Shown: positions 1 through 64,000 of the stretch, piece after piece | How the letters are laid out: every line of letters starts with the position of its first letter | Position numbering within the stretch: the stretch's first letter is position 1 | Origin: Candidatus Ozemibacter sibiricus | Lineage (GTDB): Bacteria; Muiribacteriota; Ozemobacteria; Ozemobacterales; Ozemobacteraceae | Assembly: GCA_003327425.1 (NCBI GenBank) | Contig: QOQW01000023.1 | Span: 1-64,000, forward strand | Length of the DNA stretch: 64,000 nt | Direction of reading: 5' to 3' | The notes under the pieces: model-generated | Told to the model about the DNA's origin: nothing | The model's input: the letters and a program-made list of their open reading frames with translations, nothing else | Database searches by the model: none | Program-made: the position numbers and the translations under genes

Positions 1-89
1 ACCGATCTCGAAACGCCTGAACAAGGTTGGAAAAAGCTAGAGGGGAGTTATCGTTCTTCATGCCTCCATGAAAACACCTATCTCGCCTA

Positions 90-165
90 GGTACAAGCCC
101 CCCCCTTACAATTTTTTTGGCCCCCCCCAAAAAATAGGAAAACAAAGTTCCCCCAAAACAGGGGA
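90..165. other. homopolymer-rich hairpin pair
   Basis: This stretch in the gene-free first 411 bases is unlike the rest of the window: runs of C, T and A follow each other. Two inverted repeats are visible. TTTTTTGG at 113-120 pairs with CCAAAAAA at 127-134 around a C-only loop, and TTCCCC near 144-150 pairs with GGGGAA near 159-165. It could be the terminator of a gene lying left of the window, or a slippage-prone spacer. I see no gene between 1 and 411. Confidence 0.35.
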
Positions 166-281
166 AAATGGCTACCAAACTGGGTTCGCGATATTCACCG
201 ATAATTGCTGCCCAAGAATTCCCGAGAGGCATTGCCTTCGCCTGGGCAGGCCCAGCGATGGAAGGAGGCGCTCCTAGGAGA

Positions 282-310
282 TTGCAGGGAGAGGGAGATC
301 CTGTTACAAT
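282..310 (+). promoter_or_regulatory. promoter of the cNMP-binding gene
   Basis: TTGCAG at 282-287, a 17-base spacer, and TACAAT at 305-310 give a good sigma70-type promoter. The predicted transcript start is near 317, leaving a leader of about 95 bases before the GTG at 412. Confidence 0.6.
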
Positions 311-411
311 CGCCGATGACCTGGACCCCAGGCGAACCGTTCGCTGCCGGCGGTCGATATCGCGGCGTGGCGTGTCCGGGGCAGCACAGATCACGAGCAG
401 GAGGCATCTTT

Positions 412-1062
412 GTGTCGCTGGCCGAGAAATTGAGAGAATTCGAAGTGCTTTCCGGTTTTTCCATGGACGACCTGGAACAACTGGCTTCCCTGATGGAAGA
501 GGTCGCCTACGAAGACGGTCAGACGATCATCGACGAACAATCGCAATCGACCGCCCTGTTTTTCATCTTGAGCGGTCGGGTCAAGATCCACAAGATGCTG
601 GCCGGCCAGTTGAAGATCCTCACCCTGCTCGACAAATACGACCTGTTCGGCGAAGTGGCGTTCGTCGACAACATGGTGCGCTCGGCCAGCGCCACCACCG
701 TCGGCCCGGTCAAGATCGCCAAGTTCACCAGCGAGCATTTCACCATCATCAAGAAACAGAACCCCACGCTCGCCGTCGAATTCCTGATCAGATTGACACG
801 CGAATTGAGCCGGAAATTCCGGGCCGTCAACGAAGGGCTCGATATCAAATCCTCCGAGCACACCATCAACGAGTTGATCCTGTCGGGGCAGCAGGTGCGC
901 GTCTCGACCACCAACGATGTCGACTACCTCTGCACCATCAAATACGCCGACAAGACCCAGAATTTCCCGCTGATGAAAATCGAGGTCAAAGGGAAGATCA
1001 TTCTGATCCCCTTCCATCAGATCAAATCCATCCACCTTGCCGATCGGTACGGCCATTACTGA
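412..1062 (+). CDS. cyclic nucleotide-binding domain protein
   Basis: A 216-residue soluble protein. Residues of about 10-125 form a CRP/EPAC-type cyclic nucleotide-binding fold: the ILSGRVKIHK strand and the phosphate-binding cassette, FGEVAF followed by VRSASA, are clear. The C-terminal 70 residues (from about SSEHTINEL) match no helix-turn-helix that I recognise, so this is probably not a CRP-type transcription factor; that tail may be a partner or effector domain. The GTG at 412 is chosen because AGGAGG at 399-404 lies 7 bases upstream; longer upstream readings are low-complexity and lack a ribosome site. The gene sits just ahead of an RND efflux pair. Class III cyclases further along the window could supply its ligand, which is inference. 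Confidence 0.82.
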   Translation: MSLAEKLREFEVLSGFSMDDLEQLASLMEEVAYEDGQTIIDEQSQSTALFFILSGRVKIHKMLAGQLKILTLLDKYDLFGEVAFVDNMVRSASATTVGPVKIAKFTSEHFTIIKKQNPTLAVEFLIRLTRELSRKFRAVNEGLDIKSSEHTINELILSGQQVRVSTTNDVDYLCTIKYADKTQNFPLMKIEVKGKIILIPFHQIKSIHLADRYGHY

Positions 1063-1189
1063 ACAGGATCCCGCCACATCATCGACGCGCTGGCGAGCCA
1101 GGCTTCCGGTTCCGTTCTTCAGCCCTTGCCGGGGTCGTGTGGTGCCGACGAGCTTGGTTGTTCGGGAGCGATCAAGCGGCAGGGGTGGC

Positions 1190-2470
1190 GTGTCGAAAGG
1201 CCCCGCACCCCACCTCGGCCCTGATCGCCACGCCAGGCGGCAGATTCTGCTGGCCACCATCCTCTCCTGGTGCCTGGTGGCCACCATCGTTGGTTGCCCG
1301 GCGCGGGCCCAATCTCGCGAGGCCTTGCCGGTAGAAACGGCCGTCGCCTCGACCGCGACCATCAATCCCCTCCTGCGTCTGAGCGGCACGCTCGAACCGG
1401 TCTGGCAGGCCGCCCTGGCCGGCACGCAGGGGGGGCGGCTGCGCGAGGTGCATGGCGAACCGGGCGATCGGCTGGCGTCGGGGGCCCTGGCCTGGGCCCT
1501 CGACGAGGAAGAAACCCGATTGGCCCTGGCCACCGCGGAAGCGGCCGCCAGGGTGGCCGAGGCGGCCCTGCAGGAAGTCCGGGCTGGGGTGCGACGCGAG
1601 GAAATCGAGCGGCTGGCCGCGCTGCACGGCGAGGCCGAATCCTACCTCGCGCAGATCCGGGCCGAAAAGAGTCGCCTGAGCCGCCTGTTCGAGCAGGATC
1701 TGGTCTCCGCCGCCAAGTGGGACGAGATCACCTACCGCGAGAAGATGGCCGAACGCCAGGTGGCGGCGGCGGCCGCGGCCTGGCAGGCCGCCCGCGCCGG
1801 CCCCACCCCCGAGCGCCTGGCCGTCGTCCAGGCCCAGCTCGACCAGGCCAGGGCCCAGGTCGCCCAGGCCCGCCGGCGCCTGGAAGAAAGCCGCGTGCAT
1901 GTTCCTCGCGAGGCTCGGGTCACCGCCCGGCTTCGCCACCCCGGCGAGACCGTAGCTCCGGGAGAACCGGTGCTCCGTCTGGTCGCGCTCGATCCCATCA
2001 AGGTCCGGTTCCATGTCGGCGAATCGCAGGTCGAGCAACTACGGGTGCCCGGGCCCGTCCAGGTGCAGATTCCAGCGGGAGCGCCCCCCGTGCCCGGCAC
2101 CTTGACCGCCATCATTCCCCTGTGCGATCCCACCACCCGGCGGGTGCCCTGCGAAGCCTTGCTGGCCAATCCCGACGGCCGCTTCCTGCCCGGCCAGTCG
2201 GCCGAGGTGGCCCTCGCCCTGCCCGCCCTCACCGGGCTTCTGCTGCCCCGCTCGGCCCTGGTGGAACGCGATGGCCGCACGCAGGTCTTCGTGGTCGAGG
2301 CGGGCCGGGCCCGGGCCTGCCCGGTGCGAGTGCTGACCCACCTCGACGGCGCCAGCCTGGTCGAAGGGCTGGCCGATGGCGCGGTCGTCGTCACCCGCGG
2401 CGCCTTCGGCCTGCAGGACGGGGCCGCCATCCAGGTCGCGCCCGCCCCGCCTGCTCCCGCCGCGCGATGA
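1190..2470 (+). CDS. RND efflux periplasmic adaptor (membrane fusion protein)
   Basis: About 426 residues. A basic N-terminus and a hydrophobic stretch end in IVGC, a plausible lipobox, so the protein may be a lipoprotein anchored in the inner membrane. Next come the split lipoyl/beta-barrel halves typical of HlyD/AcrA adaptors, separated by a long Ala/Arg/Glu-rich coiled-coil hairpin (roughly residues 95-230), and a membrane-proximal domain (VVEAGRARACPV). Its job would be to bridge the RND pump to an outer-membrane channel. No TolC gene accompanies this pair, so a channel must come from elsewhere. The start is uncertain: GTG 1190 follows AGGGG at 1181-1185 and gives a sensible signal peptide, but GTG codons at 1139 and 1142 are also in frame. 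Confidence 0.85.
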   Translation: MSKGPAPHLGPDRHARRQILLATILSWCLVATIVGCPARAQSREALPVETAVASTATINPLLRLSGTLEPVWQAALAGTQGGRLREVHGEPGDRLASGALAWALDEEETRLALATAEAAARVAEAALQEVRAGVRREEIERLAALHGEAESYLAQIRAEKSRLSRLFEQDLVSAAKWDEITYREKMAERQVAAAAAAWQAARAGPTPERLAVVQAQLDQARAQVAQARRRLEESRVHVPREARVTARLRHPGETVAPGEPVLRLVALDPIKVRFHVGESQVEQLRVPGPVQVQIPAGAPPVPGTLTAIIPLCDPTTRRVPCEALLANPDGRFLPGQSAEVALALPALTGLLLPRSALVERDGRTQVFVVEAGRARACPVRVLTHLDGASLVEGLADGAVVVTRGAFGLQDGAAIQVAPAPPAPAAR

Positions 2471-2537
2471 GACCGCCTCGCCCGACCACGCCGCTCGTCG
2501 GGTTCAGCCCTTCCCCGGCGGTCGCGGCGCCATCGCC

Positions 2538-5500
2538 ATGAACCTGCCCCGCGCCTCGATCCGTCATCCCGTGACGGTGGTCATGGTCGTGCTGCTGGCC
2601 GTCACCTTCGGGGTGCTGGCACTGCTCGAACTGCCCACCGACATGTTCCCCGAGATCACCTACCCGGTGATCTCGGTGGTGACGCGCTACCCGGGCGCCG
2701 CCCCCGAGGAAGTCGAATCGATGGTCACCGAACCCCTCGAAGAGGCGCTGTCGACCGTGCATGGCGTGTCGAACGTCACCTCGGTCTCGCAGCATGCGCT
2801 GTCGATGGTCAACCTCGAGTTCGACTGGGGCTCGGATCTCGACGCCGCCGCCTATGACGTGCGCGACGCCATCCAGTATGCGCGGCGGTTCCTGCCCGAC
2901 GACATCAGCCAACCCGCCGTGGTCAAGATCGATCTGTCGAAGATGCCCATCTATGTGGGCACCTTGCGCGGCCGGCGCCGCCTGACCGCCTTGCGGCGGC
3001 TCGCCGAGAAGGTGCTGAAGCCGCGGCTGGCGCGCATCGACGGGGTGGCCGCGCTCGGCATCATCAGCGAGGAGGAAGAGGAGATCCTGATCGAAGCCCG
3101 GTTCAAGGCCCTCGAAACGCTGGGTCTGGGCATGAACCGTCTGCTCGCGTTGCTGACGACGATCAACCGCAACATCCCCGGCGGCGACTTCGAGTTCGGC
3201 GGCCGATCGATCGCCGTGCGCACGATGGGCGAGCACGCGACGGTCGAAGAGATGGCCGATCTGCCGTTGTTCGCGCCGGTCGACGGCCCCGTCGTCACGC
3301 TGGGCCAGGTGGCCGGGGTCCGGCGGGGCATCAAGCGGCAGAACGTGAGCATCCAGCGCAACGGCGAGTCCTGCCTGGCCGTGCAGATCATGAAGCAGTC
3401 AGGGAAGAATTCGGTCAAGATCCTCCGCGAGGTCAATGCCGAGATCGAGAAGATCAAGCGGGAACTGCCCGCCGACGTCCAGCTCGAAATCGTCTTCGAT
3501 CAATCCGAGTTCATCAATCAAGCGGTCTCCTCGGTGACCGCCAACCTGGTGCTGGGCGGCCTGCTGGCGCTGGCCGTGCTGACCCTCTTTTTGGGGCGGT
3601 TCTCGTTGCTGATCATCATCGGGCTGGCCATCCCGCTGGCGGTCGTGGTCAGCTTCATTCCCCTGTTCATGCTGAAATACACCTTGAACATGATGTCGCT
3701 GGGCGGCCTGGCCCTCGGAGTCGGGATGCTGGTCGACAATGCCATCGTGGTGCTCGAGAACATCGACCGCCACCTGGCGATGGGCAAGACACCCGCGGTC
3801 GCCGCCGAAGCCGGCACGCGCGAGGTGGCCGGCGCCATCACCGGCTCGACCCTGACCACCATCATCATCTTCACGCCCTTCCTGCTCTCGCAGGGCATGG
3901 CCTCCCGCCTGTTCACGCAGCTCGGCCTGACCGTCAGCGTCTCGCTGCTGGCCTCGCTGGTGCTGTCGCTGACCCTGGTGCCGATGATGGCCGCCCATCT
4001 GATCACGCCAGGGCCCGGCGCCGCGGTCGCCCCGCCCCGGGGCCTCTACCGCCGCCTCATCGAGGGCGCTCTGGCCCGGCCGCGCCTCGTGCTGGCCGGC
4101 TTCGCCCTCGTCTTCGTCATGGTGATGGCCGGCCTGGGGCCCCGTCTGGGGGTCGAATACATCCCCATCGCCGACGACGGCATGATCGGCAGCCCGTTCA
4201 AACTGCCGATCGGCATGTCGCTCGAGGCTTCTCGCCAGGCCCTGGCGCCCCTCATGCACAAGCTGGCCAGCGACAGCCGGGTCTTCTCGGTCTTCTGCCG
4301 CATCGGCCTGCCGGAAGGCGCCGAAGAAGCCGGCGTGATCATCGGGCTGGCCGACTCCAACGAGGGCGAGTTCTTCATCCGCATGGTGCCCAAGCATCGA
4401 CGATCGATCACGACCCGCCAGTTCCTGGAGGAAGTGCGCCAGGAGGTGGCGCGCATTCCCGGCCTCGAAATGAATCTGCGCCAGTCGTTCGAGCAGTTGT
4501 TCAGCACGAACCAGAAGGCCATCGTCATCCATGTGCTGGGCAACCACCTGCCCACCTTGAAAGACGTGATGGCCGAGATCAAGCGCCGACTCGCCGCCAT
4601 TCCCGGCGTGCGCGACCTCGATACCGACCTGCAGGGCGGCAAGCCCGAGTTCCGCGTGCGGGTGCGGCGCGACCTGGCCATGCAGGCCGGCCTGTCGGTC
4701 GCCCAGATCGGCGAGGCGGTGCGGACCGCCCTGCAAGGCCGCAAGATCGGCATCTTCCGCAGCGAAGGCGACGAGATCTACATCCGGCTGATCGGCCCGC
4801 CCGACCTGCCGGCCGCGCCCGAAGCCCTGCTCGACCTGCCCCTGGAAGTACCGGCCGACCGAGAAGGCAACGCGGCCGACGCCGCGACCGGCCCGGCCGG
4901 GAGCCGGAGCGCGTTCGGCGCCGGCAGCAGTCTCGGCCGCGCCCCGCGCGTGGTGACGCTGCGGCAGGTGGCCACGCTCGAGACCGGCGATGGCGAAGAG
5001 AAGATCCGCCACCGGCGTCAGCTGCGCCAGGGCAGTGTCGCCGCCAACTATGCCGGACGCCCGTTGGGGGCGGTGATGGCCGACATCAAGGCGGCGCTGG
5101 CCGACCTGCCCCTGCCCGAGGGCTACCACCTCGAACACAGCGGCGTCTACGAAGATCTGATCGCGGTCATGCGACAACTGCTGTGGGTGTTCGCCATCGG
5201 CCTCCTGCTGGTCTACATGGTGCTGGCTTCCCAGTTCGAGTCGTTCCTCGACCCCTTCTGCCTGCTGTTCACCGTCCCGCTGGCGGCCATCGGCATGGTT
5301 CTGGCCTTGTGGGTGACCGGAGAAACCCTCAACATCAGCTCGGCGGTGGGCCTCTTGATCCTGATGGGCGTCGTCGTCAACAACGCCATCGTGCTGATCA
5401 GCTTCGTGCAGCAGCGCCAGCAGGAAGGCCAGCCCCTGCGCGAGGCGCTGCTCGAAGCCGCCACCGCTCGCCTGCGGCCGATCCTGATGACCTCATTGAC

Positions 5501-5675
5501 CACCGTCCTTGGATTGGTGCCGCTGGCGCTCGGCCTGGGCGAAGGCACCGAGATCCAGCAGCCGATGGCCATCGCCATCATCGGCGGCCTGTCGTTCGCC
5601 ACCCTCTTGACCCTGGTCGTGATCCCCTGTATGTATCTCATCTTCCACGAGCAGAAGCCCGCCCCGATCGGGTGA
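2538..5675 (+). CDS. RND efflux transporter, HAE1/AcrB family
   Basis: About 1045 residues, the normal length for an AcrB/MexB-type proton-driven pump of the inner membrane. The first transmembrane helix follows MNLPRASIRHPV. The TM4 signature GVGMLVDNAIVVLENI carries the conserved Asp of the proton relay, and the C-terminal half repeats the pattern (GVVVNNAIVLISFV). Two large periplasmic loops lie between TM1-2 and TM7-8. An Ala/Gly-rich insertion of about 35 residues lies in the second loop (near residues 770-805) and looks like a flexible addition. The gene starts 67 bases after the adaptor gene and is surely co-transcribed. The ATG at 2538 is chosen because the upstream in-frame part is low-complexity. 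Substrate unknown. Confidence 0.93.
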   Translation: MNLPRASIRHPVTVVMVVLLAVTFGVLALLELPTDMFPEITYPVISVVTRYPGAAPEEVESMVTEPLEEALSTVHGVSNVTSVSQHALSMVNLEFDWGSDLDAAAYDVRDAIQYARRFLPDDISQPAVVKIDLSKMPIYVGTLRGRRRLTALRRLAEKVLKPRLARIDGVAALGIISEEEEEILIEARFKALETLGLGMNRLLALLTTINRNIPGGDFEFGGRSIAVRTMGEHATVEEMADLPLFAPVDGPVVTLGQVAGVRRGIKRQNVSIQRNGESCLAVQIMKQSGKNSVKILREVNAEIEKIKRELPADVQLEIVFDQSEFINQAVSSVTANLVLGGLLALAVLTLFLGRFSLLIIIGLAIPLAVVVSFIPLFMLKYTLNMMSLGGLALGVGMLVDNAIVVLENIDRHLAMGKTPAVAAEAGTREVAGAITGSTLTTIIIFTPFLLSQGMASRLFTQLGLTVSVSLLASLVLSLTLVPMMAAHLITPGPGAAVAPPRGLYRRLIEGALARPRLVLAGFALVFVMVMAGLGPRLGVEYIPIADDGMIGSPFKLPIGMSLEASRQALAPLMHKLASDSRVFSVFCRIGLPEGAEEAGVIIGLADSNEGEFFIRMVPKHRRSITTRQFLEEVRQEVARIPGLEMNLRQSFEQLFSTNQKAIVIHVLGNHLPTLKDVMAEIKRRLAAIPGVRDLDTDLQGGKPEFRVRVRRDLAMQAGLSVAQIGEAVRTALQGRKIGIFRSEGDEIYIRLIGPPDLPAAPEALLDLPLEVPADREGNAADAATGPAGSRSAFGAGSSLGRAPRVVTLRQVATLETGDGEEKIRHRRQLRQGSVAANYAGRPLGAVMADIKAALADLPLPEGYHLEHSGVYEDLIAVMRQLLWVFAIGLLLVYMVLASQFESFLDPFCLLFTVPLAAIGMVLALWVTGETLNISSAVGLLILMGVVVNNAIVLISFVQQRQQEGQPLREALLEAATARLRPILMTSLTTVLGLVPLALGLGEGTEIQQPMAIAIIGGLSFATLLTLVVIPCMYLIFHEQKPAPIG

Positions 5676-5738
5676 CCGCTGCCGGCACGCGGGCCCTGCT
5701 CTGGTCTGATCGCCAACGTCCCGCCCCTGGAGGTAGCC

Positions 5739-8174
5739 ATGGCCAAAGTCGCCCAGCTGGAATTCAAATCCGTCGAGGCCAAGACCGTATCGGTGGCCGG
5801 CGACTTCAACGACTGGGCCGGCTCGGCCAAGGGGAAGTTCGACCCCTCGACCTGCCGCATGACCCTCAAAGATGTCGGGCATTGGGTCTTCCCCCTGACC
5901 GGGGTGAGCCCGGGCCGGCACGAGTTCAAATTCGTCATCGACGGCCAATGGGAGCCCGGCCCCAATCGGTGCTTCCATCTCGATGAGAAGGGACGGCTCA
6001 CCGACCCCACCGGCGGCATCGTCATCGCGACGCTGGAAGACCAGCGCACCATCCGCATCCAGTTCAGTGCGCTGGCCACGCTGCCCCGTTTCCTCGACAA
6101 AGAGGCGTTCCGCGTGCTGCCCCAGGGCACGATCCTGAGCATGACCCGCCGCGAGGGCCTGCGCGGCAACGGCGAGGTCATCGATCTGCACTGCCGCGAT
6201 CTCGATCCGACCACCCCGCTGCAGGTCGAAGTGAAAGGGCTGGGCGACAAGCCCGTGGTGCGCCCCATCCACCCCGATGGCCTGTTCCAGAAGGCGTTCC
6301 GCTCGACCAAACCGCTGGGCCCGCGAGTGGAGGGTTCGCCGCCCGTGACCGTCTTCCGGGTGTTCGCCCCGCGGGCGCGCCGGGTGGTGCTGCACCGTTT
6401 CGCCGATCCCACCATGGAGCGGTCGTTGGGCACCCATCCCGGCGTCCGCGACGACGACGGCGTCTGGGAGATGCGCGTGCCCGGCACCCACTGGAACACC
6501 TACTATGGCTTCACGGTCGAGGGCCCGACGGGCGAAGGGGAAGGCTTCAAACCCGACCGGATCTGGCCCGACCCCTGGGGATACGCCTCGGTCTTCCATA
6601 CCGGCCCCTCGATCCTGATCGACCGCGAGGCGCTGGGACACGGCTTCCAGGGCTGGACCGACCACGATTTCCGCCCGCCGCGCAAGTGCGATCTCGTCAT
6701 CTACGAGGCCTCGGTGCGCGATCTGACGTCCCATCCCAGTTCGAAGGTGGTCAAGGAGCGGCGCGGCAAATACCTCGGCCTGGCCTCGACCCTCGGCACC
6801 GGCACCGGCCTCGATCATCTGAAAGCCCTCGGCGTCAACGCCATCGAGTTCCTGCCCATCTTCGAATTCGACGATCAGCCGCCCGGCACCTACCATTGGG
6901 GCTATATGCCATCGCTGTTCTTCTGCCCCGAAGCCTCCTATGCCATGCACACGCTCGGCGGGCAGATCAACGAGTGCAAGGCGATGATCGACGCCTGCCA
7001 CCGGGCCGGGCTGGCGGTGCTGCTCGACGTGGTCTACAACCATACCGGCAGCCCCGATGTGCTGATGGGCTTCGACAAGAAGTACTTCTACCGCCACGCC
7101 GGCGATTTCACCTTGTACAACTACAGCGGTTGCGGCAACGACTTCAAGACCGAGAATCCGATGGCGCGACGTCTGATTCTCGACAGCCTGGAATACTGGG
7201 TGCGGGAATTCCATGTCGACGGCTTTCGCTTCGATCTGGCCGAATTGATCGACCTCGACACGCTGCAGGCGATCGAGGAGAGACTGCGCCGGATCAAGCC
7301 CGACATCATCCTGATCGCCGAGCCCTGGAGCTTCCGGGGGTCGCTGAAGGGGCGGCTGAAAGGCACGCCGTGGGCGAGCTGGAACGACGATTTCCGCAAC
7401 CGGGTCAAGGAGGTGGCGCTGGGCAAGGCCGACGGAGCCAGCCTGCTGCCGCTGCTGCGCGGCTCGCTCGAACTGTGGACCGACCACCCGCTCGAGTCGG
7501 TCAACTACGTGGAATCGCACGACGACTACACCTTGACCGACTACCTGTCGCGCCGGGCCGACCATGATGGCTCGAAGCATTCCGAGACCGACGTCAGGCG
7601 GAACCTGTTCTGCGCGGCCGCGGTGCTGCTGGCGGCGGGCATTCCGATGCTGGCCCAGGGGCAGGAGATGCTGCGCAGCAAGCGGGGCAACCACAACAGC
7701 TACAACGCCGGCGACGAGGTCAATACGGTCGATTACGGCCTGCGCGAGAAAAACGCGGCGGTCTTCGCCTGCTATCGCGATCTGATCGCCTTCCGGCAAT
7801 CGGAAGCCGGTCGGATCATCCGCGAAGCCGACCCGGCCACCTGCCGGGCGGCCGAGCGGCTGACCGGCTCGAAGCCGGGCGCCGCCGGCCTGTTCTGGAA
7901 GCCGCCGGCGGTCGACCCGCTGGCGCCGCCGGGGCCGAGCCCGTTGCTGGTGCTGTTCAACGGGGAATCCCACGCCCACGCCACGTTCAAGGTCGCCCTG
8001 CCGCCCGGGCTCTGGATGCGGGTCATCGGCAACCACCGCCTCTATCGCCCGACCGATTTCACCCGCCGGGAAATGCTGATCACCCCGTCGGATGAAGAGC
8101 CGGCCACCTTCGATCTGCCGCCCCTCGGGTTCGAGGTCTGGATGCCCAAGCAGCGGGTGCCGTCCGGCGGATGA
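5739..8174 (+). CDS. GH13 alpha-glucan debranching enzyme (pullulanase/GlgX-like)
   Basis: 811 residues. An N-terminal glycogen-binding-like beta domain (VAGDFNDW near residues 19-26) is followed by a second CBM48-type domain (TVFRVFAPRARRV) and the GH13 barrel. The catalytic residues are visible: nucleophile Asp499 in GFRFDLAELID, acid/base Glu528 in LIAEPW, and Asp595 in ESHDDY. YEASVRD ahead of the barrel is the pullulanase/debranching signature, so it probably cuts alpha-1,6 branches of glycogen or maltodextrin in the cytoplasm (no signal peptide). GGAGG at 5729-5733 sets the start. Its stop overlaps the start of the next gene by 4 bases. The glgE/glgM genes at 27-30 kb suggest a storage-glucan role; pullulanase versus GlgX specificity cannot be read from the sequence. 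Confidence 0.87.
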   Translation: MAKVAQLEFKSVEAKTVSVAGDFNDWAGSAKGKFDPSTCRMTLKDVGHWVFPLTGVSPGRHEFKFVIDGQWEPGPNRCFHLDEKGRLTDPTGGIVIATLEDQRTIRIQFSALATLPRFLDKEAFRVLPQGTILSMTRREGLRGNGEVIDLHCRDLDPTTPLQVEVKGLGDKPVVRPIHPDGLFQKAFRSTKPLGPRVEGSPPVTVFRVFAPRARRVVLHRFADPTMERSLGTHPGVRDDDGVWEMRVPGTHWNTYYGFTVEGPTGEGEGFKPDRIWPDPWGYASVFHTGPSILIDREALGHGFQGWTDHDFRPPRKCDLVIYEASVRDLTSHPSSKVVKERRGKYLGLASTLGTGTGLDHLKALGVNAIEFLPIFEFDDQPPGTYHWGYMPSLFFCPEASYAMHTLGGQINECKAMIDACHRAGLAVLLDVVYNHTGSPDVLMGFDKKYFYRHAGDFTLYNYSGCGNDFKTENPMARRLILDSLEYWVREFHVDGFRFDLAELIDLDTLQAIEERLRRIKPDIILIAEPWSFRGSLKGRLKGTPWASWNDDFRNRVKEVALGKADGASLLPLLRGSLELWTDHPLESVNYVESHDDYTLTDYLSRRADHDGSKHSETDVRRNLFCAAAVLLAAGIPMLAQGQEMLRSKRGNHNSYNAGDEVNTVDYGLREKNAAVFACYRDLIAFRQSEAGRIIREADPATCRAAERLTGSKPGAAGLFWKPPAVDPLAPPGPSPLLVLFNGESHAHATFKVALPPGLWMRVIGNHRLYRPTDFTRREMLITPSDEEPATFDLPPLGFEVWMPKQRVPSGG

Positions 8175-10687
8175 ACGCCGACCACCCGCGGCCCGACGCC
8201 TCGGCCATGGCCGTGGCCGGTTGGCTGGTCCGGGGCACCGCCTTCCTCGGGTCGTTCCTGCTGTTCGTCGTCCAGCCGCTGGCCGGCAAGGAACTGCTAC
8301 CGCGGGCCGGGGGCAGCTTCATGGTCTGGGCGGTGGCCCTCGCCTTCTTCCAGGTCGCGCTGCTCGGCGCCTACCTGCTGGTGCACCTGGCCTTCGGCCG
8401 AGCGGTGACCGGCGGGCGGGTGGCGGCCTTCCTGGCCTGGGCGATGGCCGCTCGCACCGCCTGGATGCCGGCCGACCAGCTGACCGCGCCAGAGACCTCG
8501 TTCACCCTCTGGGAATGGCGGGCGCTGACCGGCCTGGTCGGCCTGCCCTTCCTGGCTCTCGGCACCGGGCAGCTCGCCTTGCAACGCTGGTGGCAGGCCG
8601 CCGGCGGGGCCGACCCCGCCTTCATCTTCGCCGCCTCGAATGCGGGGTCGCTGGCCGGGCTGCTGGCCTTCCCGCTGGTGATCGAGCCGCGGTGGACCGC
8701 CCCGACGATCTGGGCCGGCTGGCACCTCGGCACCCTGGCCTGGGCCCTGGCCATGGGGGCCTGCGCGCTGCTGCTCCGGCGCGGGAGGCCGGGCGGGGTC
8801 ACTCCCGACCCCGCCCACGGCGGCGTGACGGGAACCGCAGGCGGCCAAGCCTTTCCCGATCAGATCGCCACCGCGCCGGCGGCGCCACCGCCCCGTCCGA
8901 GCGAGATCCTCAGCCCCTCTGGCGAAAACCCTGACGCCGAAACCCCAGAACGGCCCTCCGACCTTCCTCCCGGCTTCGCCGAGCTGGCCGGCTTGATCAG
9001 CCGCGCGGACAGCCCGGCGCCCGACCCCTTCGATCGCCAGGACCAGCCCCCCGCCTGGACATTCTTCGACCAGGCGCTGCCGGCCCTGGCCGGTTCAGCC
9101 CTGCTGGCGGCCACCACCAACCTCCTGACCATGGATGTGGCGGCCTTCCCTCTGCTCTGGGCGGTTCCCCTGGCGCTCTATCTCCTCACCTGGATCCAGG
9201 CCTTCGCCGCCCGCCCGCCCGACCTGACCGGCTGGGAAGACCGCTTCCCCGATCTGCTGACCGCCGGCTTCTCGCTGTATCTGATCACTCAGCTCGGCTT
9301 CACCCTGGAGGCCACCGTCAAAGGCGCCGGCTTCCTGGTCATCTTGTACTTCATGGCGCTGATCTGCCACACGGTGGCCCGCCATCGGCAGCCCGCCGAG
9401 CCGGCCGGCTTGACCCGCTTCTATCTGGCTCTGGCGGCCGGCGGCGCCCTGGGCAGCCTGTTCGTCGGCCTGGGGGCCCCCCTCGTGTTTTCGGGGTTGG
9501 GGGAATACCCCTTCGCCTTGTTCCTCGGCGCCTGGGCCGTCTGGCGAACGCCCCCGCCGGCGGGGACGGCGCCCCTCGCCGGGAGCAAGCTCGGCGCGCG
9601 GCTACCCTGGCCCGATCTGACGCTCGATCCGTTCCTGCCCATCCGGATCGGCGGCCTGCTGCTGATCGTGGGCATCCTGCCCGCCGCCTTCAATCGCGGC
9701 ATGCCCGAGACCGGCCCCTTCCTGGTGACGGCGGCGGTCGGGGCCATGGTCTACCTCGGCCATGCCCTGCGCGATGCCGCCCGGCGCGGCCAGCACCGTG
9801 CCTTCGTCGTGCTGGCCGCCGCCCTCTGCCTGGTCGGCCTCGATGCCTGGGGCACCAGCGGGACCCTGCGCGAAGCCATACGCAATTTCTATGGATTGTA
9901 CAAGGTTTACGACAGCGGCGACACCCGGTTCCTGCAGATGGGGTCGACGCTGCACGGGCACGAATCGCTGACCCCGGCCGAGCGCGGGAAACCCCTCTAC
10001 TACTATCATCCGGCCACCCCGATCGGGGCGTTCCTGAGCCGGCGCCCCTCCACCTGGGAACGCCTGGGCGTGGTCGGCCTGGGCGCCGGCGTTCTCGCCG
10101 CCTTCGGCGAACCTGGCCAGACCATCGCCTTCTTCGAGCTCGATCCCGACGGCCTGGGGCTGGCCCGCCGCTGGTTCAGCTACCTCGAGCGCAGCCCGGC
10201 CTCGGTGACGGTCGCCATCGGCGATGGCCGGCTGGCCCTGCGCGCCGCGGCGACCAGCTCGTTCGATCTGCTCATCCTCGACGCCTTCAGCAGCGATGCC
10301 ATTCCGGTCCACCTGCTGACCCTCGAAGCCATCGCCGACTACCGCCGCGTGCTGCGCGACGACGGCGTGCTGCTGTTCCACGTCTCGAACCGCCACTTCG
10401 ACCTGCGCCGCCTGCTGGTGGGAGCGGCCTGGCGGCTGGGTCTCGAGGTTCGGCTGGCCGAGAATCCCGACCCGGAAGACCCGCTGGTCTACCCCACCCG
10501 CTGGGTGGCGATGGGCTCCCCGGCGGGGTTGGCCCGACATTTCGCCGGCCTGCCCGACTGGACTCCCCCCGCCAGCGGCACGGTTCCCCTCGAACCCTGG
10601 ACCGATCAGCATTCCAGCCTGTGGTCCATCCTCGGCTCGCTGCAGGAGTTCCGCCTCCCCGACCGACGGGGGCCCCACGCCCCCTGA
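8171..10687 (+). CDS. fused membrane / spermidine synthase-like protein
   Basis: 838 residues. The N-terminal two thirds is polytopic, with at least ten hydrophobic helices starting at AGWLVRGTAFLGSFLLFVVQ. A hydrophilic Pro-rich insert lies at about residues 205-300. The last 250 residues form a methyltransferase-like Rossmann domain of the spermidine synthase family: YYYHPATPIG, VGLGAGVLAA, the acidic FFELDP end of strand 2, and LLILDAFSSDAIPVHLLT. This is the known fused MFS/spermidine-synthase architecture, whose substrate is generally unproven. Whether it makes a polyamine or transfers an aminopropyl group at the membrane is open. The ATGA overlap with the debranching gene implies coupled translation. 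Confidence 0.82.
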   Translation: MNADHPRPDASAMAVAGWLVRGTAFLGSFLLFVVQPLAGKELLPRAGGSFMVWAVALAFFQVALLGAYLLVHLAFGRAVTGGRVAAFLAWAMAARTAWMPADQLTAPETSFTLWEWRALTGLVGLPFLALGTGQLALQRWWQAAGGADPAFIFAASNAGSLAGLLAFPLVIEPRWTAPTIWAGWHLGTLAWALAMGACALLLRRGRPGGVTPDPAHGGVTGTAGGQAFPDQIATAPAAPPPRPSEILSPSGENPDAETPERPSDLPPGFAELAGLISRADSPAPDPFDRQDQPPAWTFFDQALPALAGSALLAATTNLLTMDVAAFPLLWAVPLALYLLTWIQAFAARPPDLTGWEDRFPDLLTAGFSLYLITQLGFTLEATVKGAGFLVILYFMALICHTVARHRQPAEPAGLTRFYLALAAGGALGSLFVGLGAPLVFSGLGEYPFALFLGAWAVWRTPPPAGTAPLAGSKLGARLPWPDLTLDPFLPIRIGGLLLIVGILPAAFNRGMPETGPFLVTAAVGAMVYLGHALRDAARRGQHRAFVVLAAALCLVGLDAWGTSGTLREAIRNFYGLYKVYDSGDTRFLQMGSTLHGHESLTPAERGKPLYYYHPATPIGAFLSRRPSTWERLGVVGLGAGVLAAFGEPGQTIAFFELDPDGLGLARRWFSYLERSPASVTVAIGDGRLALRAAATSSFDLLILDAFSSDAIPVHLLTLEAIADYRRVLRDDGVLLFHVSNRHFDLRRLLVGAAWRLGLEVRLAENPDPEDPLVYPTRWVAMGSPAGLARHFAGLPDWTPPASGTVPLEPWTDQHSSLWSILGSLQEFRLPDRRGPHAP

Positions 10688-10732
10688 GCCTCGCGCGACG
10701 ATGGCCCTCACGGTCGGCCATCGACGGACCGC

Positions 10733-12262
10733 TTACCGCTCGGGCAGCGGCACCGCCCGGAAGACCTCTTCGATGGTGGTGATGCCCTGCCGGACTTTGT
10801 CGAGGGCATCATCGTACATGTGGGCCGACAGCAGCAGCTCAAGCTCGCGCTCCGAAGGAATGCCATGGCTGCGGGTGAACAACCGCCGCAGCGCGTCATG
10901 GAAATCGAGCAGTTCGAACACCCCGGTCTGCCCATAGAAGCCGGTGCCGCGACAATGGGCACAGCCGGCCCCCCGCACATGGACAAGATCGGTGGGCAGG
11001 CGGGGCAGGGCGCTGAGCAGGGCGGGGTCGGGGGTATAGGTTTCCCGACACTCGGGGCAGATACGGCGTACCAGACGTTGGGCCAGCACCCCGATCAGCG
11101 TGATCGCCAGCAGATTGGCATCGATGCCCAGCGTGCTGATGCGGTTCAGAGCCGACACGGCATCCCGGGTATGGAGGGTCGACAGCACGAGATGACCGAT
11201 CTGGGCGGCGCGCAAGGCGACGGCGGCCGTCTCTTCGTCGCGGATCTCGCCGATCAGGATGACATCGGGGTTCTGGCGCAGGAAGGCCCGCACGTATTTG
11301 GCGAAGGACATGCGGGCGTCGATCTGCTTCTGGTTGACCTTGGGAATTTCGAGTTCAATGGGATCTTCCACCGTCAGGATCTTCAGACGCCGACTGGCGA
11401 TGCTGCGCAGAACGGCATACAAGGTGGTGGTCTTCCCGCTGGCGGTCGGCCCGGTCACCAGGAAGAGGCCGCCCGGGGTGTGCATCAGAGCCTGGAAGCG
11501 GGCGAGCAGGTCGGGAGCCATGCCCAGCTCGGTCAGGCCCAGCATCAGTCGGCCTCCGGAGATGAAGCGGAACACGACATCTTCGCCGTACGGGCCGGGG
11601 ATGATCGAGACGCGCAGGCTCACTTTCTGTCGAGAACCATCAGCAGCGGTGTAAAGGACGTGGAAGTGCCCATCCTGGGACTGGAAGCGTTCGACGATGT
11701 TCAGATCGGCCAGGACCTTGACGTGCGACACCACCAGGCTGACGTTGGCCGGGGTGATAGGAGTATTGATCTGGTACAATACGCCGTCGATGCGAAAGCG
11801 CACATCGACGTCGTTGGCATAGGTTTCGATATGGACATCGGTGGCGCGCAGGCGCATCGCCGTCGACAGCATGTCGACGACCATCTTGGCGGGCGATTGG
11901 CCCCGTTCGAAAGTGATCCGGCGGTCGGCCGAAAGATCGATCTTCCGGGTCAACTGGTCGGCCGTGGCCGTCGGCTGGCCTTCCCACTGGCCTTCCCCGC
12001 TGAACCCGAAGCCGAGGGCGAGGTCGATCTCGTAATCGGTGAGTTGCACCGGCCGCACCGGACGTTGCAACCGGCCTTCGACCAGGCCGACCAGCGCAGC
12101 GTTGCCGGGATCGAGCATGCCCACCGGAAGGCTGGCCTGCGGGTCATCTTTCGGCAGACGCCCCAGCACCACGACGTCATGCTGGCGGCAGAATTCCTCG
12201 TCCAGCAGCCGGATGGCGGCCGGATCGAGATCGAACTGCGACAGCTCGGTGAAATCCTTCAT
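10733..12262 (-). CDS. GspE/PilB-family type II secretion or pilus assembly ATPase
   Basis: 509 residues. The first 100 form an MshEN/T2SSE-N domain. The secretion ATPase core follows, with Walker A GPTASGKTTTLY (Ala where most relatives have Gly), an Asp box, Walker B DVILIGEIRDEETA and His box GHLVLSTLHT. A tetracysteine zinc element CPEC...CAHC near the C-terminus is typical of GspE/PilB and argues against PilT. It would power pseudopilus or pilus assembly at the cytoplasmic face. No other secretion or pilus gene adjoins it, so it is an orphan locus here. The start ATG has no clear ribosome site but a good promoter lies upstream. Confidence 0.9.
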   Translation of the reverse strand: MKDFTELSQFDLDPAAIRLLDEEFCRQHDVVVLGRLPKDDPQASLPVGMLDPGNAALVGLVEGRLQRPVRPVQLTDYEIDLALGFGFSGEGQWEGQPTATADQLTRKIDLSADRRITFERGQSPAKMVVDMLSTAMRLRATDVHIETYANDVDVRFRIDGVLYQINTPITPANVSLVVSHVKVLADLNIVERFQSQDGHFHVLYTAADGSRQKVSLRVSIIPGPYGEDVVFRFISGGRLMLGLTELGMAPDLLARFQALMHTPGGLFLVTGPTASGKTTTLYAVLRSIASRRLKILTVEDPIELEIPKVNQKQIDARMSFAKYVRAFLRQNPDVILIGEIRDEETAAVALRAAQIGHLVLSTLHTRDAVSALNRISTLGIDANLLAITLIGVLAQRLVRRICPECRETYTPDPALLSALPRLPTDLVHVRGAGCAHCRGTGFYGQTGVFELLDFHDALRRLFTRSHGIPSERELELLLSAHMYDDALDKVRQGITTIEEVFRAVPLPER

Positions 12263-12288
12263 GCGTGCCAGGGGCTCAGGCCCCGCTA

Positions 12289-12317
12289 AAGGTACGGCAA
12301 CCCCGCCGGGAAATCAA
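12289..12317 (-). promoter_or_regulatory. promoter of the GspE-like gene
   Basis: Read on the minus strand: TTGATT (12317-12312), 17 bases, TACCTT (12294-12289). The transcript start would be near 12283, about 20 bases before the ATG. Confidence 0.5.
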
Positions 12318-12389
12318 CCCGGCTGATCGACCGTGACGAGCGGCCTCTTCGCGCGAGCGAGGCAGGCGGCCCCCAGCGGATCGTCGTGG

Positions 12390-12418
12390 TTGTCAGAGCG
12401 CGACGGGTGGGCTACCAT
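12390..12418 (+). promoter_or_regulatory. promoter of the osmC-PNPOx pair
   Basis: TTGTCA at 12390-12395, 17 bases, TACCAT at 12413-12418. The start would be near 12425, giving a leader of about 44 bases that contains the GGAAGGAGG ribosome site. Confidence 0.6.
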
Positions 12419-12468
12419 GGGACGCTATCACCACCAGGTCGATTCGGGATGGAAGGAGGAAGCCGTCC

Positions 12469-12915
12469 ATGGGTGTTCCGATCCGCGTGATCTATCAGGG
12501 CGACCTGCACTGCGAGGCCGTCCATGGCCCGTCAGGCAGCGTTCTTCACACCGATGCCCCCCTCGACAACGGAGGCCGCGGCGAACGATTCTCGCCCACC
12601 GATCTGGTGGCGACCGCCCTGGGCTCATGCGTGCTGACCATTCTGGGGTTGCTGGCGCGCCAGCACGGATGGCCCCTGGAAGGCACCCGCATCGACCTGG
12701 TCAAGGAGATGGTCACCGATCCCGTGCGCCGGATCGGTCGGGTAACCGCCGATGTGCATTTCCCCGCCGGCCTGAGGTTCAGCGCCAAGGACCGCTTGAT
12801 CATCCGGCGGGCGGCCGAGACCTGCCCGGTCAAGCACAGCCTGCATCCTGACGTCACCGTCGACCTCCGTTTCCACTTTCCCGATTCTTCCGAACCAGAA
12901 AGGAACGACCGATGA
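12469..12915 (+). CDS. OsmC family peroxiredoxin
   Basis: 148 residues. This is the OsmC/Ohr fold, which reduces organic hydroperoxides with two active cysteines. Both are present, in GSCVLT (about residue 51) and in ETCPVKHSLHP near the C-terminus. The sequence is closer to general OsmC/YhfA-type members than to Ohr; the N-terminal GERFSPTDLVATALG segment is characteristic. A strong GGAAGGAGG precedes the ATG. Its stop overlaps the next ATG (ATGA), so the two redox-type proteins are translated together. Confidence 0.9.
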   Translation: MGVPIRVIYQGDLHCEAVHGPSGSVLHTDAPLDNGGRGERFSPTDLVATALGSCVLTILGLLARQHGWPLEGTRIDLVKEMVTDPVRRIGRVTADVHFPAGLRFSAKDRLIIRRAAETCPVKHSLHPDVTVDLRFHFPDSSEPERNDR

Positions 12916-13331
12916 GCGACCTGCAGACCAGAATTCTCGACCTTGTGAAGAAGCACCGCCTCGCCGCCCTGGCCACCATCACCGAAGACGGCAAACCCTG
13001 GGCCCGCTACGTGGCCATCAACGTCGCCCCTGACCTGACGATCCGCACCGCCACGTTCCGGAACTCCCGCAAGGTGGCGCAGGTGAAGAACAACCCCGAA
13101 GTCCACCTGACCTGCGGCTACGATGGCAACGCCACGACTTCCTACGTGCAGATCCAAGGGCGGGCCGAGGTGACCGACGACCAGCGCGAACGCCACGGCC
13201 TGTGGAACGACCATTTCAAGGCCTACTTCCAAGGCCCGGACGACCCCAATTACGTGGTGATGGTCATCCGCCCCTACCGGATCGAGCTGATGACCGACGC
13301 CTCGCACCAACCCCAGTTCTGGACCAGATGA
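12912..13331 (+). CDS. pyridoxamine 5'-phosphate oxidase-fold protein
   Basis: 139 residues, a split-barrel flavin-binding protein of the general-stress-protein-26/PNPOx-like class. Recognisable features are the N-terminal LAALATITEDGKPWARYV strand pair, the VHLTCGY segment and the C-terminal VMVIRPYRIELM. Such proteins bind FMN, F420 or heme; the ligand cannot be told here. It is coupled by a 4-base overlap to the OsmC gene, suggesting a joint role in oxidative or electrophile stress. Confidence 0.83.
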   Translation: MSDLQTRILDLVKKHRLAALATITEDGKPWARYVAINVAPDLTIRTATFRNSRKVAQVKNNPEVHLTCGYDGNATTSYVQIQGRAEVTDDQRERHGLWNDHFKAYFQGPDDPNYVVMVIRPYRIELMTDASHQPQFWTR

Positions 13332-13416
13332 CCCCCGCCGCCCGTCGCGGCTCGAGGGGCCGCGACTGGCCGAAGGGACGACAGGCGACTGGCTCGCGAC
13401 CTGGCGGTCGGCGTCC

Positions 13417-13620
13417 CTATCGGTCAGCGTCCTGGTGGCAGGCGTCGAATTCGGGACAGCGCCCTTCCGAGGTTTCGCATTCCAGCACGCCCTCGGATTT
13501 CCCCTTGCAGACCTTCTTCATCCCGGTCTGGCGGCGGGACTTGCGATTCAACTCGACCTTCTCCTGCCGCAGTTGGACGACTTCCTCATCGGTCAACCTA
13601 TTCCTGGAAGGTAGCATCAT
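13417..13620 (-). CDS. small four-cysteine protein, unknown function
   Basis: 67 residues beginning MMLPSRNRLTDEEV. The N-terminal half is a charged helix (EEVVQLRQEKVELNRK). The second half carries four cysteines (positions 38, 48, 55 and 61), enough for one zinc site although the spacing is not a standard zinc ribbon. AGGAG lies 7 bases before the ATG and a good minus-strand promoter lies at 13669-13697, so I consider it a real gene. No family recognised. Confidence 0.6.
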   Translation of the reverse strand: MMLPSRNRLTDEEVVQLRQEKVELNRKSRRQTGMKKVCKGKSEGVLECETSEGRCPEFDACHQDADR

Positions 13621-13668
13621 GGTGGTTCTCCTGTGGTGATCACAGCCGCGACCGGCCGTGGCGAGGGC

Positions 13669-13697
13669 AGGATACTCACCGGCGCGCATTTTGGCAA
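13669..13697 (-). promoter_or_regulatory. promoter of the four-cysteine protein gene
   Basis: Minus strand: TTGCCA (13697-13692), 17 bases, TATCCT (13674-13669). It is back to back with the plus-strand promoter at 13769; the 366-base gap 13621-13986 holds these two promoters and no gene that I can see. Confidence 0.55.
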
Positions 13698-13768
13698 GAG
13701 GCATCCGCTTCCCCCCGCCATTCGGCTTCCTGATTCTGTCGAGTGTGGAAAGAATCCTGGCCGCCGGG

Positions 13769-13797
13769 TTGACACCAGTCCGGGCCGATGCTACCGT
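13769..13797 (+). promoter_or_regulatory. promoter of the nucleoside kinase gene
   Basis: TTGACA at 13769-13774, 17 bases, TACCGT at 13792-13797. The start near 13804 leaves an unusually long leader of about 180 bases. It contains GC-rich self-complementary stretches near 13845-13885, but I recognise no riboswitch class. Confidence 0.55.
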
Positions 13798-13986
13798 AAG
13801 GGCTATATCGCTCGGAAGTTCATGCAGGAACAGGAATGAGGAAGGCCCGGTCTGGCCCGCAGGGGCCCTCCGCGCGCGCGCTCCCCCCACAGTCGACCAC
13901 CCGCCGGCGGACATCGTCGTCGTTGCTTTTCTGAGAACGGCCGCCCGCCGCGCAGGTTTGCAGATCCCACCTGAAGAGGAAAAGTC

Positions 13987-15651
13987 ATGGAACCCATCAC
14001 CCTCACGCTCAAAGACGGTCAGAAAATCAAGATCGAGCCGGGCAAGACCCTGCTCGACGTCATCAAATCAGGCGCCGTCCAGCCCCCCGATCCGAATATC
14101 CCCTTCCTATGCGCCCGCGTCGATAATGACGTGCGCAGCCTCGACTTCGCCCCCCGCATGGATTGCACGGTCGAATTCCTCACCTTCCAAAGCCCCGAAG
14201 GCCGTGAATGCTACCGCCGTTCCTGCACCTTCGTGCTCGCCCGGGCCGTGCTCGAACTCTACCGCAACGCCCGCCTGGCCATCGATCACTCGATCGGCGA
14301 CGGGTTCTACTACGACCTCTATACCGACGTCCCTGTGTCCGAAACGATTCTGGGCTACATCACCGAGAAGATGCGCCAGATCATCGCCAAGGACGAACCC
14401 TTCGAAAAGCGGGTGCTGACCAGGGCCGAGGCGGTGGCGCTGTTCAAGAAGGAGGGCTATCCCGAGAAGGCCCGCCTGCTGCAGAACCTCAACACCGACC
14501 AGGTCGGAGTGGTCAACTCCTGGAAATACTACGATGTCGATCTGGGGCCCATGGTGCCCTCGACCGGCTACCTGAAAGTGTTCGAGCTGAAGCAGTACGC
14601 CTCGGGGTTCGTCCTGCTGTTCCCGAAACAGAGCGATCCCACGGTCGTGTCCGAGATCCGCAACCAGCCGAAGATCTTCTCGGTCTACCGGGAAAGCAAG
14701 GCCTGGGGGAAGATCCTCGAGGTGAACAACGTCGGCCGCCTCAACCAGATCATCCAGAACGGCGACATCAGCGATTTCATCAAGACCGCCGAAGCGTTCC
14801 ACGAGAAGAAGATCGCCGCCATCGCCGACGAAATCACCCACCGCAAGGACTGCCGCATCGTGCTGATCGCCGGGCCGTCGAGTTCGGGCAAGACCACGTT
14901 CAGCAAGCGCCTGTGCATCCAGTTGCGGGTCAACGGCCGGCGGCCCGTGGCCCTCTCGCTCGACAACTATTTCCTCAACCGCGAGCAGACCCCACGTGAC
15001 GAAGAAGGGCATTACGACTTCGAAGACATCCATGCCCTCGACCTGAAACTGTTCAATCAGCACCTGTCCGAACTGCTCGTCGGGAAAGAGGTCGACATTC
15101 CGCGCTTCGATTTCGCCACGGGGTCTCGCCGCAAGGAAACCGACCGCTTGCGCATCAACGAAGACCAGATCATCATCATCGAGGGCATCCATGGCTTGAA
15201 CGACGAGCTGACCGCCTCGGTGCCGGCGTCGGCCAAATTCAAGATCTACATCTCGGCCCTCACCCAACTGGTCATCGACGATTACAACCGCATTCCGACC
15301 ACCGATACCCGCTTGATCCGCCGCACCGTGCGCGACAAGAAGTTCCGCAGCTACTCGGCCCAGGAGACGATCGACCGCTGGCCCTCGGTCCGACGCGGCG
15401 AGGAACGCAACATCTTCCCGTTCCAGGAGTGCGCCGACGCCGTCTTCAACTCGGCCGTGCCGTACGAATGGGCCGTGCTGAAGACGTTCGTCGAGCCGCT
15501 GCTGCTCGACATCCAGCCCGACAAGCGCGCCTACAGCGAGGCGCGGCGCCTGCTCCGCCTGCTCAGCCTGTTCAAGCCCCTCGATCCGCGCGAGGTGCCG
15601 CCGACCTCCATCCTGCGCGAATTCATCGGCGGCAGCTCGTTCCACTACTGA
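13987..15651 (+). CDS. TGS-domain nucleoside (uridine-type) kinase
   Basis: 554 residues. The N-terminus is a TGS-like ubiquitin fold (LTLKDGQKIKIEPGKTLLDVI). A domain related to the second additional domain of threonyl-tRNA synthetase follows (HSIGDGFYYDL, residues about 95-260). The C-terminal half is a phosphoribulokinase/uridine kinase P-loop NTPase: GPSSSGKTTFSKR near residues 295-307, then LSLDNYFLNR and IIIIEGIHGLN. Predicted reaction: NTP-dependent phosphorylation of a nucleoside, in the cytoplasm. The three-part architecture is a known family of nucleoside kinases related to tRNA synthetases. The ribosome site GAAGAGGAAA precedes the ATG. Confidence 0.88.
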   Translation: MEPITLTLKDGQKIKIEPGKTLLDVIKSGAVQPPDPNIPFLCARVDNDVRSLDFAPRMDCTVEFLTFQSPEGRECYRRSCTFVLARAVLELYRNARLAIDHSIGDGFYYDLYTDVPVSETILGYITEKMRQIIAKDEPFEKRVLTRAEAVALFKKEGYPEKARLLQNLNTDQVGVVNSWKYYDVDLGPMVPSTGYLKVFELKQYASGFVLLFPKQSDPTVVSEIRNQPKIFSVYRESKAWGKILEVNNVGRLNQIIQNGDISDFIKTAEAFHEKKIAAIADEITHRKDCRIVLIAGPSSSGKTTFSKRLCIQLRVNGRRPVALSLDNYFLNREQTPRDEEGHYDFEDIHALDLKLFNQHLSELLVGKEVDIPRFDFATGSRRKETDRLRINEDQIIIIEGIHGLNDELTASVPASAKFKIYISALTQLVIDDYNRIPTTDTRLIRRTVRDKKFRSYSAQETIDRWPSVRRGEERNIFPFQECADAVFNSAVPYEWAVLKTFVEPLLLDIQPDKRAYSEARRLLRLLSLFKPLDPREVPPTSILREFIGGSSFHY

Positions 15652-15691
15652 TCGTCCGCGCTGATCGCGGCGATTCGCCCAGGAGCCTGCC

Positions 15692-16030
15692 ATGCCTGAC
15701 CGCTCCTCGCCACGGATGACCTTCTTCCAGCCGGGTGCCTCGCCGGACGGGCCACGGCAGGCCTGTCCCTTCTGCGGCTGCGACCAGCCAGCCAGTCCGC
15801 GCTATCCGGCGTACGCGTGCGCCACCTGCTGCGAGAAAGCCACCGATGCGCAGGGACGGCGGCTCGAGTTCTTCAACGAGTCGGTGTTCGGCGGGCTGGC
15901 GGCCCGCTATCGCGACACGGGCGAACCGTACCAGGGCGGCGGACAGTGCTTCATCGACGGCATCGAATGTCAAGCCGTCGAAGGCCGTTTCGGGGGCATC
16001 GTCATCCAACCGCGTGTCAGAGCGGGTTGA
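15692..16030 (+). CDS. small zinc-ribbon-like protein
   Basis: 112 residues. A cysteine cluster CPFCGC, then YPAYACATCC, is spaced to hold one zinc ion. The rest (FNESVFGGLAARYRDTGEPY, ending in an FIDGIEC-containing strand) is conserved-looking but of unknown role. AGGAGCC lies before the ATG. The next gene overlaps its 3' end, and it follows the nucleoside kinase by 40 bases, so the three genes may be one transcript. Function not known. Confidence 0.62.
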   Translation: MPDRSSPRMTFFQPGASPDGPRQACPFCGCDQPASPRYPAYACATCCEKATDAQGRRLEFFNESVFGGLAARYRDTGEPYQGGGQCFIDGIECQAVEGRFGGIVIQPRVRAG

Positions 16031-16958
16031 CGGCAGCCGGCGGCCGCCGCCGGCTGGCCGGCGGGCGCGCGCCCTGCGCGAACGGCTCGAGGCGTTGTTG
16101 CGCCAGCATCCGCCCGTCGAGCGGGTGGCAAGCGATCCGGTCGCCTTTCCGCGCGCCGCCCTGGCGGCCGGCGCCCCTCGCCCGGCCGTCGAGGCGGTGG
16201 CGCTGCTGAGCGCCATGCTGGCCTACGGGGCGGTGCCGCTGTTCATGCGGGTGATTCGCGGCCTCCTCGACGAAGCGGCCGCCGCCGCACCCAGGGAGGC
16301 GGCCGGGACGGCCTTCCTGCGTGCGATCAGCCAGCCGGGCGGGCCGCGCTTTTCCCTGGGCTATCGCTTGAGCACCGCCGCCGAGATCTCGCGCTTCGCC
16401 GGCGCCATCGGCACGGTCATTTCACGCCATGGCGGGTTGTGGGAAGCGTTCGCCCCCGGCTGGCGCCGGGCAGGCACCGTGCGGGCCGGGCTGATCACGC
16501 TGCACGAGGCCCTCTGGCAGGCGCTCGGTACCCGGCCGGCCGCGGCGCCCGGCGGCCTGCGCCACCTGCTGCCCGACCCCGCCGGCGGCGGCTGTTGCAA
16601 GCGCTGGCTGATGTTCCTGCGCTGGATGGTGCGCCCCGACGACGGCGTTGATCTCGGCCTGTGGCCCGAGGTGCCGCCGGCGGCGCTGCTGATCCCCCTC
16701 GATCGGCACCTCAGCCGCCTGGCCCGCGCCCTCGACCTCACGCGCCGCGCCACCGACGACTGGAAAACGGCCGAAGAGGTCACCGCCGCCCTGCGACAGC
16801 TCGATCCGCTCGACCCGGTGCGCTATGATTTCGCCCTCTGCCACCTCGCCATCGCCGGCGACTGCACCCACGGCCGCCATCCCGAGCGCTGCGCGCCCTG
16901 CCCCTTGGCCGACGTCTGCCAGCCCGCTCCCCCCCGGACCAGGCAGGGCAAACCATGA
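16014..16958 (+). CDS. TIGR02757/DUF2400 family protein
   Basis: About 314 residues. The helical protein resembles helix-hairpin-helix DNA glycosylase-type proteins of the TIGR02757 family: ALLSAMLAYG, KRWLMFLRWMVRPDDG and LIPLDRHLSRLARAL are family hallmarks. The C-terminal cysteines (CTHGRHPERCAPCPLADVC) look like the 4Fe-4S loop of endonuclease III. The biochemical role of the family is not established; nucleic-acid repair is a reasonable guess. The start is uncertain: GTG 16014 overlaps the previous gene by 17 bases and lacks a clear ribosome site. Confidence 0.78.
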   Translation: MSERVDGSRRPPPAGRRARALRERLEALLRQHPPVERVASDPVAFPRAALAAGAPRPAVEAVALLSAMLAYGAVPLFMRVIRGLLDEAAAAAPREAAGTAFLRAISQPGGPRFSLGYRLSTAAEISRFAGAIGTVISRHGGLWEAFAPGWRRAGTVRAGLITLHEALWQALGTRPAAAPGGLRHLLPDPAGGGCCKRWLMFLRWMVRPDDGVDLGLWPEVPPAALLIPLDRHLSRLARALDLTRRATDDWKTAEEVTAALRQLDPLDPVRYDFALCHLAIAGDCTHGRHPERCAPCPLADVCQPAPPRTRQGKP

Positions 16959-16962
16959 CCAA

Positions 16963-16984
16963 GACGCCCGAACAGCAGGGCGTC
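16963..16984 (+). terminator. weak hairpin after the TIGR02757 gene
   Basis: GACGCCC pairs with GGGCGTC around an 8-base loop, 5 bases after the stop codon, followed by GTTTCG. The T-run is short, so termination would be weak. The rest of the gap up to 17220 holds GC-rich sequence with no feature that I can name. Confidence 0.4.
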
Positions 16985-17220
16985 GTTTCGCCTCCCCTCA
17001 GTCGGCAGGGTGCTGTTCGCCCGCCTGCGATGGCCAGAACAGCCGGCTTGCCGGGTGATGACGCCAGGGCTTGCCCTTGTCAGGACACGCCGGCTCCCCC
17101 TCTCGTTGATGGGAAATGAGGGGATAAAGCCCCCCGACCACGCGGAGGGTGACCGTCGCGCCGCGCCGACGTCCCCCGCCGCGGGCATTCTGCGGCCGAG
17201 CGGAGAGACGATTCCCTGGT

Positions 17221-17249
17221 TTGCCAGAAGCGAAGCCATGGAGTATAAA
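17221..17249 (+). promoter_or_regulatory. promoter giving a leaderless mRNA
   Basis: TTGCCA at 17221-17226, 17 bases, TATAAA at 17244-17249. The expected transcript start (7-8 bases on) coincides with the ATG at 17257, and no ribosome site is near, so the radical SAM mRNA is probably leaderless. Confidence 0.6.
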
Positions 17250-17256
17250 GATTGGC

Positions 17257-18786
17257 ATGAAGATCCTCCTCATCGACCCGCCGTTCAAGAGTTTCGCGGG
17301 GTTTTTCAGCTTCTATTTCCCGCTCGGACTGGGCTACCTGGCCGGCAGTTGCCGGAAAGCCGGCTTCGAGGCCAGGATCCTCGACATGGATGTCGCCGAG
17401 GGCAAGACCGGCGACCTCAATTTCACCAACGAATACCTGCGATTCAAGTCGTACGTCGAGGCGCTGAACAACCCGCGCCACCCCACCTGGGAAACGCTGC
17501 GCACCCTGGTGCTCGATCAAAAGCCTGATGTCATCGGCATCACGGCGATGACCACCAAGTTCGGCTCGGTCATCCAGACGGCCCGGTTCTGCAAGCAGGT
17601 GCTGCCCCACGTGCCGATCGTGGTCGGCGGCGCCCATGCCTCGACCATGCCCGACCTCACCCTCGAAGTGCCCGAGATCGACTACGTCGTACGCGGCGAG
17701 GCCGACGAGACCCTGCCGCGCCTGCTCGAGGCCCTGCGCGACCGCCGCAGCGTCGAAGACATCAAAGGAGTCAGTTGGCGCCGGGACGGCCGGGTCGTCC
17801 ACAACCCCGAAGCCCCATTCGTGCAGGATCTCGACACCATTCCCTTCCCCGATCGCTCGGCGCTCCTCCATCCCCAGGCCTATTCCTCCGAAGACATGGG
17901 CGTCATGCTGACCTCGCGCGGGTGCCCCTTCGGCTGCAGTTACTGCTTCCACATGTGGAACCGCCGGGTGCGCTTCCGCTCCATCCCCAACATCATCGCC
18001 GAGATCCGCGAGGTGCGCCGCCAGTTCGGCACGGCGCAATTCTCGCTGAAAGACGACTCGTTCACCGTCAGCAAATCGCACGTGCTGGCCTTCTGCGACG
18101 CGCTGCAGCGCGAACCGTACCGCATCGGCTGGAGCTGTACCACCCGCGTCGACATCCTCGACGAAGAGCTGCTCGTCGCCATGAAGAAGGCAGGCTGCAA
18201 CTCGATCGCGCTCGGCATCGAAACCGGTTCTGAACGCATTCTGAAAGAGACCGACAAGGGCATCACCTTCGACCAGGTACGGCGCGCCGCCCGCCTGTTG
18301 AACAAGCATCGCATGTTCTGGAGCGGCTATTTCATGATCGGCCTGCCGACCGAGACCGAAGAAGACATCGAACAGACGCTGGCCTTCCTGAAGCGGGTCA
18401 ATCCGTACTATGCCGGCATCGGCGTCTACAACCCCTTCCCGCGCACCAAACTGTTCGACCAGGCCGTTGAATTGGGGCTGCTCGACCCCCACCCCCCGCT
18501 CGAGCATTTCTTGCAGACCCACCCCAAAGATCTGTTCTTCAAAGATCCGCGACGCCGGGTCCTGGCCATTCCTCATGAACGTTTCGAAGAGATCCGGGCC
18601 CGGGCGGTGCAGACCTTCCATGCCCATAACACCCGCCTCTTCAACCTGCTGCGCCGCGGCCTGGCCCGCCACCGCACCTACCTGCACGATCCCTCCCTGC
18701 TCTGGCGGGACCTCGAGAAAGGCCTGGAATTTTTGGGCTTGCGCGGCGGGCGCGACGCCCGACCAGCCGACGACGGTCACGCCTGA
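17257..18786 (+). CDS. B12-binding domain radical SAM protein
   Basis: 509 residues. The N-terminal 130 residues form a cobalamin-binding-like Rossmann domain (KILLIDPPFK, then GITAMTTKFG and VVGGAHAS). The radical SAM barrel follows, with CPFGCSYC (CxxxCxxC) binding the 4Fe-4S cluster, then LKDDSF and LGIETGSE strands. B12-binding radical SAM enzymes methylate or rearrange unactivated carbons of lipids, antibiotics or pigments; the substrate here is unknown. The protein is cytoplasmic with a basic C-terminal tail. It is first in an operon with a PaaK-like ligase (27-base gap), a PHP protein and a HisC-like aminotransferase, which suggests a small-molecule pathway. Confidence 0.9.
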   Translation: MKILLIDPPFKSFAGFFSFYFPLGLGYLAGSCRKAGFEARILDMDVAEGKTGDLNFTNEYLRFKSYVEALNNPRHPTWETLRTLVLDQKPDVIGITAMTTKFGSVIQTARFCKQVLPHVPIVVGGAHASTMPDLTLEVPEIDYVVRGEADETLPRLLEALRDRRSVEDIKGVSWRRDGRVVHNPEAPFVQDLDTIPFPDRSALLHPQAYSSEDMGVMLTSRGCPFGCSYCFHMWNRRVRFRSIPNIIAEIREVRRQFGTAQFSLKDDSFTVSKSHVLAFCDALQREPYRIGWSCTTRVDILDEELLVAMKKAGCNSIALGIETGSERILKETDKGITFDQVRRAARLLNKHRMFWSGYFMIGLPTETEEDIEQTLAFLKRVNPYYAGIGVYNPFPRTKLFDQAVELGLLDPHPPLEHFLQTHPKDLFFKDPRRRVLAIPHERFEEIRARAVQTFHAHNTRLFNLLRRGLARHRTYLHDPSLLWRDLEKGLEFLGLRGGRDARPADDGHA

Positions 18787-18813
18787 CCGACGCGGCCCCC
18801 CGTCCGAACCGAC

Positions 18814-20133
18814 ATGCGCGAACCTGGCCGACTCGAAGATCTCTGGCTCACCGCCCGTGGCATCTGGCATCACTATGCCTTCCTGCGCCATTCGCAATGG
18901 TGGTCGACCGATCGGCTGCGCGCCTACCAGGCCGAGCTGGTGGGCCAGTTGCTGATCCGCGCCTATGAACGCACCGACTACTATCGCGAGGCGTTCTGGA
19001 AAGCCGATTTCGACCCCTATAAAGATTTCCGCAGCCTGGAAGACCTGTCGCGGGTGCCCCTGCTCGACAAAGAGACGGCCCGCCGGGCTCCCGCCCGCCT
19101 CGCCGATCCAAACGCCGTTGACCAGGCCCTCGAACTGCGCACCAGCGGCACCACCGGGCAGGTGTTTCGCGAGTACGTGTCGAAAGAGCACTGGGTGGTC
19201 GAACAAGGCGTCGTCTGGCGCCACTGGAGCTGGACCGGCTACCGCTTCCGCGATCCGGTGGCCACCGTGCGGTCCTACGTGCCGAAAGAGGGCGAACCTC
19301 TATGGAAGCTCGACCGCGTGCGCAACTTCATGTTCTTCTCGGCCTACCACCTGAACCCCGAAGGAGCGGAGGCCTACCTGCGCCAGATGCAGCAGTTCAA
19401 GCCGGTCATCTTGCGAGGCTATCCCGCTTCGCTCTATGTGCTGGCCCGCATGGCCGAGCGGCTGCAGCTCGAAACGCCCCCGCTCAAGGCCATCCTGACC
19501 GGCTCGGAGATGCTGCTGCCGGAATACCGCGAGGTCATCGAGCGAGTGTTCCGCGCCCGCGTCTTCGACTGGTACGGCCAGGCCGAATGCACCTGCACTC
19601 TCAACGAGTGCGAGGCGCATGAGGGCATGCACATCAACATGGAATACGGGGTCTGCGAGCTGCTCCCCGACCCGCGCCTGCCGCCCAACGAGCGACGGAT
19701 CGTCGCCACCTGCCTGCACAACCGGGCCATGCCCCTGATCCGCTACGATACCGGCGACATCGCCATTCTGGCCGAACGAACCACGTGCTCGTGCGGGCGG
19801 GGCCTGCCGCTGGTGAAAGGCATTCGCGGCCGGTCCGACGATTTCCTCTATGCCCCCGACGGCCGTATCATTCCCAGCGTCAACCTCTACACCGTCATGT
19901 ACAAGATCGACGAGATCATCGCCTTCCAGCTCATCCAGGACCGCCTCGACCATCTCGAAGTGCGCCTCGAGGCCAAGCACTTCCCCGCCGCGGTCGAAGA
20001 GCGTTTGCGCGCCGACCTGCGCGAGCGCTTCGGGGGCGGCGTGACGATCGACCTTCGCGTCAACGAACCGTTCATCCAAACCGCCGACGGGAAGAAACGC
20101 CCCGTCATCTCCCAGGTCAAACTCGCATGGTGA
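18814..20133 (+). CDS. PaaK/CapK-like adenylate-forming enzyme
   Basis: 439 residues, the length of phenylacetate-CoA ligase relatives. It has the adenylate-forming core: the phosphate loop LRTSGTTGQVF, the aromatic motif DWYGQAECTCT, RYDTGDIAIL, and a C-terminal swinging domain from about residue 330 (IRGRSDDFLY). CSCGRG may be a structural zinc site. It would activate a carboxylate as an acyl-AMP and pass it to CoA or another acceptor. Homologues occur in capsule (CapK) and secondary-metabolite clusters. Its 3' end overlaps the PHP gene by 7 bases. Confidence 0.87.
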   Translation: MREPGRLEDLWLTARGIWHHYAFLRHSQWWSTDRLRAYQAELVGQLLIRAYERTDYYREAFWKADFDPYKDFRSLEDLSRVPLLDKETARRAPARLADPNAVDQALELRTSGTTGQVFREYVSKEHWVVEQGVVWRHWSWTGYRFRDPVATVRSYVPKEGEPLWKLDRVRNFMFFSAYHLNPEGAEAYLRQMQQFKPVILRGYPASLYVLARMAERLQLETPPLKAILTGSEMLLPEYREVIERVFRARVFDWYGQAECTCTLNECEAHEGMHINMEYGVCELLPDPRLPPNERRIVATCLHNRAMPLIRYDTGDIAILAERTTCSCGRGLPLVKGIRGRSDDFLYAPDGRIIPSVNLYTVMYKIDEIIAFQLIQDRLDHLEVRLEAKHFPAAVEERLRADLRERFGGGVTIDLRVNEPFIQTADGKKRPVISQVKLAW

Positions 20134-21053
20134 ACCATCGTTCTGCCGCCACCGAGCCGACCGACCCGGCCTCTCCGAGCGGCTCGTCGCCAAGCCTGCC
20201 GGGCGATCAATATTCCTGGCGGGCCGAGCTGCATCTGCATACGACCGCCTCGCTCGACGGGTTCTCCACCCTCGACGACGTGCTGGCGGAATGTCGCCGC
20301 AAACAGATCGGCCTGGTGGCGATCACCGATCACGACGCCATGGGCCTCTCATCGGAAGCCGCGGCCCGCTTCGCCGCAGCCGGCATCGCGGCCGTGCCAG
20401 GCTGCGAGATGACCACCGACCGGGGCGCCCATCTGCTCGGCCTGTTCGTCGACCGGCCCCTGACCGGCGCTTCCGCCAAGGCCATCGCCGACCATGTGCA
20501 ATGCCAAGGCGGGCTGCTGGGCATTCCCCATCCCTTCAAACCAGAAACGGGTCTGCTGGCGGTCTCGTCGCTCGACGAACCTGACACGGCCGAGGTGGTC
20601 GGGCGGGCCGATTTCATCGAGCGCCTCAACGGCGACTGGTTCGATCCCGCCTTCGATGCCGCCATCGAGCAGATCGCCAGCCGATTCGCGCTGCCTCTAG
20701 TGGCCGGTTCTGACGCCCACAAGCCCTGGGAGATCGGCCGGTTGATCACCGCCCTGCCCCCCCTGTCAGCGCCCCCCACCGCCGCCAGCCTCCGGGCCAC
20801 CTTGCGCCAGACCGCCCCCGCCTTGCTACGCCTGGAGGGATTTGTGCAACGGCCGCCCCAGGCCCGTTCCCGCCTGCGCCGCCTGTTCTCCCGCCTGCGG
20901 TGGTGGCCGGCGTATCGAGCCTTCATCAAGGCCGTCCCCTACGCCGTGAAACGGGCCATCCGTCTCCACCTCTACCGACGCCGCTACCGGGCCTGGCAGG
21001 CCGACCCCGGCCCCGCCACCTACCGCCCTGCCCTCGAGAGAACTGCCGCATGA
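20127..21053 (+). CDS. PHP-domain metal-dependent phosphoesterase
   Basis: 308 residues. PHP metal ligands appear in order: ELHLHTTASLDG, ITDHDAMG, GCEMTTDRG, GIPHPF and AGSDAHKPWEIG. Stand-alone PHP proteins hydrolyse phosphate esters, such as histidinol phosphate or nucleotide phosphates. A long Arg-rich C-terminal tail (about residues 230-308) goes beyond the usual domain and may bind membranes or nucleic acid. The neighbouring HisC-like aminotransferase recalls the histidinol-phosphate phosphatase/HisC pair, but no other his gene is present. ATG 20127 is chosen from its overlap with the PaaK-like gene's stop. Confidence 0.83.
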   Translation: MVNHRSAATEPTDPASPSGSSPSLPGDQYSWRAELHLHTTASLDGFSTLDDVLAECRRKQIGLVAITDHDAMGLSSEAAARFAAAGIAAVPGCEMTTDRGAHLLGLFVDRPLTGASAKAIADHVQCQGGLLGIPHPFKPETGLLAVSSLDEPDTAEVVGRADFIERLNGDWFDPAFDAAIEQIASRFALPLVAGSDAHKPWEIGRLITALPPLSAPPTAASLRATLRQTAPALLRLEGFVQRPPQARSRLRRLFSRLRWWPAYRAFIKAVPYAVKRAIRLHLYRRRYRAWQADPGPATYRPALERTAA

Positions 21054-22171
21054 GTCTGAAGCCGGTCCCCCACATCGAAGCGCTCGAGGAATACGCCGTC
21101 ACCAGCCAGGACGTCTGGCGCATCGAAGATCCGCACCACGCCAGCCGGGTACTCAAACTCGACTGGAACGAATCCCCCGCCGTGCTCGACATCGTTCGGC
21201 AGCGGCTCGCCGAGTTCCTGGCCCACCCGGGCAGCATCAACTGGTATCCCGATGTGGCGGCCCTCGAACTGTCGAAGGCGATCGCCGATCACCTCGGACT
21301 CTCCCACCTGCAAGTGCTCCCCTTCGGAGGCTCCGATGTGGCGCTCGAGACCGTGGCCCGCACCTACCTGGGGCCCGGCGATCCAGTGGTCCTCGTCCAT
21401 CCGGGCTACGACAATTTCCGTCTCTACGCTGAAGCGTGCGGGGCCCGCATCCATCGGGTCGTGCCCGGGCCCGACCCGCTCGCCTTCTCGATGAGCGCCT
21501 TCATCGACGCCATCCGTGCCCTCGGGCCGGCCAGATTGATCTACCTGATCCAGCCCAACAACCCCGTCGGGTATCTGGCCAGTCGAGCCGAATTGATCGC
21601 TCTGCTGCAGGCCTTCCCCGAGACGGCGATCATCGTCGACGAAGCCTACATCGAATTCGCCGAGGGGGAACCCACCGCCGCGCCTCTCATCACCCAGTTC
21701 GACCATCTGTTCGTCGCCCGCTCATTCTCGAAAGCCTTCGGCCTGGCCGGCCTGCGCCTCGGCTACGTGGTATCGCACCATCGCAATCTGGCCCACCTGC
21801 GCAAACTGCGCAACGGCAAGAATCTGACGATGTTCGCCCAGATCGCCGGCACCACCCTGCTGCAGAACATCGACCTGGTCCGACAGCACGTCGCGCGAGT
21901 CAAAGCGGGGCGACGGTGGTTCACCGACGCCTATCGGGCGCGAGGCGGCACCATCCTCGACAGCCAGGGCAACTTCGCGCTGGTGCGCGTCGCCGACCCG
22001 CAGGAGGTCATCTTCCGCTTGAAGATGGAAGGCATCTATGTGCGCGACCGCAGTTCGATGCGCGGTCTCGAAGGCATGCTCCGCCTGACCTTCGGCCCGC
22101 CCGAGATCATGGCCCGCGTGCTGGCCGCCTTCGAGGCGATGCCGGACGGCCTCTGGCAGACCGCTCGTTGA
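21050..22171 (+). CDS. HisC-like class I/II PLP aminotransferase
   Basis: 373 residues, fold-type I. Visible are KLDWNESP near the N-terminus, the Asn/Pro motif LIQPNNPVGY, IIVDEAYIEF with the PLP-ring Asp, the Schiff-base lysine in ARSFSKAFGLAGLRLGY, and the C-terminal phosphate or substrate Arg in MLRLTFG. The sequence falls in the HisC/CobD group. The CobO gene a short way downstream makes CobD (threonine-phosphate decarboxylase) a possible alternative, but the operon context with radical SAM, ligase and PHP genes argues for a pathway-specific enzyme. ATGA overlap with the PHP gene. Confidence 0.85.
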   Translation: MSLKPVPHIEALEEYAVTSQDVWRIEDPHHASRVLKLDWNESPAVLDIVRQRLAEFLAHPGSINWYPDVAALELSKAIADHLGLSHLQVLPFGGSDVALETVARTYLGPGDPVVLVHPGYDNFRLYAEACGARIHRVVPGPDPLAFSMSAFIDAIRALGPARLIYLIQPNNPVGYLASRAELIALLQAFPETAIIVDEAYIEFAEGEPTAAPLITQFDHLFVARSFSKAFGLAGLRLGYVVSHHRNLAHLRKLRNGKNLTMFAQIAGTTLLQNIDLVRQHVARVKAGRRWFTDAYRARGGTILDSQGNFALVRVADPQEVIFRLKMEGIYVRDRSSMRGLEGMLRLTFGPPEIMARVLAAFEAMPDGLWQTAR

Positions 22172-22175
22172 CCGC

Positions 22176-22204
22176 TTGTCGCTGGTCGGCAGCGGGTGTA
22201 TCAT
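22176..22204 (+). promoter_or_regulatory. promoter of the hexapeptide-repeat gene
   Basis: TTGTCG at 22176-22181, 17 bases, TATCAT at 22199-22204. The start near 22211 gives a 24-base leader with GGGAGG. The last gene can thus be made separately from the four before it. Confidence 0.55.
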
Positions 22205-22234
22205 GGGCCCAACTTCGACGCCGGGAGGCATTCC

Positions 22235-22939
22235 ATGTTCGAACGCACCGATTTCTTCAAGAATCTCGATGGCTTCCCCTTCCCCGAGCTGTTCGACAAG
22301 TCCCTCAAAGGGTTCGATGACCTCACCTTCATCTGGGACGTCATCAAACGGATCCAGGCGGGATTCATCGCCCAGCGCGTCAAACCGCAGATTCTCGGCG
22401 TGGTCGAGGAGGGAGCCATCCTGAAGGGCGAAGACATCTTCATCGGCCGCAACAGCCGGGTGCAGGCCGGCGCCATGATCATCGGACCGACCATTCTCGG
22501 CGCCAACGTCGAAGTCCGCCACGGAGCCTACATCCGTGGCCATGTCATCGCCGGCGACGGCGCCGTCATCGGACATGCCAGCGAGGTCATCCGGTCGGTC
22601 CTGCTCCCCGGGGCCAAAGCGCCGCATTTCAACTATGTCGGCGACTCGATCCTCGGCGCCCGCGTCAACCTCGGGGCAGGCACCAAACTCTCGAATCTGA
22701 AGAACGACGGCAGCGAGGTCAAGGTGCATGCCGCCGGGACCAGCTACAAGACGGGGCTGAAGAAATTCGGCGCCATCCTGGGCGATGGCTGCATGCTCGG
22801 CTGCAACACCGTGACCAACCCGGGCACCTTGATGGGCCCCAACTGCCGGGTCTACCCCAACGCCACCGTCACCGGCTACTACGTGGCCAGCACCATCGTC
22901 AAACTGGTCCAGGAGCTGAAAACCGCCCGAGTGGAGTGA
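22235..22939 (+). CDS. left-handed beta-helix (hexapeptide repeat) transferase-like protein
   Basis: 234 residues. An N-terminal helical region of about 60 residues is followed by hexapeptide turns of a left-handed beta-helix (VEEGAILKGEDIFIGRNSRV, GPTILGANVEVRHGAYI, then GAVIGHASEV). The pattern matches the acetyltransferase half of GlmU and related sugar-nucleotide transferases, including the loop KAPHFNYVGDSILGARVNLG. There is no nucleotidyltransferase domain. It probably acylates an amino-sugar nucleotide or similar substrate. GGGAGG lies 7 bases before ATG 22235. Confidence 0.82.
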   Translation: MFERTDFFKNLDGFPFPELFDKSLKGFDDLTFIWDVIKRIQAGFIAQRVKPQILGVVEEGAILKGEDIFIGRNSRVQAGAMIIGPTILGANVEVRHGAYIRGHVIAGDGAVIGHASEVIRSVLLPGAKAPHFNYVGDSILGARVNLGAGTKLSNLKNDGSEVKVHAAGTSYKTGLKKFGAILGDGCMLGCNTVTNPGTLMGPNCRVYPNATVTGYYVASTIVKLVQELKTARVE

Positions 22940-23015
22940 ACTGGCCCCGGACGCTCCCCCGACTGCCTGACCAACCGGCCCTGAGGGTCGTGAGCTCGCC
23001 AGAGTTTCGTCCCCA

Positions 23016-23036
23016 CCCCAGCCTGGGGGGCTTTTC
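23016..23036 (+). terminator. terminator between converging genes
   Basis: CCCCA at 23016-23020 pairs with TGGGG at 23024-23028, followed by GGCTTTTCGTTC. The same GCTTTTTCGTTC tail occurs in the strong terminator near 26880. The stem is short. Confidence 0.42.
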
Positions 23037-23038
23037 GT

Positions 23039-23563
23039 TCAGTATTCGATGCCGGGGCGGGCGGTGACGCCGCGATCGAAGTAGTGCCGCACTTTGGTGA
23101 CCCGCGAGACGAGGTCGAATCCCGCCACCCACGCTTCGTCACGACAACGCCCGGTACAGACGATCTCGACATGGCTGGAGGCCTTGGCCAGCACGGCCTC
23201 GACCTCTCTCCATTCAAGCAGGCCCCCCGACGCACACGTCAGGATCTCATCAAGCACGAGCAGATCGAACGAACCGCTGGTCAGCAGGTTCTCAGCCTGC
23301 CTGAGCCCGGCCTGCGCTTCGCGCCGATCATCCTCGGTAACGCCGAAGCGGAACCCGCCGCCCGCGGTCATCCGTTCGCACCCGAAGATGTAGAAAGGCA
23401 CGCCCAGCTTCTCCAGGATGACCGTTTCGTGGTGCCGATAGGTCTGACAACCCTTGTCGAAATAGACCGCGGCCCCACGCAGGCCTGCCCCCGCCGCCCG
23501 GATCAGCAACCCCAACGCAGCGGTGGATTTCCCCTTGCCGTCACCGATGTAGGCATGTCGCAT
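23039..23563 (-). CDS. cobO: cob(I)yrinic acid a,c-diamide adenosyltransferase (CobO/BtuR type)
   Basis: 174 residues. The P-loop GDGKGKSTAALGL at the N-terminus, the AVYFDKG strand and LLVLDEIL (Walker B) are diagnostic of the CobA/CobO/BtuR family, which transfers the adenosyl group of ATP to corrinoid cobalt. The product is adenosylcobalamin, and a corrinoid cofactor would be needed by the B12-binding radical SAM protein close by. The length is slightly short but complete. GGAGGAAGAG precedes the start. It lies 68 bases after a minus-strand exported-protein gene and may be co-transcribed with it. Confidence 0.88.
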   Translation of the reverse strand: MRHAYIGDGKGKSTAALGLLIRAAGAGLRGAAVYFDKGCQTYRHHETVILEKLGVPFYIFGCERMTAGGGFRFGVTEDDRREAQAGLRQAENLLTSGSFDLLVLDEILTCASGGLLEWREVEAVLAKASSHVEIVCTGRCRDEAWVAGFDLVSRVTKVRHYFDRGVTARPGIEY

Positions 23564-23631
23564 GCGTCACTCTTCCTCCGTGGCACCTCTGGGGTTCGGC
23601 CGGTTCGCCTCAGCCCATCGGCAGATCATGG

Positions 23632-25038
23632 TCAAAAGTCGAGATTGAAGGCATCCCCGAGCGGATCGCCCGAACCGCTGGCCACCGGGGAATCAGGGGG
23701 AATCACGGGCGTGCTGCCGGAACCGCTGCCGGATCCGCCGGCTGGCGATTGGCCAGAGCTTGATGTCGCCGCGGTTCCTGAGGGGGCAGCAGAAGCGCCG
23801 GACGAGGCAGACGACCCTGAGGGGGTGGACGGGGTGCTTCCCGTCTTCACCAACGAGCTCTGCCCCGGAATGGTCTTGCGCGGCGGCGGGCCCAGCGGAC
23901 CCTTCAGGGGCGGCAACACTTTCGGACGTTGCGGCAGCGGTTGGGCGATCTTGTCGATGCTGGTCACCGCCGCCTTGGGCGATTCCATGACCACGATGTA
24001 TTCGACCGGCTTGGGCCGCAGATCGAAGCCATGGGTGGGCAGCGGCGGCTCGGTATTGGGCGCCTGCCAGGGTTGGGCCGGGGTCAGGGGAAGATCGCGA
24101 GGGCGGGTCATGTCCCAGATGGTGAAGAGCGGCACGCGCGTCGGCTCGCCGCGCCGTGGATCGCCCACCCGCATGACATCGACATCGCCCTTGGGAATGG
24201 CCGGCAGCAGGGCGACCACCCAGGGATTGCGCCAATAGCCTCCGGTCTTGCGCCGATCGAGATCGAGGAGCACGGTGTAGCGCAGATCGTTGCGGAAGAA
24301 GCCGACGACCCGCATCGGCTGGTAGTCGAACAAGGTCGGCCCCGGGCAGGCCACGAAGATCATGGTTTTGTCGAAGTCGACATGCGGCAGGTGATCTTCG
24401 AAGGGAATGCGGGCGAAGAACTTGACCAGCGTATCGAGATCACGGATCAGAAAAAAGGGGCGTTCTTCCCAGGGTCGGCCTTTGGTCCCGCTCCATTGAT
24501 GGAAGACGGGCAATCGGCTCTCGCGAGGAGCCATGGGAGGTTGCCCAGCGGGAGCGACCGGCCGCAGCCCGACCGCGGCGGGCGCAGCTGGAGCGGCTGG
24601 AGCGGCCTGAGAGGAAGGGGTGGGCGCCGCGGCAGGAGCGAAGGAAGCTGGTCGGGATGGTACGGAGGCGGGGGCAGAAGCGGCTGTGGCCGCCCCGGAA
24701 GCCGGGGGGGGGGCCGCCCAGGCGGGAACGCCGCCCCACCGCCAGCTCATGCCTCCGAGGCCAGCCACCGCCCCGACCATCGCCCGGGGCCCGGGCGCGC
24801 CGCCCATGGCGCCCCCCCCAATGCCGGCTGGCCCTTGATCGCGAGCGCTGGGCAGCCCGAAGGCCAGAACGCAGATCAGGGCGACCACCCAGCCGAACCG
24901 GCGCCCCCCGCTTCGGAGCAGTGTATCTCCGCCTGTGCAATCTGGGTCAAGGCCAGGCCTGACTGGCGTCGGCGGCGCCCCAGGGCGACGAACCACCACC
25001 GCAAGCGGCCCCGGGCCGCCCCTGGTCGAACTCGTCAT
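23632..25038 (-). CDS. membrane-anchored Pro/Ala-rich protein of unknown function
   Basis: 468 residues. One transmembrane or signal-anchor helix lies at about residues 47-63 (GWVVALICVLAFGLPSA). A low-complexity Ala/Pro segment follows (about 85-165), then a globular domain (about 170-330; SRLPVFHQWSG, FFLIRDLDTLVKFF, DFDKTMIFVACPG), and a Ser/Gly/Pro-rich tail. The DFDKTMI...TGGYW pattern faintly resembles PrcB-type beta domains, not enough to assign. Start 25038 is preferred because GGAG lies 7 bases ahead; ATG 25044 is in frame. It follows a periplasmic protein gene by 50 bases. Confidence 0.65.
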   Translation of the reverse strand: MTSSTRGGPGPLAVVVRRPGAPPTPVRPGLDPDCTGGDTLLRSGGRRFGWVVALICVLAFGLPSARDQGPAGIGGGAMGGAPGPRAMVGAVAGLGGMSWRWGGVPAWAAPPPASGAATAASAPASVPSRPASFAPAAAPTPSSQAAPAAPAAPAAVGLRPVAPAGQPPMAPRESRLPVFHQWSGTKGRPWEERPFFLIRDLDTLVKFFARIPFEDHLPHVDFDKTMIFVACPGPTLFDYQPMRVVGFFRNDLRYTVLLDLDRRKTGGYWRNPWVVALLPAIPKGDVDVMRVGDPRRGEPTRVPLFTIWDMTRPRDLPLTPAQPWQAPNTEPPLPTHGFDLRPKPVEYIVVMESPKAAVTSIDKIAQPLPQRPKVLPPLKGPLGPPPRKTIPGQSSLVKTGSTPSTPSGSSASSGASAAPSGTAATSSSGQSPAGGSGSGSGSTPVIPPDSPVASGSGDPLGDAFNLDF

Positions 25039-25088
25039 GTCCATGCTCCATTCCGCAGGCGAGCGTTCTTGCCGCCAAGCTCGCCCGT

Positions 25089-25937
25089 TCACCGGGCGCC
25101 TTTGGTGACCACCAGCCCTTCGGGACCTGGTTGCAGGCCCAGGCCGTTGAAGATGGCGATATGGGCGATGATCTCGTGCCAGGGGCGATCCTTGAAGGAG
25201 CAGTAGAGAGGCATCCGGCTCGGCTTGTCCCAGCGGATGGGCACCCGCACGCGCCAGGCGATGAACTCGAGCACCGACGCCAGGTCGCGACCGTCGCTGA
25301 TGATGGTGCCTTTGTCGGCCAGCGAGGGGAACCACCTGGTCAAATTCCGACTATTGAAGCGGCGCACCTGCTCGTTGAACCAGTTCCAGCCCAGGCCGTC
25401 GACGTGCACGGGGGAGGCGTAGATGATGCCCTCCCGGCCGTGGGCCCGATGGTGCGGCGCAACGGTCTGTTCGAGCATCGAGATCATGTCGCGATGATGC
25501 CGTCGCGGCGAGACTTCGGCCCGGGTCTCGGAATGGCAGATGTAGTCCTTGCGGTAGGCGAGGGCGATCATCCGGATCGCCTTCCACAGCGGCATCGGCG
25601 CGCACCAGATGACATGGGTGCGATCTTTCTCGGGCAGGTCGAAGGTCTTGGGCGACAGCGCGTGGTAGACCCGGGCGCGCGGTCGGTAGAGCACCACGCT
25701 GTCGTGCCGCACCGCCACCACCCGCAGATCGCGGCCGATCATGTAGCCGGGCGACACCAGGAACTCACGCCCGCCCCAACGCAGCCAGGCCGCCCCATCC
25801 TCGCCCAGGCTGACCAGGCCGAACACCTCGATTTCGTCGGGGTTGGCCACCGCCAGCGCCCAGGCGATGGGCGCTCGGGCCGACAGCAGGAGCGTTCCGC
25901 ACAGCACCACGAGCAGCAGGAAAGATCGGTTCCGCAT
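25089..25937 (-). CDS. exported protein with PilP-like and STN-like regions
   Basis: 282 residues with a clear signal peptide (NRSFLLLVVLCGTLLLSARA). Residues of about 33-80 (FGLVSLGEDGAAWLRWGG, then VSPGYMIGRDLRVVAV) resemble the short beta-domain of PilP/GspC. The last 60 residues (RVPIRWD, then SFKDRPWHEIIAHIAIFNGL) have the pattern of the STN/N0 domain found at the start of secretins. If right, it would be a periplasmic component of a pilus or secretion machine, compatible with the orphan GspE ATPase at 10.7 kb. This is pattern-level similarity only. AAAGGAAT precedes the start. Confidence 0.65.
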   Translation of the reverse strand: MRNRSFLLLVVLCGTLLLSARAPIAWALAVANPDEIEVFGLVSLGEDGAAWLRWGGREFLVSPGYMIGRDLRVVAVRHDSVVLYRPRARVYHALSPKTFDLPEKDRTHVIWCAPMPLWKAIRMIALAYRKDYICHSETRAEVSPRRHHRDMISMLEQTVAPHHRAHGREGIIYASPVHVDGLGWNWFNEQVRRFNSRNLTRWFPSLADKGTIISDGRDLASVLEFIAWRVRVPIRWDKPSRMPLYCSFKDRPWHEIIAHIAIFNGLGLQPGPEGLVVTKGAR

Positions 25938-26006
25938 GGGCCATTCCTTTCGATCGTGAGTTGCCCGGGAACGGGGGCCGGGGAGACCGAGCCATCGCCT
26001 CGCCGG

Positions 26007-26035
26007 TTGCCCTTTCCCGAGCGGTAGTTTACCAT
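26007..26035 (+). promoter_or_regulatory. promoter of the exported-protein gene
   Basis: TTGCCC at 26007-26012, 17 bases, TACCAT at 26030-26035. The start near 26042 leaves a leader of about 34 bases with GGGAGG. Confidence 0.6.
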
Positions 26036-26075
26036 GGTTGCGTTGCCAATCCCACCCCTGAACCGGGAGGACTTC

Positions 26076-26726
26076 ATGTTTCCTTCGTTTCGTCGCGACC
26101 TCTCCGTCGTCCACGCGCCTGTCGTTGCCTGGTGTTCCGCTGTGGCCGTCCTGGCCGGGCTGGTCATCCTCTTGTCCAGCCCTGTCTGGGCCCAGCTGGA
26201 AGTGCCGGTGGTCTACACCTTCACGCCCGCCAGTCGCCCCATCGAAGGGGTTTTGACCGGTGGCACCCTCTGCGACGCCGAGGGCCTGAACGTGAAGGAT
26301 TCCACCGCCACCTTCAGCCGGGTGGTCAACTACGAAAAAATCGATCGCGTGGAAGAGATGAACCCGATCGGCGGCAGCAAGCTGCTGATGAAAATCGTGC
26401 TCAAGGACGGCCATCGCTTCCAGGCCTACGCCGACATCCACGAGACCGACCCCATCCTCATCCTGCGCGACGAGCTGCCCGAGGGCGCCACCGGCACCCC
26501 CAAGCTGCGCACCTTCACCAAAGCCAATTTCAAAGGCCTCCACCTGCTCGAATTCGAAGCCGAACCGGCCGGCGAGGTCACCGATGAAGAAGTGCTCAAA
26601 CAGGTGAACGAACTGGCCGAGGCCATCAAACAAGATGACCTCGACCGCGCCATCGACCTCCACAACAAGATCGGCGACTACCTCGAAGCCTGGCAGGACG
26701 AAGCCATCAAAGACGACGGCAAGTAA
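26076..26726 (+). CDS. exported protein of unknown function
   Basis: 216 residues. The signal peptide ends near SSPVWAQ. The mature part begins with a beta-rich domain (VPVVYTFTP, LMKIVLKDGHRFQAYADI) and ends in an acidic helical segment (TDEEVLKQVNELAEAIK). I do not recognise a family. ATG 26076 is chosen because GGGAGG lies 6 bases ahead. It stands alone, with its own promoter, divergent from the gene at 25937. Confidence 0.68.
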   Translation: MFPSFRRDLSVVHAPVVAWCSAVAVLAGLVILLSSPVWAQLEVPVVYTFTPASRPIEGVLTGGTLCDAEGLNVKDSTATFSRVVNYEKIDRVEEMNPIGGSKLLMKIVLKDGHRFQAYADIHETDPILILRDELPEGATGTPKLRTFTKANFKGLHLLEFEAEPAGEVTDEEVLKQVNELAEAIKQDDLDRAIDLHNKIGDYLEAWQDEAIKDDGK

Positions 26727-26877
26727 GCGAGCCCCCGCCGGCCCACCATCGCCGGCCAGGGTGGCGCGACCGCCCCGGCCCCAGCGAGGGCCGATCGATC
26801 GTCTCGCTCTGAACCCAGGGTCGCGCTGCCCCGAGCCCACCGCAAGACAGCGTCCCGCCTCAGTACGCCACCGAACG

Positions 26878-26906
26878 AAAAAGCCCGGGAACATCGCTTC
26901 CCGGGC
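26878..26906 (-). terminator. strong terminator of the glgM-glgE operon
   Basis: Read on the minus strand, GCCCGGGAA and TTCCCGGGC form a perfect 9-bp stem with a 6-base loop, followed directly by TTTTTCGTTC. It lies 28 bases after the glgE stop. Confidence 0.85.
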
Positions 26907-26934
26907 CTGCTGACCAACCGCCTGCGAGCGGGTA

Positions 26935-28911
26935 TCAGTAGTAGTCGAAGTTCTGCTCCTTGCTGACCCAGCGCCGCACCACGAAGAGATTGGCCGGCTC
27001 GGCGGCGGGGTCGAGCTCGACGTAATTGCGCTCCCCTTTCCAGAGATAGGTCTTATCAGTGATCAGGTCATGCACCTGATAGGTGTCGTCGGGGCCGAAG
27101 CCGTACTGGGCGATCGGCACATAGACCCAGGAATGGTGCTTCTGGAAGGGATCGAGATTGACCGCCACCAGCACGTGATCATCGCCCAGCGACTTGCCGT
27201 AGAACAGAATGTGCTGATTGTCGCAGCGATAGAAGCGCAGGTTCTCGTATTCCTGCAGGGCGGGATGGGCGCGGCGCGCCCGATTCAACTTCGTGATCAG
27301 GTCTTTGATGTTGCCGGGGGCATTCCAGTCGCGCACCCGGATCTCGTATTTGTCGGAATTCAAATATTCTTCTTTGCCCGGGACGGGCTCGCCTTCGCAC
27401 AGCTCGAATCCCTGGAAGATGCCGTAGACCGGTGACAGCGTGGCCGCCAGCACCGCCCGGATCTTGTAGGCGGGTCGCCCGCCCCGCTGCAGGAAGGTGG
27501 GGAAGATATCGGGGGTGTTGGTGAACAGGTTGGCCCGCATGTAGTTGCAGACGGGCGGCGTGGTCAGCTCGGTGAAGTAGTCGATGATCTCCTGCTTGAA
27601 GTTGCGCCAGGTGAAATAGGAGTATGACTGGGTGAATCCGAGCTTGGCCAGCGCCTTCATCACCCGCGGTCGTGTGAACGCCTCGGACAGGAAGATGACG
27701 TCGGGGTAGACCGCCTGCACTTCGGCGATGAGCCATTCCCAGAAACCGAACGGCTTGGTGTGGGGGTTGTCGACGCGGAAGATGCGCACCCCCTTCTCGG
27801 CCCAGAACAGCAGGATCCGGCGCATCTCCATCCACATGCCTTCCCGGTCAGGGGTATCGAAGTTGAGGGGGTAGATGTCTTCATACTTCTTGGGCGGATT
27901 CTCGGCGTACTTGATGGTGCCATCGGGGCGATGGCTGAACCACTCAGGATGCTCCTTCAAGTAGGGGTGGTCGGGTGAACAGTTGATGGCGAAATCGAGG
28001 GCGATCTCGAGCCCCGCCTCTTGGCATTTCTTGACGAGCCGTGCGAAATCCTTCATGGTGCCGAGGGAGGGCTCGATGGCATCGTGGCCGCCGAACGAGT
28101 TGCCGATCGAATAGGGACAGCCTGGATCGTTCTTGCCCGCTACCAGCGAGTTGTTGGGCCCTTTGCGCTTGGTGAACCCGATCGGATGAATGGGCGGGAA
28201 GTAGAGCACGTCGAAGCCCATGGCTTCGATCTCGGGCAGCCGCTCTTCGACATCGCGGAAGGTGCCGCTCCTGCCTTTCTCGCGACCGCAGGAGCGCGGG
28301 AAGCATTCGTACCAGGCGGCGAAACGAGCCGCCACCCGATCGACCCGCACCCGGTAGACCGGCGATTGGACGCGGGTCGCCGCGTCGGGGTGGTCGGAGA
28401 GCGTTTTGACGAGATCGGGGGCGAGCAGGATCTGGGCGCGAGCCCGCGGATCCTGGTAGGACTCGGCCATCTTCAATTGGTCTTTGACGAACGCCTGCGG
28501 CTTCTTGGGCAGCCATTCGAGCGCCCGACGCGCCAGCGCCATGCCCTCGAGCACATCGCTGGCCACATCGACGTGGGCCTCGACCTTCTTGCGGGTATCG
28601 GCGGCCCAGGACCCGTAATGGTCGCAGAACGCCTCGATGGCGAATTCCATGAAGCCAAGCTCACCAACCGTGAACTCGCCCTGCCACTCGTCGAGGCCGG
28701 GATTGGTACAGCGCATGGGCGTCCGTTCCCAGGTCTTCTTGCCCTGCGGCCGCGACAGCAGCCAGGCCACGAGCTTGTCGTGCCCGTCGCGGAAGATGGC
28801 GGCCGTGACCTCGACCCGATCGCCCACCTCTCGTTTGATGGGGTAGCGACCGCCATCGACGGTCGGCTGGACATCTTCGATGAGAATGCGTTTGGAATCA
28901 GGGATCGGCAT
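26935..28911 (-). CDS. glgE: alpha-1,4-glucan:maltose-1-phosphate maltosyltransferase
   Basis: 658 residues, typical of GlgE (GH13_3). It adds maltosyl units from maltose-1-phosphate to the end of an alpha-1,4-glucan, with release of phosphate. The helical N-terminal domain is followed by the barrel. The nucleophile Asp381 in FRVDNPHTKP and the acid/base Glu410 in IFLSEAFTRP are 29 residues apart, as in characterised GlgE. The GlgE-specific HPYLKEHPEWF and VDRVAARFAAWYECFPRS are present, and no CBM48-branching features are seen. The start is set by AAGGAGAGGAA. It lies 56 bases downstream of the gene whose product would make its substrate. Confidence 0.94.
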   Translation of the reverse strand: MPIPDSKRILIEDVQPTVDGGRYPIKREVGDRVEVTAAIFRDGHDKLVAWLLSRPQGKKTWERTPMRCTNPGLDEWQGEFTVGELGFMEFAIEAFCDHYGSWAADTRKKVEAHVDVASDVLEGMALARRALEWLPKKPQAFVKDQLKMAESYQDPRARAQILLAPDLVKTLSDHPDAATRVQSPVYRVRVDRVAARFAAWYECFPRSCGREKGRSGTFRDVEERLPEIEAMGFDVLYFPPIHPIGFTKRKGPNNSLVAGKNDPGCPYSIGNSFGGHDAIEPSLGTMKDFARLVKKCQEAGLEIALDFAINCSPDHPYLKEHPEWFSHRPDGTIKYAENPPKKYEDIYPLNFDTPDREGMWMEMRRILLFWAEKGVRIFRVDNPHTKPFGFWEWLIAEVQAVYPDVIFLSEAFTRPRVMKALAKLGFTQSYSYFTWRNFKQEIIDYFTELTTPPVCNYMRANLFTNTPDIFPTFLQRGGRPAYKIRAVLAATLSPVYGIFQGFELCEGEPVPGKEEYLNSDKYEIRVRDWNAPGNIKDLITKLNRARRAHPALQEYENLRFYRCDNQHILFYGKSLGDDHVLVAVNLDPFQKHHSWVYVPIAQYGFGPDDTYQVHDLITDKTYLWKGERNYVELDPAAEPANLFVVRRWVSKEQNFDYY

Positions 28912-28967
28912 GGATGTTCCTCTCCTTGGTTGGTTCCTGCGATGTGGTGCCTCGATCGAGGACGGAT

Positions 28968-30188
28968 TCACCGCGTCCCCGCCTCTTTCGCCGCCAGGAT
29001 TTCCTGATAGTAGGCCAGGGTCTGCTGGGCGATGCTCGCCCAGCTGAAGTGGGCTTCGACCCGCTGCCGGCCCTTCCGGCCCATGGCCAGCCGGCGCGCG
29101 GGATCTCGGATGAGCGAGTTGATGGCCGCGGCGAGGTCGGCAGCATAGCGAGCGGGATCGAGCGCCTCGAAGGGGCTGGCCTTCATCTGTTCGAGCTTGA
29201 CCAGCAGCCCGGTCTCGTCATGCACCACCACTTCGGGAATGCCGCCCACGGCACTGGCCACCACCGGCACCTCGCAGGCCATGGCTTCGAGGTTGATGAT
29301 GCCGAACGGCTCGTAGATCGACGGACAGCAGAAGACGCCGGCATGCGAATAGAGCTGGATGAGGGTCGGCCGATCGACCATCTCGCGGATCCAGATGACG
29401 TTGCCGCGCTGCGCCGAGACCCGCTCGACGCCTTCCTGCATCTCCTTGGCGATCTCGGGGGTGTCGGGCGCCCCCGCGCACAGCACGACCGGCACGGTCG
29501 GGTCGATCTGCGGGATGGCGTTGACCAGGTGGATGATGCCCTTCTGGCGCGTGATGCGGCCGACGAATAGGACGTACGGCTGCGCGCCGAGGCCGAACCG
29601 CTCGAGCAGGCCGCGCTCCGGGGTTTTCCGGAAGGTGGCGATATCGATGCCGTTATGGATGATCCGGATCTTGTCGGGCGACACCTTGAAGTGGTTCAGA
29701 ATGTCGGCCTTGGTCTCGCGACTGACCGCGATCAAGCCGTCGGCCATCTCGATGGCGGTGCGCTCGACCCAGCAGGAGAAATCGTAGCCCCCCCCCAGTT
29801 GCTCGCGCTTCCAGGGGCGAAGCGGCTCGAGGGAGTGGGTGGTGAGCACCAGCGGAATGCTGTAGTTGAGCTTGGCCCAGATACCCGCCATGTGCGTGTA
29901 CCAGGTATGACAGTGCACGAGCTGCGCGTCGACGCCCATGCCGACGAAGCCGAGGTCGCGATCGAGGGTCGTCCAGACCGAGCGCAGCTCCTTAGGGGAG
30001 TGGGCGTAGGCATCGCGTGGCTGGAAACCTTTGACGCGAAGGCGTCCTTCCTGCGAGTCCTGGTCGCCATAGCACCGGACTTCGACATCGACCAGTCGCG
30101 CCATCTCGCGCGACAGGAACTCGATGTGGACGCCCGCCCCACCGTAGACCAGCGGCGGGTACTCGTTGGTGAAATAGAGCACCTTCAT
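28968..30188 (-). CDS. glgM: GT4 glycogen synthase / maltose-1-phosphate synthase (GlgM type)
   Basis: 406 residues, a GT-B retaining glycosyltransferase of the corynebacterial GlgA family, now known in mycobacteria as GlgM. Those enzymes make maltose-1-phosphate from ADP-glucose and glucose-1-phosphate and can also elongate glucan. Visible are the N-terminal YPPLVYGGAGVHIEFL, HTWYTHMAG, VLFVGRITRQKG, and the GT4 donor motif PSIYEPFGIINLEAMA. Being adjacent to glgE makes the maltose-1-phosphate role likely (inference). AGGAGG precedes the ATG. Two-gene operon with glgE ending in a strong terminator. Confidence 0.88.
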   Translation of the reverse strand: MKVLYFTNEYPPLVYGGAGVHIEFLSREMARLVDVEVRCYGDQDSQEGRLRVKGFQPRDAYAHSPKELRSVWTTLDRDLGFVGMGVDAQLVHCHTWYTHMAGIWAKLNYSIPLVLTTHSLEPLRPWKREQLGGGYDFSCWVERTAIEMADGLIAVSRETKADILNHFKVSPDKIRIIHNGIDIATFRKTPERGLLERFGLGAQPYVLFVGRITRQKGIIHLVNAIPQIDPTVPVVLCAGAPDTPEIAKEMQEGVERVSAQRGNVIWIREMVDRPTLIQLYSHAGVFCCPSIYEPFGIINLEAMACEVPVVASAVGGIPEVVVHDETGLLVKLEQMKASPFEALDPARYAADLAAAINSLIRDPARRLAMGRKGRQRVEAHFSWASIAQQTLAYYQEILAAKEAGTR

Positions 30189-30281
30189 GCCTTTCCTCCT
30201 GCGCTTCTGCGATTTCGCATCGTTCGTTTCGTTCTCTGACGTGTGCCGCTGCCGCCCGCCAGAGGTCAAGGTCCCGGCCGT

Positions 30282-30932
30282 TCAGGCGTGATCGACGAAC
30301 CCTTCTTCCCCGGCCGCGATCATCTGAACCGGTCGCCAGCCGGCCGCCGAGGGTGTGCACACCAGCGCCCCGGCATTCTTGAGGGGGAAGGGCAGCCCCT
30401 GGTGCGGCTCGAGATCGAGCCAGCCACGCAGCAAGGCTTCGAGCACCCCCGAATGCGTGACGATGACCCCCAGCGGGGACCCGGCCGCGGCCTCGGCCTG
30501 CGCTACGTCCTCGACCCCGGCCGCCGCCCGGTCGAACAGATCGCGCAGGGTCTCCTCGCCGCCGGGCGGCACCCAGTCCCACTGGCGGAGCCGTTCGAGC
30601 GCCCCGGGGTAGCGCTCCCGAATCTCGCTCCTGGTCAACCCCTCGAGGTCGCCCAGCCCGCGGGCCCGGAAGGCCGGGTGGTCGATGATCGGCCCGGGCA
30701 GGCTCAGCAGCCGCGCGGTTTCGGCGGCCCGTTTGACGGGGCTGGTATAGACCAGCCGGGGGGCGAGGCCCGCCACCCGCAACTGCTCGCCCAGCGCCGC
30801 CGCCTCGGCCCGCCCACGGTCGGTCAGGTCGATGTCGCGGGCCCCCTGCATCCGCTCTTCTCGATTGAAGACGGTTTCTCCGTGCCGGATCAGACAGATG
30901 ATCATGGTCGCTGCGGGATCATTATTCCACAT
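30282..30932 (-). CDS. histidine phosphatase (phosphoglycerate mutase-like)
   Basis: About 216 residues. The phosphohistidine motif LIRHGETVFN is near the N-terminus, the second catalytic His is in VIVTHSGVLEAL, and YTSPVKRAAETARLL completes the pocket. The family includes cofactor-dependent phosphoglycerate mutases, CobC-type alpha-ribazole phosphatases and sugar phosphatases. The DLEGLTRSEIRERYPG segment fits the CobC/PhpB-like phosphatase group better than true mutase. ATG 30932 has AGAGGTGG upstream, whereas ATG 30905 begins directly at the conserved strand; the choice is open. It lies 93 bases upstream of glgM. Confidence 0.83.
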   Translation of the reverse strand: MWNNDPAATMIICLIRHGETVFNREERMQGARDIDLTDRGRAEAAALGEQLRVAGLAPRLVYTSPVKRAAETARLLSLPGPIIDHPAFRARGLGDLEGLTRSEIRERYPGALERLRQWDWVPPGGEETLRDLFDRAAAGVEDVAQAEAAAGSPLGVIVTHSGVLEALLRGWLDLEPHQGLPFPLKNAGALVCTPSAAGWRPVQMIAAGEEGFVDHA

Positions 30933-31102
30933 TCCACCTCTCGGAAACAACCTTGTCAGAAATCTCTCAGCTCCAGCGTTCCTGCCATCGCCATCCAGAC
31001 ATGGGTCAGGCCCCGCCATCATCTGGGCACATCGCGGCGGGAAGCCCTTCCCCGCCTCACCGACCGTGACCAGGCCATTCAACACCACGCCAGGGCATGT
31101 GA

Positions 31103-31108
31103 TAGAAT
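31103..31108 (+). promoter_or_regulatory. possible -10 of the caspase-like gene
   Basis: TAGAAT at 31103-31108 lies 30 bases before the ATG at 31139. The best upstream match, TTCAAC at 31078-31083, is 19 bases away, so the -35 element is poor. Confidence 0.3.
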
Positions 31109-31138
31109 GAAGGGGGACTGACCAAGACCAAGGCCCGC

Positions 31139-33697
31139 ATGACATCCGCTGCCCACCGGCCATCCGATCACCGTCGCCTGCCCACGCTCCTGCCAGGGCA
31201 GACCGGGCGGGCGCGGCTTCTTCTCTGGTGGCTCCTCGCCTGCCTCGTCCTGATCTGGCCCGGCCAGGCCGAGGCCAACAAGGGCCGCGGCAAGCCCCCC
31301 TACGCCCAGGACCGCCGCCTTGATCTTTCAACGACCAGACCCACCACGCCCGCTCCCCCGGCCCCCCCCTCGTCAAGCTCGCCCTCCGGTCAGCCGGCTG
31401 GCTCGCCGCCCGCGCCCGCCCCACCAGCGCCGCTGCCGCCGCTGGCCATCCGCGAGGCTCGTCTCGCGTTGCTCATCGGCAACGGGGCCTACCCGACCGC
31501 TCCGCTGGCCAACCCCCTCAACGACGTGCGAGCCCTGGCCGCCACGCTCCGCTCCCTCGGGTTCGAGGTCATGGCCTACGAGAATCTGACCAAGCGGGGC
31601 ATGCGCGAAGCCCTCGCCGCCTTTGAAGATCGACTTCCCGGCAAAGACGTCGCCCTCGTCTACTATTCCGGGCACGGCATGCAGATCAAGGGCGAGAACT
31701 ACCTCGTCCCGATCGATGCCGACATCTCGCGCGAATCCCAGGCCGAGTTCGACTGCCTGAACGCCAACATGATCCTGACCGCCCTCGAATCCGGCAAGGT
31801 GCCGGTCAACATCGTGATCCTCGATGCCTGCCGGAACAACCCGTTCGCGCGCCGCACCCGCTCGACGGCCCAGGGTCTGGCCCGCATGGATGCCGGCACC
31901 CAGATGCTGATCGCCTTTTCGACCTCGCCCAACGATGTCGCGCAAGACGGCGACCCCGGCGGCAACTCGCCGTATCTGGCCGCCCTGCTGACCCACATCC
32001 GCACCCCGGGGTTGAGCGCGGAAAACATGTTCAAACGGGTCGGCTACGAAGTCTCGCAACGCACCAACGGCCAGCAACGCCCCTGGATCAACTCCTGCCT
32101 CTACAACGAGTTCGCCTTCGTGCCCGCTCCTCCCGGCAGCGTCGCTTCCGGCGCACCCTTCCCGATCCTGAACCTGCCCTTCGGTCAATCTCGGCCTGGC
32201 GACGCGAATTTCTGGGAATTCAGCAACCAGACCTGGGTCCTGCTCGGGGTGATCGCCCTTCTCTCGCTCATGCTCTTCCGCAGCCGCATGGGGCAGATCG
32301 CCCCCCCGGCGCCGGTAGCGCGGCTCACCCGCACGGCCATGATGCGCGCCGTCTCTCCCGAAGCCCTCAAAAAGCCGAAAAAATCACGCAAGGGCCCGCG
32401 CCGTTCCGCCGAACCCGCAGCTTCCCCCACCAGCGCCCCAGGGGCCCCCCAGCCGCCTGGGCCGACTGTTGCCAGCGGTTCGCCGTCGGCGACAGCTCCG
32501 ACATCGGCCGCCTCCCCGGCGCCACCGACCGCCGGCCAGCCCTCGCCAGGCCCCTCCTTCGACCCGAATGCGACGATCGTCCTGACGATTCCTCCCCACC
32601 TGGTGCGTTCCTCGGATGGAACACCGCCAGGCGCCGCGGGGGCGCCCCCGCTCCAATCGCCACCGGTGCCCCCCGCTGGCTTTCCCCCGCCGCCGCCCCC
32701 TCCCCCACCCCCACCGCCTTCGGCCTCCGGCCAGGTTGTGGCCTTCCCGCCAGCGACTGGCCCTGACCAATGGTCAGAGACCGACGACGAAGAAGAACCA
32801 GACTTGGAGGGCGCCGAAGCCCAACCGAGCGCGGTCGCCCCGGCGCCAGCACCCTTCCGTCGCTGGCGTTTCGCGCTCGTGGACGGCGCCGTCGCCCTGG
32901 GCCTGGCCCCGTTCTTCGGCGCTCGTTTCCATCAGGTCTACATGATGTTCTTCCGCACCACTCGCGCCTTCGACCGCGAGTTTTCCGAAGCCCTGCTGAG
33001 CGGGCTGATCGGCTTCCTGTTCATCTACTTCTGGTGGTTGGAGGGCTCTTCGCACGAGTACGAACGCCGCAACGGCTGGCGACTGGCCTTCTACCTGTTC
33101 CTGGTGGCCAGCCACCTGTCCAGTCGAGGGTTCGATACCGATTGGCTGGCCGGGCCCAGCCAACAACTGCTCGTGGCCACGCTCGTCTTCAAGTTCTGGA
33201 CCTACGTCGGGGCCCTGGTTCGAGGATTGCCTCGCCAGAAGGCCCTGTCCCTCCATTCCCTCGTGCGATGCGCGCTGTTCACGCCCCTGATCACGGTGGG
33301 CATCGTCTACGGCGCCCTTCCCGAAAGCAATGTCAGAATGTTTTCCCAGCATCCGGAAGTCTTGCTGACCGGGGTGTATCTGGCCTTGCTGATCATCTAC
33401 AAAACCATCAAAGTCTTGTACTACAACTTTACCGCCCCCACCCCGCCCGAAAGCCTGGCCAGCCGTGCCATCGACCTGTTCTTGATGGTCATCTTCACGC
33501 CCCTGGTCACCGCTGCCATCCTCAATCTTCTGGAGCAGGCCGGTCTGCCCCGCTCAACCTTCGAAATCGCGGCGTGCGTGGCCATTCCTGCGGTCTACGC
33601 GATCGGCCTGTTCGGCCTGGCGTTCCTCAATCTTCTGGCGTCTGGATTTTCGGCGACGCCGGCCTCAGCCGCAACCCCGCCCCACCACCCCCGCTAG
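31139..33697 (+). CDS. membrane caspase-like (C14) protein with a polytopic C-terminus
   Basis: 852 residues. A signal or anchor helix (about 26-45) and a Pro/Ser linker lead to a caspase/metacaspase p20-type domain (about 105-330). The catalytic His179 in VYYSGHG and Cys231 in VILDACRNNPF are intact. A second hydrophobic helix (about 364-378, WVLLGVIALLSLMLF) is followed by a 190-residue low-complexity linker with a run of about twelve prolines. The last 270 residues hold six to eight further membrane helices, faintly RDD-like. The protease domain would face the periplasm if the first helix is cleaved. Substrate and trigger are unknown. No clear ribosome site is seen at the ATG. Confidence 0.8.
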   Translation: MTSAAHRPSDHRRLPTLLPGQTGRARLLLWWLLACLVLIWPGQAEANKGRGKPPYAQDRRLDLSTTRPTTPAPPAPPSSSSPSGQPAGSPPAPAPPAPLPPLAIREARLALLIGNGAYPTAPLANPLNDVRALAATLRSLGFEVMAYENLTKRGMREALAAFEDRLPGKDVALVYYSGHGMQIKGENYLVPIDADISRESQAEFDCLNANMILTALESGKVPVNIVILDACRNNPFARRTRSTAQGLARMDAGTQMLIAFSTSPNDVAQDGDPGGNSPYLAALLTHIRTPGLSAENMFKRVGYEVSQRTNGQQRPWINSCLYNEFAFVPAPPGSVASGAPFPILNLPFGQSRPGDANFWEFSNQTWVLLGVIALLSLMLFRSRMGQIAPPAPVARLTRTAMMRAVSPEALKKPKKSRKGPRRSAEPAASPTSAPGAPQPPGPTVASGSPSATAPTSAASPAPPTAGQPSPGPSFDPNATIVLTIPPHLVRSSDGTPPGAAGAPPLQSPPVPPAGFPPPPPPPPPPPPSASGQVVAFPPATGPDQWSETDDEEEPDLEGAEAQPSAVAPAPAPFRRWRFALVDGAVALGLAPFFGARFHQVYMMFFRTTRAFDREFSEALLSGLIGFLFIYFWWLEGSSHEYERRNGWRLAFYLFLVASHLSSRGFDTDWLAGPSQQLLVATLVFKFWTYVGALVRGLPRQKALSLHSLVRCALFTPLITVGIVYGALPESNVRMFSQHPEVLLTGVYLALLIIYKTIKVLYYNFTAPTPPESLASRAIDLFLMVIFTPLVTAAILNLLEQAGLPRSTFEIAACVAIPAVYAIGLFGLAFLNLLASGFSATPASAATPPHHPR

Positions 33698-33752
33698 CGC
33701 TACCGGCCCCTTCGCGGCTTCCTTGGCCCAGAGGCCGCTCCGACTATGATGG

Positions 33753-34637
33753 CTACAAACCCCTCAGCACGTCGGGCATGAGAGGCAGGGCCCCCGCCAG
33801 GGCCGCGTCGATCGTGGCCAGCAGGCGGTCGCGATCGCGCGGCAGCGCCCCTTCCAGCGGTAACCACGAAGACGCATGGTTGGCGGTGAAGACCGTCCGC
33901 TCGAGCGCCAGCGCTGCGACCAGATCGCGCAGCTCGACCAACATGCCGGCCGGCCCCGGCAACCGGAACCGCCCGGCCCGGGCGTCTTCGGCCAGCGGCG
34001 TGCCGGGCACCAGCATCAAGGTCAGCACGCTCAGCAGGCGGGGCTGCATGGCATTGAGGGCGGCCGCGGTGGCCCAGGCATGTTCGCGCGAGTCGTCGAC
34101 CCCGCCCAAGCCCAGCAGCACCATCACCGAGACGCGCAACCCCGCCGCCTGGGCACGACGCACCGCTTCGACCATCGCCGCCGCGGTGCAGTATTTCCCG
34201 CACTGGCGCAAGATCTCTTCCGAACCGCTTTCGAGACCGAGGTAGAGGGTATTGAGGCCGGCCTCCTTGAGGGCCCGCAGCTCAGCCTCCGATTTGGCCA
34301 ACAGGCCGGCCGCGCCCGCATAGGCCGAGAACCGGCGCGCCGTCGGCAGGACTTCGCGGGTCAGGGCGATGGCTTCGAGCAACCGAGCCGTCGGCAGCAC
34401 CAGGCTGTCCCCATCGGCGAAAAAGACCCGCCGACCATCGCCAGGGCCGACGCGCGCCACGGCCGCCGCGTGCTCCCGGAACTCAGCCGGCCCCCGCACA
34501 CGGAAGGCCACCCCTTGATAGGCCCCGCAAAAAGTACAAGAGGCATACGGACACCCGACGGTGAGCTGCAGGATGGCGCTGCCGGCCTCGGCCGGCGGCC
34601 GGATCGGCTCACCCTCGTACAGCCGGCCCCAGGACAT
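33753..34637 (-). CDS. radical SAM protein (GCPxxxCTFCG type)
   Basis: 294 residues. The cluster motif is CPYASCTFC (C-x4-C-x2-C), the form found in a known subfamily of radical SAM proteins beginning with a short WGRxYEGEPIRPPAE segment. LYLGLESGSEEIL and VSVMVLLGLGG are the usual later strands. There is no B12 domain. The reaction is unknown for this subfamily. GGAGGGGAG precedes ATG 34637, and a promoter lies at 34694-34722. It is convergent with the caspase-like gene. Confidence 0.85.
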   Translation of the reverse strand: MSWGRLYEGEPIRPPAEAGSAILQLTVGCPYASCTFCGAYQGVAFRVRGPAEFREHAAAVARVGPGDGRRVFFADGDSLVLPTARLLEAIALTREVLPTARRFSAYAGAAGLLAKSEAELRALKEAGLNTLYLGLESGSEEILRQCGKYCTAAAMVEAVRRAQAAGLRVSVMVLLGLGGVDDSREHAWATAAALNAMQPRLLSVLTLMLVPGTPLAEDARAGRFRLPGPAGMLVELRDLVAALALERTVFTANHASSWLPLEGALPRDRDRLLATIDAALAGALPLMPDVLRGL

Positions 34638-34693
34638 GATCTCCCCTCCTCGCCATCTACCATCTCCGGCCACCTTCTCCATCGGCTGGGGGA

Positions 34694-34722
34694 AACATAC
34701 CATCCCAGGCACCGGCATTCAA
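34694..34722 (-). promoter_or_regulatory. promoter of the radical SAM gene
   Basis: Minus strand: TTGAAT (34722-34717), 17 bases, TATGTT (34699-34694). It lies just past the terminator of the gene upstream. Confidence 0.5.
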
Positions 34723-34743
34723 TGTCCTACAAACTCGATGGTC

Positions 34744-34776
34744 GAAAAAGCGAAGACCCCCGCCATCGCGGGAGTC
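34744..34776 (-). terminator. terminator of the AT-richer exported-protein gene
   Basis: Minus strand: GACTCCCGC and GCGGGGGTC form a 9-bp stem (one G-U pair) with a 4-base loop, followed by TTCGCTTTTTC. It begins 42 bases after the stop of the gene at 34818. Confidence 0.7.
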
Positions 34777-34817
34777 AGCGCCAAGGCTCTGAGGCGAAAG
34801 GGGGCCTTGCCCCGCCC

Positions 34818-35780
34818 TTAATTGGCAGAGCCCACGTTTTCGGGGCCGATCGGCCTCATTTTGTTGGCGGTGATGGAGGCATTTCCATAGCGAATGGTGA
34901 TGCCGCACAAGGCGGGATACAGGCAGCCGACTTTTTCGAGCTCTTGATGCACACAGGCGAATTCGAACGCTTGCACGGTCTTCCAGAACCGATTGCCCAG
35001 TGGATCGTCGAGAATGGGAGATGGCTTGAGCTCCCGAACCAGGGCTTTAATGAATTTGACCTGGGCGTGAATGAATGTGAGATTCTTCGCCACGATTGCC
35101 TGGGAGACATTTGGCTTTTTCACCCACGTTTTGTCAGGTTGTTCTGCCATGAATTCCTGGAGATATCTTTTCATCAATTCCAGTTGCTGGAACAGTCTTT
35201 CCCACACGTATTCGTGAGCAGGAGCTTCTAAATTTGGTCGCTCCAACAAGTAAAGCTGGTCCAGCATGGTGGTTGCCATCAAATAAGTGCTTACCGCCGC
35301 CGAGGGGAGATACTTTTGGCGAGGATTGATGTTTTTCTGATCATTCGCCAGCAACTTTCGATAGGCTTTGATGATTTTCTGGGCCAGGACTTTTCCTTCA
35401 GCCGACCAAGGTCCCTGGCTCAGATCAACGATGATCGCCGTAAGCGGACCATCGAAATTCACCGGCTCGGAATGGATGTTTTCCACAAGCTTATAATAGT
35501 ACCTGTATACAGCATTGGCCACTTTAACATCATTCGCGTTGATTCGATCGAGATATGCCTTCTTCACAAGGTAATCATAGGAATTCCCAGTCCCCATGGA
35601 CGGCACAGCACTGGCTTCCTGCGCCATCGCAAGGACGGGGAAGGCCCAACAAAGCACTCCGATCATCCAGATCAAAAGCAGGCTTTGGCACCCTGTTCTT
35701 TGCCACAGAAACCAACCCTGGCGTGTAGTAAGACCCTCCGAAGAGCTCCTTAATACCCGATGACAAACGTCCATTTTCAT
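34818..35780 (-). CDS. exported protein of unknown function, lower GC than neighbours
   Basis: 320 residues. An N-terminal hydrophobic segment (about 37-52, SLLLIWMIGVLCWAFP) followed by LAMAQEAS looks like a signal peptide after a long basic lead. The mature protein is mostly helical (YDYLVKKAYLDRINANDVK, YVWERLFQQLELMKRYL) with no motif that I recognise. Base composition is visibly richer in A and T than in all neighbours, with AAA, AAT and TTT codons common, suggesting recent acquisition or relaxed selection. It is flanked by a terminator on each side, so it is monocistronic. AGGAG lies 7 bases before the ATG. Confidence 0.68.
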   Translation of the reverse strand: MKMDVCHRVLRSSSEGLTTRQGWFLWQRTGCQSLLLIWMIGVLCWAFPVLAMAQEASAVPSMGTGNSYDYLVKKAYLDRINANDVKVANAVYRYYYKLVENIHSEPVNFDGPLTAIIVDLSQGPWSAEGKVLAQKIIKAYRKLLANDQKNINPRQKYLPSAAVSTYLMATTMLDQLYLLERPNLEAPAHEYVWERLFQQLELMKRYLQEFMAEQPDKTWVKKPNVSQAIVAKNLTFIHAQVKFIKALVRELKPSPILDDPLGNRFWKTVQAFEFACVHQELEKVGCLYPALCGITIRYGNASITANKMRPIGPENVGSAN

Positions 35781-35870
35781 GATGACTCTCCTGGTGCGTA
35801 AGTGTTTGGTTTCGGAAAGCTTGTTGCAACAAACGACCTTTTTCTTCAGCCCTTTGTGACACATCCCCCC

Positions 35871-35893
35871 AAAAATCCCCCCTGGCCCAGGGG
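35871..35893 (-). terminator. terminator of the PAD-clostripain operon
   Basis: Minus strand: CCCCTG and CAGGGG pair around a 3-base loop, followed by GGGA and TTTTT. It lies about 100 bases past the stop at 35995. Confidence 0.5.
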
Positions 35894-35994
35894 AGAAGGC
35901 GTTTTTGTCGGCCAAAGGCATGGTCCCAGCTTTACATCGCAGAAAAGGGCACAACGGACCCTTCAGACCATGGCCGAACCAGAACCAGCGCTCA

Positions 35995-37461
35995 TCAATC
36001 GCCAGACAGCCAGCCCCGGCCGATTACAGCTTCGACCTCGGCCGCGCGCCCCCCTTCCGCTTGATGCACCGCCCAGAATCGGATCTGGGCCTGTCCGGCC
36101 GCGCCGACCTCGGGGTGAGAGCGGGCCAGTTGCTCCACGCGCCGCACCACTTCGGGCAAGGCGACGGCGCCCTCGGTCTCGAGGCGGGCGACTTCCTCGG
36201 ACATATCAAGCCAGGCATGGTAATGGGCCAGCCAGTCATCCCATTGCGACATCCGGGCGAATTCGAGGGTCTGGTAGGATGGCGAGCAGAATGCCGACCG
36301 GCTCGGGAAATAGATGGCCAGACCCTGACTATGCCGCAGATGGCCGCCCGTATGGTTCGCGCAAAGACGCGCCCGATCGAGGGCAATCCGTAGTTTTTCG
36401 AGAGCGGTGCGGATCGTCTCGTCGGTCAATCGACTTCCCAGCAAATCACCGAAATGGCCCAGATCGATGTGATCGCGGGCGGTGAACCGTTGCACCTCTT
36501 GCAGAACGCTCTTCACCACTGGCCCCGCGGCCGGGGTTGTCAGCAAGGCCTTGGCCAGGCCATTGACCGCGTCGAAAACGGCCGGCAGGTCGCGGCATCG
36601 CCAGGCCGACAGCGCCACCGGCTGCGGTTCTTTCTGCCGGTAGGATTCGAGATAAGTGTCGACCCAATGGCGGGCCAATTTCTCGGCATCGGCCCCGACC
36701 GGCAACCCACCCAGGAATCGGTCATAGGGAAACCCCGCCCGCGGCACCACTTCTTCCGACCCGATCAGCACGTCGCACCAGCGATGCACCGCCCAGGCCA
36801 CCTCGACCATCTGCATCAAGCAGGCATCGAACGCCACCACATCCAAGCGACGACCATGCCGGCGGGCGCCTTCCCGCAGGGCCAGACCAAGCTGGTCGGC
36901 GGTGATGAACGACCCGCTCGTATCATCGCTCGCGATCCCGCGCGTCGCCGCCCCCTCGGGGTGCTTCCAGCCCATGCCGTGGTTCCAGATGATGAGGGCG
37001 ATATGAGAGGCCGGCGCCAGCGCCAGGCCACGGTCCAGGAAGCGGGCCAGGGTCTGCCAGTCGCCCATGTCGGGCTCGGGGCCTTCTTCGTGGAGCCGAC
37101 GAACGCCCTTCGAGCATTCCCAGAGCTGGCTTCCTGAGGTGTTGGCCCGGTCGACCAGGATCAGCAATCGAACATGGGCCGGAACGCCATCCTCCATCTC
37201 CTGCAGATCGGCCTCGACAACGTCGTCAAGGTCATTGTCGCCGTCGAGGTAGACCAGGATGGTCCACTCAGGAATGGCAGCCGCGGGTTGGCCAGTCGCC
37301 ATGGCCCGACTGCGACGAGGCCCGCCGGCCGCCCAGGCGGGGGCCAGGGCGGTGCTGAGGAGCAGCACCACCACGAGGCCCAGCCCGAGGAAAGAGCGCC
37401 ATCCAGGCCCCTGCCGCGAGGGGGGGAAGTGGCCAGCAGGGGTCTGGACCGCGACTGACAT
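35995..37461 (-). CDS. exported clostripain-family (C11) cysteine protease
   Basis: 488 residues. The signal peptide spans about residues 22-45 (GLGLVVVLLLSTALAPAWAA). The C11 core starts at WTILVYLDGDNDLD. The catalytic His161 is in IIWNHGMGW and Cys214 in VVAFDACLMQ, both in the expected context. Clostripain itself cuts after arginine; whether this member does cannot be read directly. AAGGA lies 8 bases before ATG 37461. The gene starts 23 bases after the peptidylarginine deiminase gene, so the two are one operon of secreted, arginine-related enzymes (the shared specificity is inference). Confidence 0.88.
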   Translation of the reverse strand: MSVAVQTPAGHFPPSRQGPGWRSFLGLGLVVVLLLSTALAPAWAAGGPRRSRAMATGQPAAAIPEWTILVYLDGDNDLDDVVEADLQEMEDGVPAHVRLLILVDRANTSGSQLWECSKGVRRLHEEGPEPDMGDWQTLARFLDRGLALAPASHIALIIWNHGMGWKHPEGAATRGIASDDTSGSFITADQLGLALREGARRHGRRLDVVAFDACLMQMVEVAWAVHRWCDVLIGSEEVVPRAGFPYDRFLGGLPVGADAEKLARHWVDTYLESYRQKEPQPVALSAWRCRDLPAVFDAVNGLAKALLTTPAAGPVVKSVLQEVQRFTARDHIDLGHFGDLLGSRLTDETIRTALEKLRIALDRARLCANHTGGHLRHSQGLAIYFPSRSAFCSPSYQTLEFARMSQWDDWLAHYHAWLDMSEEVARLETEGAVALPEVVRRVEQLARSHPEVGAAGQAQIRFWAVHQAEGGRAAEVEAVIGRGWLSGD

Positions 37462-37484
37462 GGCGTCCATCCTTGTGGCGGTCG

Positions 37485-38807
37485 TCAATTGGAATCCTGG
37501 TGGAGGCGATCGAAGTTGGCGCGCAAGGCCGCGACCGCGGCAGCCTCTTGAGGAGTGATGAACGTGCGCTCGATACCGCGCCGGACATTGGTCCCGCAGT
37601 GGATCTGGCCGCTGTTTTGGTGAAAAGTCCGGTTATAGATGAAATGAACCTTGTTGCCCTGCGCCCGGAACCTGGCTTCGACCGCACGCTTGAAGGGCGG
37701 AAAGCAAGGTTCGGGGACGATCAGGTGATCGCGAAGCACCAGATGATTGGCAACCCCAGGCAGATTGGCCACGCACTGCACGACCGCATCCCCATTGTTG
37801 CTGTTGTGAAAGAGGGTGGGCCAGCTCACGACCGGAATTTCCAGATACGGTTGGTTCGTGATGGCGCGAATTCGCTTGATCAAATAGGCCACGTTGCGAT
37901 CGATGATCTCCGTGATCTTGCGATTGACCCGAATGTTCTGGGCCTGGGAGGTGTTGGTCCACTGGGCCGGATTGCGGAGAGCCGCCCGCAAACGCATGAA
38001 ATAGGCGCGATCAGAGCTGCCAAAATGGGCGAAATCTTCGTCGGTCGCCGATTCCAACAGATCGAGCGCATAACTCGGATCGGCTTTGACGATGGCGTAG
38101 CCGCAGGGAGAACGCCGACTGGGGATGAAGGAGAGATATTCATCCACATGACCCACGCGAAGCCACGAGGTCTCCAGTTTCACCGCCCGCCCACTGTAGC
38201 CGTGACGCAGCAAAAAGGACTCGCACGCACTGGTCATGGTATCGCCATAGTAGAGAATATTTTCAGGGGTGACTTCGATATTCCCGCCGTAATCCCCATC
38301 GCTGAAAGCCGTGCTGGGATTGATGAGATAGTCCTGCTGCCAGATGTTGGCCAGATGCGGCATCACCTTGGCCAGACCGCGACCGCGACGGGAATCGAAA
38401 ATGCCTTCTCGCCAGGTGCCGTCGCGCTCGATGGCGCAGAACTCGCCCATGTCCTGCATCCAGAAATCACTGATCAACAGGGTGGTATCGAACTCGCAAT
38501 ATTGTTTGATCCGCTCAACCGGATTCGGCAGCTTCGCCACCATATCCGCCGAGCTGACGAAGATATAGAGCTTGAAGGCATCGGAACCCACCAGGCCATC
38601 CTGCTCATGGATCTCGGCCACGGTATCGATCAAGTTGGCCACGATACTCAAGGTATCGGGAGTCAGCACCACCAGCACCTTCTTCGGCAGATGGCCATTG
38701 TGGCACAACCTGATGGTCTGCGCCCAGGCCTGGAACGCACCGAGAAAAACCAGGACGCCCGTCAAAACCAGGTACCGCCAATCAAGGGAATGGGGCAAAC
38801 GTCGCAT
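37485..38807 (-). CDS. secreted peptidylarginine deiminase (PAD) family protein
   Basis: 440 residues. The signal peptide (about 11-29) is followed by a PAD catalytic domain without the N-terminal immunoglobulin-like domains of animal PADs. The full catalytic tetrad is visible by comparison with human PAD4: Asp119 in WMQDMGEF, His220 and Asp222 in SWLRVGHVDEYLSF, and Cys404 in GQIHCGTNVRR. GGNIEVTPEN and LVLRDHLIVPEPCFPP also match. The predicted reaction is hydrolysis of peptidyl-arginine to citrulline and ammonia, outside the cytoplasm. Calcium-site residues cannot be judged here. It is distinct from the Porphyromonas PPAD, which belongs to the agmatine deiminase group. AAGGAGATAAGG precedes the ATG. 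Confidence 0.9.
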   Translation of the reverse strand: MRRLPHSLDWRYLVLTGVLVFLGAFQAWAQTIRLCHNGHLPKKVLVVLTPDTLSIVANLIDTVAEIHEQDGLVGSDAFKLYIFVSSADMVAKLPNPVERIKQYCEFDTTLLISDFWMQDMGEFCAIERDGTWREGIFDSRRGRGLAKVMPHLANIWQQDYLINPSTAFSDGDYGGNIEVTPENILYYGDTMTSACESFLLRHGYSGRAVKLETSWLRVGHVDEYLSFIPSRRSPCGYAIVKADPSYALDLLESATDEDFAHFGSSDRAYFMRLRAALRNPAQWTNTSQAQNIRVNRKITEIIDRNVAYLIKRIRAITNQPYLEIPVVSWPTLFHNSNNGDAVVQCVANLPGVANHLVLRDHLIVPEPCFPPFKRAVEARFRAQGNKVHFIYNRTFHQNSGQIHCGTNVRRGIERTFITPQEAAAVAALRANFDRLHQDSN

Positions 38808-38918
38808 GTTCCTTATCTCCTTATGATGAGTTATTGTCTCAACGACCGCATCGCCCCCCAAAATGTGACAGCCTCCATCGAGCCTCGCCACCATCCGAAG
38901 ACAGTGGACCAGAACAGG

Positions 38919-38958
38919 CGAAATAACGAGAACCGGGACACGAGAGAGCGTGTCCCGG
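38919..38958 (-). terminator. terminator of the M48 protease gene
   Basis: Minus strand: a perfect 10-bp stem CCGGGACACG / CGTGTCCCGG with a 6-base loop, followed by TTCTCGTTATTTCG. It begins 28 bases after the stop at 38986. Confidence 0.75.
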
Positions 38959-38985
38959 CGGGAGGGCGAGGGGAAGAGCTGGTTT

Positions 38986-40140
38986 CTAGCGGCTGGCGGC
39001 GGCTTTCAGTTCGAGATAGCGCTTCTTGGCGGCCTGATACTCGTTGAAGGCCTTCATGACCTCATCATACGGCGCCTGCTGCTCGACGGCGTATTCGTAC
39101 ACCTGCTTCTTGTAGAGGTAGACTTCGTAGGCGGCCTGCAGCTCCTGGGCGGTGGGTCTGTGGCTGGTGCTCGTCGTCGTGGTGGTCGTGGTGGTCGAGC
39201 CATAGGTGGCATTCGCCCCGCTGCTGGCGCCGGCAGAGGCCCCCGACCCCGCCGTGGCGACCGCCACCGCCTCGCGCCCGGAGACTTTCTTGATTTCTTC
39301 CTGGACTTTCTTGATGCGATCGTTGGTCGGAGGGTGGGTCGAGAAATACTTGGTGAACTTGCTGAGCTTGGTGTCTCTGTTGATGCGGTCGAAGAACCGG
39401 ATCATGGCATTGGGGTTGTACCCCGCCTTGTAGGCGTACCGCACCGCCATGCGGTCGGCTTCGAATTCGTCATCGCGCGAGAACTTCTGATTGACGAAGA
39501 AGGCCGCGATGGCCGCGGCGGTCTGATATTTCCTGGTTTCGTCCTTGAGCCCCATGAGGGCGATGAGGGCCGTCATCAAACCGGCTTTTTCGGCCTGCCG
39601 GATGGTGTGCTTCTTGTTGACATGGCCCAGCTCGTGGGCGATGACGCAGGCCAGCTCATCATCGGAGCTGACCGCGTTGAGCAAGCCCTGGGTCACGTAG
39701 ATGTACCCGCCGGGGGCCGCAAAGGCGTTGATCTCGTCGCTTTTCAGAATGGCGAAGGTGTAATCGATGTCTTTGCGTTCGCACTGCGGGACCAGACGGC
39801 GGGCGATGCGCCCGACCCGCTCGAGTTCGGCTCTGTTGTTGCTGAACCCCGGCTTGGCCCGGAAGGCGTCATGGACGTTCTTCCCCATGGATTTTTCCAT
39901 GCTGGTTTCGAGGCCACCGAACAGGGAATCGACATGGGGCGTCTGGACCGTCGTGGTCGGCACATAGTCTTGCTTGACCCCGGTGCCGAAGGCCGCGTCG
40001 AGCGAGGCGTTCACTCGATCGAGGACGGCGTTGGCCTCGTCGAGCCAGTCGGAGAAGCTCTTGGCCGACGCCGGCGTCAGCGACAGACAGAGGCTGCCCA
40101 GCACCAGAAGAAGAACCAGACAACGCCGCGTGAACCTCAT
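38986..40140 (-). CDS. exported M48-family zinc metalloprotease
   Basis: 384 residues with a signal peptide ending near TPASA. The zinc motif HELGH is in VIAHELGHVNKKH, the third ligand Glu is in DDEFEADRMAV, and FSTHPPTNDRI is typical of M48 peptidases of the BepA/LoiP type. A Ser/Thr linker with eight consecutive threonines precedes a charged C-terminal helix (YEVYLYKKQVYEYAV). It probably acts in envelope protein quality control in the periplasm. AAGGAGCGGG precedes the ATG. Confidence 0.88.
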   Translation of the reverse strand: MRFTRRCLVLLLVLGSLCLSLTPASAKSFSDWLDEANAVLDRVNASLDAAFGTGVKQDYVPTTTVQTPHVDSLFGGLETSMEKSMGKNVHDAFRAKPGFSNNRAELERVGRIARRLVPQCERKDIDYTFAILKSDEINAFAAPGGYIYVTQGLLNAVSSDDELACVIAHELGHVNKKHTIRQAEKAGLMTALIALMGLKDETRKYQTAAAIAAFFVNQKFSRDDEFEADRMAVRYAYKAGYNPNAMIRFFDRINRDTKLSKFTKYFSTHPPTNDRIKKVQEEIKKVSGREAVAVATAGSGASAGASSGANATYGSTTTTTTTTSTSHRPTAQELQAAYEVYLYKKQVYEYAVEQQAPYDEVMKAFNEYQAAKKRYLELKAAASR

Positions 40141-40179
40141 ATCACCCGCTCCTTCGAAACAACGATCGCTATTGAGATA

Positions 40180-40208
40180 AGCTTACTGACAGGAAAGAGA
40201 AGCGTCAA
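40180..40208 (-). promoter_or_regulatory. promoter of the M48 protease gene
   Basis: Minus strand: TTGACG (40208-40203), 17 bases, TAAGCT (40185-40180). The -35 is good, the -10 is imperfect. Confidence 0.4.
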
Positions 40209-40287
40209 CCCCGGCTCCAGATCAGCGAAAGGTCGCCCTCGACGTTCGCCCGCCAGGGACAGATCGCAGGTTGGTCAATCTCTCGCC

Positions 40288-41205
40288 TCAGGCGGTCGGG
40301 GCGCGAAGACGCCGGGCGACAGTCACCATCCGGCGCAGGCGCGCCGGATCGAGGGGGTTCTCCCACCGACCGTCCTGTTTGATCCAGGAGCCGACGATCC
40401 AGGCGTCGGCCGCCATGAAGAGATGAGCGTTGTCAGGGGTGAGGCCGGAGCCGATGGCGACCGGCAGGGAACAAGCCTGCTTGACCTCGTGCAGCTGCGC
40501 GGCATCGGCGGCCACGCCGGTCCGGCTGCCGGTCAGGATGAGGGCATCCGCCCCGAAGAAGTCGGCGCCATGCGCCCAGTCGTCGATGGTCAGATCGGCG
40601 GTCACGCTGTGCGCCGAATGCTTCTTCTGGATGTCGGCCCAGATCTTGATATGATCGGCGCCCAGGCGGCGCCGCTCCCGGAGCAGGTCGCCGGCGCATG
40701 CTTCGATCCAGCCTTCGTCGGCAGTATGGGCGAAGACGAACCCCTCGGCCCGGATGAATGACAAGCCCGCGGCGAGCGCCACGGCCAGGGCCTCCCGGTT
40801 GGCCCCCGCCAGGATCTGGATGCCCACGGGGACCAGGGGCCCCAGGGCCTGCCGCACACCCACGGCGACGGCGGTCATGCCCGCGGTGATCTCAGGACCG
40901 ACCGGCCCTTTCAAGTAGGGGCGGTCGTGCATGTTCTCGAGGATGACCCCGTCGAACCCGGCCTTGATCAGCATCTCGGCTTCGCCGACGGCGATGCCGA
41001 CGATGTCGGGCAGCGGCAGACGGGCGAAGGGGGTGCCCGGCAGGGCCTGGACATGCACCATGCCCAGCAGCAAAGGCCGCTCAGGCGGGGCGGCGAAGCC
41101 CAGGGGCGGCCGCTCGACCGCCGCCGATGGGCGGCGCGCTGACGATGAAGCATGCCGATCGACGGCCGCCGAGCGACCACCTCTGGTCGTGGGGACAGGC
41201 GTCAT
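40288..41205 (-). CDS. BtpA family TIM-barrel protein
   Basis: 305 residues. After a disordered-looking 45-residue N-terminus the BtpA core begins at LLLGMVHVQALPGTP. GVILENMHDRPY, IRAEGFVFAHTADEGWIEA and ILTGSRTGV are family signatures. In cyanobacteria BtpA affects photosystem I assembly; in other bacteria and archaea the family's enzyme activity is unknown, and nothing photosynthetic is seen here. GAGGGAA precedes ATG 41205, which overlaps the upstream gene's stop by 4 bases (ATGA), so the gene is translated together with an exported protein. Confidence 0.87.
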   Translation of the reverse strand: MTPVPTTRGGRSAAVDRHASSSARRPSAAVERPPLGFAAPPERPLLLGMVHVQALPGTPFARLPLPDIVGIAVGEAEMLIKAGFDGVILENMHDRPYLKGPVGPEITAGMTAVAVGVRQALGPLVPVGIQILAGANREALAVALAAGLSFIRAEGFVFAHTADEGWIEACAGDLLRERRRLGADHIKIWADIQKKHSAHSVTADLTIDDWAHGADFFGADALILTGSRTGVAADAAQLHEVKQACSLPVAIGSGLTPDNAHLFMAADAWIVGSWIKQDGRWENPLDPARLRRMVTVARRLRAPTA

Positions 41206-41828
41206 GGTCGTTCCCTCAACACTTTGATGGGTTCTCCGCGTAGGTGGATGAACCGATAGTAGAACGAGAACAGGTCGTTCAGACGTGACCGCCAGGTCGC
41301 CCGCACTGCCGTCTCGGGATAATCGACGATCGAGCGCGTCAGGGTGGCTTCGACGATGGTGCGCTGCCACAGCCAGGCCAGTTGATCGGTGAGCGCCATC
41401 AACTGGCGCCCGATCTTCCGGTCGGCGGCCGAGAAACGCCCGTTGGCGATCTGCCGACCGACGTCGTGGATCTGCCCGAGCGAAACCCAGACCCGGGTCG
41501 AGCGCTTCTGCATCTCTTCGTAGCAGCGGTCGATGCCATGCCGCATCTCCTGTTGCTCGCCATCGCGGATGCAGGTGCGGTCGAGGCGCTCTTCCTGGCG
41601 TCGGAATCGGACCAGTTCGCGGGTCAGGTCATCGAATTCTTTGAAGAGCTGATCGTCTTTCAAGGCCCAGATCGCCCGATGGAACACGCCGAACCAGTAG
41701 GGGTCGAGGTTTTTCGCCAGCGTTTTCGACGGCAGAAAGGCCCCTGCGGCCCCCTCGCCGATCAGCAGGAGCATGGCGAGCAGAAGGCAGGGCATCGCCC
41801 CCTGGCACCGAACCCGGATCATGGTCAT
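41202..41828 (-). CDS. exported helical protein of unknown function
   Basis: 208 residues. The signal peptide (AMPCLLLAMLLLIGEGAAGA) is followed by an almost entirely helical mature region rich in charged residues (LTRELVRFRRQEERLDR, then RKIGRQLMALTDQLAWLWQR). Two cysteines (in DRTCIRDGE and IDRCYEEM) lie about 20 residues apart and could form a disulfide. No family recognised. GGAGG lies 6 bases before ATG 41828; its stop overlaps the btpA-like start. Confidence 0.65.
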   Translation of the reverse strand: MTMIRVRCQGAMPCLLLAMLLLIGEGAAGAFLPSKTLAKNLDPYWFGVFHRAIWALKDDQLFKEFDDLTRELVRFRRQEERLDRTCIRDGEQQEMRHGIDRCYEEMQKRSTRVWVSLGQIHDVGRQIANGRFSAADRKIGRQLMALTDQLAWLWQRTIVEATLTRSIVDYPETAVRATWRSRLNDLFSFYYRFIHLRGEPIKVLRERP

Positions 41829-41898
41829 GGACGTCCTCCGGTCGGTCGTCAGCGGGGGCGGCCACCACGCCACGCCCAGGCTCGGCCCGTCGGCATGG

Positions 41899-43479
41899 TC
41901 AATCCCAGCGGTCGAGCAGCTCGCTCAGGCCGCCCTTGATTTTGATCTTGGCGCGTTCCCACCAACTGCTGGGGGGCTCGTACAAAGTGCTGACCTGGAA
42001 GTCGCGCTCGAACAGGTCGGCCCGCACCTTCCGCACGAAATCGGGGTCTTTCGAAAGGATGTTCGCCTCGTAGTTGTGGCGCAAGGCCATGGTGTCCATG
42101 TTGCAGCTGCCGATCGACGCGAAGGTATCGTCGGCGATCAGACCCTTGGCATGCAGCTTCCCGAGACCTCTTTCCCCTTGGTACAAATAGATCTTGACGC
42201 CGGCTTTCTGCATTTTCTCGAAGTGGAAGCGGGTGTTGGCATCGTTGAGGGGGTTTTCGGCCTTGCCGGGGTGGACGAGGCGCACGTCGACCCCTCGCCG
42301 GGCCGCGGCGCACAGGCGGTCGACCATATCGTTGTTGGTGATGTACGGATTGATCACATAGAGGTATTTCTTCGCCTGGTCGATGGCCTGGAGGTAGGTG
42401 TCATGGACATCATGGACCCCACGGGGGATGTTGTAGGCCAGGCGCGCATTGGTTCGCCCCTTGTTCTGCGGGGGCGGGAAGAACTTCGCCCGCAGGGTGG
42501 CCTCGTCGACGGCATCGAGTTTGCCCCCATTGTAGAGGAAGCTGAGCAGCAGGCCGCTCTGCATCTGGTGCACGACCGACCCCTGGCACTTGACCATCAT
42601 GTCATGCTTGGTTTCGCGCGACGGCTGCTGCAGCGTGTAGCCGCCGACATAGCCCACCTGACCGTCGATGACAAAGGTCTTGCGATGGTCGAAGTGGAAG
42701 AAATCGATTTTCTGGCCCAGAGAGGTGCCCCGACTGACGCGATCGTAGAACACGACCTTGACGCCATGATCTTTGTAGAACTGGAAGAGTTTCTCCTCCT
42801 CGGTGGTCGAAACGAGATTCTTGAGTCCCATCATGCGAGCGCCCGATCGGTCAGCGACCAGAATGACCTCGACCCCCTCTTTGGCTTTGGCTGCCAGCAG
42901 GCGGGCGAACTCCCAGCCGGTCTTGTCGCCTTCCATGCCGAACATTTGAATGGTGATGCTCTTCTTGGCCGCCTTGATATCGCGGGTCAAGGATTGCCAG
43001 AACGTCTCCCCCGTCTGAAGCTCGAGGGAATTGTCATTGGTCTCGGCGAAGGAGAGATCGAGGTCACGTTCGGTGACTTTCGCCCCCGAACGGACTTTCT
43101 GCAGCACCCGCTCGACGGCTTGCGCGGTCGTCACTCTGGGTGTCGCAGGGGCGGCCACCCGCACCGCCGGCAGAACCCGATTGCCGGAACCGGCGGGCGA
43201 CGACGAGGCAGCGGTGGGGGCGACAGCCGAAGCGTTGCCCTTGATCTGCTCGAAGAGGCGCTTGGCCTCGAGGTAGCGATCGCGCCTGGCCGCGACGTCG
43301 CGAGGATCTCTCGCCTGATCGAGCACCGCGGCCTGATAGGCGTCGAGGGCTTCCTGCATCTGGCGGTAGGCGGTCGGCAGATCGGGGTCGGCCGCGACCA
43401 CCGGCGCAGCCAGCCCGCTCAGAAACAGACCCCCAAAAGCGATCACCGTGAAGGTAGCGGAAGTGATGAAGCGTGGCAT
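41899..43479 (-). CDS. exported phospholipase D-like protein
   Basis: 526 residues. The signal peptide is FTVIAFGGLFLSGLAAPVVAA, followed by a helical segment (about 32-85), a Ser/Ala/Pro linker, and two PLD half-domains. Both HKD motifs are intact: HFDHRKTFVIDG in the first half and KLHAKGLIADD in the second. The family includes cardiolipin synthases and secreted phospholipases or nucleases; the signal peptide without further membrane helices argues for a periplasmic or secreted enzyme. It ends with an amphipathic basic segment (WERAKIKIKGG). Confidence 0.87.
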   Translation of the reverse strand: MPRFITSATFTVIAFGGLFLSGLAAPVVAADPDLPTAYRQMQEALDAYQAAVLDQARDPRDVAARRDRYLEAKRLFEQIKGNASAVAPTAASSSPAGSGNRVLPAVRVAAPATPRVTTAQAVERVLQKVRSGAKVTERDLDLSFAETNDNSLELQTGETFWQSLTRDIKAAKKSITIQMFGMEGDKTGWEFARLLAAKAKEGVEVILVADRSGARMMGLKNLVSTTEEEKLFQFYKDHGVKVVFYDRVSRGTSLGQKIDFFHFDHRKTFVIDGQVGYVGGYTLQQPSRETKHDMMVKCQGSVVHQMQSGLLLSFLYNGGKLDAVDEATLRAKFFPPPQNKGRTNARLAYNIPRGVHDVHDTYLQAIDQAKKYLYVINPYITNNDMVDRLCAAARRGVDVRLVHPGKAENPLNDANTRFHFEKMQKAGVKIYLYQGERGLGKLHAKGLIADDTFASIGSCNMDTMALRHNYEANILSKDPDFVRKVRADLFERDFQVSTLYEPPSSWWERAKIKIKGGLSELLDRWD

Positions 43480-43512
43480 AGGCAGCTCTCCCCCCCCAGA
43501 CGATACCATTCA

Positions 43513-43541
43513 ATTGTACGAACCCCCTTCCCAACCGTCAA
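43513..43541 (-). promoter_or_regulatory. promoter of the PLD-like gene
   Basis: Minus strand: TTGACG (43541-43536), 17 bases, TACAAT (43518-43513). One of the best promoters in the window; the leader is about 28 bases and contains GGGGAGAG. Confidence 0.65.
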
Positions 43542-43711
43542 CCGCCCGCTCAGGGTCACCCGGAGAACACCCAGACCGGTTGACCAGGCCTGGCCGTGCT
43601 GGTCCCGCCAGGGGCCCCCGGCCCCTGGCCCCGGATGGCGGCCTCGAAGGCCGCACGTGCGGCAGGCGAATCGACCGCTTCCCCGATGGCTCGGGGGTGA
43701 AATGCCTGGCT

Positions 43712-43743
43712 GGCCAGGGATCAATCACTGGCCTGGCTGTTTT
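43712..43743 (+). terminator. possible insulating hairpin before tetR
   Basis: GGCCAG and CTGGCC (43712-43733) pair around a 10-base loop, followed six bases on by TTTT. The 410-base gap 43480-43889 otherwise holds the PLD promoter, a GC-rich stretch with no gene, and the tetR promoter. Confidence 0.3.
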
Positions 43744-43830
43744 CCCCTCCTCTCGGGACCTGAAGGCCCGATGCCGAAAAAATGAAACTATTCATCTTCA
43801 AATGCCTCGGATTTTTTGTCTCAAACGGTC

Positions 43831-43859
43831 TTGACAAGCTGATTCGCCTGCGCTACCAT
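43831..43859 (+). promoter_or_regulatory. promoter of the tetR-efflux operon
   Basis: TTGACA at 43831-43836, 17 bases, TACCAT at 43854-43859: a near-consensus promoter with the operator just behind it. Confidence 0.75.
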
Positions 43860-43865
43860 GGCACT

Positions 43866-43881
43866 GACTGACTAGTCAGTC
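43866..43881. promoter_or_regulatory. TetR operator palindrome
   Basis: GACTGACTAGTCAGTC is a perfect 16-bp palindrome centred on CTAG. It covers the predicted transcript start, 8 bases before the tetR ATG, as expected for autorepression by the regulator encoded next. Confidence 0.8.
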
Positions 43882-43889
43882 TGAACGCC

Positions 43890-44486
43890 ATGACAGGTCA
43901 TCGATCCAACCAGGGTTCCGACAAGAGCCACCGCCTGCGGGAGGTGGCGCTCGAACTGTTCGCCCGACAAGGGTTCGAGGCGACCACCATCGACGATCTG
44001 GTGGTCGCGGCCGACTGCGGCAAGGGCACCTTCTATCGGTATTTCCCCAACAAAGAAGCCTTGCTCGACCAGCTCCTCGAGGATCATTTCGCCCGCCTGG
44101 GCGACGCCATCGAACAAGCGGTGACCGCCAATCGCCCCCTGCCCGACAAGCTGCTGGCGGCGAGTCGGGCCTACGTGGCAGTGGCGCGCCACGACCGGCA
44201 CCTGCTCCGCATCCTCGAAGAGGTCAAGGTCAGGATGTGTCATGACCTGGAGCAGAAGCTCTTCCGAGCGCTGACGCCCCAGTATGTCCTGCTCTGTTCC
44301 GCCATCGAGGCCGAGATCGCGGCCGGGCGATTCCGACCCCTCGCGCCGTCCTTGTTCCTGCTCGCCCTGCTCGGAGCGCTGCACATGCTGCTGTTCCGCG
44401 AGATCCGGCTGGGGCGCAAAGCCACAGACTCCGACCTCAAGCAGGTCTTGTCCATCATGTTGCAGGGAGCGATGACCACCCCATGA
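43890..44486 (+). CDS. TetR family transcriptional regulator
   Basis: 198 residues. The N-terminal helix-turn-helix is typical (VALELFARQGFEATTIDDLV, then GKGTFYRYFPNKEALL). The ligand-binding helical C-terminus is unspecific. It overlaps the outer-membrane gene by 4 bases, so it is co-transcribed with the three efflux genes and probably represses the whole operon through the palindrome at 43866-43881. The inducer is likely a pump substrate, unknown. There is no obvious ribosome site before the ATG. Confidence 0.92.
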   Translation: MTGHRSNQGSDKSHRLREVALELFARQGFEATTIDDLVVAADCGKGTFYRYFPNKEALLDQLLEDHFARLGDAIEQAVTANRPLPDKLLAASRAYVAVARHDRHLLRILEEVKVRMCHDLEQKLFRALTPQYVLLCSAIEAEIAAGRFRPLAPSLFLLALLGALHMLLFREIRLGRKATDSDLKQVLSIMLQGAMTTP

Positions 44487-46285
44487 CCAACCACCCGCGT
44501 GTTCGATGGCCCCGCGCCCTTCTGCCGGTCCGGCGCCCCCTCCTTCTGACGCTGATCGCCTTGTGGGGGCTGGTCGGCGAGGCCGCCCTCGCCATGAATC
44601 TGGCCGGGCTCGCCGAGCTGGCCCGCCAGCGCACGCTCTCGCTGAAGATGGCCCGGCTCGACCTGGAAGAGAGCTGGATCGACCAACGGATCGCCGACAA
44701 CACCTTCATTCCCAACGCCGAACTCGAATACCGACAAGGCCAACGCTGGCTCCTGGACCAGGACCAGAAACGCCTCTCGGGCTCCTTCCAGGGCACGTCG
44801 CTGTTCAGCCTCCGACTCAGCCAGGAGTTCCGGGCCCTGGGCAAATACAACGAGTGGCAGCGCGATGTCTCCCGACTGAAGACCCAGGTGCGGGAGCTGC
44901 TGCTCGAACGGGCCGAACTCGACGTCATGCGACGGCTGGTGCGTCTGTTCTTCCAATTGGTCAAGCACGAGGAGCTGGCCCGCATCCATCGCTTCAACCT
45001 GGGCTTGATCGCCCAGCTCCTCGACATCGGCCGGCTCAACCAGCAGGTGGGCCTGGCCCTGCAGAAGGACGTGCTGCGCATCGAGGTGCAGCAGGCCAAC
45101 ACCCAGGCTGCCCTGGTCCGGGCCGAGCATGATTTCGCCAACACCCGCTTCGACCTGGCCAACCTGCTGAACCTGCGCGATACCGCCTCCCCCGCGATCG
45201 AGCTGCCGCCCTCGCTGAAATATCCCCTGGCGCAGATCGACGCGACCGCGACCCGCGCCTTGCTGATGGAGCGGGACCTCGATCTGGGGCTGGCTCGCCT
45301 CGACCGCGCCATCGTCGCCAAGACCCTGACCGCGGGCCGGTCGGCCAAGAAACCGGCGCTCAACCTGACCGGCACCTACAACTACGCCCCGCGCAATGGT
45401 CCCTTCGCCTACACCCGCGATTTCACCGTCGGGTTCAGCCTGGTCGGCACCCTGTACGATGGCGGCGACAAGATGAACGAGGTGCGGCGCTATGAGAAAC
45501 TGCTGGCGAAGGCCGACCTGGCCCTGCAAGACCTGGAAGCCAGCAAGCTGCTGACCCTGGAAAAGGCCTTCTCCGACTACGACGAGGCGCGGCAGCGCAT
45601 CGCCTTCGCCGAAAAGGCCCTCGACCAGAGTCGCGAGAACATGCGAGTGGTCGGCATCCGGTTCAAAGCCGGCGATGCGCCGATCACCGACCTGGTCGAC
45701 GCCCAGATCACCTTTTCGGGCGCGGCCGAAACCGCGGTGAATGCCTATTATGACGAACGGGTGCGGCTGGCCGAGATCCTGCTGCTGACCAGGCAATTCG
45801 ACCGCGTCCTGCAGCTCGACCGCGGCGCGGCCCGCGCCATCGAACAGGCCATCGACCTGACCGGCGAGGAAGCCGGCATCTCGCCGGACATGCCAGCCAT
45901 GAACGGCTCTGCACCAGAAGCTTACCGGGGCGTCGCCGCGGAGCCGTCCTCCGAGCCCGCGCCCCTGGCACCACCGAACGGGCCGCGCCCCGCTTCATCG
46001 CCCGGGGCCAGGGCCGAGGGCGAACCGCCCTCAGATCGGCCTTCCCCGGCGTCGGCGACCACCACCTCCGCAGCGCTCCCTTCCGCTCCCACCGGCGCCG
46101 CGGCCGACCCGGCGCGGCCCGCCGCGACCATCGCCCCAGCCCTTCCTCCCCCCGGCGCCGCCGACCGACCGACCGACCGCCAGGCCACCCCGGGGAGCGA
46201 GGCGACCATGCCCCTCACGCCGCTGCCGGTGCCGGTGCCCGGCCCCTACGAAACCCCCGCCACGGGGAAGGAGACGACCCCATGA
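44483..46285 (+). CDS. TolC-family outer-membrane efflux protein
   Basis: 600 residues. After a signal peptide (about 20-38) two OEP repeats give long coiled helices (ELARQRTLSLKMARLDLEE; DLALQDLEASKLLTLEKAF) and beta strands (FTVGFSLVGTLYDGG). The fold ends near residue 460. The last 140 residues are a Pro/Ala/Ser-rich low-complexity tail that TolC proteins normally lack; it would sit in the periplasm. It forms the exit duct for the adaptor and pump encoded next. The start is coupled to tetR and the stop to the adaptor gene (both ATGA). Confidence 0.9.
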   Translation: MTNHPRVRWPRALLPVRRPLLLTLIALWGLVGEAALAMNLAGLAELARQRTLSLKMARLDLEESWIDQRIADNTFIPNAELEYRQGQRWLLDQDQKRLSGSFQGTSLFSLRLSQEFRALGKYNEWQRDVSRLKTQVRELLLERAELDVMRRLVRLFFQLVKHEELARIHRFNLGLIAQLLDIGRLNQQVGLALQKDVLRIEVQQANTQAALVRAEHDFANTRFDLANLLNLRDTASPAIELPPSLKYPLAQIDATATRALLMERDLDLGLARLDRAIVAKTLTAGRSAKKPALNLTGTYNYAPRNGPFAYTRDFTVGFSLVGTLYDGGDKMNEVRRYEKLLAKADLALQDLEASKLLTLEKAFSDYDEARQRIAFAEKALDQSRENMRVVGIRFKAGDAPITDLVDAQITFSGAAETAVNAYYDERVRLAEILLLTRQFDRVLQLDRGAARAIEQAIDLTGEEAGISPDMPAMNGSAPEAYRGVAAEPSSEPAPLAPPNGPRPASSPGARAEGEPPSDRPSPASATTTSAALPSAPTGAAADPARPAATIAPALPPPGAADRPTDRQATPGSEATMPLTPLPVPVPGPYETPATGKETTP

Positions 46286-47370
46286 CTCGCCGCTCACTGC
46301 TGCTCAACCGGGTTTTCCTCATCGGCTGGCTGCTGGCCCTGACCGGGGCGGGCGCGCCGGCCGGTCTGGCCGCCGAACCGGGCCGCCCCTCGGCGTCGGC
46401 GATGGCCTCCGAGCCGGTCACGGTGACCACGCATACGCTGGCCACCGGCACGATCCGGGATCGTCTGGCCTTCACGGGCGAGACCAAGCCGTTCGTCGAA
46501 ACCTTCCTGACGGCCGATCTCTCTGGCCGGATCGAGAAGATTCTCGTCGAGAACGGCGATGCGGTGACGGCCGGCCAGGTCCTGGTGACCCTCGAACGCG
46601 AGCGGTACCAGATCGCCCTCGACCAGGCCGAGGCCTCGCTGCGCATGGCCGAACAACGGGCCCGCGAGACCCGCAGCGATTTCGAGCGCACCAAAGTGCT
46701 GTTCGAACGCAAGGCGGTCAATGACAAGACGTTCGAAGCGGCCGAAACCGCCATGGTGCTGGCCGTCAGCCAGGTCAAACAGGCCCAGGCCGCCTTCGAA
46801 CTGGCCAAGCTGAACCTGGAGCGGTGCAACATCCGGGCGCCCATCACCGGCCATTTCGTGAACCGCAGCGGATTCATCGGCCAGGGCGTCAACCCGGGCA
46901 CCATTCTGGGCAAGGTGGTCGAGCTGAAGCGGCTGTTCGTCGAAGCCCGCATTCCCGAGCACCAGATCCGCGAGATCGCCGTCGGGCAGGTCTGCCAGAT
47001 CGAAGACCGCCCCGGCCGGGTGGCCCACATCGATCTGTATGCCGACAGCGGGCGCGGGTTCCTGGTGAAGATCCTGGTGCCCAACGACGACCTGCATTTC
47101 AAGGCCAACATGTTCGTCAAAGGGTTCGTGGTGCGGCGGGAATACACCGACGTGCCACTGCTGCCTCTCGAGGCCTTGCTGACCGACGAGACCGGCAGCG
47201 CCCTCTTCCTCGTCGAGGCCGGGCGGGCCCGCCGCCAAACGGTCGAGGTGCTGGCCCGCGAGGGAACGAACCTGTATGTCAAAGGCGTCGAGGCCGGCCA
47301 GGCGGTCGTCGTGGTCGGCCAGCATACCTTGCACGACGGGGATCCGGTCGCCCCCGTCGCGCGGCCGTGA
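46282..47370 (+). CDS. RND efflux periplasmic adaptor
   Basis: 362 residues with a signal peptide ending near GLAAEP. Lipoyl half-motifs (GRIEKILVENGDAVTAGQVL and CNIRAPITGHFVNRSG) flank a short coiled-coil hairpin (about 105-160). The beta-barrel and membrane-proximal domains follow. It belongs to the same HlyD/AcrA class as the gene at 1190 but has a shorter hairpin. It links the TolC-type channel and the RND pump of this operon. Confidence 0.92.
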   Translation: MTRRSLLLNRVFLIGWLLALTGAGAPAGLAAEPGRPSASAMASEPVTVTTHTLATGTIRDRLAFTGETKPFVETFLTADLSGRIEKILVENGDAVTAGQVLVTLERERYQIALDQAEASLRMAEQRARETRSDFERTKVLFERKAVNDKTFEAAETAMVLAVSQVKQAQAAFELAKLNLERCNIRAPITGHFVNRSGFIGQGVNPGTILGKVVELKRLFVEARIPEHQIREIAVGQVCQIEDRPGRVAHIDLYADSGRGFLVKILVPNDDLHFKANMFVKGFVVRREYTDVPLLPLEALLTDETGSALFLVEAGRARRQTVEVLAREGTNLYVKGVEAGQAVVVVGQHTLHDGDPVAPVARP

Positions 47371-47388
47371 GGGCGGCCCCCGACTCCT

Positions 47389-50697
<3,309 letters not shown>

Positions 50698-50715
50698 GCC
50701 CCTGCCCCGCCCGGC

Positions 50716-50751
50716 GGTTCCGGCGCCGCGCCCCGCGGGGCGGCGCCAACC
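50716..50751 (+). terminator. large GC hairpin after the efflux operon
   Basis: GGTT..GGCGCC at 50716-50727 pairs with GGCGCC..AACC at 50742-50751, and the interior also pairs with one bulge. No T-run follows, so it may act as an mRNA-stabilising or Rho-assisted end, not a classical terminator. Confidence 0.45.
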
Positions 50752-50812
50752 ACGGGAGAGGGCGGCCGAGGAAGGGGCCACCAGGAAACTGATCCTCGAG
50801 CAGGGGATGTGG

Positions 50813-50818
50813 TACCAT
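50813..50818 (+). promoter_or_regulatory. -10 element of the cyclase pair
   Basis: TACCAT lies so close to the ATG at 50826 that the mRNA would start at or within a base or two of it, making it leaderless. The -35 region is weak (TGATCC at 50790-50795). Confidence 0.4.
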
Positions 50819-50825
50819 CGAAGGC

Positions 50826-53642
50826 ATGGACTCCCCTGCCCTGGCCCCTTCCCGCAGCCGCCTCCGGCGCCTGCTCGGGTTCCTGCTGTTCGTGGCGGTG
50901 GGAGTGATCATTCCCGCCTGGTTGATGGAACACCTGCTCGACCGGTTCGACGCAGAGCGGCAGGAACGCCTGGAGCAATCGGCCTTCGATCGGGCCACCG
51001 CCCTGATGGGCCAGCTCGACCTCGGCCTGGAACGCAACCGCCTGATCGACGAGGGGCTGGCCCGGTTCCGCCGGCGGGCGGAAGCCGTCTTGCGCGGGCG
51101 ACCGCTGGATGCCGAGACGGCGGGCGTTCTGGCGCGGCGCGCGGCCCGGTGCTTCCCGCGGGACAGCATCCTGGTCTGGTTCGCCTCGAACGCTCGTCTG
51201 ATCGAACCGCGGGGGTTGCCGCCGCCCACCACGAAGCGGAGCTGGCAGGCCTTGTTCCGGGTGCTGCGCCGGGCGACCGACACCACCGAGGCCGAGCGCA
51301 CGCTCGCCGGCAATTTCCTCAAGGCGACGCTGGGCGAAATCATCGAGGTGGGCTATCTGCGACAGGCGTTCCGTGGGGCGCTGACGGTCCTGAAGCAGGG
51401 GAAGCCCCATGCGATCCGCATCTTGCGATTCGGGGCCGGGCCCCGCCGCCGGCAGACGGCTGGCTGGCTGCTGGCCTTGCTGCCTACCGGGCGGGCCCGC
51501 TTCGGCTGGGAGCTGGAGCGGCAGGTCCGGCGGCTGTCGCGCGACAGGACCGAGGTGGGGGGCTACTGGATGTCGCGCCAGCGCGGCCTGGGCGGCGAGC
51601 TGCTCAACGACAACCTGCTGCATGGGCTGGTGCTGCGCCTCGAACAGGGGCAGGGCTTTTCCCGGTGGCGGGACACAACCTGCCTGACGCGGTACTGGAG
51701 CCAGGATCCCGATCTGGTCCTGGTGGCGGCGGTTCCCCCCGCCCTGCTGCATGGGAGCCTCGACAGCCAGCGGCTCCTCCGCGGGCTGCGCTGGGGCCTG
51801 CGCGGCGGGGCGGCTCTGGCCATCGGGTGGGCCTTTCTGCTCGCCGCGGGCTGGCTGCGGTTGTCGCTGGCCGCCAAAGTCCGGTTGGGAACGATCTTCC
51901 TGGCCGGTTTCCCTTGTCTGGCCATGGGCGTCTGGGGACTGGGCCATCTGCTGCAAGTCGCTCAATTCCAGGACGATGAGGTGCGCAAACGGCTCGAACA
52001 TCTGCTGATCTCGGTCGAACAGGAAGTCGCGGCCACCATCTCCCGCACCCAGTCGGCGCTGGACCGCCTGCTCCGCTCCCCGGCCTACTTCCAGATCGAC
52101 ACCCCGGATGCCCTGCGCGAGGCCTTCCAGGATTTCGTGCCCATCGGGTTGTATGAAGTGATGCTGGGCCAACGGGGCCGGCCGGTGCTGTCGTACGCCC
52201 CCCATCTCTCCACCGACCGGACCGCCCTGCGCCATCCCCCCCACCTCGGGGCCCTGCTGCGCACTGTCATTCGCCAATCGGGGTTCGACCTCGGCACGGA
52301 AGGCGACCGCCAGGAGGCCGCGGGCGAACCCTTGCTGCCAGCCACCTTCGATCTGTCCCATCTGCCCCGCGACCAGCTGCATCTCATGCGCTTCGGCAAT
52401 GAAGCGGGCTTCTTCTTCTTCTCGCTGGTCGAAGATGAGCAGCGCCGCCCGTGGCGTGGCACCCTCCTGTTGCTCGATTTCCAGGTCTTCAGCCGCCAGG
52501 CCATGGCCGGCTGGCTGCGCCGCCGTCCCTCCGACCGCGCGGGGGTGTTCTTGCGCGGGCTGGGCGCGCGCGGAATCAGCCATCAGCCCCGCCATCGAGC
52601 CCTCCGTGCCCTGCTCGACCTGGCCGCCCACACCCGCGAACCGCTCTGCCAGCCGGTGGAACTGCGAGGGCGCCGGTATCTGGCGCTGGCGCGGCCGTTG
52701 GCCGGCCTGGAGACCATCGGCCTGGCCGTCCTGCCCTATGAGGCGGAAGCGGGCTTCCCGCGCGCCACCCGGCGCTTCATGCTGACCCTGGCCGGCCTCG
52801 CCCTGGCCGGCGCCCTGGGCGGGGCCGATCTGCTGCTCTTCCTCTTCCTGCGTCCGCTGCTCGGCCTGCGCACCCTGATCGAACGGGTCGAGCGAGGCGA
52901 CACCGCCGTCCGTTCGCCGCGCTGGCCCACCGACGAACTGGCCGACCTGGCGGAGGCCTTCAATGGGCTGGTGGCCAGCCTCGGCCAGAAAGAACGGATG
53001 AAGCCCTTCCTCAACCGCGACCTGCTCGAGCAGGTCCAGACCACGCCCGAGGTCAGGACCGAACGGCGCCGGGTGGTGGTGTTCTTCGCCGGCCTGCGGG
53101 AATTCAGCCGCCTCGAGCGACTGGTCCCTCCGGAAGAAGCGCTGCAGGCGATGAGCGCCTTCCTGGGGCGGGTCGAGGAGGTGGTGCGGCGGTGGGGAGG
53201 CGAGATCGACAAGTTCCTGGGCGACAGCGCCCTGGCCGTCTTCGTCGAAGAGGAGGGCGCCCGCGCGCCGCCCTGCGGGGAACGAGCGGCCCGGGCCGCC
53301 CTCGATCTCCAGCAGGAGATGGTGGCCTGGAACGCCGAGCGCGGCCGCCACGACCAGCCTTCGCTTCGTGCCGGGGTGGGACTAGCCGGCGGCCCCGTCA
53401 TCCGCGGGCATGTCGGCTCCTGGCGCAAACGGCTCGATTTCACGGTCATCGGCGATCCCGTCAACCTGGCCGCCCGCCTCGAGAAGCTGGCGGCGCGCCC
53501 GGGAGCCCCGCCGATCCTGGCGACCGACGAGGTGGTGAGCGGATCGACGCCCGGGTTGCGTCTGATTCCGACGGCCATCCAGACGGTGCGTGGCCGACAG
53601 GGAACGGTGACGGTGGTGGGAGTGGCTCCCGATGACTCCTGA
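50826..53642 (+). CDS. membrane class III cyclase, C2-like half (metal Asp missing)
   Basis: 938 residues. N-terminal helix (about 15-34), a large first region, a hydrophobic pair near residues 320-380, a sensor region, then a helix (about 642-670), HAMP linker and class III cyclase domain (about 740-935). Purine-contact Lys796 and Thr873, and Asn880 and Arg884 of VNLAARLE are all present. One metal Asp is lost, however: FAGLREF has Gly756 where FADIRGF is expected. The second, Asp800 in LGDSALAVF, remains. It would be inactive as a homodimer. It overlaps by 11 bases the next cyclase, whose losses are the opposite ones, so the two probably form a heterodimer. Adenylate versus guanylate specificity: Lys/Thr favours cAMP. 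Confidence 0.88.
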   Translation: MDSPALAPSRSRLRRLLGFLLFVAVGVIIPAWLMEHLLDRFDAERQERLEQSAFDRATALMGQLDLGLERNRLIDEGLARFRRRAEAVLRGRPLDAETAGVLARRAARCFPRDSILVWFASNARLIEPRGLPPPTTKRSWQALFRVLRRATDTTEAERTLAGNFLKATLGEIIEVGYLRQAFRGALTVLKQGKPHAIRILRFGAGPRRRQTAGWLLALLPTGRARFGWELERQVRRLSRDRTEVGGYWMSRQRGLGGELLNDNLLHGLVLRLEQGQGFSRWRDTTCLTRYWSQDPDLVLVAAVPPALLHGSLDSQRLLRGLRWGLRGGAALAIGWAFLLAAGWLRLSLAAKVRLGTIFLAGFPCLAMGVWGLGHLLQVAQFQDDEVRKRLEHLLISVEQEVAATISRTQSALDRLLRSPAYFQIDTPDALREAFQDFVPIGLYEVMLGQRGRPVLSYAPHLSTDRTALRHPPHLGALLRTVIRQSGFDLGTEGDRQEAAGEPLLPATFDLSHLPRDQLHLMRFGNEAGFFFFSLVEDEQRRPWRGTLLLLDFQVFSRQAMAGWLRRRPSDRAGVFLRGLGARGISHQPRHRALRALLDLAAHTREPLCQPVELRGRRYLALARPLAGLETIGLAVLPYEAEAGFPRATRRFMLTLAGLALAGALGGADLLLFLFLRPLLGLRTLIERVERGDTAVRSPRWPTDELADLAEAFNGLVASLGQKERMKPFLNRDLLEQVQTTPEVRTERRRVVVFFAGLREFSRLERLVPPEEALQAMSAFLGRVEEVVRRWGGEIDKFLGDSALAVFVEEEGARAPPCGERAARAALDLQQEMVAWNAERGRHDQPSLRAGVGLAGGPVIRGHVGSWRKRLDFTVIGDPVNLAARLEKLAARPGAPPILATDEVVSGSTPGLRLIPTAIQTVRGRQGTVTVVGVAPDDS

Positions 53643-56565
53643 GGCCAGGTTCTTCCGTTCCGACTCCCTCGTTCGCTGGCTGGGATGGCTGATCCTGGCG
53701 ATGGGGCTGGCCGCGTGGTGGCTGCTCGACCGGCTCGAACAGGCGCGGCACGACCTCCTCCAGGTGCATCGACGGGATGAGCTGCACGGCCTGCTGCCAT
53801 TGCTGCGGGCGCGTGACGACCCCGCCATGCTGACCGGCGAATTCCTGCGCGAGGCGGTCCGGCCCTGGCTCCGACGGGAGCCCGCCGCTCTCGTCCCCCT
53901 GCAGCATCGCCTGTCGGACCTGTTCGGTCAGCATCTCGCCCTGGCGGTGTTCGACGAGCAAGCGCGGGTGGTGACAGCGACCGGGTTCCCCTCGCGCGAC
54001 CTCCAGGGGCTCGGCGAACTGGCGAGCGGCCATCTCGCCCTCCTGAACGGGACGAGCTCATACACCGCGCGGATGGATGACCTCCAGATCCGCTTGTTCG
54101 GGACCTACAGCCTCTTGCGGAATGCCACCAGCATGGTCCTGGTCGAGCCGCAGACCTTCCAGGGACGGCCAGGGATGTTCCTGCTCGCGCTTCTGGCCTC
54201 GCAACCGGTCCGGCTGAGTCGACGGGTCCGCCTTCAGGCGAAGCACGATGGCCGCGGGGCGTCGGCCCCTCTCATCATCCCGCGCGGCGCTCTGGCGATG
54301 TTCGTGCCAGCGAGGTGCTATGAAGACCCGCAGGTGGCGGCCCGCCTGCTGACGAGCCCGGAATTGTCGGCGGTGCTGCCGATGTGGGCCGGACCGGCCA
54401 CCGCGAGTCTCGGTCTGCCCGACGCCGAACCGACCTTTGCCGGGGCCTTGCACCGGGCCATGGCCGTGGCCTCGCAAGGATCGGTCGTGACCGAGGCAGG
54501 CAGCGGGTGTTTCCTCCACTTGACCCGTCCCGCCGGTTGGGTCCTCGTGCATCATGGCCCGGGCGCGGCTGCCTGGCGGCTGGCCCGTTCGCCCTGGCTG
54601 CTGGCCGGAGCGCTCTTGCTGCTGGGCCGGCTGGGGCTGCTCTGGCGACGACGGTGGGCGGGCCAGGCCCGATGGCCCGGGGCGATGGCTCGGCATTTTC
54701 TGCAGATGGCGACGCTGGCCGGTCTGATCCCGACGCTCGGCCTGCTCTGGACCCTGTGGGCCCGGGCCACCCTCGATCGGACGACGGTTCGCGAAGATCT
54801 GTTCCGTTCCATGGAAATCCGGATGGAAACGTTGGAACAACGTCACAATCGTCGCCTGCAACAGGCGCTGACCGCCCTCAAGCGGTTCGTCGACCATCCA
54901 GGGTGGGCGGTCCCCCCTCTTTCGCCCGAGCGGATCGAGTCATGGATGGCAACCCTGGACGAGGCCATTCTCAAAGACGTCTACGTCGTCTCGCCCGGGT
55001 TGGCCGAACCGCTTTACGGCCGCGGCCGGGAGGCGAGCCTGCGGGAGGGGGGAGCCACCCCGACGGCGTCGGCCAAACTGGTCCCCTTCATGAAGTCCTT
55101 GCTGATGTACACCGCCAAGGCGCTGAAAATGGACCTCGTCACCGACGCCTCACGACCCCAGACAGGAATCCACCAGGATCTGCAAGGTGGCATGCTCTTC
55201 GAATACACCTTGCAAGGGGCCGGGCCGACCAACCTCCTGCGGTTGTTCGCGGAGACCGAACGGGTCATTCCCGTCGAGATGTTCGGCGAATCGACCTGGT
55301 CGTACGTCGCCATCGCCCGCCATCGGCGGCAGCAGCCTCAGCGGCTGATCTTCATCAACATGAACCGCGACCAGTTGCAGCGTCAGAACTTCCTCGCCTG
55401 GGTGCAGGAAGAAAACGAAGCGGAAGGTTTGTTTCCCCGGGCCGCCTTCATGACGTCCGCGGGGCAACCCTTCCCCTTCGTCTTTCCCGAATGGTCGGAC
55501 ACCTTCCCGCTGATCGAAACCATCCTGCGCCAGACCGCCCGGGAAAACGGCGTACAGCGGCTGATCCTGCCGCGGGCCGACGGGGGCCGCCTGCTCTGCC
55601 TGGCCCGCCCGCTGCGCGGCGCCGACTTCGTGGTGGCCCTGCTGCGCCGGCTGCCCGAGGACATTCCCCCGCGATCGGGTCAGGGAGTCGTCTGGGTGGT
55701 CCTTTTCTATCCTTTCCTGGTGCTGGGTCTGGCCGCCCTGCTCTTCCATGGTTTCCTGCTCAACCCGGTCAGAGAACTTCACACCGGCGTCAACAGCATG
55801 GCCGCAGGCCAATACGAGGTGCGATTGCCCGTGCTGACCGACGACGAGATCGGCGATCTGTGCCGCAGCTTCAATCGCCTGGCGGAAGGGCTGCGGGAGA
55901 AGGAATTCCTGCGACGCTTCATCTCCGATCTGACGATAGCCGCGGTGGAACGCGGCCAGACCGGCCAGACCGGCCAGGCGACCCGAGTGCCGGGGACGAT
56001 CCTGCTGGCCGACATCCGCTCTTTCACGACCCTGGCCGAGGAGCATACGCCCGAAGAAGTGGTCGAGATGCTGAACGGCTACCTGACCCAGATGGAAGTG
56101 CTGATCGAGAACCAGGGCGGCACCATCGACAAATTCATCGGTGACGCCATTCTGGCCGTCTTCCTGCCCGTGCACGGGCGCGACCATCCGGCCCGACGGG
56201 CCAGCCAGGCCGCGCTCGACATGATGCGCGGCGTCGACCGGTTCAACCGCGACCGCCAGCGCCGGGGGCGATTCCCCATCGCCATCGGGGTCGGCATCGC
56301 CACCGGCGACCTGCTGATGGGTCTGCTGGGCCGCTCGGACGGGCGCCGCGACTTCGCCGTGACCGGCCCTACCGTCAACCGCGCCGCCGCCATGGAGAAA
56401 TGGACCAAGCAGGCTCGCCACACCAAGGTGGTCGTCTGCCCGACCACCGCCGACCGGCTGGGCGAAGGCTGGGCCCTGGCCCCCCTGGCCGGCCCGGACG
56501 GCCAACCGGTGGGCTACGAGATCGCCGCCCGCCGCAGCTCGGCCGCGGCACCGGCGCTCGCCTGA
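53632..56565 (+). CDS. membrane class III cyclase, C1-like half (Arg and Thr missing)
   Basis: 977 residues. N-terminal helix (about 14-32), extracytoplasmic region, two more helices (about 320-380), sensor region, helix near 685-708, HAMP, a GQTGQTGQ linker made by a 9-base tandem repeat, and a cyclase domain (about 780-965). Both metal Asp residues are present (Asp794 in LADIRSFT, Asp838 in IGDAILAVF), as are Lys834 and Asn916. The purine-contact position is Ala909 and the transition-state Arg position is Ala920 (TVNRAAAME, not VNLAARLE). Alone it should not be a normal homodimeric cyclase. GGGAG at 53618-53622 precedes the ATG, inside the upstream gene. Confidence 0.9.
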   Translation: MTPEARFFRSDSLVRWLGWLILAMGLAAWWLLDRLEQARHDLLQVHRRDELHGLLPLLRARDDPAMLTGEFLREAVRPWLRREPAALVPLQHRLSDLFGQHLALAVFDEQARVVTATGFPSRDLQGLGELASGHLALLNGTSSYTARMDDLQIRLFGTYSLLRNATSMVLVEPQTFQGRPGMFLLALLASQPVRLSRRVRLQAKHDGRGASAPLIIPRGALAMFVPARCYEDPQVAARLLTSPELSAVLPMWAGPATASLGLPDAEPTFAGALHRAMAVASQGSVVTEAGSGCFLHLTRPAGWVLVHHGPGAAAWRLARSPWLLAGALLLLGRLGLLWRRRWAGQARWPGAMARHFLQMATLAGLIPTLGLLWTLWARATLDRTTVREDLFRSMEIRMETLEQRHNRRLQQALTALKRFVDHPGWAVPPLSPERIESWMATLDEAILKDVYVVSPGLAEPLYGRGREASLREGGATPTASAKLVPFMKSLLMYTAKALKMDLVTDASRPQTGIHQDLQGGMLFEYTLQGAGPTNLLRLFAETERVIPVEMFGESTWSYVAIARHRRQQPQRLIFINMNRDQLQRQNFLAWVQEENEAEGLFPRAAFMTSAGQPFPFVFPEWSDTFPLIETILRQTARENGVQRLILPRADGGRLLCLARPLRGADFVVALLRRLPEDIPPRSGQGVVWVVLFYPFLVLGLAALLFHGFLLNPVRELHTGVNSMAAGQYEVRLPVLTDDEIGDLCRSFNRLAEGLREKEFLRRFISDLTIAAVERGQTGQTGQATRVPGTILLADIRSFTTLAEEHTPEEVVEMLNGYLTQMEVLIENQGGTIDKFIGDAILAVFLPVHGRDHPARRASQAALDMMRGVDRFNRDRQRRGRFPIAIGVGIATGDLLMGLLGRSDGRRDFAVTGPTVNRAAAMEKWTKQARHTKVVVCPTTADRLGEGWALAPLAGPDGQPVGYEIAARRSSAAAPALA

Positions 56566-56584
56566 GCCGAGCCTGTCCGACGCC

Positions 56585-58708
56585 TCATTTGGTGCGAATG
56601 TAGTGGACCCCTTTCCAGTCGGGGCCGGGGGGATGCTGTTGATAGGTCTGGGCGATCTGCCGCAGTTGCCGGCACGACAGATCGTCGGGACGAAGGGCGA
56701 ACGCCGGCTCCAACAGGCGGTCCACCTCGCCGAACCGACGGTCGAGATAGGCGGCGAACGCGGCTTCGTAGGCAGCCGCGAAGGCCAGATCGGCGGCGGC
56801 GACCTGCCCAACCTCGCCCAGCGGCTCGTAGATGCGCTCGGGTTGGGTTTTGCCTTTGGCGATCACCAGATCGACCAGACGCCAATGGAAGGCATCGCCC
56901 GCCTGCTGGCGCAAGGCCTCGGACACCAGGATGCCGGTGCCATAGAGCTTGTTCATGCCCTCCAGGCGGGAAGCCAGGTTCACGCAATCGCCGAAGCAGG
57001 TATAGTTCATCCGATCGGGAGCGCCGAAGTTGCCCACGACGACCTTGCCGAAGGACAGACCGAAACGGGCGTGGAGGATGGGCTTGCCGGCAGCCGCGGC
57101 GCGGGCGCGGAACCCGGTCATGAAGGCCTGACAGGCCAGCGCGGTGCGCACAGCCAGGACCGGGTGCCCCGGCACCTCGCGGGGGGCGTTCCACATGGCC
57201 ATCAGGGCATCGCCGATGATCTTGTCGATGGTGCCCTGCCCCTGCCGGATGATCGCCATCACGTCCTGGAAATATTCCGACAGGATGACGGACAGCTCGA
57301 CCGGATCGAGCGATTCAGCCAGGGTCGTGAAATCCTTGATGTCGCAGAATAGCAGCGTGACCTCCTGGACGTGGCCGCCCAGCTTGGCGGCTTCGCCACG
57401 CGCGAGCAGCTCGCGGACGACCTCGGTCGGCACATAGCGGGCGAACGATTCGAGGGCGGATTGCATCCGGGCCTGGGCCACGGCCAGTTGATGGATCTCC
57501 TGGATGCGCGACAGCGAAACGCTCGTCTCCGGGAAATCGAGCGCGGTGATGGCCTTGCTGGCTTCGGCCAGATCGGCCAGCGGCCGGCTGAACGAGCGGG
57601 CCAGCCCTATGCCCAGCAGGAGATTGACGAGCAAAGCCACCACCGTGACCGCCAGGAACAGGTTGCGCTGGTGAATGGCTTCGTGCAGGAAGTCGTCTTC
57701 CGGCGAGACGAGGCAGATCAACAGATCATTGTTGGGCGGCAGCGTATAGGGCATGGCGAGGGCCCACCAGGTGGCGCCCTCGCATTCGAAGGAGAACGGC
57801 CACCGTTTGTAGGGGAACCCCCGAGCGGCGACCGACAGCGCCGGGATCTGCAGTTCCTCGACCCGCGGCAGCCGTTCGAAGATGCCGGCCAGATCGACCT
57901 CGTTCGGCACCCGCCGGGGTCGACCAATCACCTGCAGGCGGTCGTCCAGCACCATGGCATAGCCGTTCAGGCTGGGCCGGGTGCGGGAGGTCAGGTTCGA
58001 GATGCGGTCCAGCATGATGTTGAAGGTGATGACGAAGGTCCCACCATCGGCGCGCTGGCAGACCGCCGACAGGGCGATGCCCGAGTTCTGGCTGGTGTGC
58101 AAAATGAACGGGGGCGACCAGTATTTGGGGCCGCTGCCGCCACCGGTGGCCACTCCGAGGGCCCCGGCATACCATGGCCGGGTGCGGGCATCGAACGGTT
58201 CGGTTGCGACCTGGGTGTCGAGCAGCTTGCCGGTGGCATCGTAGGTCAAGAGCAGGCTCGGTCGGGAAGCGGTATCCGCGAACACAAGGCGCCCCAGGAA
58301 CCCTTCGCCCTCGACCCCCTGCCGGTGACTGAAGCCGTCCTCCTGGCCCGTGCAGATGGAGGAGATCTGGGGGGTGGTGCGCAGGATGCCCTGGCAGAAG
58401 GCCGCGAACTCGTTGATCCGCTCCGGATGGAGGACTCCCTGGCGGGCCAGCTCCTGGGTCAGTTCAAGCGCGCTCTCGATCGGATGGAAGAATCCCTCGA
58501 GGTACGCATGCATCGTCTTGCCGGCGCCGACGAGGTATTCGCGGGCCTGCTCCTGGGCCGCCCGCACGCTTCCCCACCAGAAGACCCCGAGCAGAGTCCC
58601 CGCGATCAGCAGGATCGGCAACGACAGCAGCAGGAACATGCCGGCCATCAACCCGATGCGCCAGGACGACGAAGGAGGAGGAGAAAGCCGAGAGCTGGAT
58701 TCAGTCAT
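56585..58708 (-). CDS. dCACHE-HAMP class III adenylate/guanylate cyclase
   Basis: 707 residues. N-terminal helix (about 17-40), a double-CACHE-like extracytoplasmic sensor (RPWYAGAL is a typical CACHE motif), second helix (about 378-397), HAMP, cyclase domain (about 480-650) and a C-terminal helical tail with TPR-like pattern. All catalytic positions are intact: the Asp of FCDIKDFT, Lys and Asp of DKIIGDALMAMW, and Thr, Asn and Arg of NYTCFGDCVNLASRLE. It should be a working homodimer, unlike the two plus-strand cyclases that converge on it with an 19-base gap. It probably makes cAMP in response to a small external ligand. Confidence 0.92.
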   Translation of the reverse strand: MTESSSRLSPPPSSSWRIGLMAGMFLLLSLPILLIAGTLLGVFWWGSVRAAQEQAREYLVGAGKTMHAYLEGFFHPIESALELTQELARQGVLHPERINEFAAFCQGILRTTPQISSICTGQEDGFSHRQGVEGEGFLGRLVFADTASRPSLLLTYDATGKLLDTQVATEPFDARTRPWYAGALGVATGGGSGPKYWSPPFILHTSQNSGIALSAVCQRADGGTFVITFNIMLDRISNLTSRTRPSLNGYAMVLDDRLQVIGRPRRVPNEVDLAGIFERLPRVEELQIPALSVAARGFPYKRWPFSFECEGATWWALAMPYTLPPNNDLLICLVSPEDDFLHEAIHQRNLFLAVTVVALLVNLLLGIGLARSFSRPLADLAEASKAITALDFPETSVSLSRIQEIHQLAVAQARMQSALESFARYVPTEVVRELLARGEAAKLGGHVQEVTLLFCDIKDFTTLAESLDPVELSVILSEYFQDVMAIIRQGQGTIDKIIGDALMAMWNAPREVPGHPVLAVRTALACQAFMTGFRARAAAAGKPILHARFGLSFGKVVVGNFGAPDRMNYTCFGDCVNLASRLEGMNKLYGTGILVSEALRQQAGDAFHWRLVDLVIAKGKTQPERIYEPLGEVGQVAAADLAFAAAYEAAFAAYLDRRFGEVDRLLEPAFALRPDDLSCRQLRQIAQTYQQHPPGPDWKGVHYIRTK

Positions 58709-58757
58709 GATCTTGCCCTGTTCTTCCCAACGATCGCCGCACCGCGACCTCGCACGC

Positions 58758-58786
58758 ATTCTCCCATGAAGCCGGCGCCCCGGCAA
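58758..58786 (-). promoter_or_regulatory. promoter of the CACHE cyclase gene
   Basis: Minus strand: TTGCCG (58786-58781), 17 bases, GAGAAT (58763-58758). The leader is about 45 bases long. Confidence 0.4.
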
Positions 58787-58923
58787 GACGTCAGGATGGC
58801 CGCCGCGGTCGACGATGCCGCGGTTGGCCAAGACGCGAGGAAGTGAGGTAGACTGGGACAAGCATCCCTGACGGGAGGACGACCGGGGCGATCGTCGCGA
58901 CCCGAGTGCCAAGGAGGATGACC

Positions 58924-60153
58924 ATGGAATGGATCAAGGACAAGCGCAGCATTTCGGCCGACGCCCGCGTGCCGATCAAGTCGTGGTGCCCCGACCCCGA
59001 GCCCGAGGCCCTGGCCCAAGCGGCCAATCTCGCGGCCCACCCGGAGGTCGAAGGGCATGTCGCCCTGATGCCCGACTGCCACGTCGGGTTCGGCATGCCG
59101 ATCGGCGGGGTCATCGCCTGCCCCCGGGCGGTCATTCCCAACGCGGTCGGCGTCGACATCGGCTGCGGCATGGGCGCCGTGCGCACCTCGCAGCCGGCCG
59201 AGACCGTGGCCGATCGCACCCGCCTGCGCGCCATCCTCGAGGATATCAAGCGCCGCATCCCGGTCGGCGAGGGGCATAGCCACCGTTCGCGCCAGGACTG
59301 GAAAGGCTTCGAGACCTTCCTCGACTCCCTCGGCGACGAAACGCCCGGCTGGCTGGGAGCGCAGGGTCTCGACCTCGATCGCAAGAATCTCGGCACGCTG
59401 GGCGGCGGCAACCACTTCATCGAGCTGCAGGCCGACACCGAAGGCACCCTCTGGATCATGCTCCACAGCGGATCGCGCAACCTCGGCTACCGCATCGCCA
59501 GCCACTACCACAAACGGGCGCTGGCCCTCAACCAGCGCTGGCAGAGCCGGCTTCCCGCCGCCGACCTCGCCTTCCTGCCCATCGACTGCGAGGAAGGCCA
59601 GGCCTACCTGCGGGACATGCAGTTCGCCCTCGCCTACGCCGCCGAGAACCGGCGGCGCATGCTGGCCGTGGTCAAGGAGGTGCTGGCCGACCACCTGCCC
59701 CGCATCGCCTTCGTCCAGGAGATCAACATCCATCACAACTACGCCGCCCGCGAGGAGCACTTCGGTCGCCAGGTCTGGGTCCACCGCAAGGGGGCCACCG
59801 CTGCCCGCCGCGGCGAGCTGGGCATCATCCCTGGCAGCATGGGCACCAGCTCCTACATCGTGCGTGGCCGGGGCAACCCCGACTCGTTCGCCTCCTGCTC
59901 GCACGGGGCCGGCCGCGTCATGGGCCGCGCCGAAGCCAGCCGCCGCCTCACCCTCGAGGAGTGCGACCGGGCCATGGAGGGCATCGTCTTCGACCGCTGG
60001 CCTCGTAGTGGCGGCGGCAAGCGCCGCGGCGGCGCCTTCGACTTCGGCGAAGCCCCCCAGGCCTACAAGGACATCGACCGGGTCATCGCCCAGCAGCTCG
60101 ATCTGATCGAGCCCCTGGTCAAACTGCGCCCCCTGGGCGTCATCAAAGGGTAG
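58924..60153 (+). CDS. rtcB: RtcB-family RNA ligase
   Basis: 409 residues. RtcB joins RNA 3'-phosphate (or 2',3'-cyclic phosphate) and 5'-hydroxyl ends with GTP and Mn2+. Motifs: MPDCHVGFGMPIGG, GVDIGCGMG (metal Cys), GTLGGGNHFIE, MLHSGSRNLG, IPGSMGTSSYIV and SCSHGAGR, which holds the guanylylated His. Length is that of the shorter bacterial RtcB type. AAGGAGG at 58911-58917 places the start at ATG 58924, not 58918. No archease, RtcR or RtcA gene adjoins it. A weak promoter may lie at 58825-58855 (TTGGCC, 19 bases, TAGACT). Confidence 0.93.
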   Translation: MEWIKDKRSISADARVPIKSWCPDPEPEALAQAANLAAHPEVEGHVALMPDCHVGFGMPIGGVIACPRAVIPNAVGVDIGCGMGAVRTSQPAETVADRTRLRAILEDIKRRIPVGEGHSHRSRQDWKGFETFLDSLGDETPGWLGAQGLDLDRKNLGTLGGGNHFIELQADTEGTLWIMLHSGSRNLGYRIASHYHKRALALNQRWQSRLPAADLAFLPIDCEEGQAYLRDMQFALAYAAENRRRMLAVVKEVLADHLPRIAFVQEINIHHNYAAREEHFGRQVWVHRKGATAARRGELGIIPGSMGTSSYIVRGRGNPDSFASCSHGAGRVMGRAEASRRLTLEECDRAMEGIVFDRWPRSGGGKRRGGAFDFGEAPQAYKDIDRVIAQQLDLIEPLVKLRPLGVIKG

Positions 60154-60280
60154 ACCGGTCCCGGGCCTCGGCCTGGTGACCGAGAACAGGCCTTCAGCCG
60201 CAGCCATGGGGCAGGGCCATCGGTTTCCCCTGGCCCATCGACCGTGCACCTCAGAATCGCCGAGCGAACCGCCGACCTGC

Positions 60281-62494
60281 CTATTTCTTCTTGACGACGA
60301 TCCACTGGGTGGAGGTTTCCGCCCGTTCTTCCATCAGCTTTTTGTAGAGGGGATAATCGGCCGGCGCCAGGCGGTCGCGGTCACGCCGGAACAGGTCGCG
60401 GAAGGTGACCGTATCGACCGCGAAGCCGAAACTCGAGGCGTAGAGCAGGCCAGGAGCCCCGGCCGCCACGCCTTCCGGCAAGGCATGGAGGGTGAAGCCG
60501 GGCGGCAGCTTGATGGTCAGGCGATGCTCGGTGCGGCCGAGCGTGGACCAGGCCAGCTCGGTCTGCCGCCGCGGGGCTCCCACCATGCGCGCGGAGTAGT
60601 CCTGGCGATCGATCGGCACCGGAATGACCAGCAGATCGTCGCCGCTCTTCAACGCGAAGTCGGGCACTTCGAACCGATAGGTCAGCAGCAGAGGCTGATG
60701 CACATCCTCGAGGTTCTCGAAGGAGAAATCGATCAGACGCGCCCCCGGGAATTGCTCGTGCAGATTGGTCTCCAACTCGACCCGGATTTCATCCCGCGTC
60801 CGGTTCTTCATCCGACGCCGCTCGGCCTGGACATTCCCGCGCGGCCGCTCGCGGGCCGTGACCTTGAGCGTGCCATCGACCGTGACCTCGGCCTCGGCCT
60901 CGACCCGCAAGGCTTCTTCTTCGGGGTGGCAGAAGGGAATCGTCACCAGACGCCCGTCGGGAATGGTCACGCCGGTCGCCCCCTGCAGGAACGGCAGTCG
61001 CACATCTGGCCCCACATGATCGCCCACCGGCAGGGCGAAGTCGAAGGGAGCGGTCGCTCCGGGCAGCTCGATCGCCAGGAAGTCGCCCTGCGCCAGCGAT
61101 GGCACCTCCGATGCCAGGGCCCCGCCCTCTTTGTCGCGAGCCAGGAGCAACCGATGGTCGACACCCGCCATGGTCAGCAACGTATGGTACAAAAAGACCA
61201 GATCGATCAGGTTGCCCTGCTTTTTCTCGAGGATCACCGCCGGGGGATGAGGCAGGAAGGAATAGGCCTGCGGCGGCACATCGACCACCGTGAATTCTTT
61301 GCCTAGAAAGCAATAGATCTCCCTGGCCTTGGCCAACGCCTCGGAGCGATCGCGGGTCAGGCGGGCGACGAGGGTCTGCAGAGCCGGCAGCGGCATCGCC
61401 TCTTCTCGCAACGGAGCCAGCGCCGCCGCATAGGAAGCGGCGAGAGCCGCCCAGTCGTCGGCCAGGGCGCAGACCACGCGGGGCGCGAGGCGGGCCAGCC
61501 CAGGCTGCTGCGGCTCGGCGAGCAAGGCAGGCACATCGCGGGCGCTGAAGGCATAGACCTGGCGGTCGCCTTCTGCCGTCACCTCGACCTGCACGGGAAT
61601 GCCATGCTCCTCCACCTTGTAGGCGAGCGCACGACCGGCCGGCACGCTGACCACCAGGCGGGAATGCTGCCGGGGCTCGAACCCGCGCAGCACCTTCTCG
61701 GCGCAGAACGGCCGCCAGGGATCAGCCCGCGTGCGGGCGACGCGATATTTCCATTCGACGAGGGTGCCGAGGCCGACCTCGGGAATGGCGAACTTGACCG
61801 TATGCCGCTTCTGGTAGAGCGGAATCGTCGGAAAATCCGTCTCATCGGCGATGGTGCGATCGCCCACGTAGCGCACGGTCCCGGGGCTGCCGGCGACCAG
61901 ACCCAGGAAACCGGCCTTGCCGGGCGTGATGGCCCGGCCATACTCCAGGTCCCAGGTTTCCAGGTCGGGGAAATACGTGAACGTCGTGTTGGCCGCCTCC
62001 CGCCCCGCCTCCTTCAGCACGACGAACAGGTGGCGGACGGCATGGGTCCAGGTGCCGTCGGCGTTCAGATCGTAGCGATCTTCATCGTAGACATCGACCC
62101 GCGTCGCTTCGGGATACACTCGCTCGGTGGGCATGTTCGCGAGGGCGCGACGGACCAGGGGGTCCTGGATCGCCTCGACCCGGTCTTCACCCGGCGGCAT
62201 GCGCAGGGTCTCGAACTCCAGCTCGAGCACTTCGGTGGCGGTGAAGGTCCGGACCCGGCCGTCGACCTCGAACACCACCCGCTGCGGCGAGGCGCTGACG
62301 GCACGGCCGAACAGCTCATCCCCATTGTTCAGCGTCAGCACATCGGCCCCGGCCACGCCAACCGTCAAGCACCAGCAGAAAAGGAGCAGGAAGCGGCCGC
62401 CCCATCGCCAGCCCTGACGGAGCAGCGGGAAAACGGTCGCCAAGCGGGCGGCAGCCCGCCCCGAGATGGCAGCAGAGGGCATGGCGGTCATCAT
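60281..62494 (-). CDS. DUF3857-type exported protein with degenerate transglutaminase domain
   Basis: 737 residues. The hydrophobic N-terminal segment (about 32-46, FLLLFCWCLTVGVAG) is a signal peptide or anchor, and LTLNNGDELFG begins the mature part. A DUF3857 beta region (VDVYDEDRYDLNADGTW onward) and a transglutaminase-like region (about 395-460) follow. Where active relatives have GDCKDK the sequence is GNLID, with Leu429 in the place of the catalytic Cys, so it is probably non-enzymatic. The last third is beta-rich. Its start overlaps the stop of the intact paralogue upstream (ATGA), implying equal production and perhaps a complex. Function unknown. Confidence 0.8.
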   Translation of the reverse strand: MMTAMPSAAISGRAAARLATVFPLLRQGWRWGGRFLLLFCWCLTVGVAGADVLTLNNGDELFGRAVSASPQRVVFEVDGRVRTFTATEVLELEFETLRMPPGEDRVEAIQDPLVRRALANMPTERVYPEATRVDVYDEDRYDLNADGTWTHAVRHLFVVLKEAGREAANTTFTYFPDLETWDLEYGRAITPGKAGFLGLVAGSPGTVRYVGDRTIADETDFPTIPLYQKRHTVKFAIPEVGLGTLVEWKYRVARTRADPWRPFCAEKVLRGFEPRQHSRLVVSVPAGRALAYKVEEHGIPVQVEVTAEGDRQVYAFSARDVPALLAEPQQPGLARLAPRVVCALADDWAALAASYAAALAPLREEAMPLPALQTLVARLTRDRSEALAKAREIYCFLGKEFTVVDVPPQAYSFLPHPPAVILEKKQGNLIDLVFLYHTLLTMAGVDHRLLLARDKEGGALASEVPSLAQGDFLAIELPGATAPFDFALPVGDHVGPDVRLPFLQGATGVTIPDGRLVTIPFCHPEEEALRVEAEAEVTVDGTLKVTARERPRGNVQAERRRMKNRTRDEIRVELETNLHEQFPGARLIDFSFENLEDVHQPLLLTYRFEVPDFALKSGDDLLVIPVPIDRQDYSARMVGAPRRQTELAWSTLGRTEHRLTIKLPPGFTLHALPEGVAAGAPGLLYASSFGFAVDTVTFRDLFRRDRDRLAPADYPLYKKLMEERAETSTQWIVVKKK

Positions 62495-64000
62495 TCCTTC
62501 GTTCCTCCTTCCTCCCGCACCAGGAAGATGCGATCTTTCTTGAATTTTTCGACGCGGCGCACCTGCGCCCGGAATTCGGCCAGGGCGGCCAGCGGCACCA
62601 CCTTGGCGAGGCGGTCGAATCGCCCCTTGTAGACGATCCGCCGATCGGCGGTCTCGGTGAACGATCCGGAGAACGTGAAGAACGGCGTGCTGATCTCGAG
62701 CGGAGGGGGCAGGCTCCGCACCCGCCATCCTGCAGGGATGGCGATGCTTCCTTCATCGAAATGGCTCGCCGTCGATTCATACTCGATCGGATAGGACCGA
62801 GACGCCACGCCGAGTTCGGGGAATTCCAGCGATTCGAGGAACCCCGGTACGGCGAAGATGGCCAGATCGGCGATGAATCGGGCATAGGCCGGCAGCCGGT
62901 AGGTCAAACCGATGGTCAGCGGCTGCTCGATTTCTTCGAGGTTGCGGATCTCGAGCCCGTCGAGCGCGGCCCCCTGCCCGAAACTGTTGACCCGCAGCTC
63001 GAAGAACGTCCGCCGTTCGGCCGGTTTCATCGACTTCAGGAATCCCCGTGTGCCCGCCTCGAAATCACCGCTGTAGAAGCGCTCGGTCTGCACGGCCAGG
63101 GTGCCATCGAGGGCGAGGGTCATGGTCGAAATGATGTGGCGCTGATGGTGATCGGGCGGCGGCAGCGGAATGACATCGAATGAGCGATCGAACGGGTCGA
63201 TCACCGGTCGCCCCTGATTGAATGAGCTGAACGTCGGATAGCGGTAATCGTAGCCGGTGGCATCGAGGTAGTACTTGCTGCCATCGGCTCGGGTGATGCG
63301 CGAGATCGAGTGGGTGATGTTCAGATTGGGAATGCGCGGCGACAGGGCATGCGACCCGGCGTTGATCAGCAAGGGTCCGTTGCGGATGCCGACGGCATTG
63401 AGCATGGCCGAGAAGACCATCGCCTTGTCGACGCAACAGCCGAACTGCTTGGCGACGGTCTCGTGCGCCGGGTAGCTGCCGTAGACCGTGGCGGCATCGC
63501 CCTTGATGATGATGTAGCGAATGTTCTTCTGGATCCAGTGATAGAGTCGCGCCACCTTTTCGTCGTCGGTGGCGGCCCCGGCGACGATCTGCCGGGCCTG
63601 GCTGGCCAGTTCGGGGGTGGGCGTGGTGTTGGCCTGCCAGTAGGTGTTGATCCAGTCGTAGATCTTGTCCCAGCCTTCGAAGAGCGACGCCTGCACGTAG
63701 GGCATCGCATCGGCGCCTTTGGGCATCAACGGTTCTTCGACGAGGGGCGGGACTTCGGTCAGCTCCCAGACGTACTGCCGACCGCCCTCGACCTCGGTCT
63801 GGCGAGGCTCGTCACGGCCCGGCGGGAAATTCCTGGCTTCCCAGAACAGGGGCTTGTCGCGCGGCGTGGTGATGGTCAGCCGGCTGCGGAACACCGGATC
63901 GCCCGTCTGGAAGTAGCTGATGGGGAAGAAAAATTCGCGGTGGTAGGGATTGTAGGTCTCATGCTCGACCACCACCTCGACCAGCGACCCCACCTCGACC
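62491..64000 (-). CDS. DUF3857/transglutaminase-like protein, 5' end outside the window
   Basis: Partial: the reading frame runs off the right edge, so about 500 C-terminal residues are seen. It starts within a DUF3857 region (NPYHREFFFPISYFQTGD) and continues into a transglutaminase-like domain with an apparent catalytic triad: Cys in FGCCVDKAMVFSAML, His in NITHSISRI and Asp in YYLDATGYDY. A beta-rich C-terminus follows. Such DUF3857-transglutaminase proteins are periplasmic or outer-membrane associated; their substrates are not known. It lies upstream of, and overlaps by 4 bases, the degenerate paralogue. Confidence 0.85.
   Translation of the reverse strand, partial: VEVGSLVEVVVEHETYNPYHREFFFPISYFQTGDPVFRSRLTITTPRDKPLFWEARNFPPGRDEPRQTEVEGGRQYVWELTEVPPLVEEPLMPKGADAMPYVQASLFEGWDKIYDWINTYWQANTTPTPELASQARQIVAGAATDDEKVARLYHWIQKNIRYIIIKGDAATVYGSYPAHETVAKQFGCCVDKAMVFSAMLNAVGIRNGPLLINAGSHALSPRIPNLNITHSISRITRADGSKYYLDATGYDYRYPTFSSFNQGRPVIDPFDRSFDVIPLPPPDHHQRHIISTMTLALDGTLAVQTERFYSGDFEAGTRGFLKSMKPAERRTFFELRVNSFGQGAALDGLEIRNLEEIEQPLTIGLTYRLPAYARFIADLAIFAVPGFLESLEFPELGVASRSYPIEYESTASHFDEGSIAIPAGWRVRSLPPPLEISTPFFTFSGSFTETADRRIVYKGRFDRLAKVVPLAALAEFRAQVRRVEKFKKDRIFLVREEGGTKE

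Follow-up and report, generated by a model that had tools for sequence, protein, structure and literature searches.

A four-gene operon encoding a B12-binding radical SAM enzyme in Candidatus Ozemibacter sibiricus and its likely link to surface-polysaccharide decoration

Analysis of a 64,000-nucleotide stretch of Candidatus Ozemibacter sibiricus DNA (hereafter the window) revealed a four-gene operon on the forward strand at positions 17257-22171, encoding a B12-binding radical SAM enzyme (rSAM), a PaaK/CapK-like ligase (PaaK), a PHP-domain phosphoesterase (PHP) and a HisC-like aminotransferase. Three of these genes (rSAM, PaaK and PHP) have relatives in polysaccharide or glycan loci, and decoration of a surface polysaccharide is the likely role of the operon.

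Gene content and boundaries of the operon

The operon and its flanking genes are as follows.

13987..15651, +, uridine-kinase-like protein (UrK), upstream flank, marking the insertion site
16125..16958, +, DUF2400/TIGR02757 protein, upstream flank
17257..18786, +, B12-binding radical SAM enzyme (rSAM), 509 aa, CxxxCxxC at C223/C227/C230
18814..20133, +, PaaK/CapK-like adenylate-forming ligase, 439 aa, with NCBIfam and PDB matches to PaaK-type ligases
20127..21053, +, PHP-domain phosphoesterase, 308 aa from ATG 20127 (alternative start GTG 20130), Pfam PHP and PHP_C
21050..22171, +, HisC-like fold-type I PLP aminotransferase, 373 aa, Aminotran_1_2, TIGR01141 228 bits
22235..22939, +, hexapeptide-repeat (LbH) acyltransferase-like protein (Hex), a flank judged to lie outside the unit
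23039..23563, -, CobO-type corrinoid adenosyltransferase, downstream flank, Pfam CobA_CobO_BtuR 142 bits

A first-pass annotation had proposed a cassette of five genes, Hex included, with the first four overlapping or 27 bases apart under one promoter. All five genes are indeed intact, lie on the forward strand and carry the domains then assigned. The coordinates agree with the proposed spacing: a 27-bp gap separates the rSAM stop (18786) from the PaaK ATG (18814), the PaaK stop (20133) overlaps the PHP start (20127 or 20130), and the PHP stop (21053) overlaps the ATG of the HisC-like gene (21050). The single promoter was not recovered, as no sigma-70-like site lies upstream of rSAM and the sole match (22176-22204; one found versus 0.5 expected) precedes Hex. 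Ratios of dN to dS against the congener G002 were 0.07 for rSAM, 0.09 for PaaK, 0.18 for PHP, 0.11 for the HisC-like gene and 0.05 for Hex, and all five genes are therefore constrained.

Membership of Hex in the operon was ruled out by its older neighbours, the DUF2400 and CobO genes. In G017 and G009, UrK, DUF2400, Hex and CobO are contiguous and the other four genes are absent from that stretch; Hex also adjoins CobO in G001 and G018, and it occurs family-wide at 57-94% identity. We also rejected Hex as a GlmU-type acetyltransferase, a class that includes a nucleotidyltransferase domain, since it scored 165.9 bits against the Arch_glmU cut-off of 292.1 and matched only the C-terminal part of the profile. 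The UrK protein is 96% identical in G002, where the DUF2400 gene was not found between UrK and rSAM. Foreign composition of the four-gene block was rejected because its GC and GC3 are similar to those of neighbouring genes, and a search of positions 16900-22400 for flanking repeats or a mobile-element boundary yielded nothing convincing, only short chance-like repeats.

Polysaccharide context and relocation of rSAM

With Pfam matches to the B12-binding (88 bits) and Radical_SAM (87 bits) domains and CxxxCxxC cysteines (C223/C227/C230) that are invariant in a 20-row alignment, rSAM fits the B12-dependent radical SAM class by sequence, and cobalamin binding is predicted. Identification as HpnJ (189.5 bits, cut-off 577.6) or BchE (211.6 bits, cut-off 481.35) was rejected. 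The best fold match of the rSAM model (pLDDT 82) was AprD4 (Z 29.2, rmsd 3.0, 398 aligned residues), tied within Z 1 with MgmA (Z 28.6, rmsd 3.1, 375 aligned) and followed by OxsB (Z 27.4, rmsd 2.9, 395 aligned); at 20-24% identity, these likenesses are of fold and no function follows from them.

Orthologues of rSAM are present in 22 of the 24 family genomes, one of them (G008) as a fragment. Leaving out that fragment and the window itself, rSAM adjoins surface-polysaccharide genes in 16 of the 20 genomes examined (15 of 19 fetched regions, plus G022 by coordinates); in G007, G014 and G019 it lies away from such genes. Its polysaccharide neighbours encode a UDP-ManNAc dehydrogenase (UGD; 561 bits, cut-off 459), the glutamine-dependent amidotransferase AsnB, ADH/Gfo, heparinase-like and GT4 proteins, and the rSAM gene of this Ozemobacteraceae UGD-rSAM-(AsnB)-ADH/Gfo-heparinase-GT4 operon is orthologous to that of the window (58-93%). 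Most rSAM-bearing family genomes have no AsnB at that spot, indicating that AsnB is not obligatory beside rSAM.

By contrast, rSAM has been relocated in the window species (G000) and in G002, where it stands beside three other genes and without AsnB. The two species share the four-gene arrangement, with a contig break in G002 falling between rSAM and PaaK. In G001, the third member of the genus, AsnB-rSAM-UGD lies between two flanks, Hex lies elsewhere beside CobO, and no close match to PaaK, PHP or the HisC-like gene was found; the same site in G000 and G002 holds UGD alone, and neither genome yielded a close AsnB orthologue (53% or more; best-scoring matches 38-39%). Of the proposed cassette, whose separation in close relatives the first-pass annotation would have counted against it, rSAM and Hex are thus apart in G001, while G002 shares the arrangement of the first four genes. 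Grouping of the G000, G002 and G001 copies was rejected for rSAM (AU p 0.001), on a long branch and in a tree seen before the test was chosen, and was not rejected for UGD (p 0.33). Simple descent of rSAM from the genus ancestor is accordingly disfavoured, and the four-gene block may have been gained as one unit.

Relatives of the ligase, phosphoesterase and aminotransferase

The AMP-binding match of the ligase is weak and of PaaK type, and its NCBIfam matches are all under cut-off; phenylacetate-CoA ligase PaaK itself (TIGR02155) was rejected at 83.2 bits against 646.3. Ligase homologues lie in polysaccharide loci in all six plasmid neighbourhoods inspected, one of them VPS-like, whereas the window gene itself lies outside such a locus. 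A genome-contig scan for PaaK, with patterns that find close relatives only, returned the congener and, at 28%, a Nitrospirae locus in which two homologue copies are accompanied by Wzx, Wzy, GT and UGD genes. All matches in the plasmid searches were below 60% identity, with no close plasmid copy of any of the four genes. Exopolysaccharide clusters likewise contain CapK-like genes, such as V. cholerae vpsH, annotated as CapK in PMC12505965; identity to these is only 28-32%, and the window ligase travels instead with HisC-like, PHP and rSAM genes outside a polysaccharide cluster. In G025, a PaaK homologue lies on the same strand as ADH/Gfo-heparinase-GT genes, about 3.8 kb off with nickel-insertion-type genes between; it was counted neither for nor against a glycan context.

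In the PHP protein, the metal-ligand-type residues H36, H38, E94 and H135 are invariant in nine rows. Four of the five contexts read for its relatives are glycan loci: the relatives in G014 (contig C126) and Natribaculum each have ATP-grasp genes next to them within a glycan locus, two haloarchaeal loci lie beside UbiA/decaprenyl-phosphate phosphoribosyltransferase, and relative H32 lies outside a glycan locus. Neither of the two contexts read for relatives of the HisC-like protein was a glycan locus. In that protein, Y66, N171, D197, Y200, K228, R236, R332 and R345 are invariant in 10 rows and match E. coli HisC over the stretch from Y66 to R345. The PLP lysine and the substrate-anion arginines are thereby kept (K228, R236, R332 and R345), the latter by comparison with R322 and R335, the substrate-anion arginines of E. 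coli HisC. The protein is thus predicted to perform HisC-type fold-type I aminotransferase chemistry; these residues would equally be retained if such an enzyme acted on another substrate.

Surface-glycan decoration and alternative roles

Our preferred reading, tentative as a whole, is that rSAM and a substituent-building trio decorate a glycan together. The rSAM enzyme, which belongs to an operon found family-wide and assigned to an N-acetyl-mannosaminuronate-type polymer, would probably use radical chemistry to modify one of the sugars of this polymer, while PaaK, PHP and the HisC-like enzyme would probably assemble a small substituent and attach it. In the order we infer, transamination of a phosphorylated ketone by the HisC-like enzyme would yield a phosphorylated amine, PHP would dephosphorylate this product, and a carboxylate, likeliest a uronic acid, would be converted by the CapK-like ligase to an adenylate for amide formation. 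This amino-alcohol amide chemistry is speculative. The closest likeness is to serinol/ethanolamine amidation of the C. jejuni HS:2 capsule (Cj1435-Cj1438), in which, according to PMC11800397, Cj1437 produces (S)-serinol-P, which Cj1438C joins to glucuronate, and Cj1435 removes the phosphate. At the level of enzyme classes only, the block would resemble this system in having a PLP aminotransferase for a phosphorylated ketone, an ATP-dependent ligase for uronate amidation and a phosphatase, serving a surface polysaccharide; it differs in its PaaK/CapK adenylate-forming ligase, PHP phosphatase and extra B12-radical SAM enzyme. Among the matches listed from open-licence PMC papers for the terms used, none described a radical SAM or CapK amidation system located among polysaccharide genes.

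Against a glycan role, the block in the window has neither a glycosyltransferase gene nor any other gene of a polysaccharide operon as a neighbour; the non-glycan loci of the two HisC-like relatives and of PHP relative H32, and the rSAM contexts of G007, G014 and G019, also count against it. The first-pass annotation, finding no surrounding polysaccharide cluster, had proposed a small-molecule or amino-sugar pathway. Its observation holds locally but misleads, as rSAM and PaaK relatives adjoin polysaccharide genes; the operon is real and possibly sugar-related, but a free-standing pathway apart from polysaccharide genes is not what these relatives point to.

An unlikely variant of glycan decoration has the CapK-like ligase activate an amino or hydroxy acid and transfer it to an amino sugar, with the HisC-like enzyme making the amino acid or amino sugar. 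HisC-type enzymes usually keep the phosphate site, which argues against this variant. It draws on the same plasmid loci and rSAM contexts, and on the glycine substituent of V. cholerae VPS, whose cluster includes vpsH; however, that substituent, according to PMC3901696, is an amide of glycine with a uronic acid as acid partner, a better fit to our preferred reading.

We consider it similarly improbable that the block serves a free natural-product pathway with no bearing on the cell surface, rSAM having been taken from the polysaccharide operon to act on a new substrate. The distance of the block from polysaccharide genes would suit such recruitment, as would the long rSAM branch apart from the G001 copy, as after a change of function, but the relatives of PaaK and PHP are found in glycan loci, and in this genus the remaining polysaccharide genes are dispersed in any case (UGD on contig C54; ADH/Gfo-heparinase-GT on C25).

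A histidine branch, to which the overlapping PHP and HisC-like genes, the existence of PHP-type histidinol phosphatases and a best NCBIfam match to hisC (TIGR01141, 228.1 bits) might point, is nearly refuted: that score is under the cut-off of 276.55, which no protein exceeds in any of the 24 family genomes; HisD was found in 0 of these 24 but in 13 of 14 control genomes by the same search; HisA/HisF-type matches in G000 reach at most 25.8 bits; and the NCBIfam matches of PHP are to CehA/McbA-type and nucleoside bisphosphatase models, with no histidinol-phosphatase model among them. The absence of HisD from the family indicates that the HisC-like protein is not for histidine, disposing of the histidine role that the first-pass annotation had named among the findings that would refute its cassette.

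Returning to glycan decoration, the trio in the window species sits beside rSAM where G001 has AsnB, which it may have replaced functionally. A bolder and rather doubtful extension is a swap-in module: next to a B12-radical SAM enzyme that modifies a sugar, a CapK-like ligase supplied with amino alcohol by the HisC-like enzyme and PHP would have assumed the function of a glutamine-dependent amidotransferase acting on a uronic-acid polymer. If so, the surface polymer would bear both a radical-modified sugar and a new amide substituent. The block provides a small set of enzymes, amenable to testing, for a glycan substituent. Our findings tie an unassigned family of B12-radical SAM enzymes, conserved throughout a family of uncultured bacteria, to the biosynthesis of surface polysaccharides; two species of one genus carry its gene in a new operon, and the third retains it in the old one.

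Gene content and arrangement in the genus

The Candidatus Ozemibacter sibiricus genome (G000; 5.68 Mb, 97.9% complete) includes the window as positions 1-64000 of contig C17, and all five genes named in the first-pass annotation are present there with the domains claimed for them. The first four form a block on the + strand (17257-22171): the B12-radical SAM gene (rSAM) and the PaaK/CapK-like ligase gene (PaaK) lie 27 bp apart, PaaK overlaps the PHP-domain phosphoesterase gene (PHP), and PHP overlaps the HisC-like aminotransferase gene (HisC). We conclude that this block is a real operon. The fifth gene encodes a hexapeptide acyltransferase-like protein (Hex). Amino-acid identities with the congener G002 are 93.5% (rSAM), 89.5% (PaaK), 78.1% (PHP), 89.3% (HisC) and 94.4% (Hex), and dN is far below dS for all five genes.

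In G002, contig C61 ends in rSAM and contig C56 begins with PaaK, so that their adjacency across the contig break is probable, not proven; the spacer would exceed that of the window. The two ends do not overlap, and all that they share is an 80-base similarity in inverted orientation (76%), which may be a dispersed repeat at which the assembly broke. PHP starts there about 230 bp downstream of PaaK. Upstream, DUF2400 is absent between the uridine-kinase-like gene (UrK) and rSAM in G002, the interval (L106:1669-3520) being 1.85 kb of different sequence. UrK itself (window 13987-15651) is an unusual fusion in which a stretch matching the ThrRS profile precedes the uridine-kinase-like domain; it is 96% identical in G002.

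Distribution of the block and its older neighbourhood

PaaK has a single close match among 55 other genomes, in G002 (90%; next best 30%), and across 39 phylum genomes, G000 included, G002 is followed at 31% for both PHP (78% in G002; 31% over the best stretch by score) and HisC (89% in G002). HisC-like proteins scoring 234-256 bits occur in G005, G006, G009, G012, G016, G017, G021, G022 and G023, in genera also without HisD.

Of the 24 family genomes, 21 have Hex at 57% identity or more across the greater part of the protein, and G008 has an additional fragment (68%). UrK, DUF2400, Hex and CobO follow one another without intervening genes in G017 and G009, and Hex adjoins CobO also in G001 and G018; the four-gene block therefore sits within an older neighbourhood. 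Hex and CobO are not adjacent in G003, G007, G011 and G014; in G010 the contig is not long enough to judge.

Context and phylogeny of rSAM

Orthologues of rSAM at 58% identity or more occur in 22 of 24 family genomes (the G008 copy is a fragment); none was found in G015 or G020, nor at that level in the remaining phylum genomes searched. A polysaccharide gene directly adjoins rSAM in 15 of the 19 regions fetched outside the window, the four without one being G002, G007, G014 and G019; with G022, read by coordinates, the total becomes 16 of 20.

Polysaccharide-operon genes neighbouring rSAM
UGD: UDP-N-acetyl-D-mannosamine dehydrogenase (NF008286), 561 bits against a cut-off of 459
AsnB: glutamine-dependent amidotransferase; best NCBIfam is the XrtA/PEP-CTERM amidotransferase, below its cut-off
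ADH/Gfo: double-domain oxidoreductase
Further neighbours: heparinase II/III-like; WcaI-like GT4

In the congener G001, AsnB-rSAM-UGD lies between two shared flanks, and the same flanks enclose UGD alone in G000 and G002; within the genus, the genes for ADH/Gfo, the heparinase-like protein and GT are grouped together at another site. AsnB orthologues (at least 53%) occur in G001, G009, G016 and G022, and in G010 a fragment of 62 residues (69%) lies where a contig ends. The best-scoring homologues in G000 and G002 reach 38-39% identity, or up to 47% over short stretches. One AsnB homologue (G000:C36:3008-4891) has an internal TGA and may reflect a pseudogene, an error or recoding. Around another (G000:C7, ~96600-105800) are four more B12-radical SAM homologues (29-34% identity), the stretch resembling a further cluster of glycan or natural-product genes.

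When G000, G002 and G001 are made to group together in a 12-genome rSAM tree, lnL falls by 27 and the grouping is rejected (AU p 0.001), whereas for UGD it is not rejected (p 0.33). The block rSAM thus represents a lineage inside the family that has either diverged or been acquired; its branch is long, and we prefer neither option.

Relatives of the partner enzymes and a putative role

All six PaaK homologue neighbourhoods read (H1, H3, H5, H6, H7 and H8, among eight matches listed and 158 plasmid records matched) belong to polysaccharide loci according to the annotation of the records themselves; H2 and H4 come from close relatives and match at the identity of H1 and H3, and were therefore left out. 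In a Nitrospirae locus (L037), two PaaK homologues lie amid Wzx, Wzy, GT and UGD genes. Elsewhere, in the G025 stretch L144:1034-5591, a PaaK homologue immediately precedes nickel genes, which we take to be of LarE/LarB/LarC type.

PHP matched five plasmid records, four of which were opened: H29, H30 and H33 have glycan or lipid-glycan settings and H32 a non-glycan one, H31 carrying no annotation and standing outside the count. The nearest PHP relative in the family (G014:C126) lies on a glycan contig beside a putative ATP-grasp gene, the ATP-grasp, flippase and nonulosonate-type labels being our own reading of the sequences. Including G014, four of five PHP contexts are glycan or lipid-glycan settings. 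Neither of the two HisC loci opened, from twelve matches listed, is a glycan locus.

In the HisC-like protein the PLP lysine and the residues of the PLP site are conserved by position, as are two arginines whose equivalents in HisC proper bind the substrate anion. These residues, together with the overlap of PHP, suggest that the pair would convert a phospho-ketone to a phospho-amine and then to an amine. The predicted rSAM structure is about equally like AprD4, MgmA and OxsB; AprD4 acts on an aminoglycoside and OxsB on a nucleotide, but a shared fold by itself does not establish function. Non-methylating cobalamin-dependent members are described in PMC13142503. Two further papers describe a capsule glucuronate modified by the same phospho-ketone-to-amine logic in Campylobacter (PMC11800397) and a uronic-acid amide with glycine in V. 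cholerae VPS (PMC3901696). We conclude that the four-gene operon probably has a surface-glycan function.

Follow-up and report, generated by a model that had tools for sequence, protein, structure and literature searches.

Organization of the PAD locus

The window analyzed here, a stretch of 64,000 nucleotides from Candidatus Ozemibacter sibiricus (contig QOQW01000023.1), contains a gene for a protein of the peptidylarginine deiminase (PAD) family and, immediately downstream, a gene for a clostripain-family cysteine peptidase (Table 1). The PAD open reading frame, for which the first-pass annotation had given coordinates without a strand, lies on the minus strand and extends from an ATG at position 38807 to a stop codon at 37487-37485. 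This start codon is favored over an in-frame ATG at 38894 because a strong Shine-Dalgarno sequence (AAGGAG) is found approximately 11 nt upstream of it. The translated protein begins with a signal peptide that had been noticed previously and is confirmed here in residues 1-29 by a heuristic prediction, comprising an RR pair, the hydrophobic core LVLTGVLVFLGA and a type I cleavage site between AWA and Q at residue 29. Signal-like N-termini are seen in the alignment throughout the clade to which the window PAD belongs, and the window PAD is most likely exported via the Sec pathway.

Table 1. Positions of features at the PAD locus, numbered from the first nucleotide of the window. Terminator-like sites in the region are just slightly more numerous than in shuffled sequence and are weak evidence for operon limits.
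Feature	Position	Strand	Basis
Secreted single-domain PAD-type deiminase, 440 aa	37485..38807	-	ORF call, Pfam, phmmer, AlphaFold2, alignment
Shine-Dalgarno region AAGGAG, 5' of the PAD start codon	38807..38819	-	Sequence read
Secreted clostripain-family (C11) cysteine peptidase, directly 3' of PAD	35995..37470	-	Pfam, alignment
Terminator-like hairpin with a stem of 11 bp, separating PAD from the M48 peptidase gene upstream of it	38932..38959	-	Terminator-site scan
Terminator-like hairpin 3' of C11, ahead of where the following gene probably starts	35876..35896	-	Consensus match only

The gene that follows C11 (34818-35954, minus strand) encodes a probable exported protein without a Pfam or NCBIfam match. 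Elsewhere in the window are genes for a GlgE-type maltosyltransferase (26935-28971, minus strand) and for a protein that combines a caspase (C14) domain with membrane segments and a proline-rich linker (31139-33697, plus strand). A TetR regulator gene heads a run that continues with genes for outer-membrane efflux, HlyD-type and AcrB-type proteins (43890-50697, plus strand), and two large proteins encoded in tandem both contain HAMP as well as adenylate/guanylate cyclase domains (50826-56565, plus strand).

Family assignment and domain content

The window protein matches the Pfam PAD profile (PF03068) with E=2.3e-26, placing it among proteins with a PAD_C catalytic domain, and human PAD4 with E=2e-14 in a phmmer comparison; a profile built from the family of the window PAD in turn recovers human PAD4 with E=3e-60. 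Given these E-values and the conservation of the family across genera, a chance match is excluded. An AlphaFold2 model calculated from a 34-row alignment (pLDDT 92.6, pTM 0.89) has human PAD4 structures as its best PDB matches in a Foldseek search (E=8e-24, TM 0.66 by query length), and all of its best 50 matches are animal PADs. By sequence, therefore, the window gene is a genuine PAD-family member that consists of the catalytic domain only.

The profile of the Porphyromonas type and agmatine deiminases (PF04371) gave no match to the window protein at a reporting limit of E=10, and an agmatine-deiminase identity was rejected on this ground. Together, the profile and fold comparisons bear out the earlier description of the protein as PAD-type rather than PPAD-type; the grouping with agmatine deiminases that had been named as the outcome counting against it was not seen, as judged from profile and fold alone. 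An enzyme acting on free arginine or agmatine in nutritional arginine breakdown would share the superfamily fold, but this reading is very improbable in view of the missing PF04371 match, the export signal and the retention of the PAD-type arginines that bind the substrate backbone (see below).

Approximately 90 residues of the mature protein precede the active site residue Asp119, so the PAD_N and PAD_M domains are missing, in line with the absence of the animal N-terminal domains noted at first. PAD_M with its calcium sites Ca3-5, as well as a complete Ca2 site, is thus lacking from the window PAD, a feature that marks subtypes and not the family.

Active site and calcium ligands

The residues Asp119, His220, Asp222 and Cys404 correspond to Asp350, His471, Asp473 and Cys645 of PAD4, and none of the four varies among 34 aligned homologues. 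The catalytic tetrad is intact and had been numbered correctly in the first-pass annotation. Also invariant in the 34 homologues is Asn354, the equivalent of PAD4 Asn588, which has been listed as a catalytic residue (PMC4487231). The arginines of PAD4 that bind the substrate backbone, Arg372 and Arg374, are present as Arg141 and Arg143, with equivalents in 32/34 and 27/34 homologues, respectively, while PAD4 Arg639 and His640 are not conserved, a point that counts against the assignment. By analogy, Cys404 would attack the guanidinium group of the substrate, held in place by Asp119 and Asp222, with His220 serving as acid/base and Asn354 assisting, and the peptide backbone would be gripped by Arg141 and Arg143.

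The calcium sites, for which a structural check had been proposed, were compared by alignment. All side-chain ligands of Ca1 (Gln118, Glu122 and Glu178) are kept and are present in 30-31 of the 34 homologues. Two ligands of Ca2 are changed, with Glu351 of PAD4 replaced by Met120 and Asn373 by Gly142, and Ca3-5 belong to the absent PAD_M domain. Because the Ca3-5 domain is absent and Ca2 is without its Glu351 ligand, a single calcium ion (Ca1) probably orders the active site, and we infer a simple, Ca1-only calcium dependence for this enzyme.

The adjoining C11 peptidase

The gene directly 3' of PAD, which the first-pass annotation had passed over, encodes a protein that matches the C11 profile PF03415 with E=2e-44. 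The gap between the two genes is 14 bp to an ATG at 37470 or 23 bp to an alternative ATG at 37461. The profile match, a His164/Cys217 dyad and the S1 residue Asp215 together place the protein in family C11, and dyad and S1 residue are conserved in all three PAD-linked C11 peptidases described below. Since an S1 Asp has been tied to cleavage after Arg/Lys in PmC11 and clostripain (PMC4850288), a P1 specificity for Arg/Lys is predicted. The partner also carries Arg177-Gly178 close to where autoprocessing takes place in PmC11, and all three partners have an Arg near there. Clostripain and PmC11 thus resemble the window partner in the dyad, the S1 Asp and a basic residue near the autoprocessing position, but their similarity to it is only distant and its specificity is a prediction from sequence. 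The AlphaFold2 model of the partner, based on two input sequences, is poor.

The PAD-C11 pair is found at three loci, namely in the window, at a second locus of the same genome (G000:C13) and in a congener (G002), with identical gene order and strand and a spacing of 6-23 bp. The second pair of the window genome is 58% (PAD) and 60% (C11) identical to the pair in the window. The genome (G000) has eight C11 matches in total, and those other than the two PAD-linked proteins share no more than 39% identity with the window partner and are without a PAD neighbor. Owing to this gap in identity the two cassettes look co-duplicated, and PAD-C11 looks like a two-gene cassette in which the pairing has been kept after duplication; with so few C11 genes per genome, chance would not be expected to place the two genes side by side repeatedly.

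No PAD and C11 on one contig were seen among the matches listed for a further genome of the same genus (G001). In the loci fetched around PADs, a C11 HMM matched beside the three paired PADs alone, and the neighbors of the other PADs were varied, with no recurrent protease. The idea that PADs are generally linked to C11 was consequently rejected, as was membership of the upstream M48 peptidase in the unit, given that none is found beside the other two pairs. The three pairs, all from one genus, may descend from a single event, and the adjacency could then be one insertion passed on by descent, with the PAD acting alone. This incidental pairing, which agrees with the restriction to one genus and the varied neighbors of other PADs, is a possibility that we regard as rather unlikely, as order, strand and close spacing have been preserved at two loci despite divergence to about 58% identity. 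Among the papers searched, none contained both 'clostripain' and 'peptidylarginine deiminase', and the three containing 'clostripain' and 'citrullin' dealt, judged by title, with other subjects.

Distribution and phylogeny of the PADs

The window genome has three PAD genes, the other two being L023 (G000:C13), with its own C11 partner, and L024 (G000:C7), without one. At least one PAD occurs in 19/24 genomes of the family Ca. Ozemobacteraceae, to which named relatives assign the window, and in 26/40 genomes of the phylum Riflebacteria. The earlier statement that such deiminases are uncommon in bacteria consequently holds overall, with PADs in 0.76% of species (PMC8826395), but not in this phylum.

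L024 belongs to a group (with L026, L029, L033, L035, L036, L038, L039 and L041) that shows a common neighborhood in many genomes across genera, with a sigma-70 family gene 5' and an acetokinase and often a 3-hydroxyacyl-CoA dehydrogenase (3HCDH) gene 3'. A second, more diverged group of PADs (L049-L056) is present in several Riflebacteria genomes as open frames of ~490-570 aa with insertions. Short PADs also seem to be present in a few other sampled bacteria (e.g. L104), and hence the single-domain architecture is not exclusive to the clade of the window PAD.

In maximum-likelihood trees, which are unrooted and without fungal rows, the window PAD is a member of a Riflebacteria-centered clade (100/100) made up of metagenome-assembled genomes named Riflebacteria, Cloacimonadota, Wallbacteria, Muiribacteriota and Oligoflexia. 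Human PAD4 groups with cyanobacterial PADs (82/52 for the fork) on the opposite side of the 100/100 branch, and the actinobacterial PADs lie on the same side as PAD4. Forcing PAD4 into the clade of the window PAD was marginally rejected (AU p=0.048), and forcing it together with the window trio was rejected (AU p=0.017). A special kinship with animal PADs is therefore unsupported by the tree, and so is any special connection of the window PAD to the origin of animal PADs, which the first-pass annotation had brought up: as its clade is separate from the animal and cyanobacterial PADs, the window PAD says nothing special on that origin.

Like the animal and cyanobacterial PADs (PADI1-4; clade Ai, PMC8826395), the window PAD has the PAD_C fold, the tetrad with its Asn, the Ca1 ligands and the Arg372/Arg374 pair, and it differs from them in being exported and in lacking PAD_N, PAD_M, Ca3-5 and the Ca2 ligand Glu351. 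With the two-domain PADs of actinobacteria and fungi (clade B) it has the PAD_C domain in common, but clade B PADs carry a divergent PAD_M (PMC8826395), which the window PAD does not, and the actinobacterial sequences compared lie across the 100/100 branch. Cummings et al. describe PADs of three-domain and two-domain type, and their text mentions neither Riflebacteria nor a single-domain secreted PAD (PMC8826395).

Discussion

At this locus, the pairing of the two genes is of greater interest than the PAD itself. The extracytoplasmic enzyme of simple architecture proposed in the first reading is upheld by sequence and model as regards export signal and domain content, with protein citrullination as its presumed activity. 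In our judgment it is likely that this single-domain exported deiminase, probably dependent on Ca1, is produced bicistronically with a C11 Arg/Lys protease and most likely cooperates with it. Such a bicistron would bring the deiminase together with a secreted peptidase of predicted Arg/Lys specificity, so that both would attack one type of residue beyond the cytoplasm; C11 would create or expose arginines that PAD then converts, the targets being polypeptides of the envelope or the extracellular space. C11 need not be a requirement for the deiminase, as other PADs in the phylum have no C11 neighbor.

The fact that one residue would be targeted by both tightly paired enzymes is also consistent with antagonism, in which PAD converts arginines so that the partner protease cannot cut them, either shielding proteins that the producer itself exports or blocking autoactivation of C11 at the candidate site Arg177-Gly178. 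The conserved Arg near the autoprocessing position of all three partners fits such a role, but the other C11 proteases of the genome manage without an adjacent PAD, and we regard antagonism as unlikely.

Most of what is known about secreted protein citrullination in bacteria comes from the PPAD of Porphyromonas, an enzyme unrelated to animal PADs. Gingipain R and PPAD, which act in tandem (PMC9559808), resemble the window pair in combining a secreted deiminase with a secreted clan CD Arg-specific cysteine protease. However, PPAD is a calcium-independent enzyme of the agmatine-deiminase type (PMC4487231) whereas the window deiminase is of the PAD type, and gingipains belong to family C25 whereas the partner here, with its gene adjoining PAD, belongs to C11. 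Functional convergence could extend to substrate choice, with the PAD acting as an exodeiminase on C-terminal arginines freed by its predicted Arg/Lys protease. In support, PAD4 Ser468, which leaves room for a C-terminal extension and is Tyr233 in PPAD, corresponds to Arg217 in the window PAD and to Lys or Gln in the other paired PADs. This position varies widely in the clade, though, with Arg also found in three sampled unpaired PADs, and was rejected as an exodeiminase marker; moreover, PAD-type sites normally take internal arginines (PMC4487231), so that exodeiminase action, too, appears rather improbable.

Tandem action of the kind seen with gingipain R and PPAD, a protective link and an incidental one may all be compatible with the sequences. 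Returning to cooperation, we would put forward, with considerable reserve, that PAD and C11 constitute a secreted system which arose independently of gingipain R and PPAD and, like them, couples Arg proteolysis to citrullination, through an exported single-domain PAD that requires just one calcium site. The pairing, if true, would be a second, independent tie of Arg-specific proteolysis to citrullination, and the two genes are of a size that suits expression and ordinary assays. Furthermore, an exported, catalytic-domain-only PAD that is common in an uncultured phylum would offer a naturally minimal enzyme in which the need for each calcium site could be examined.
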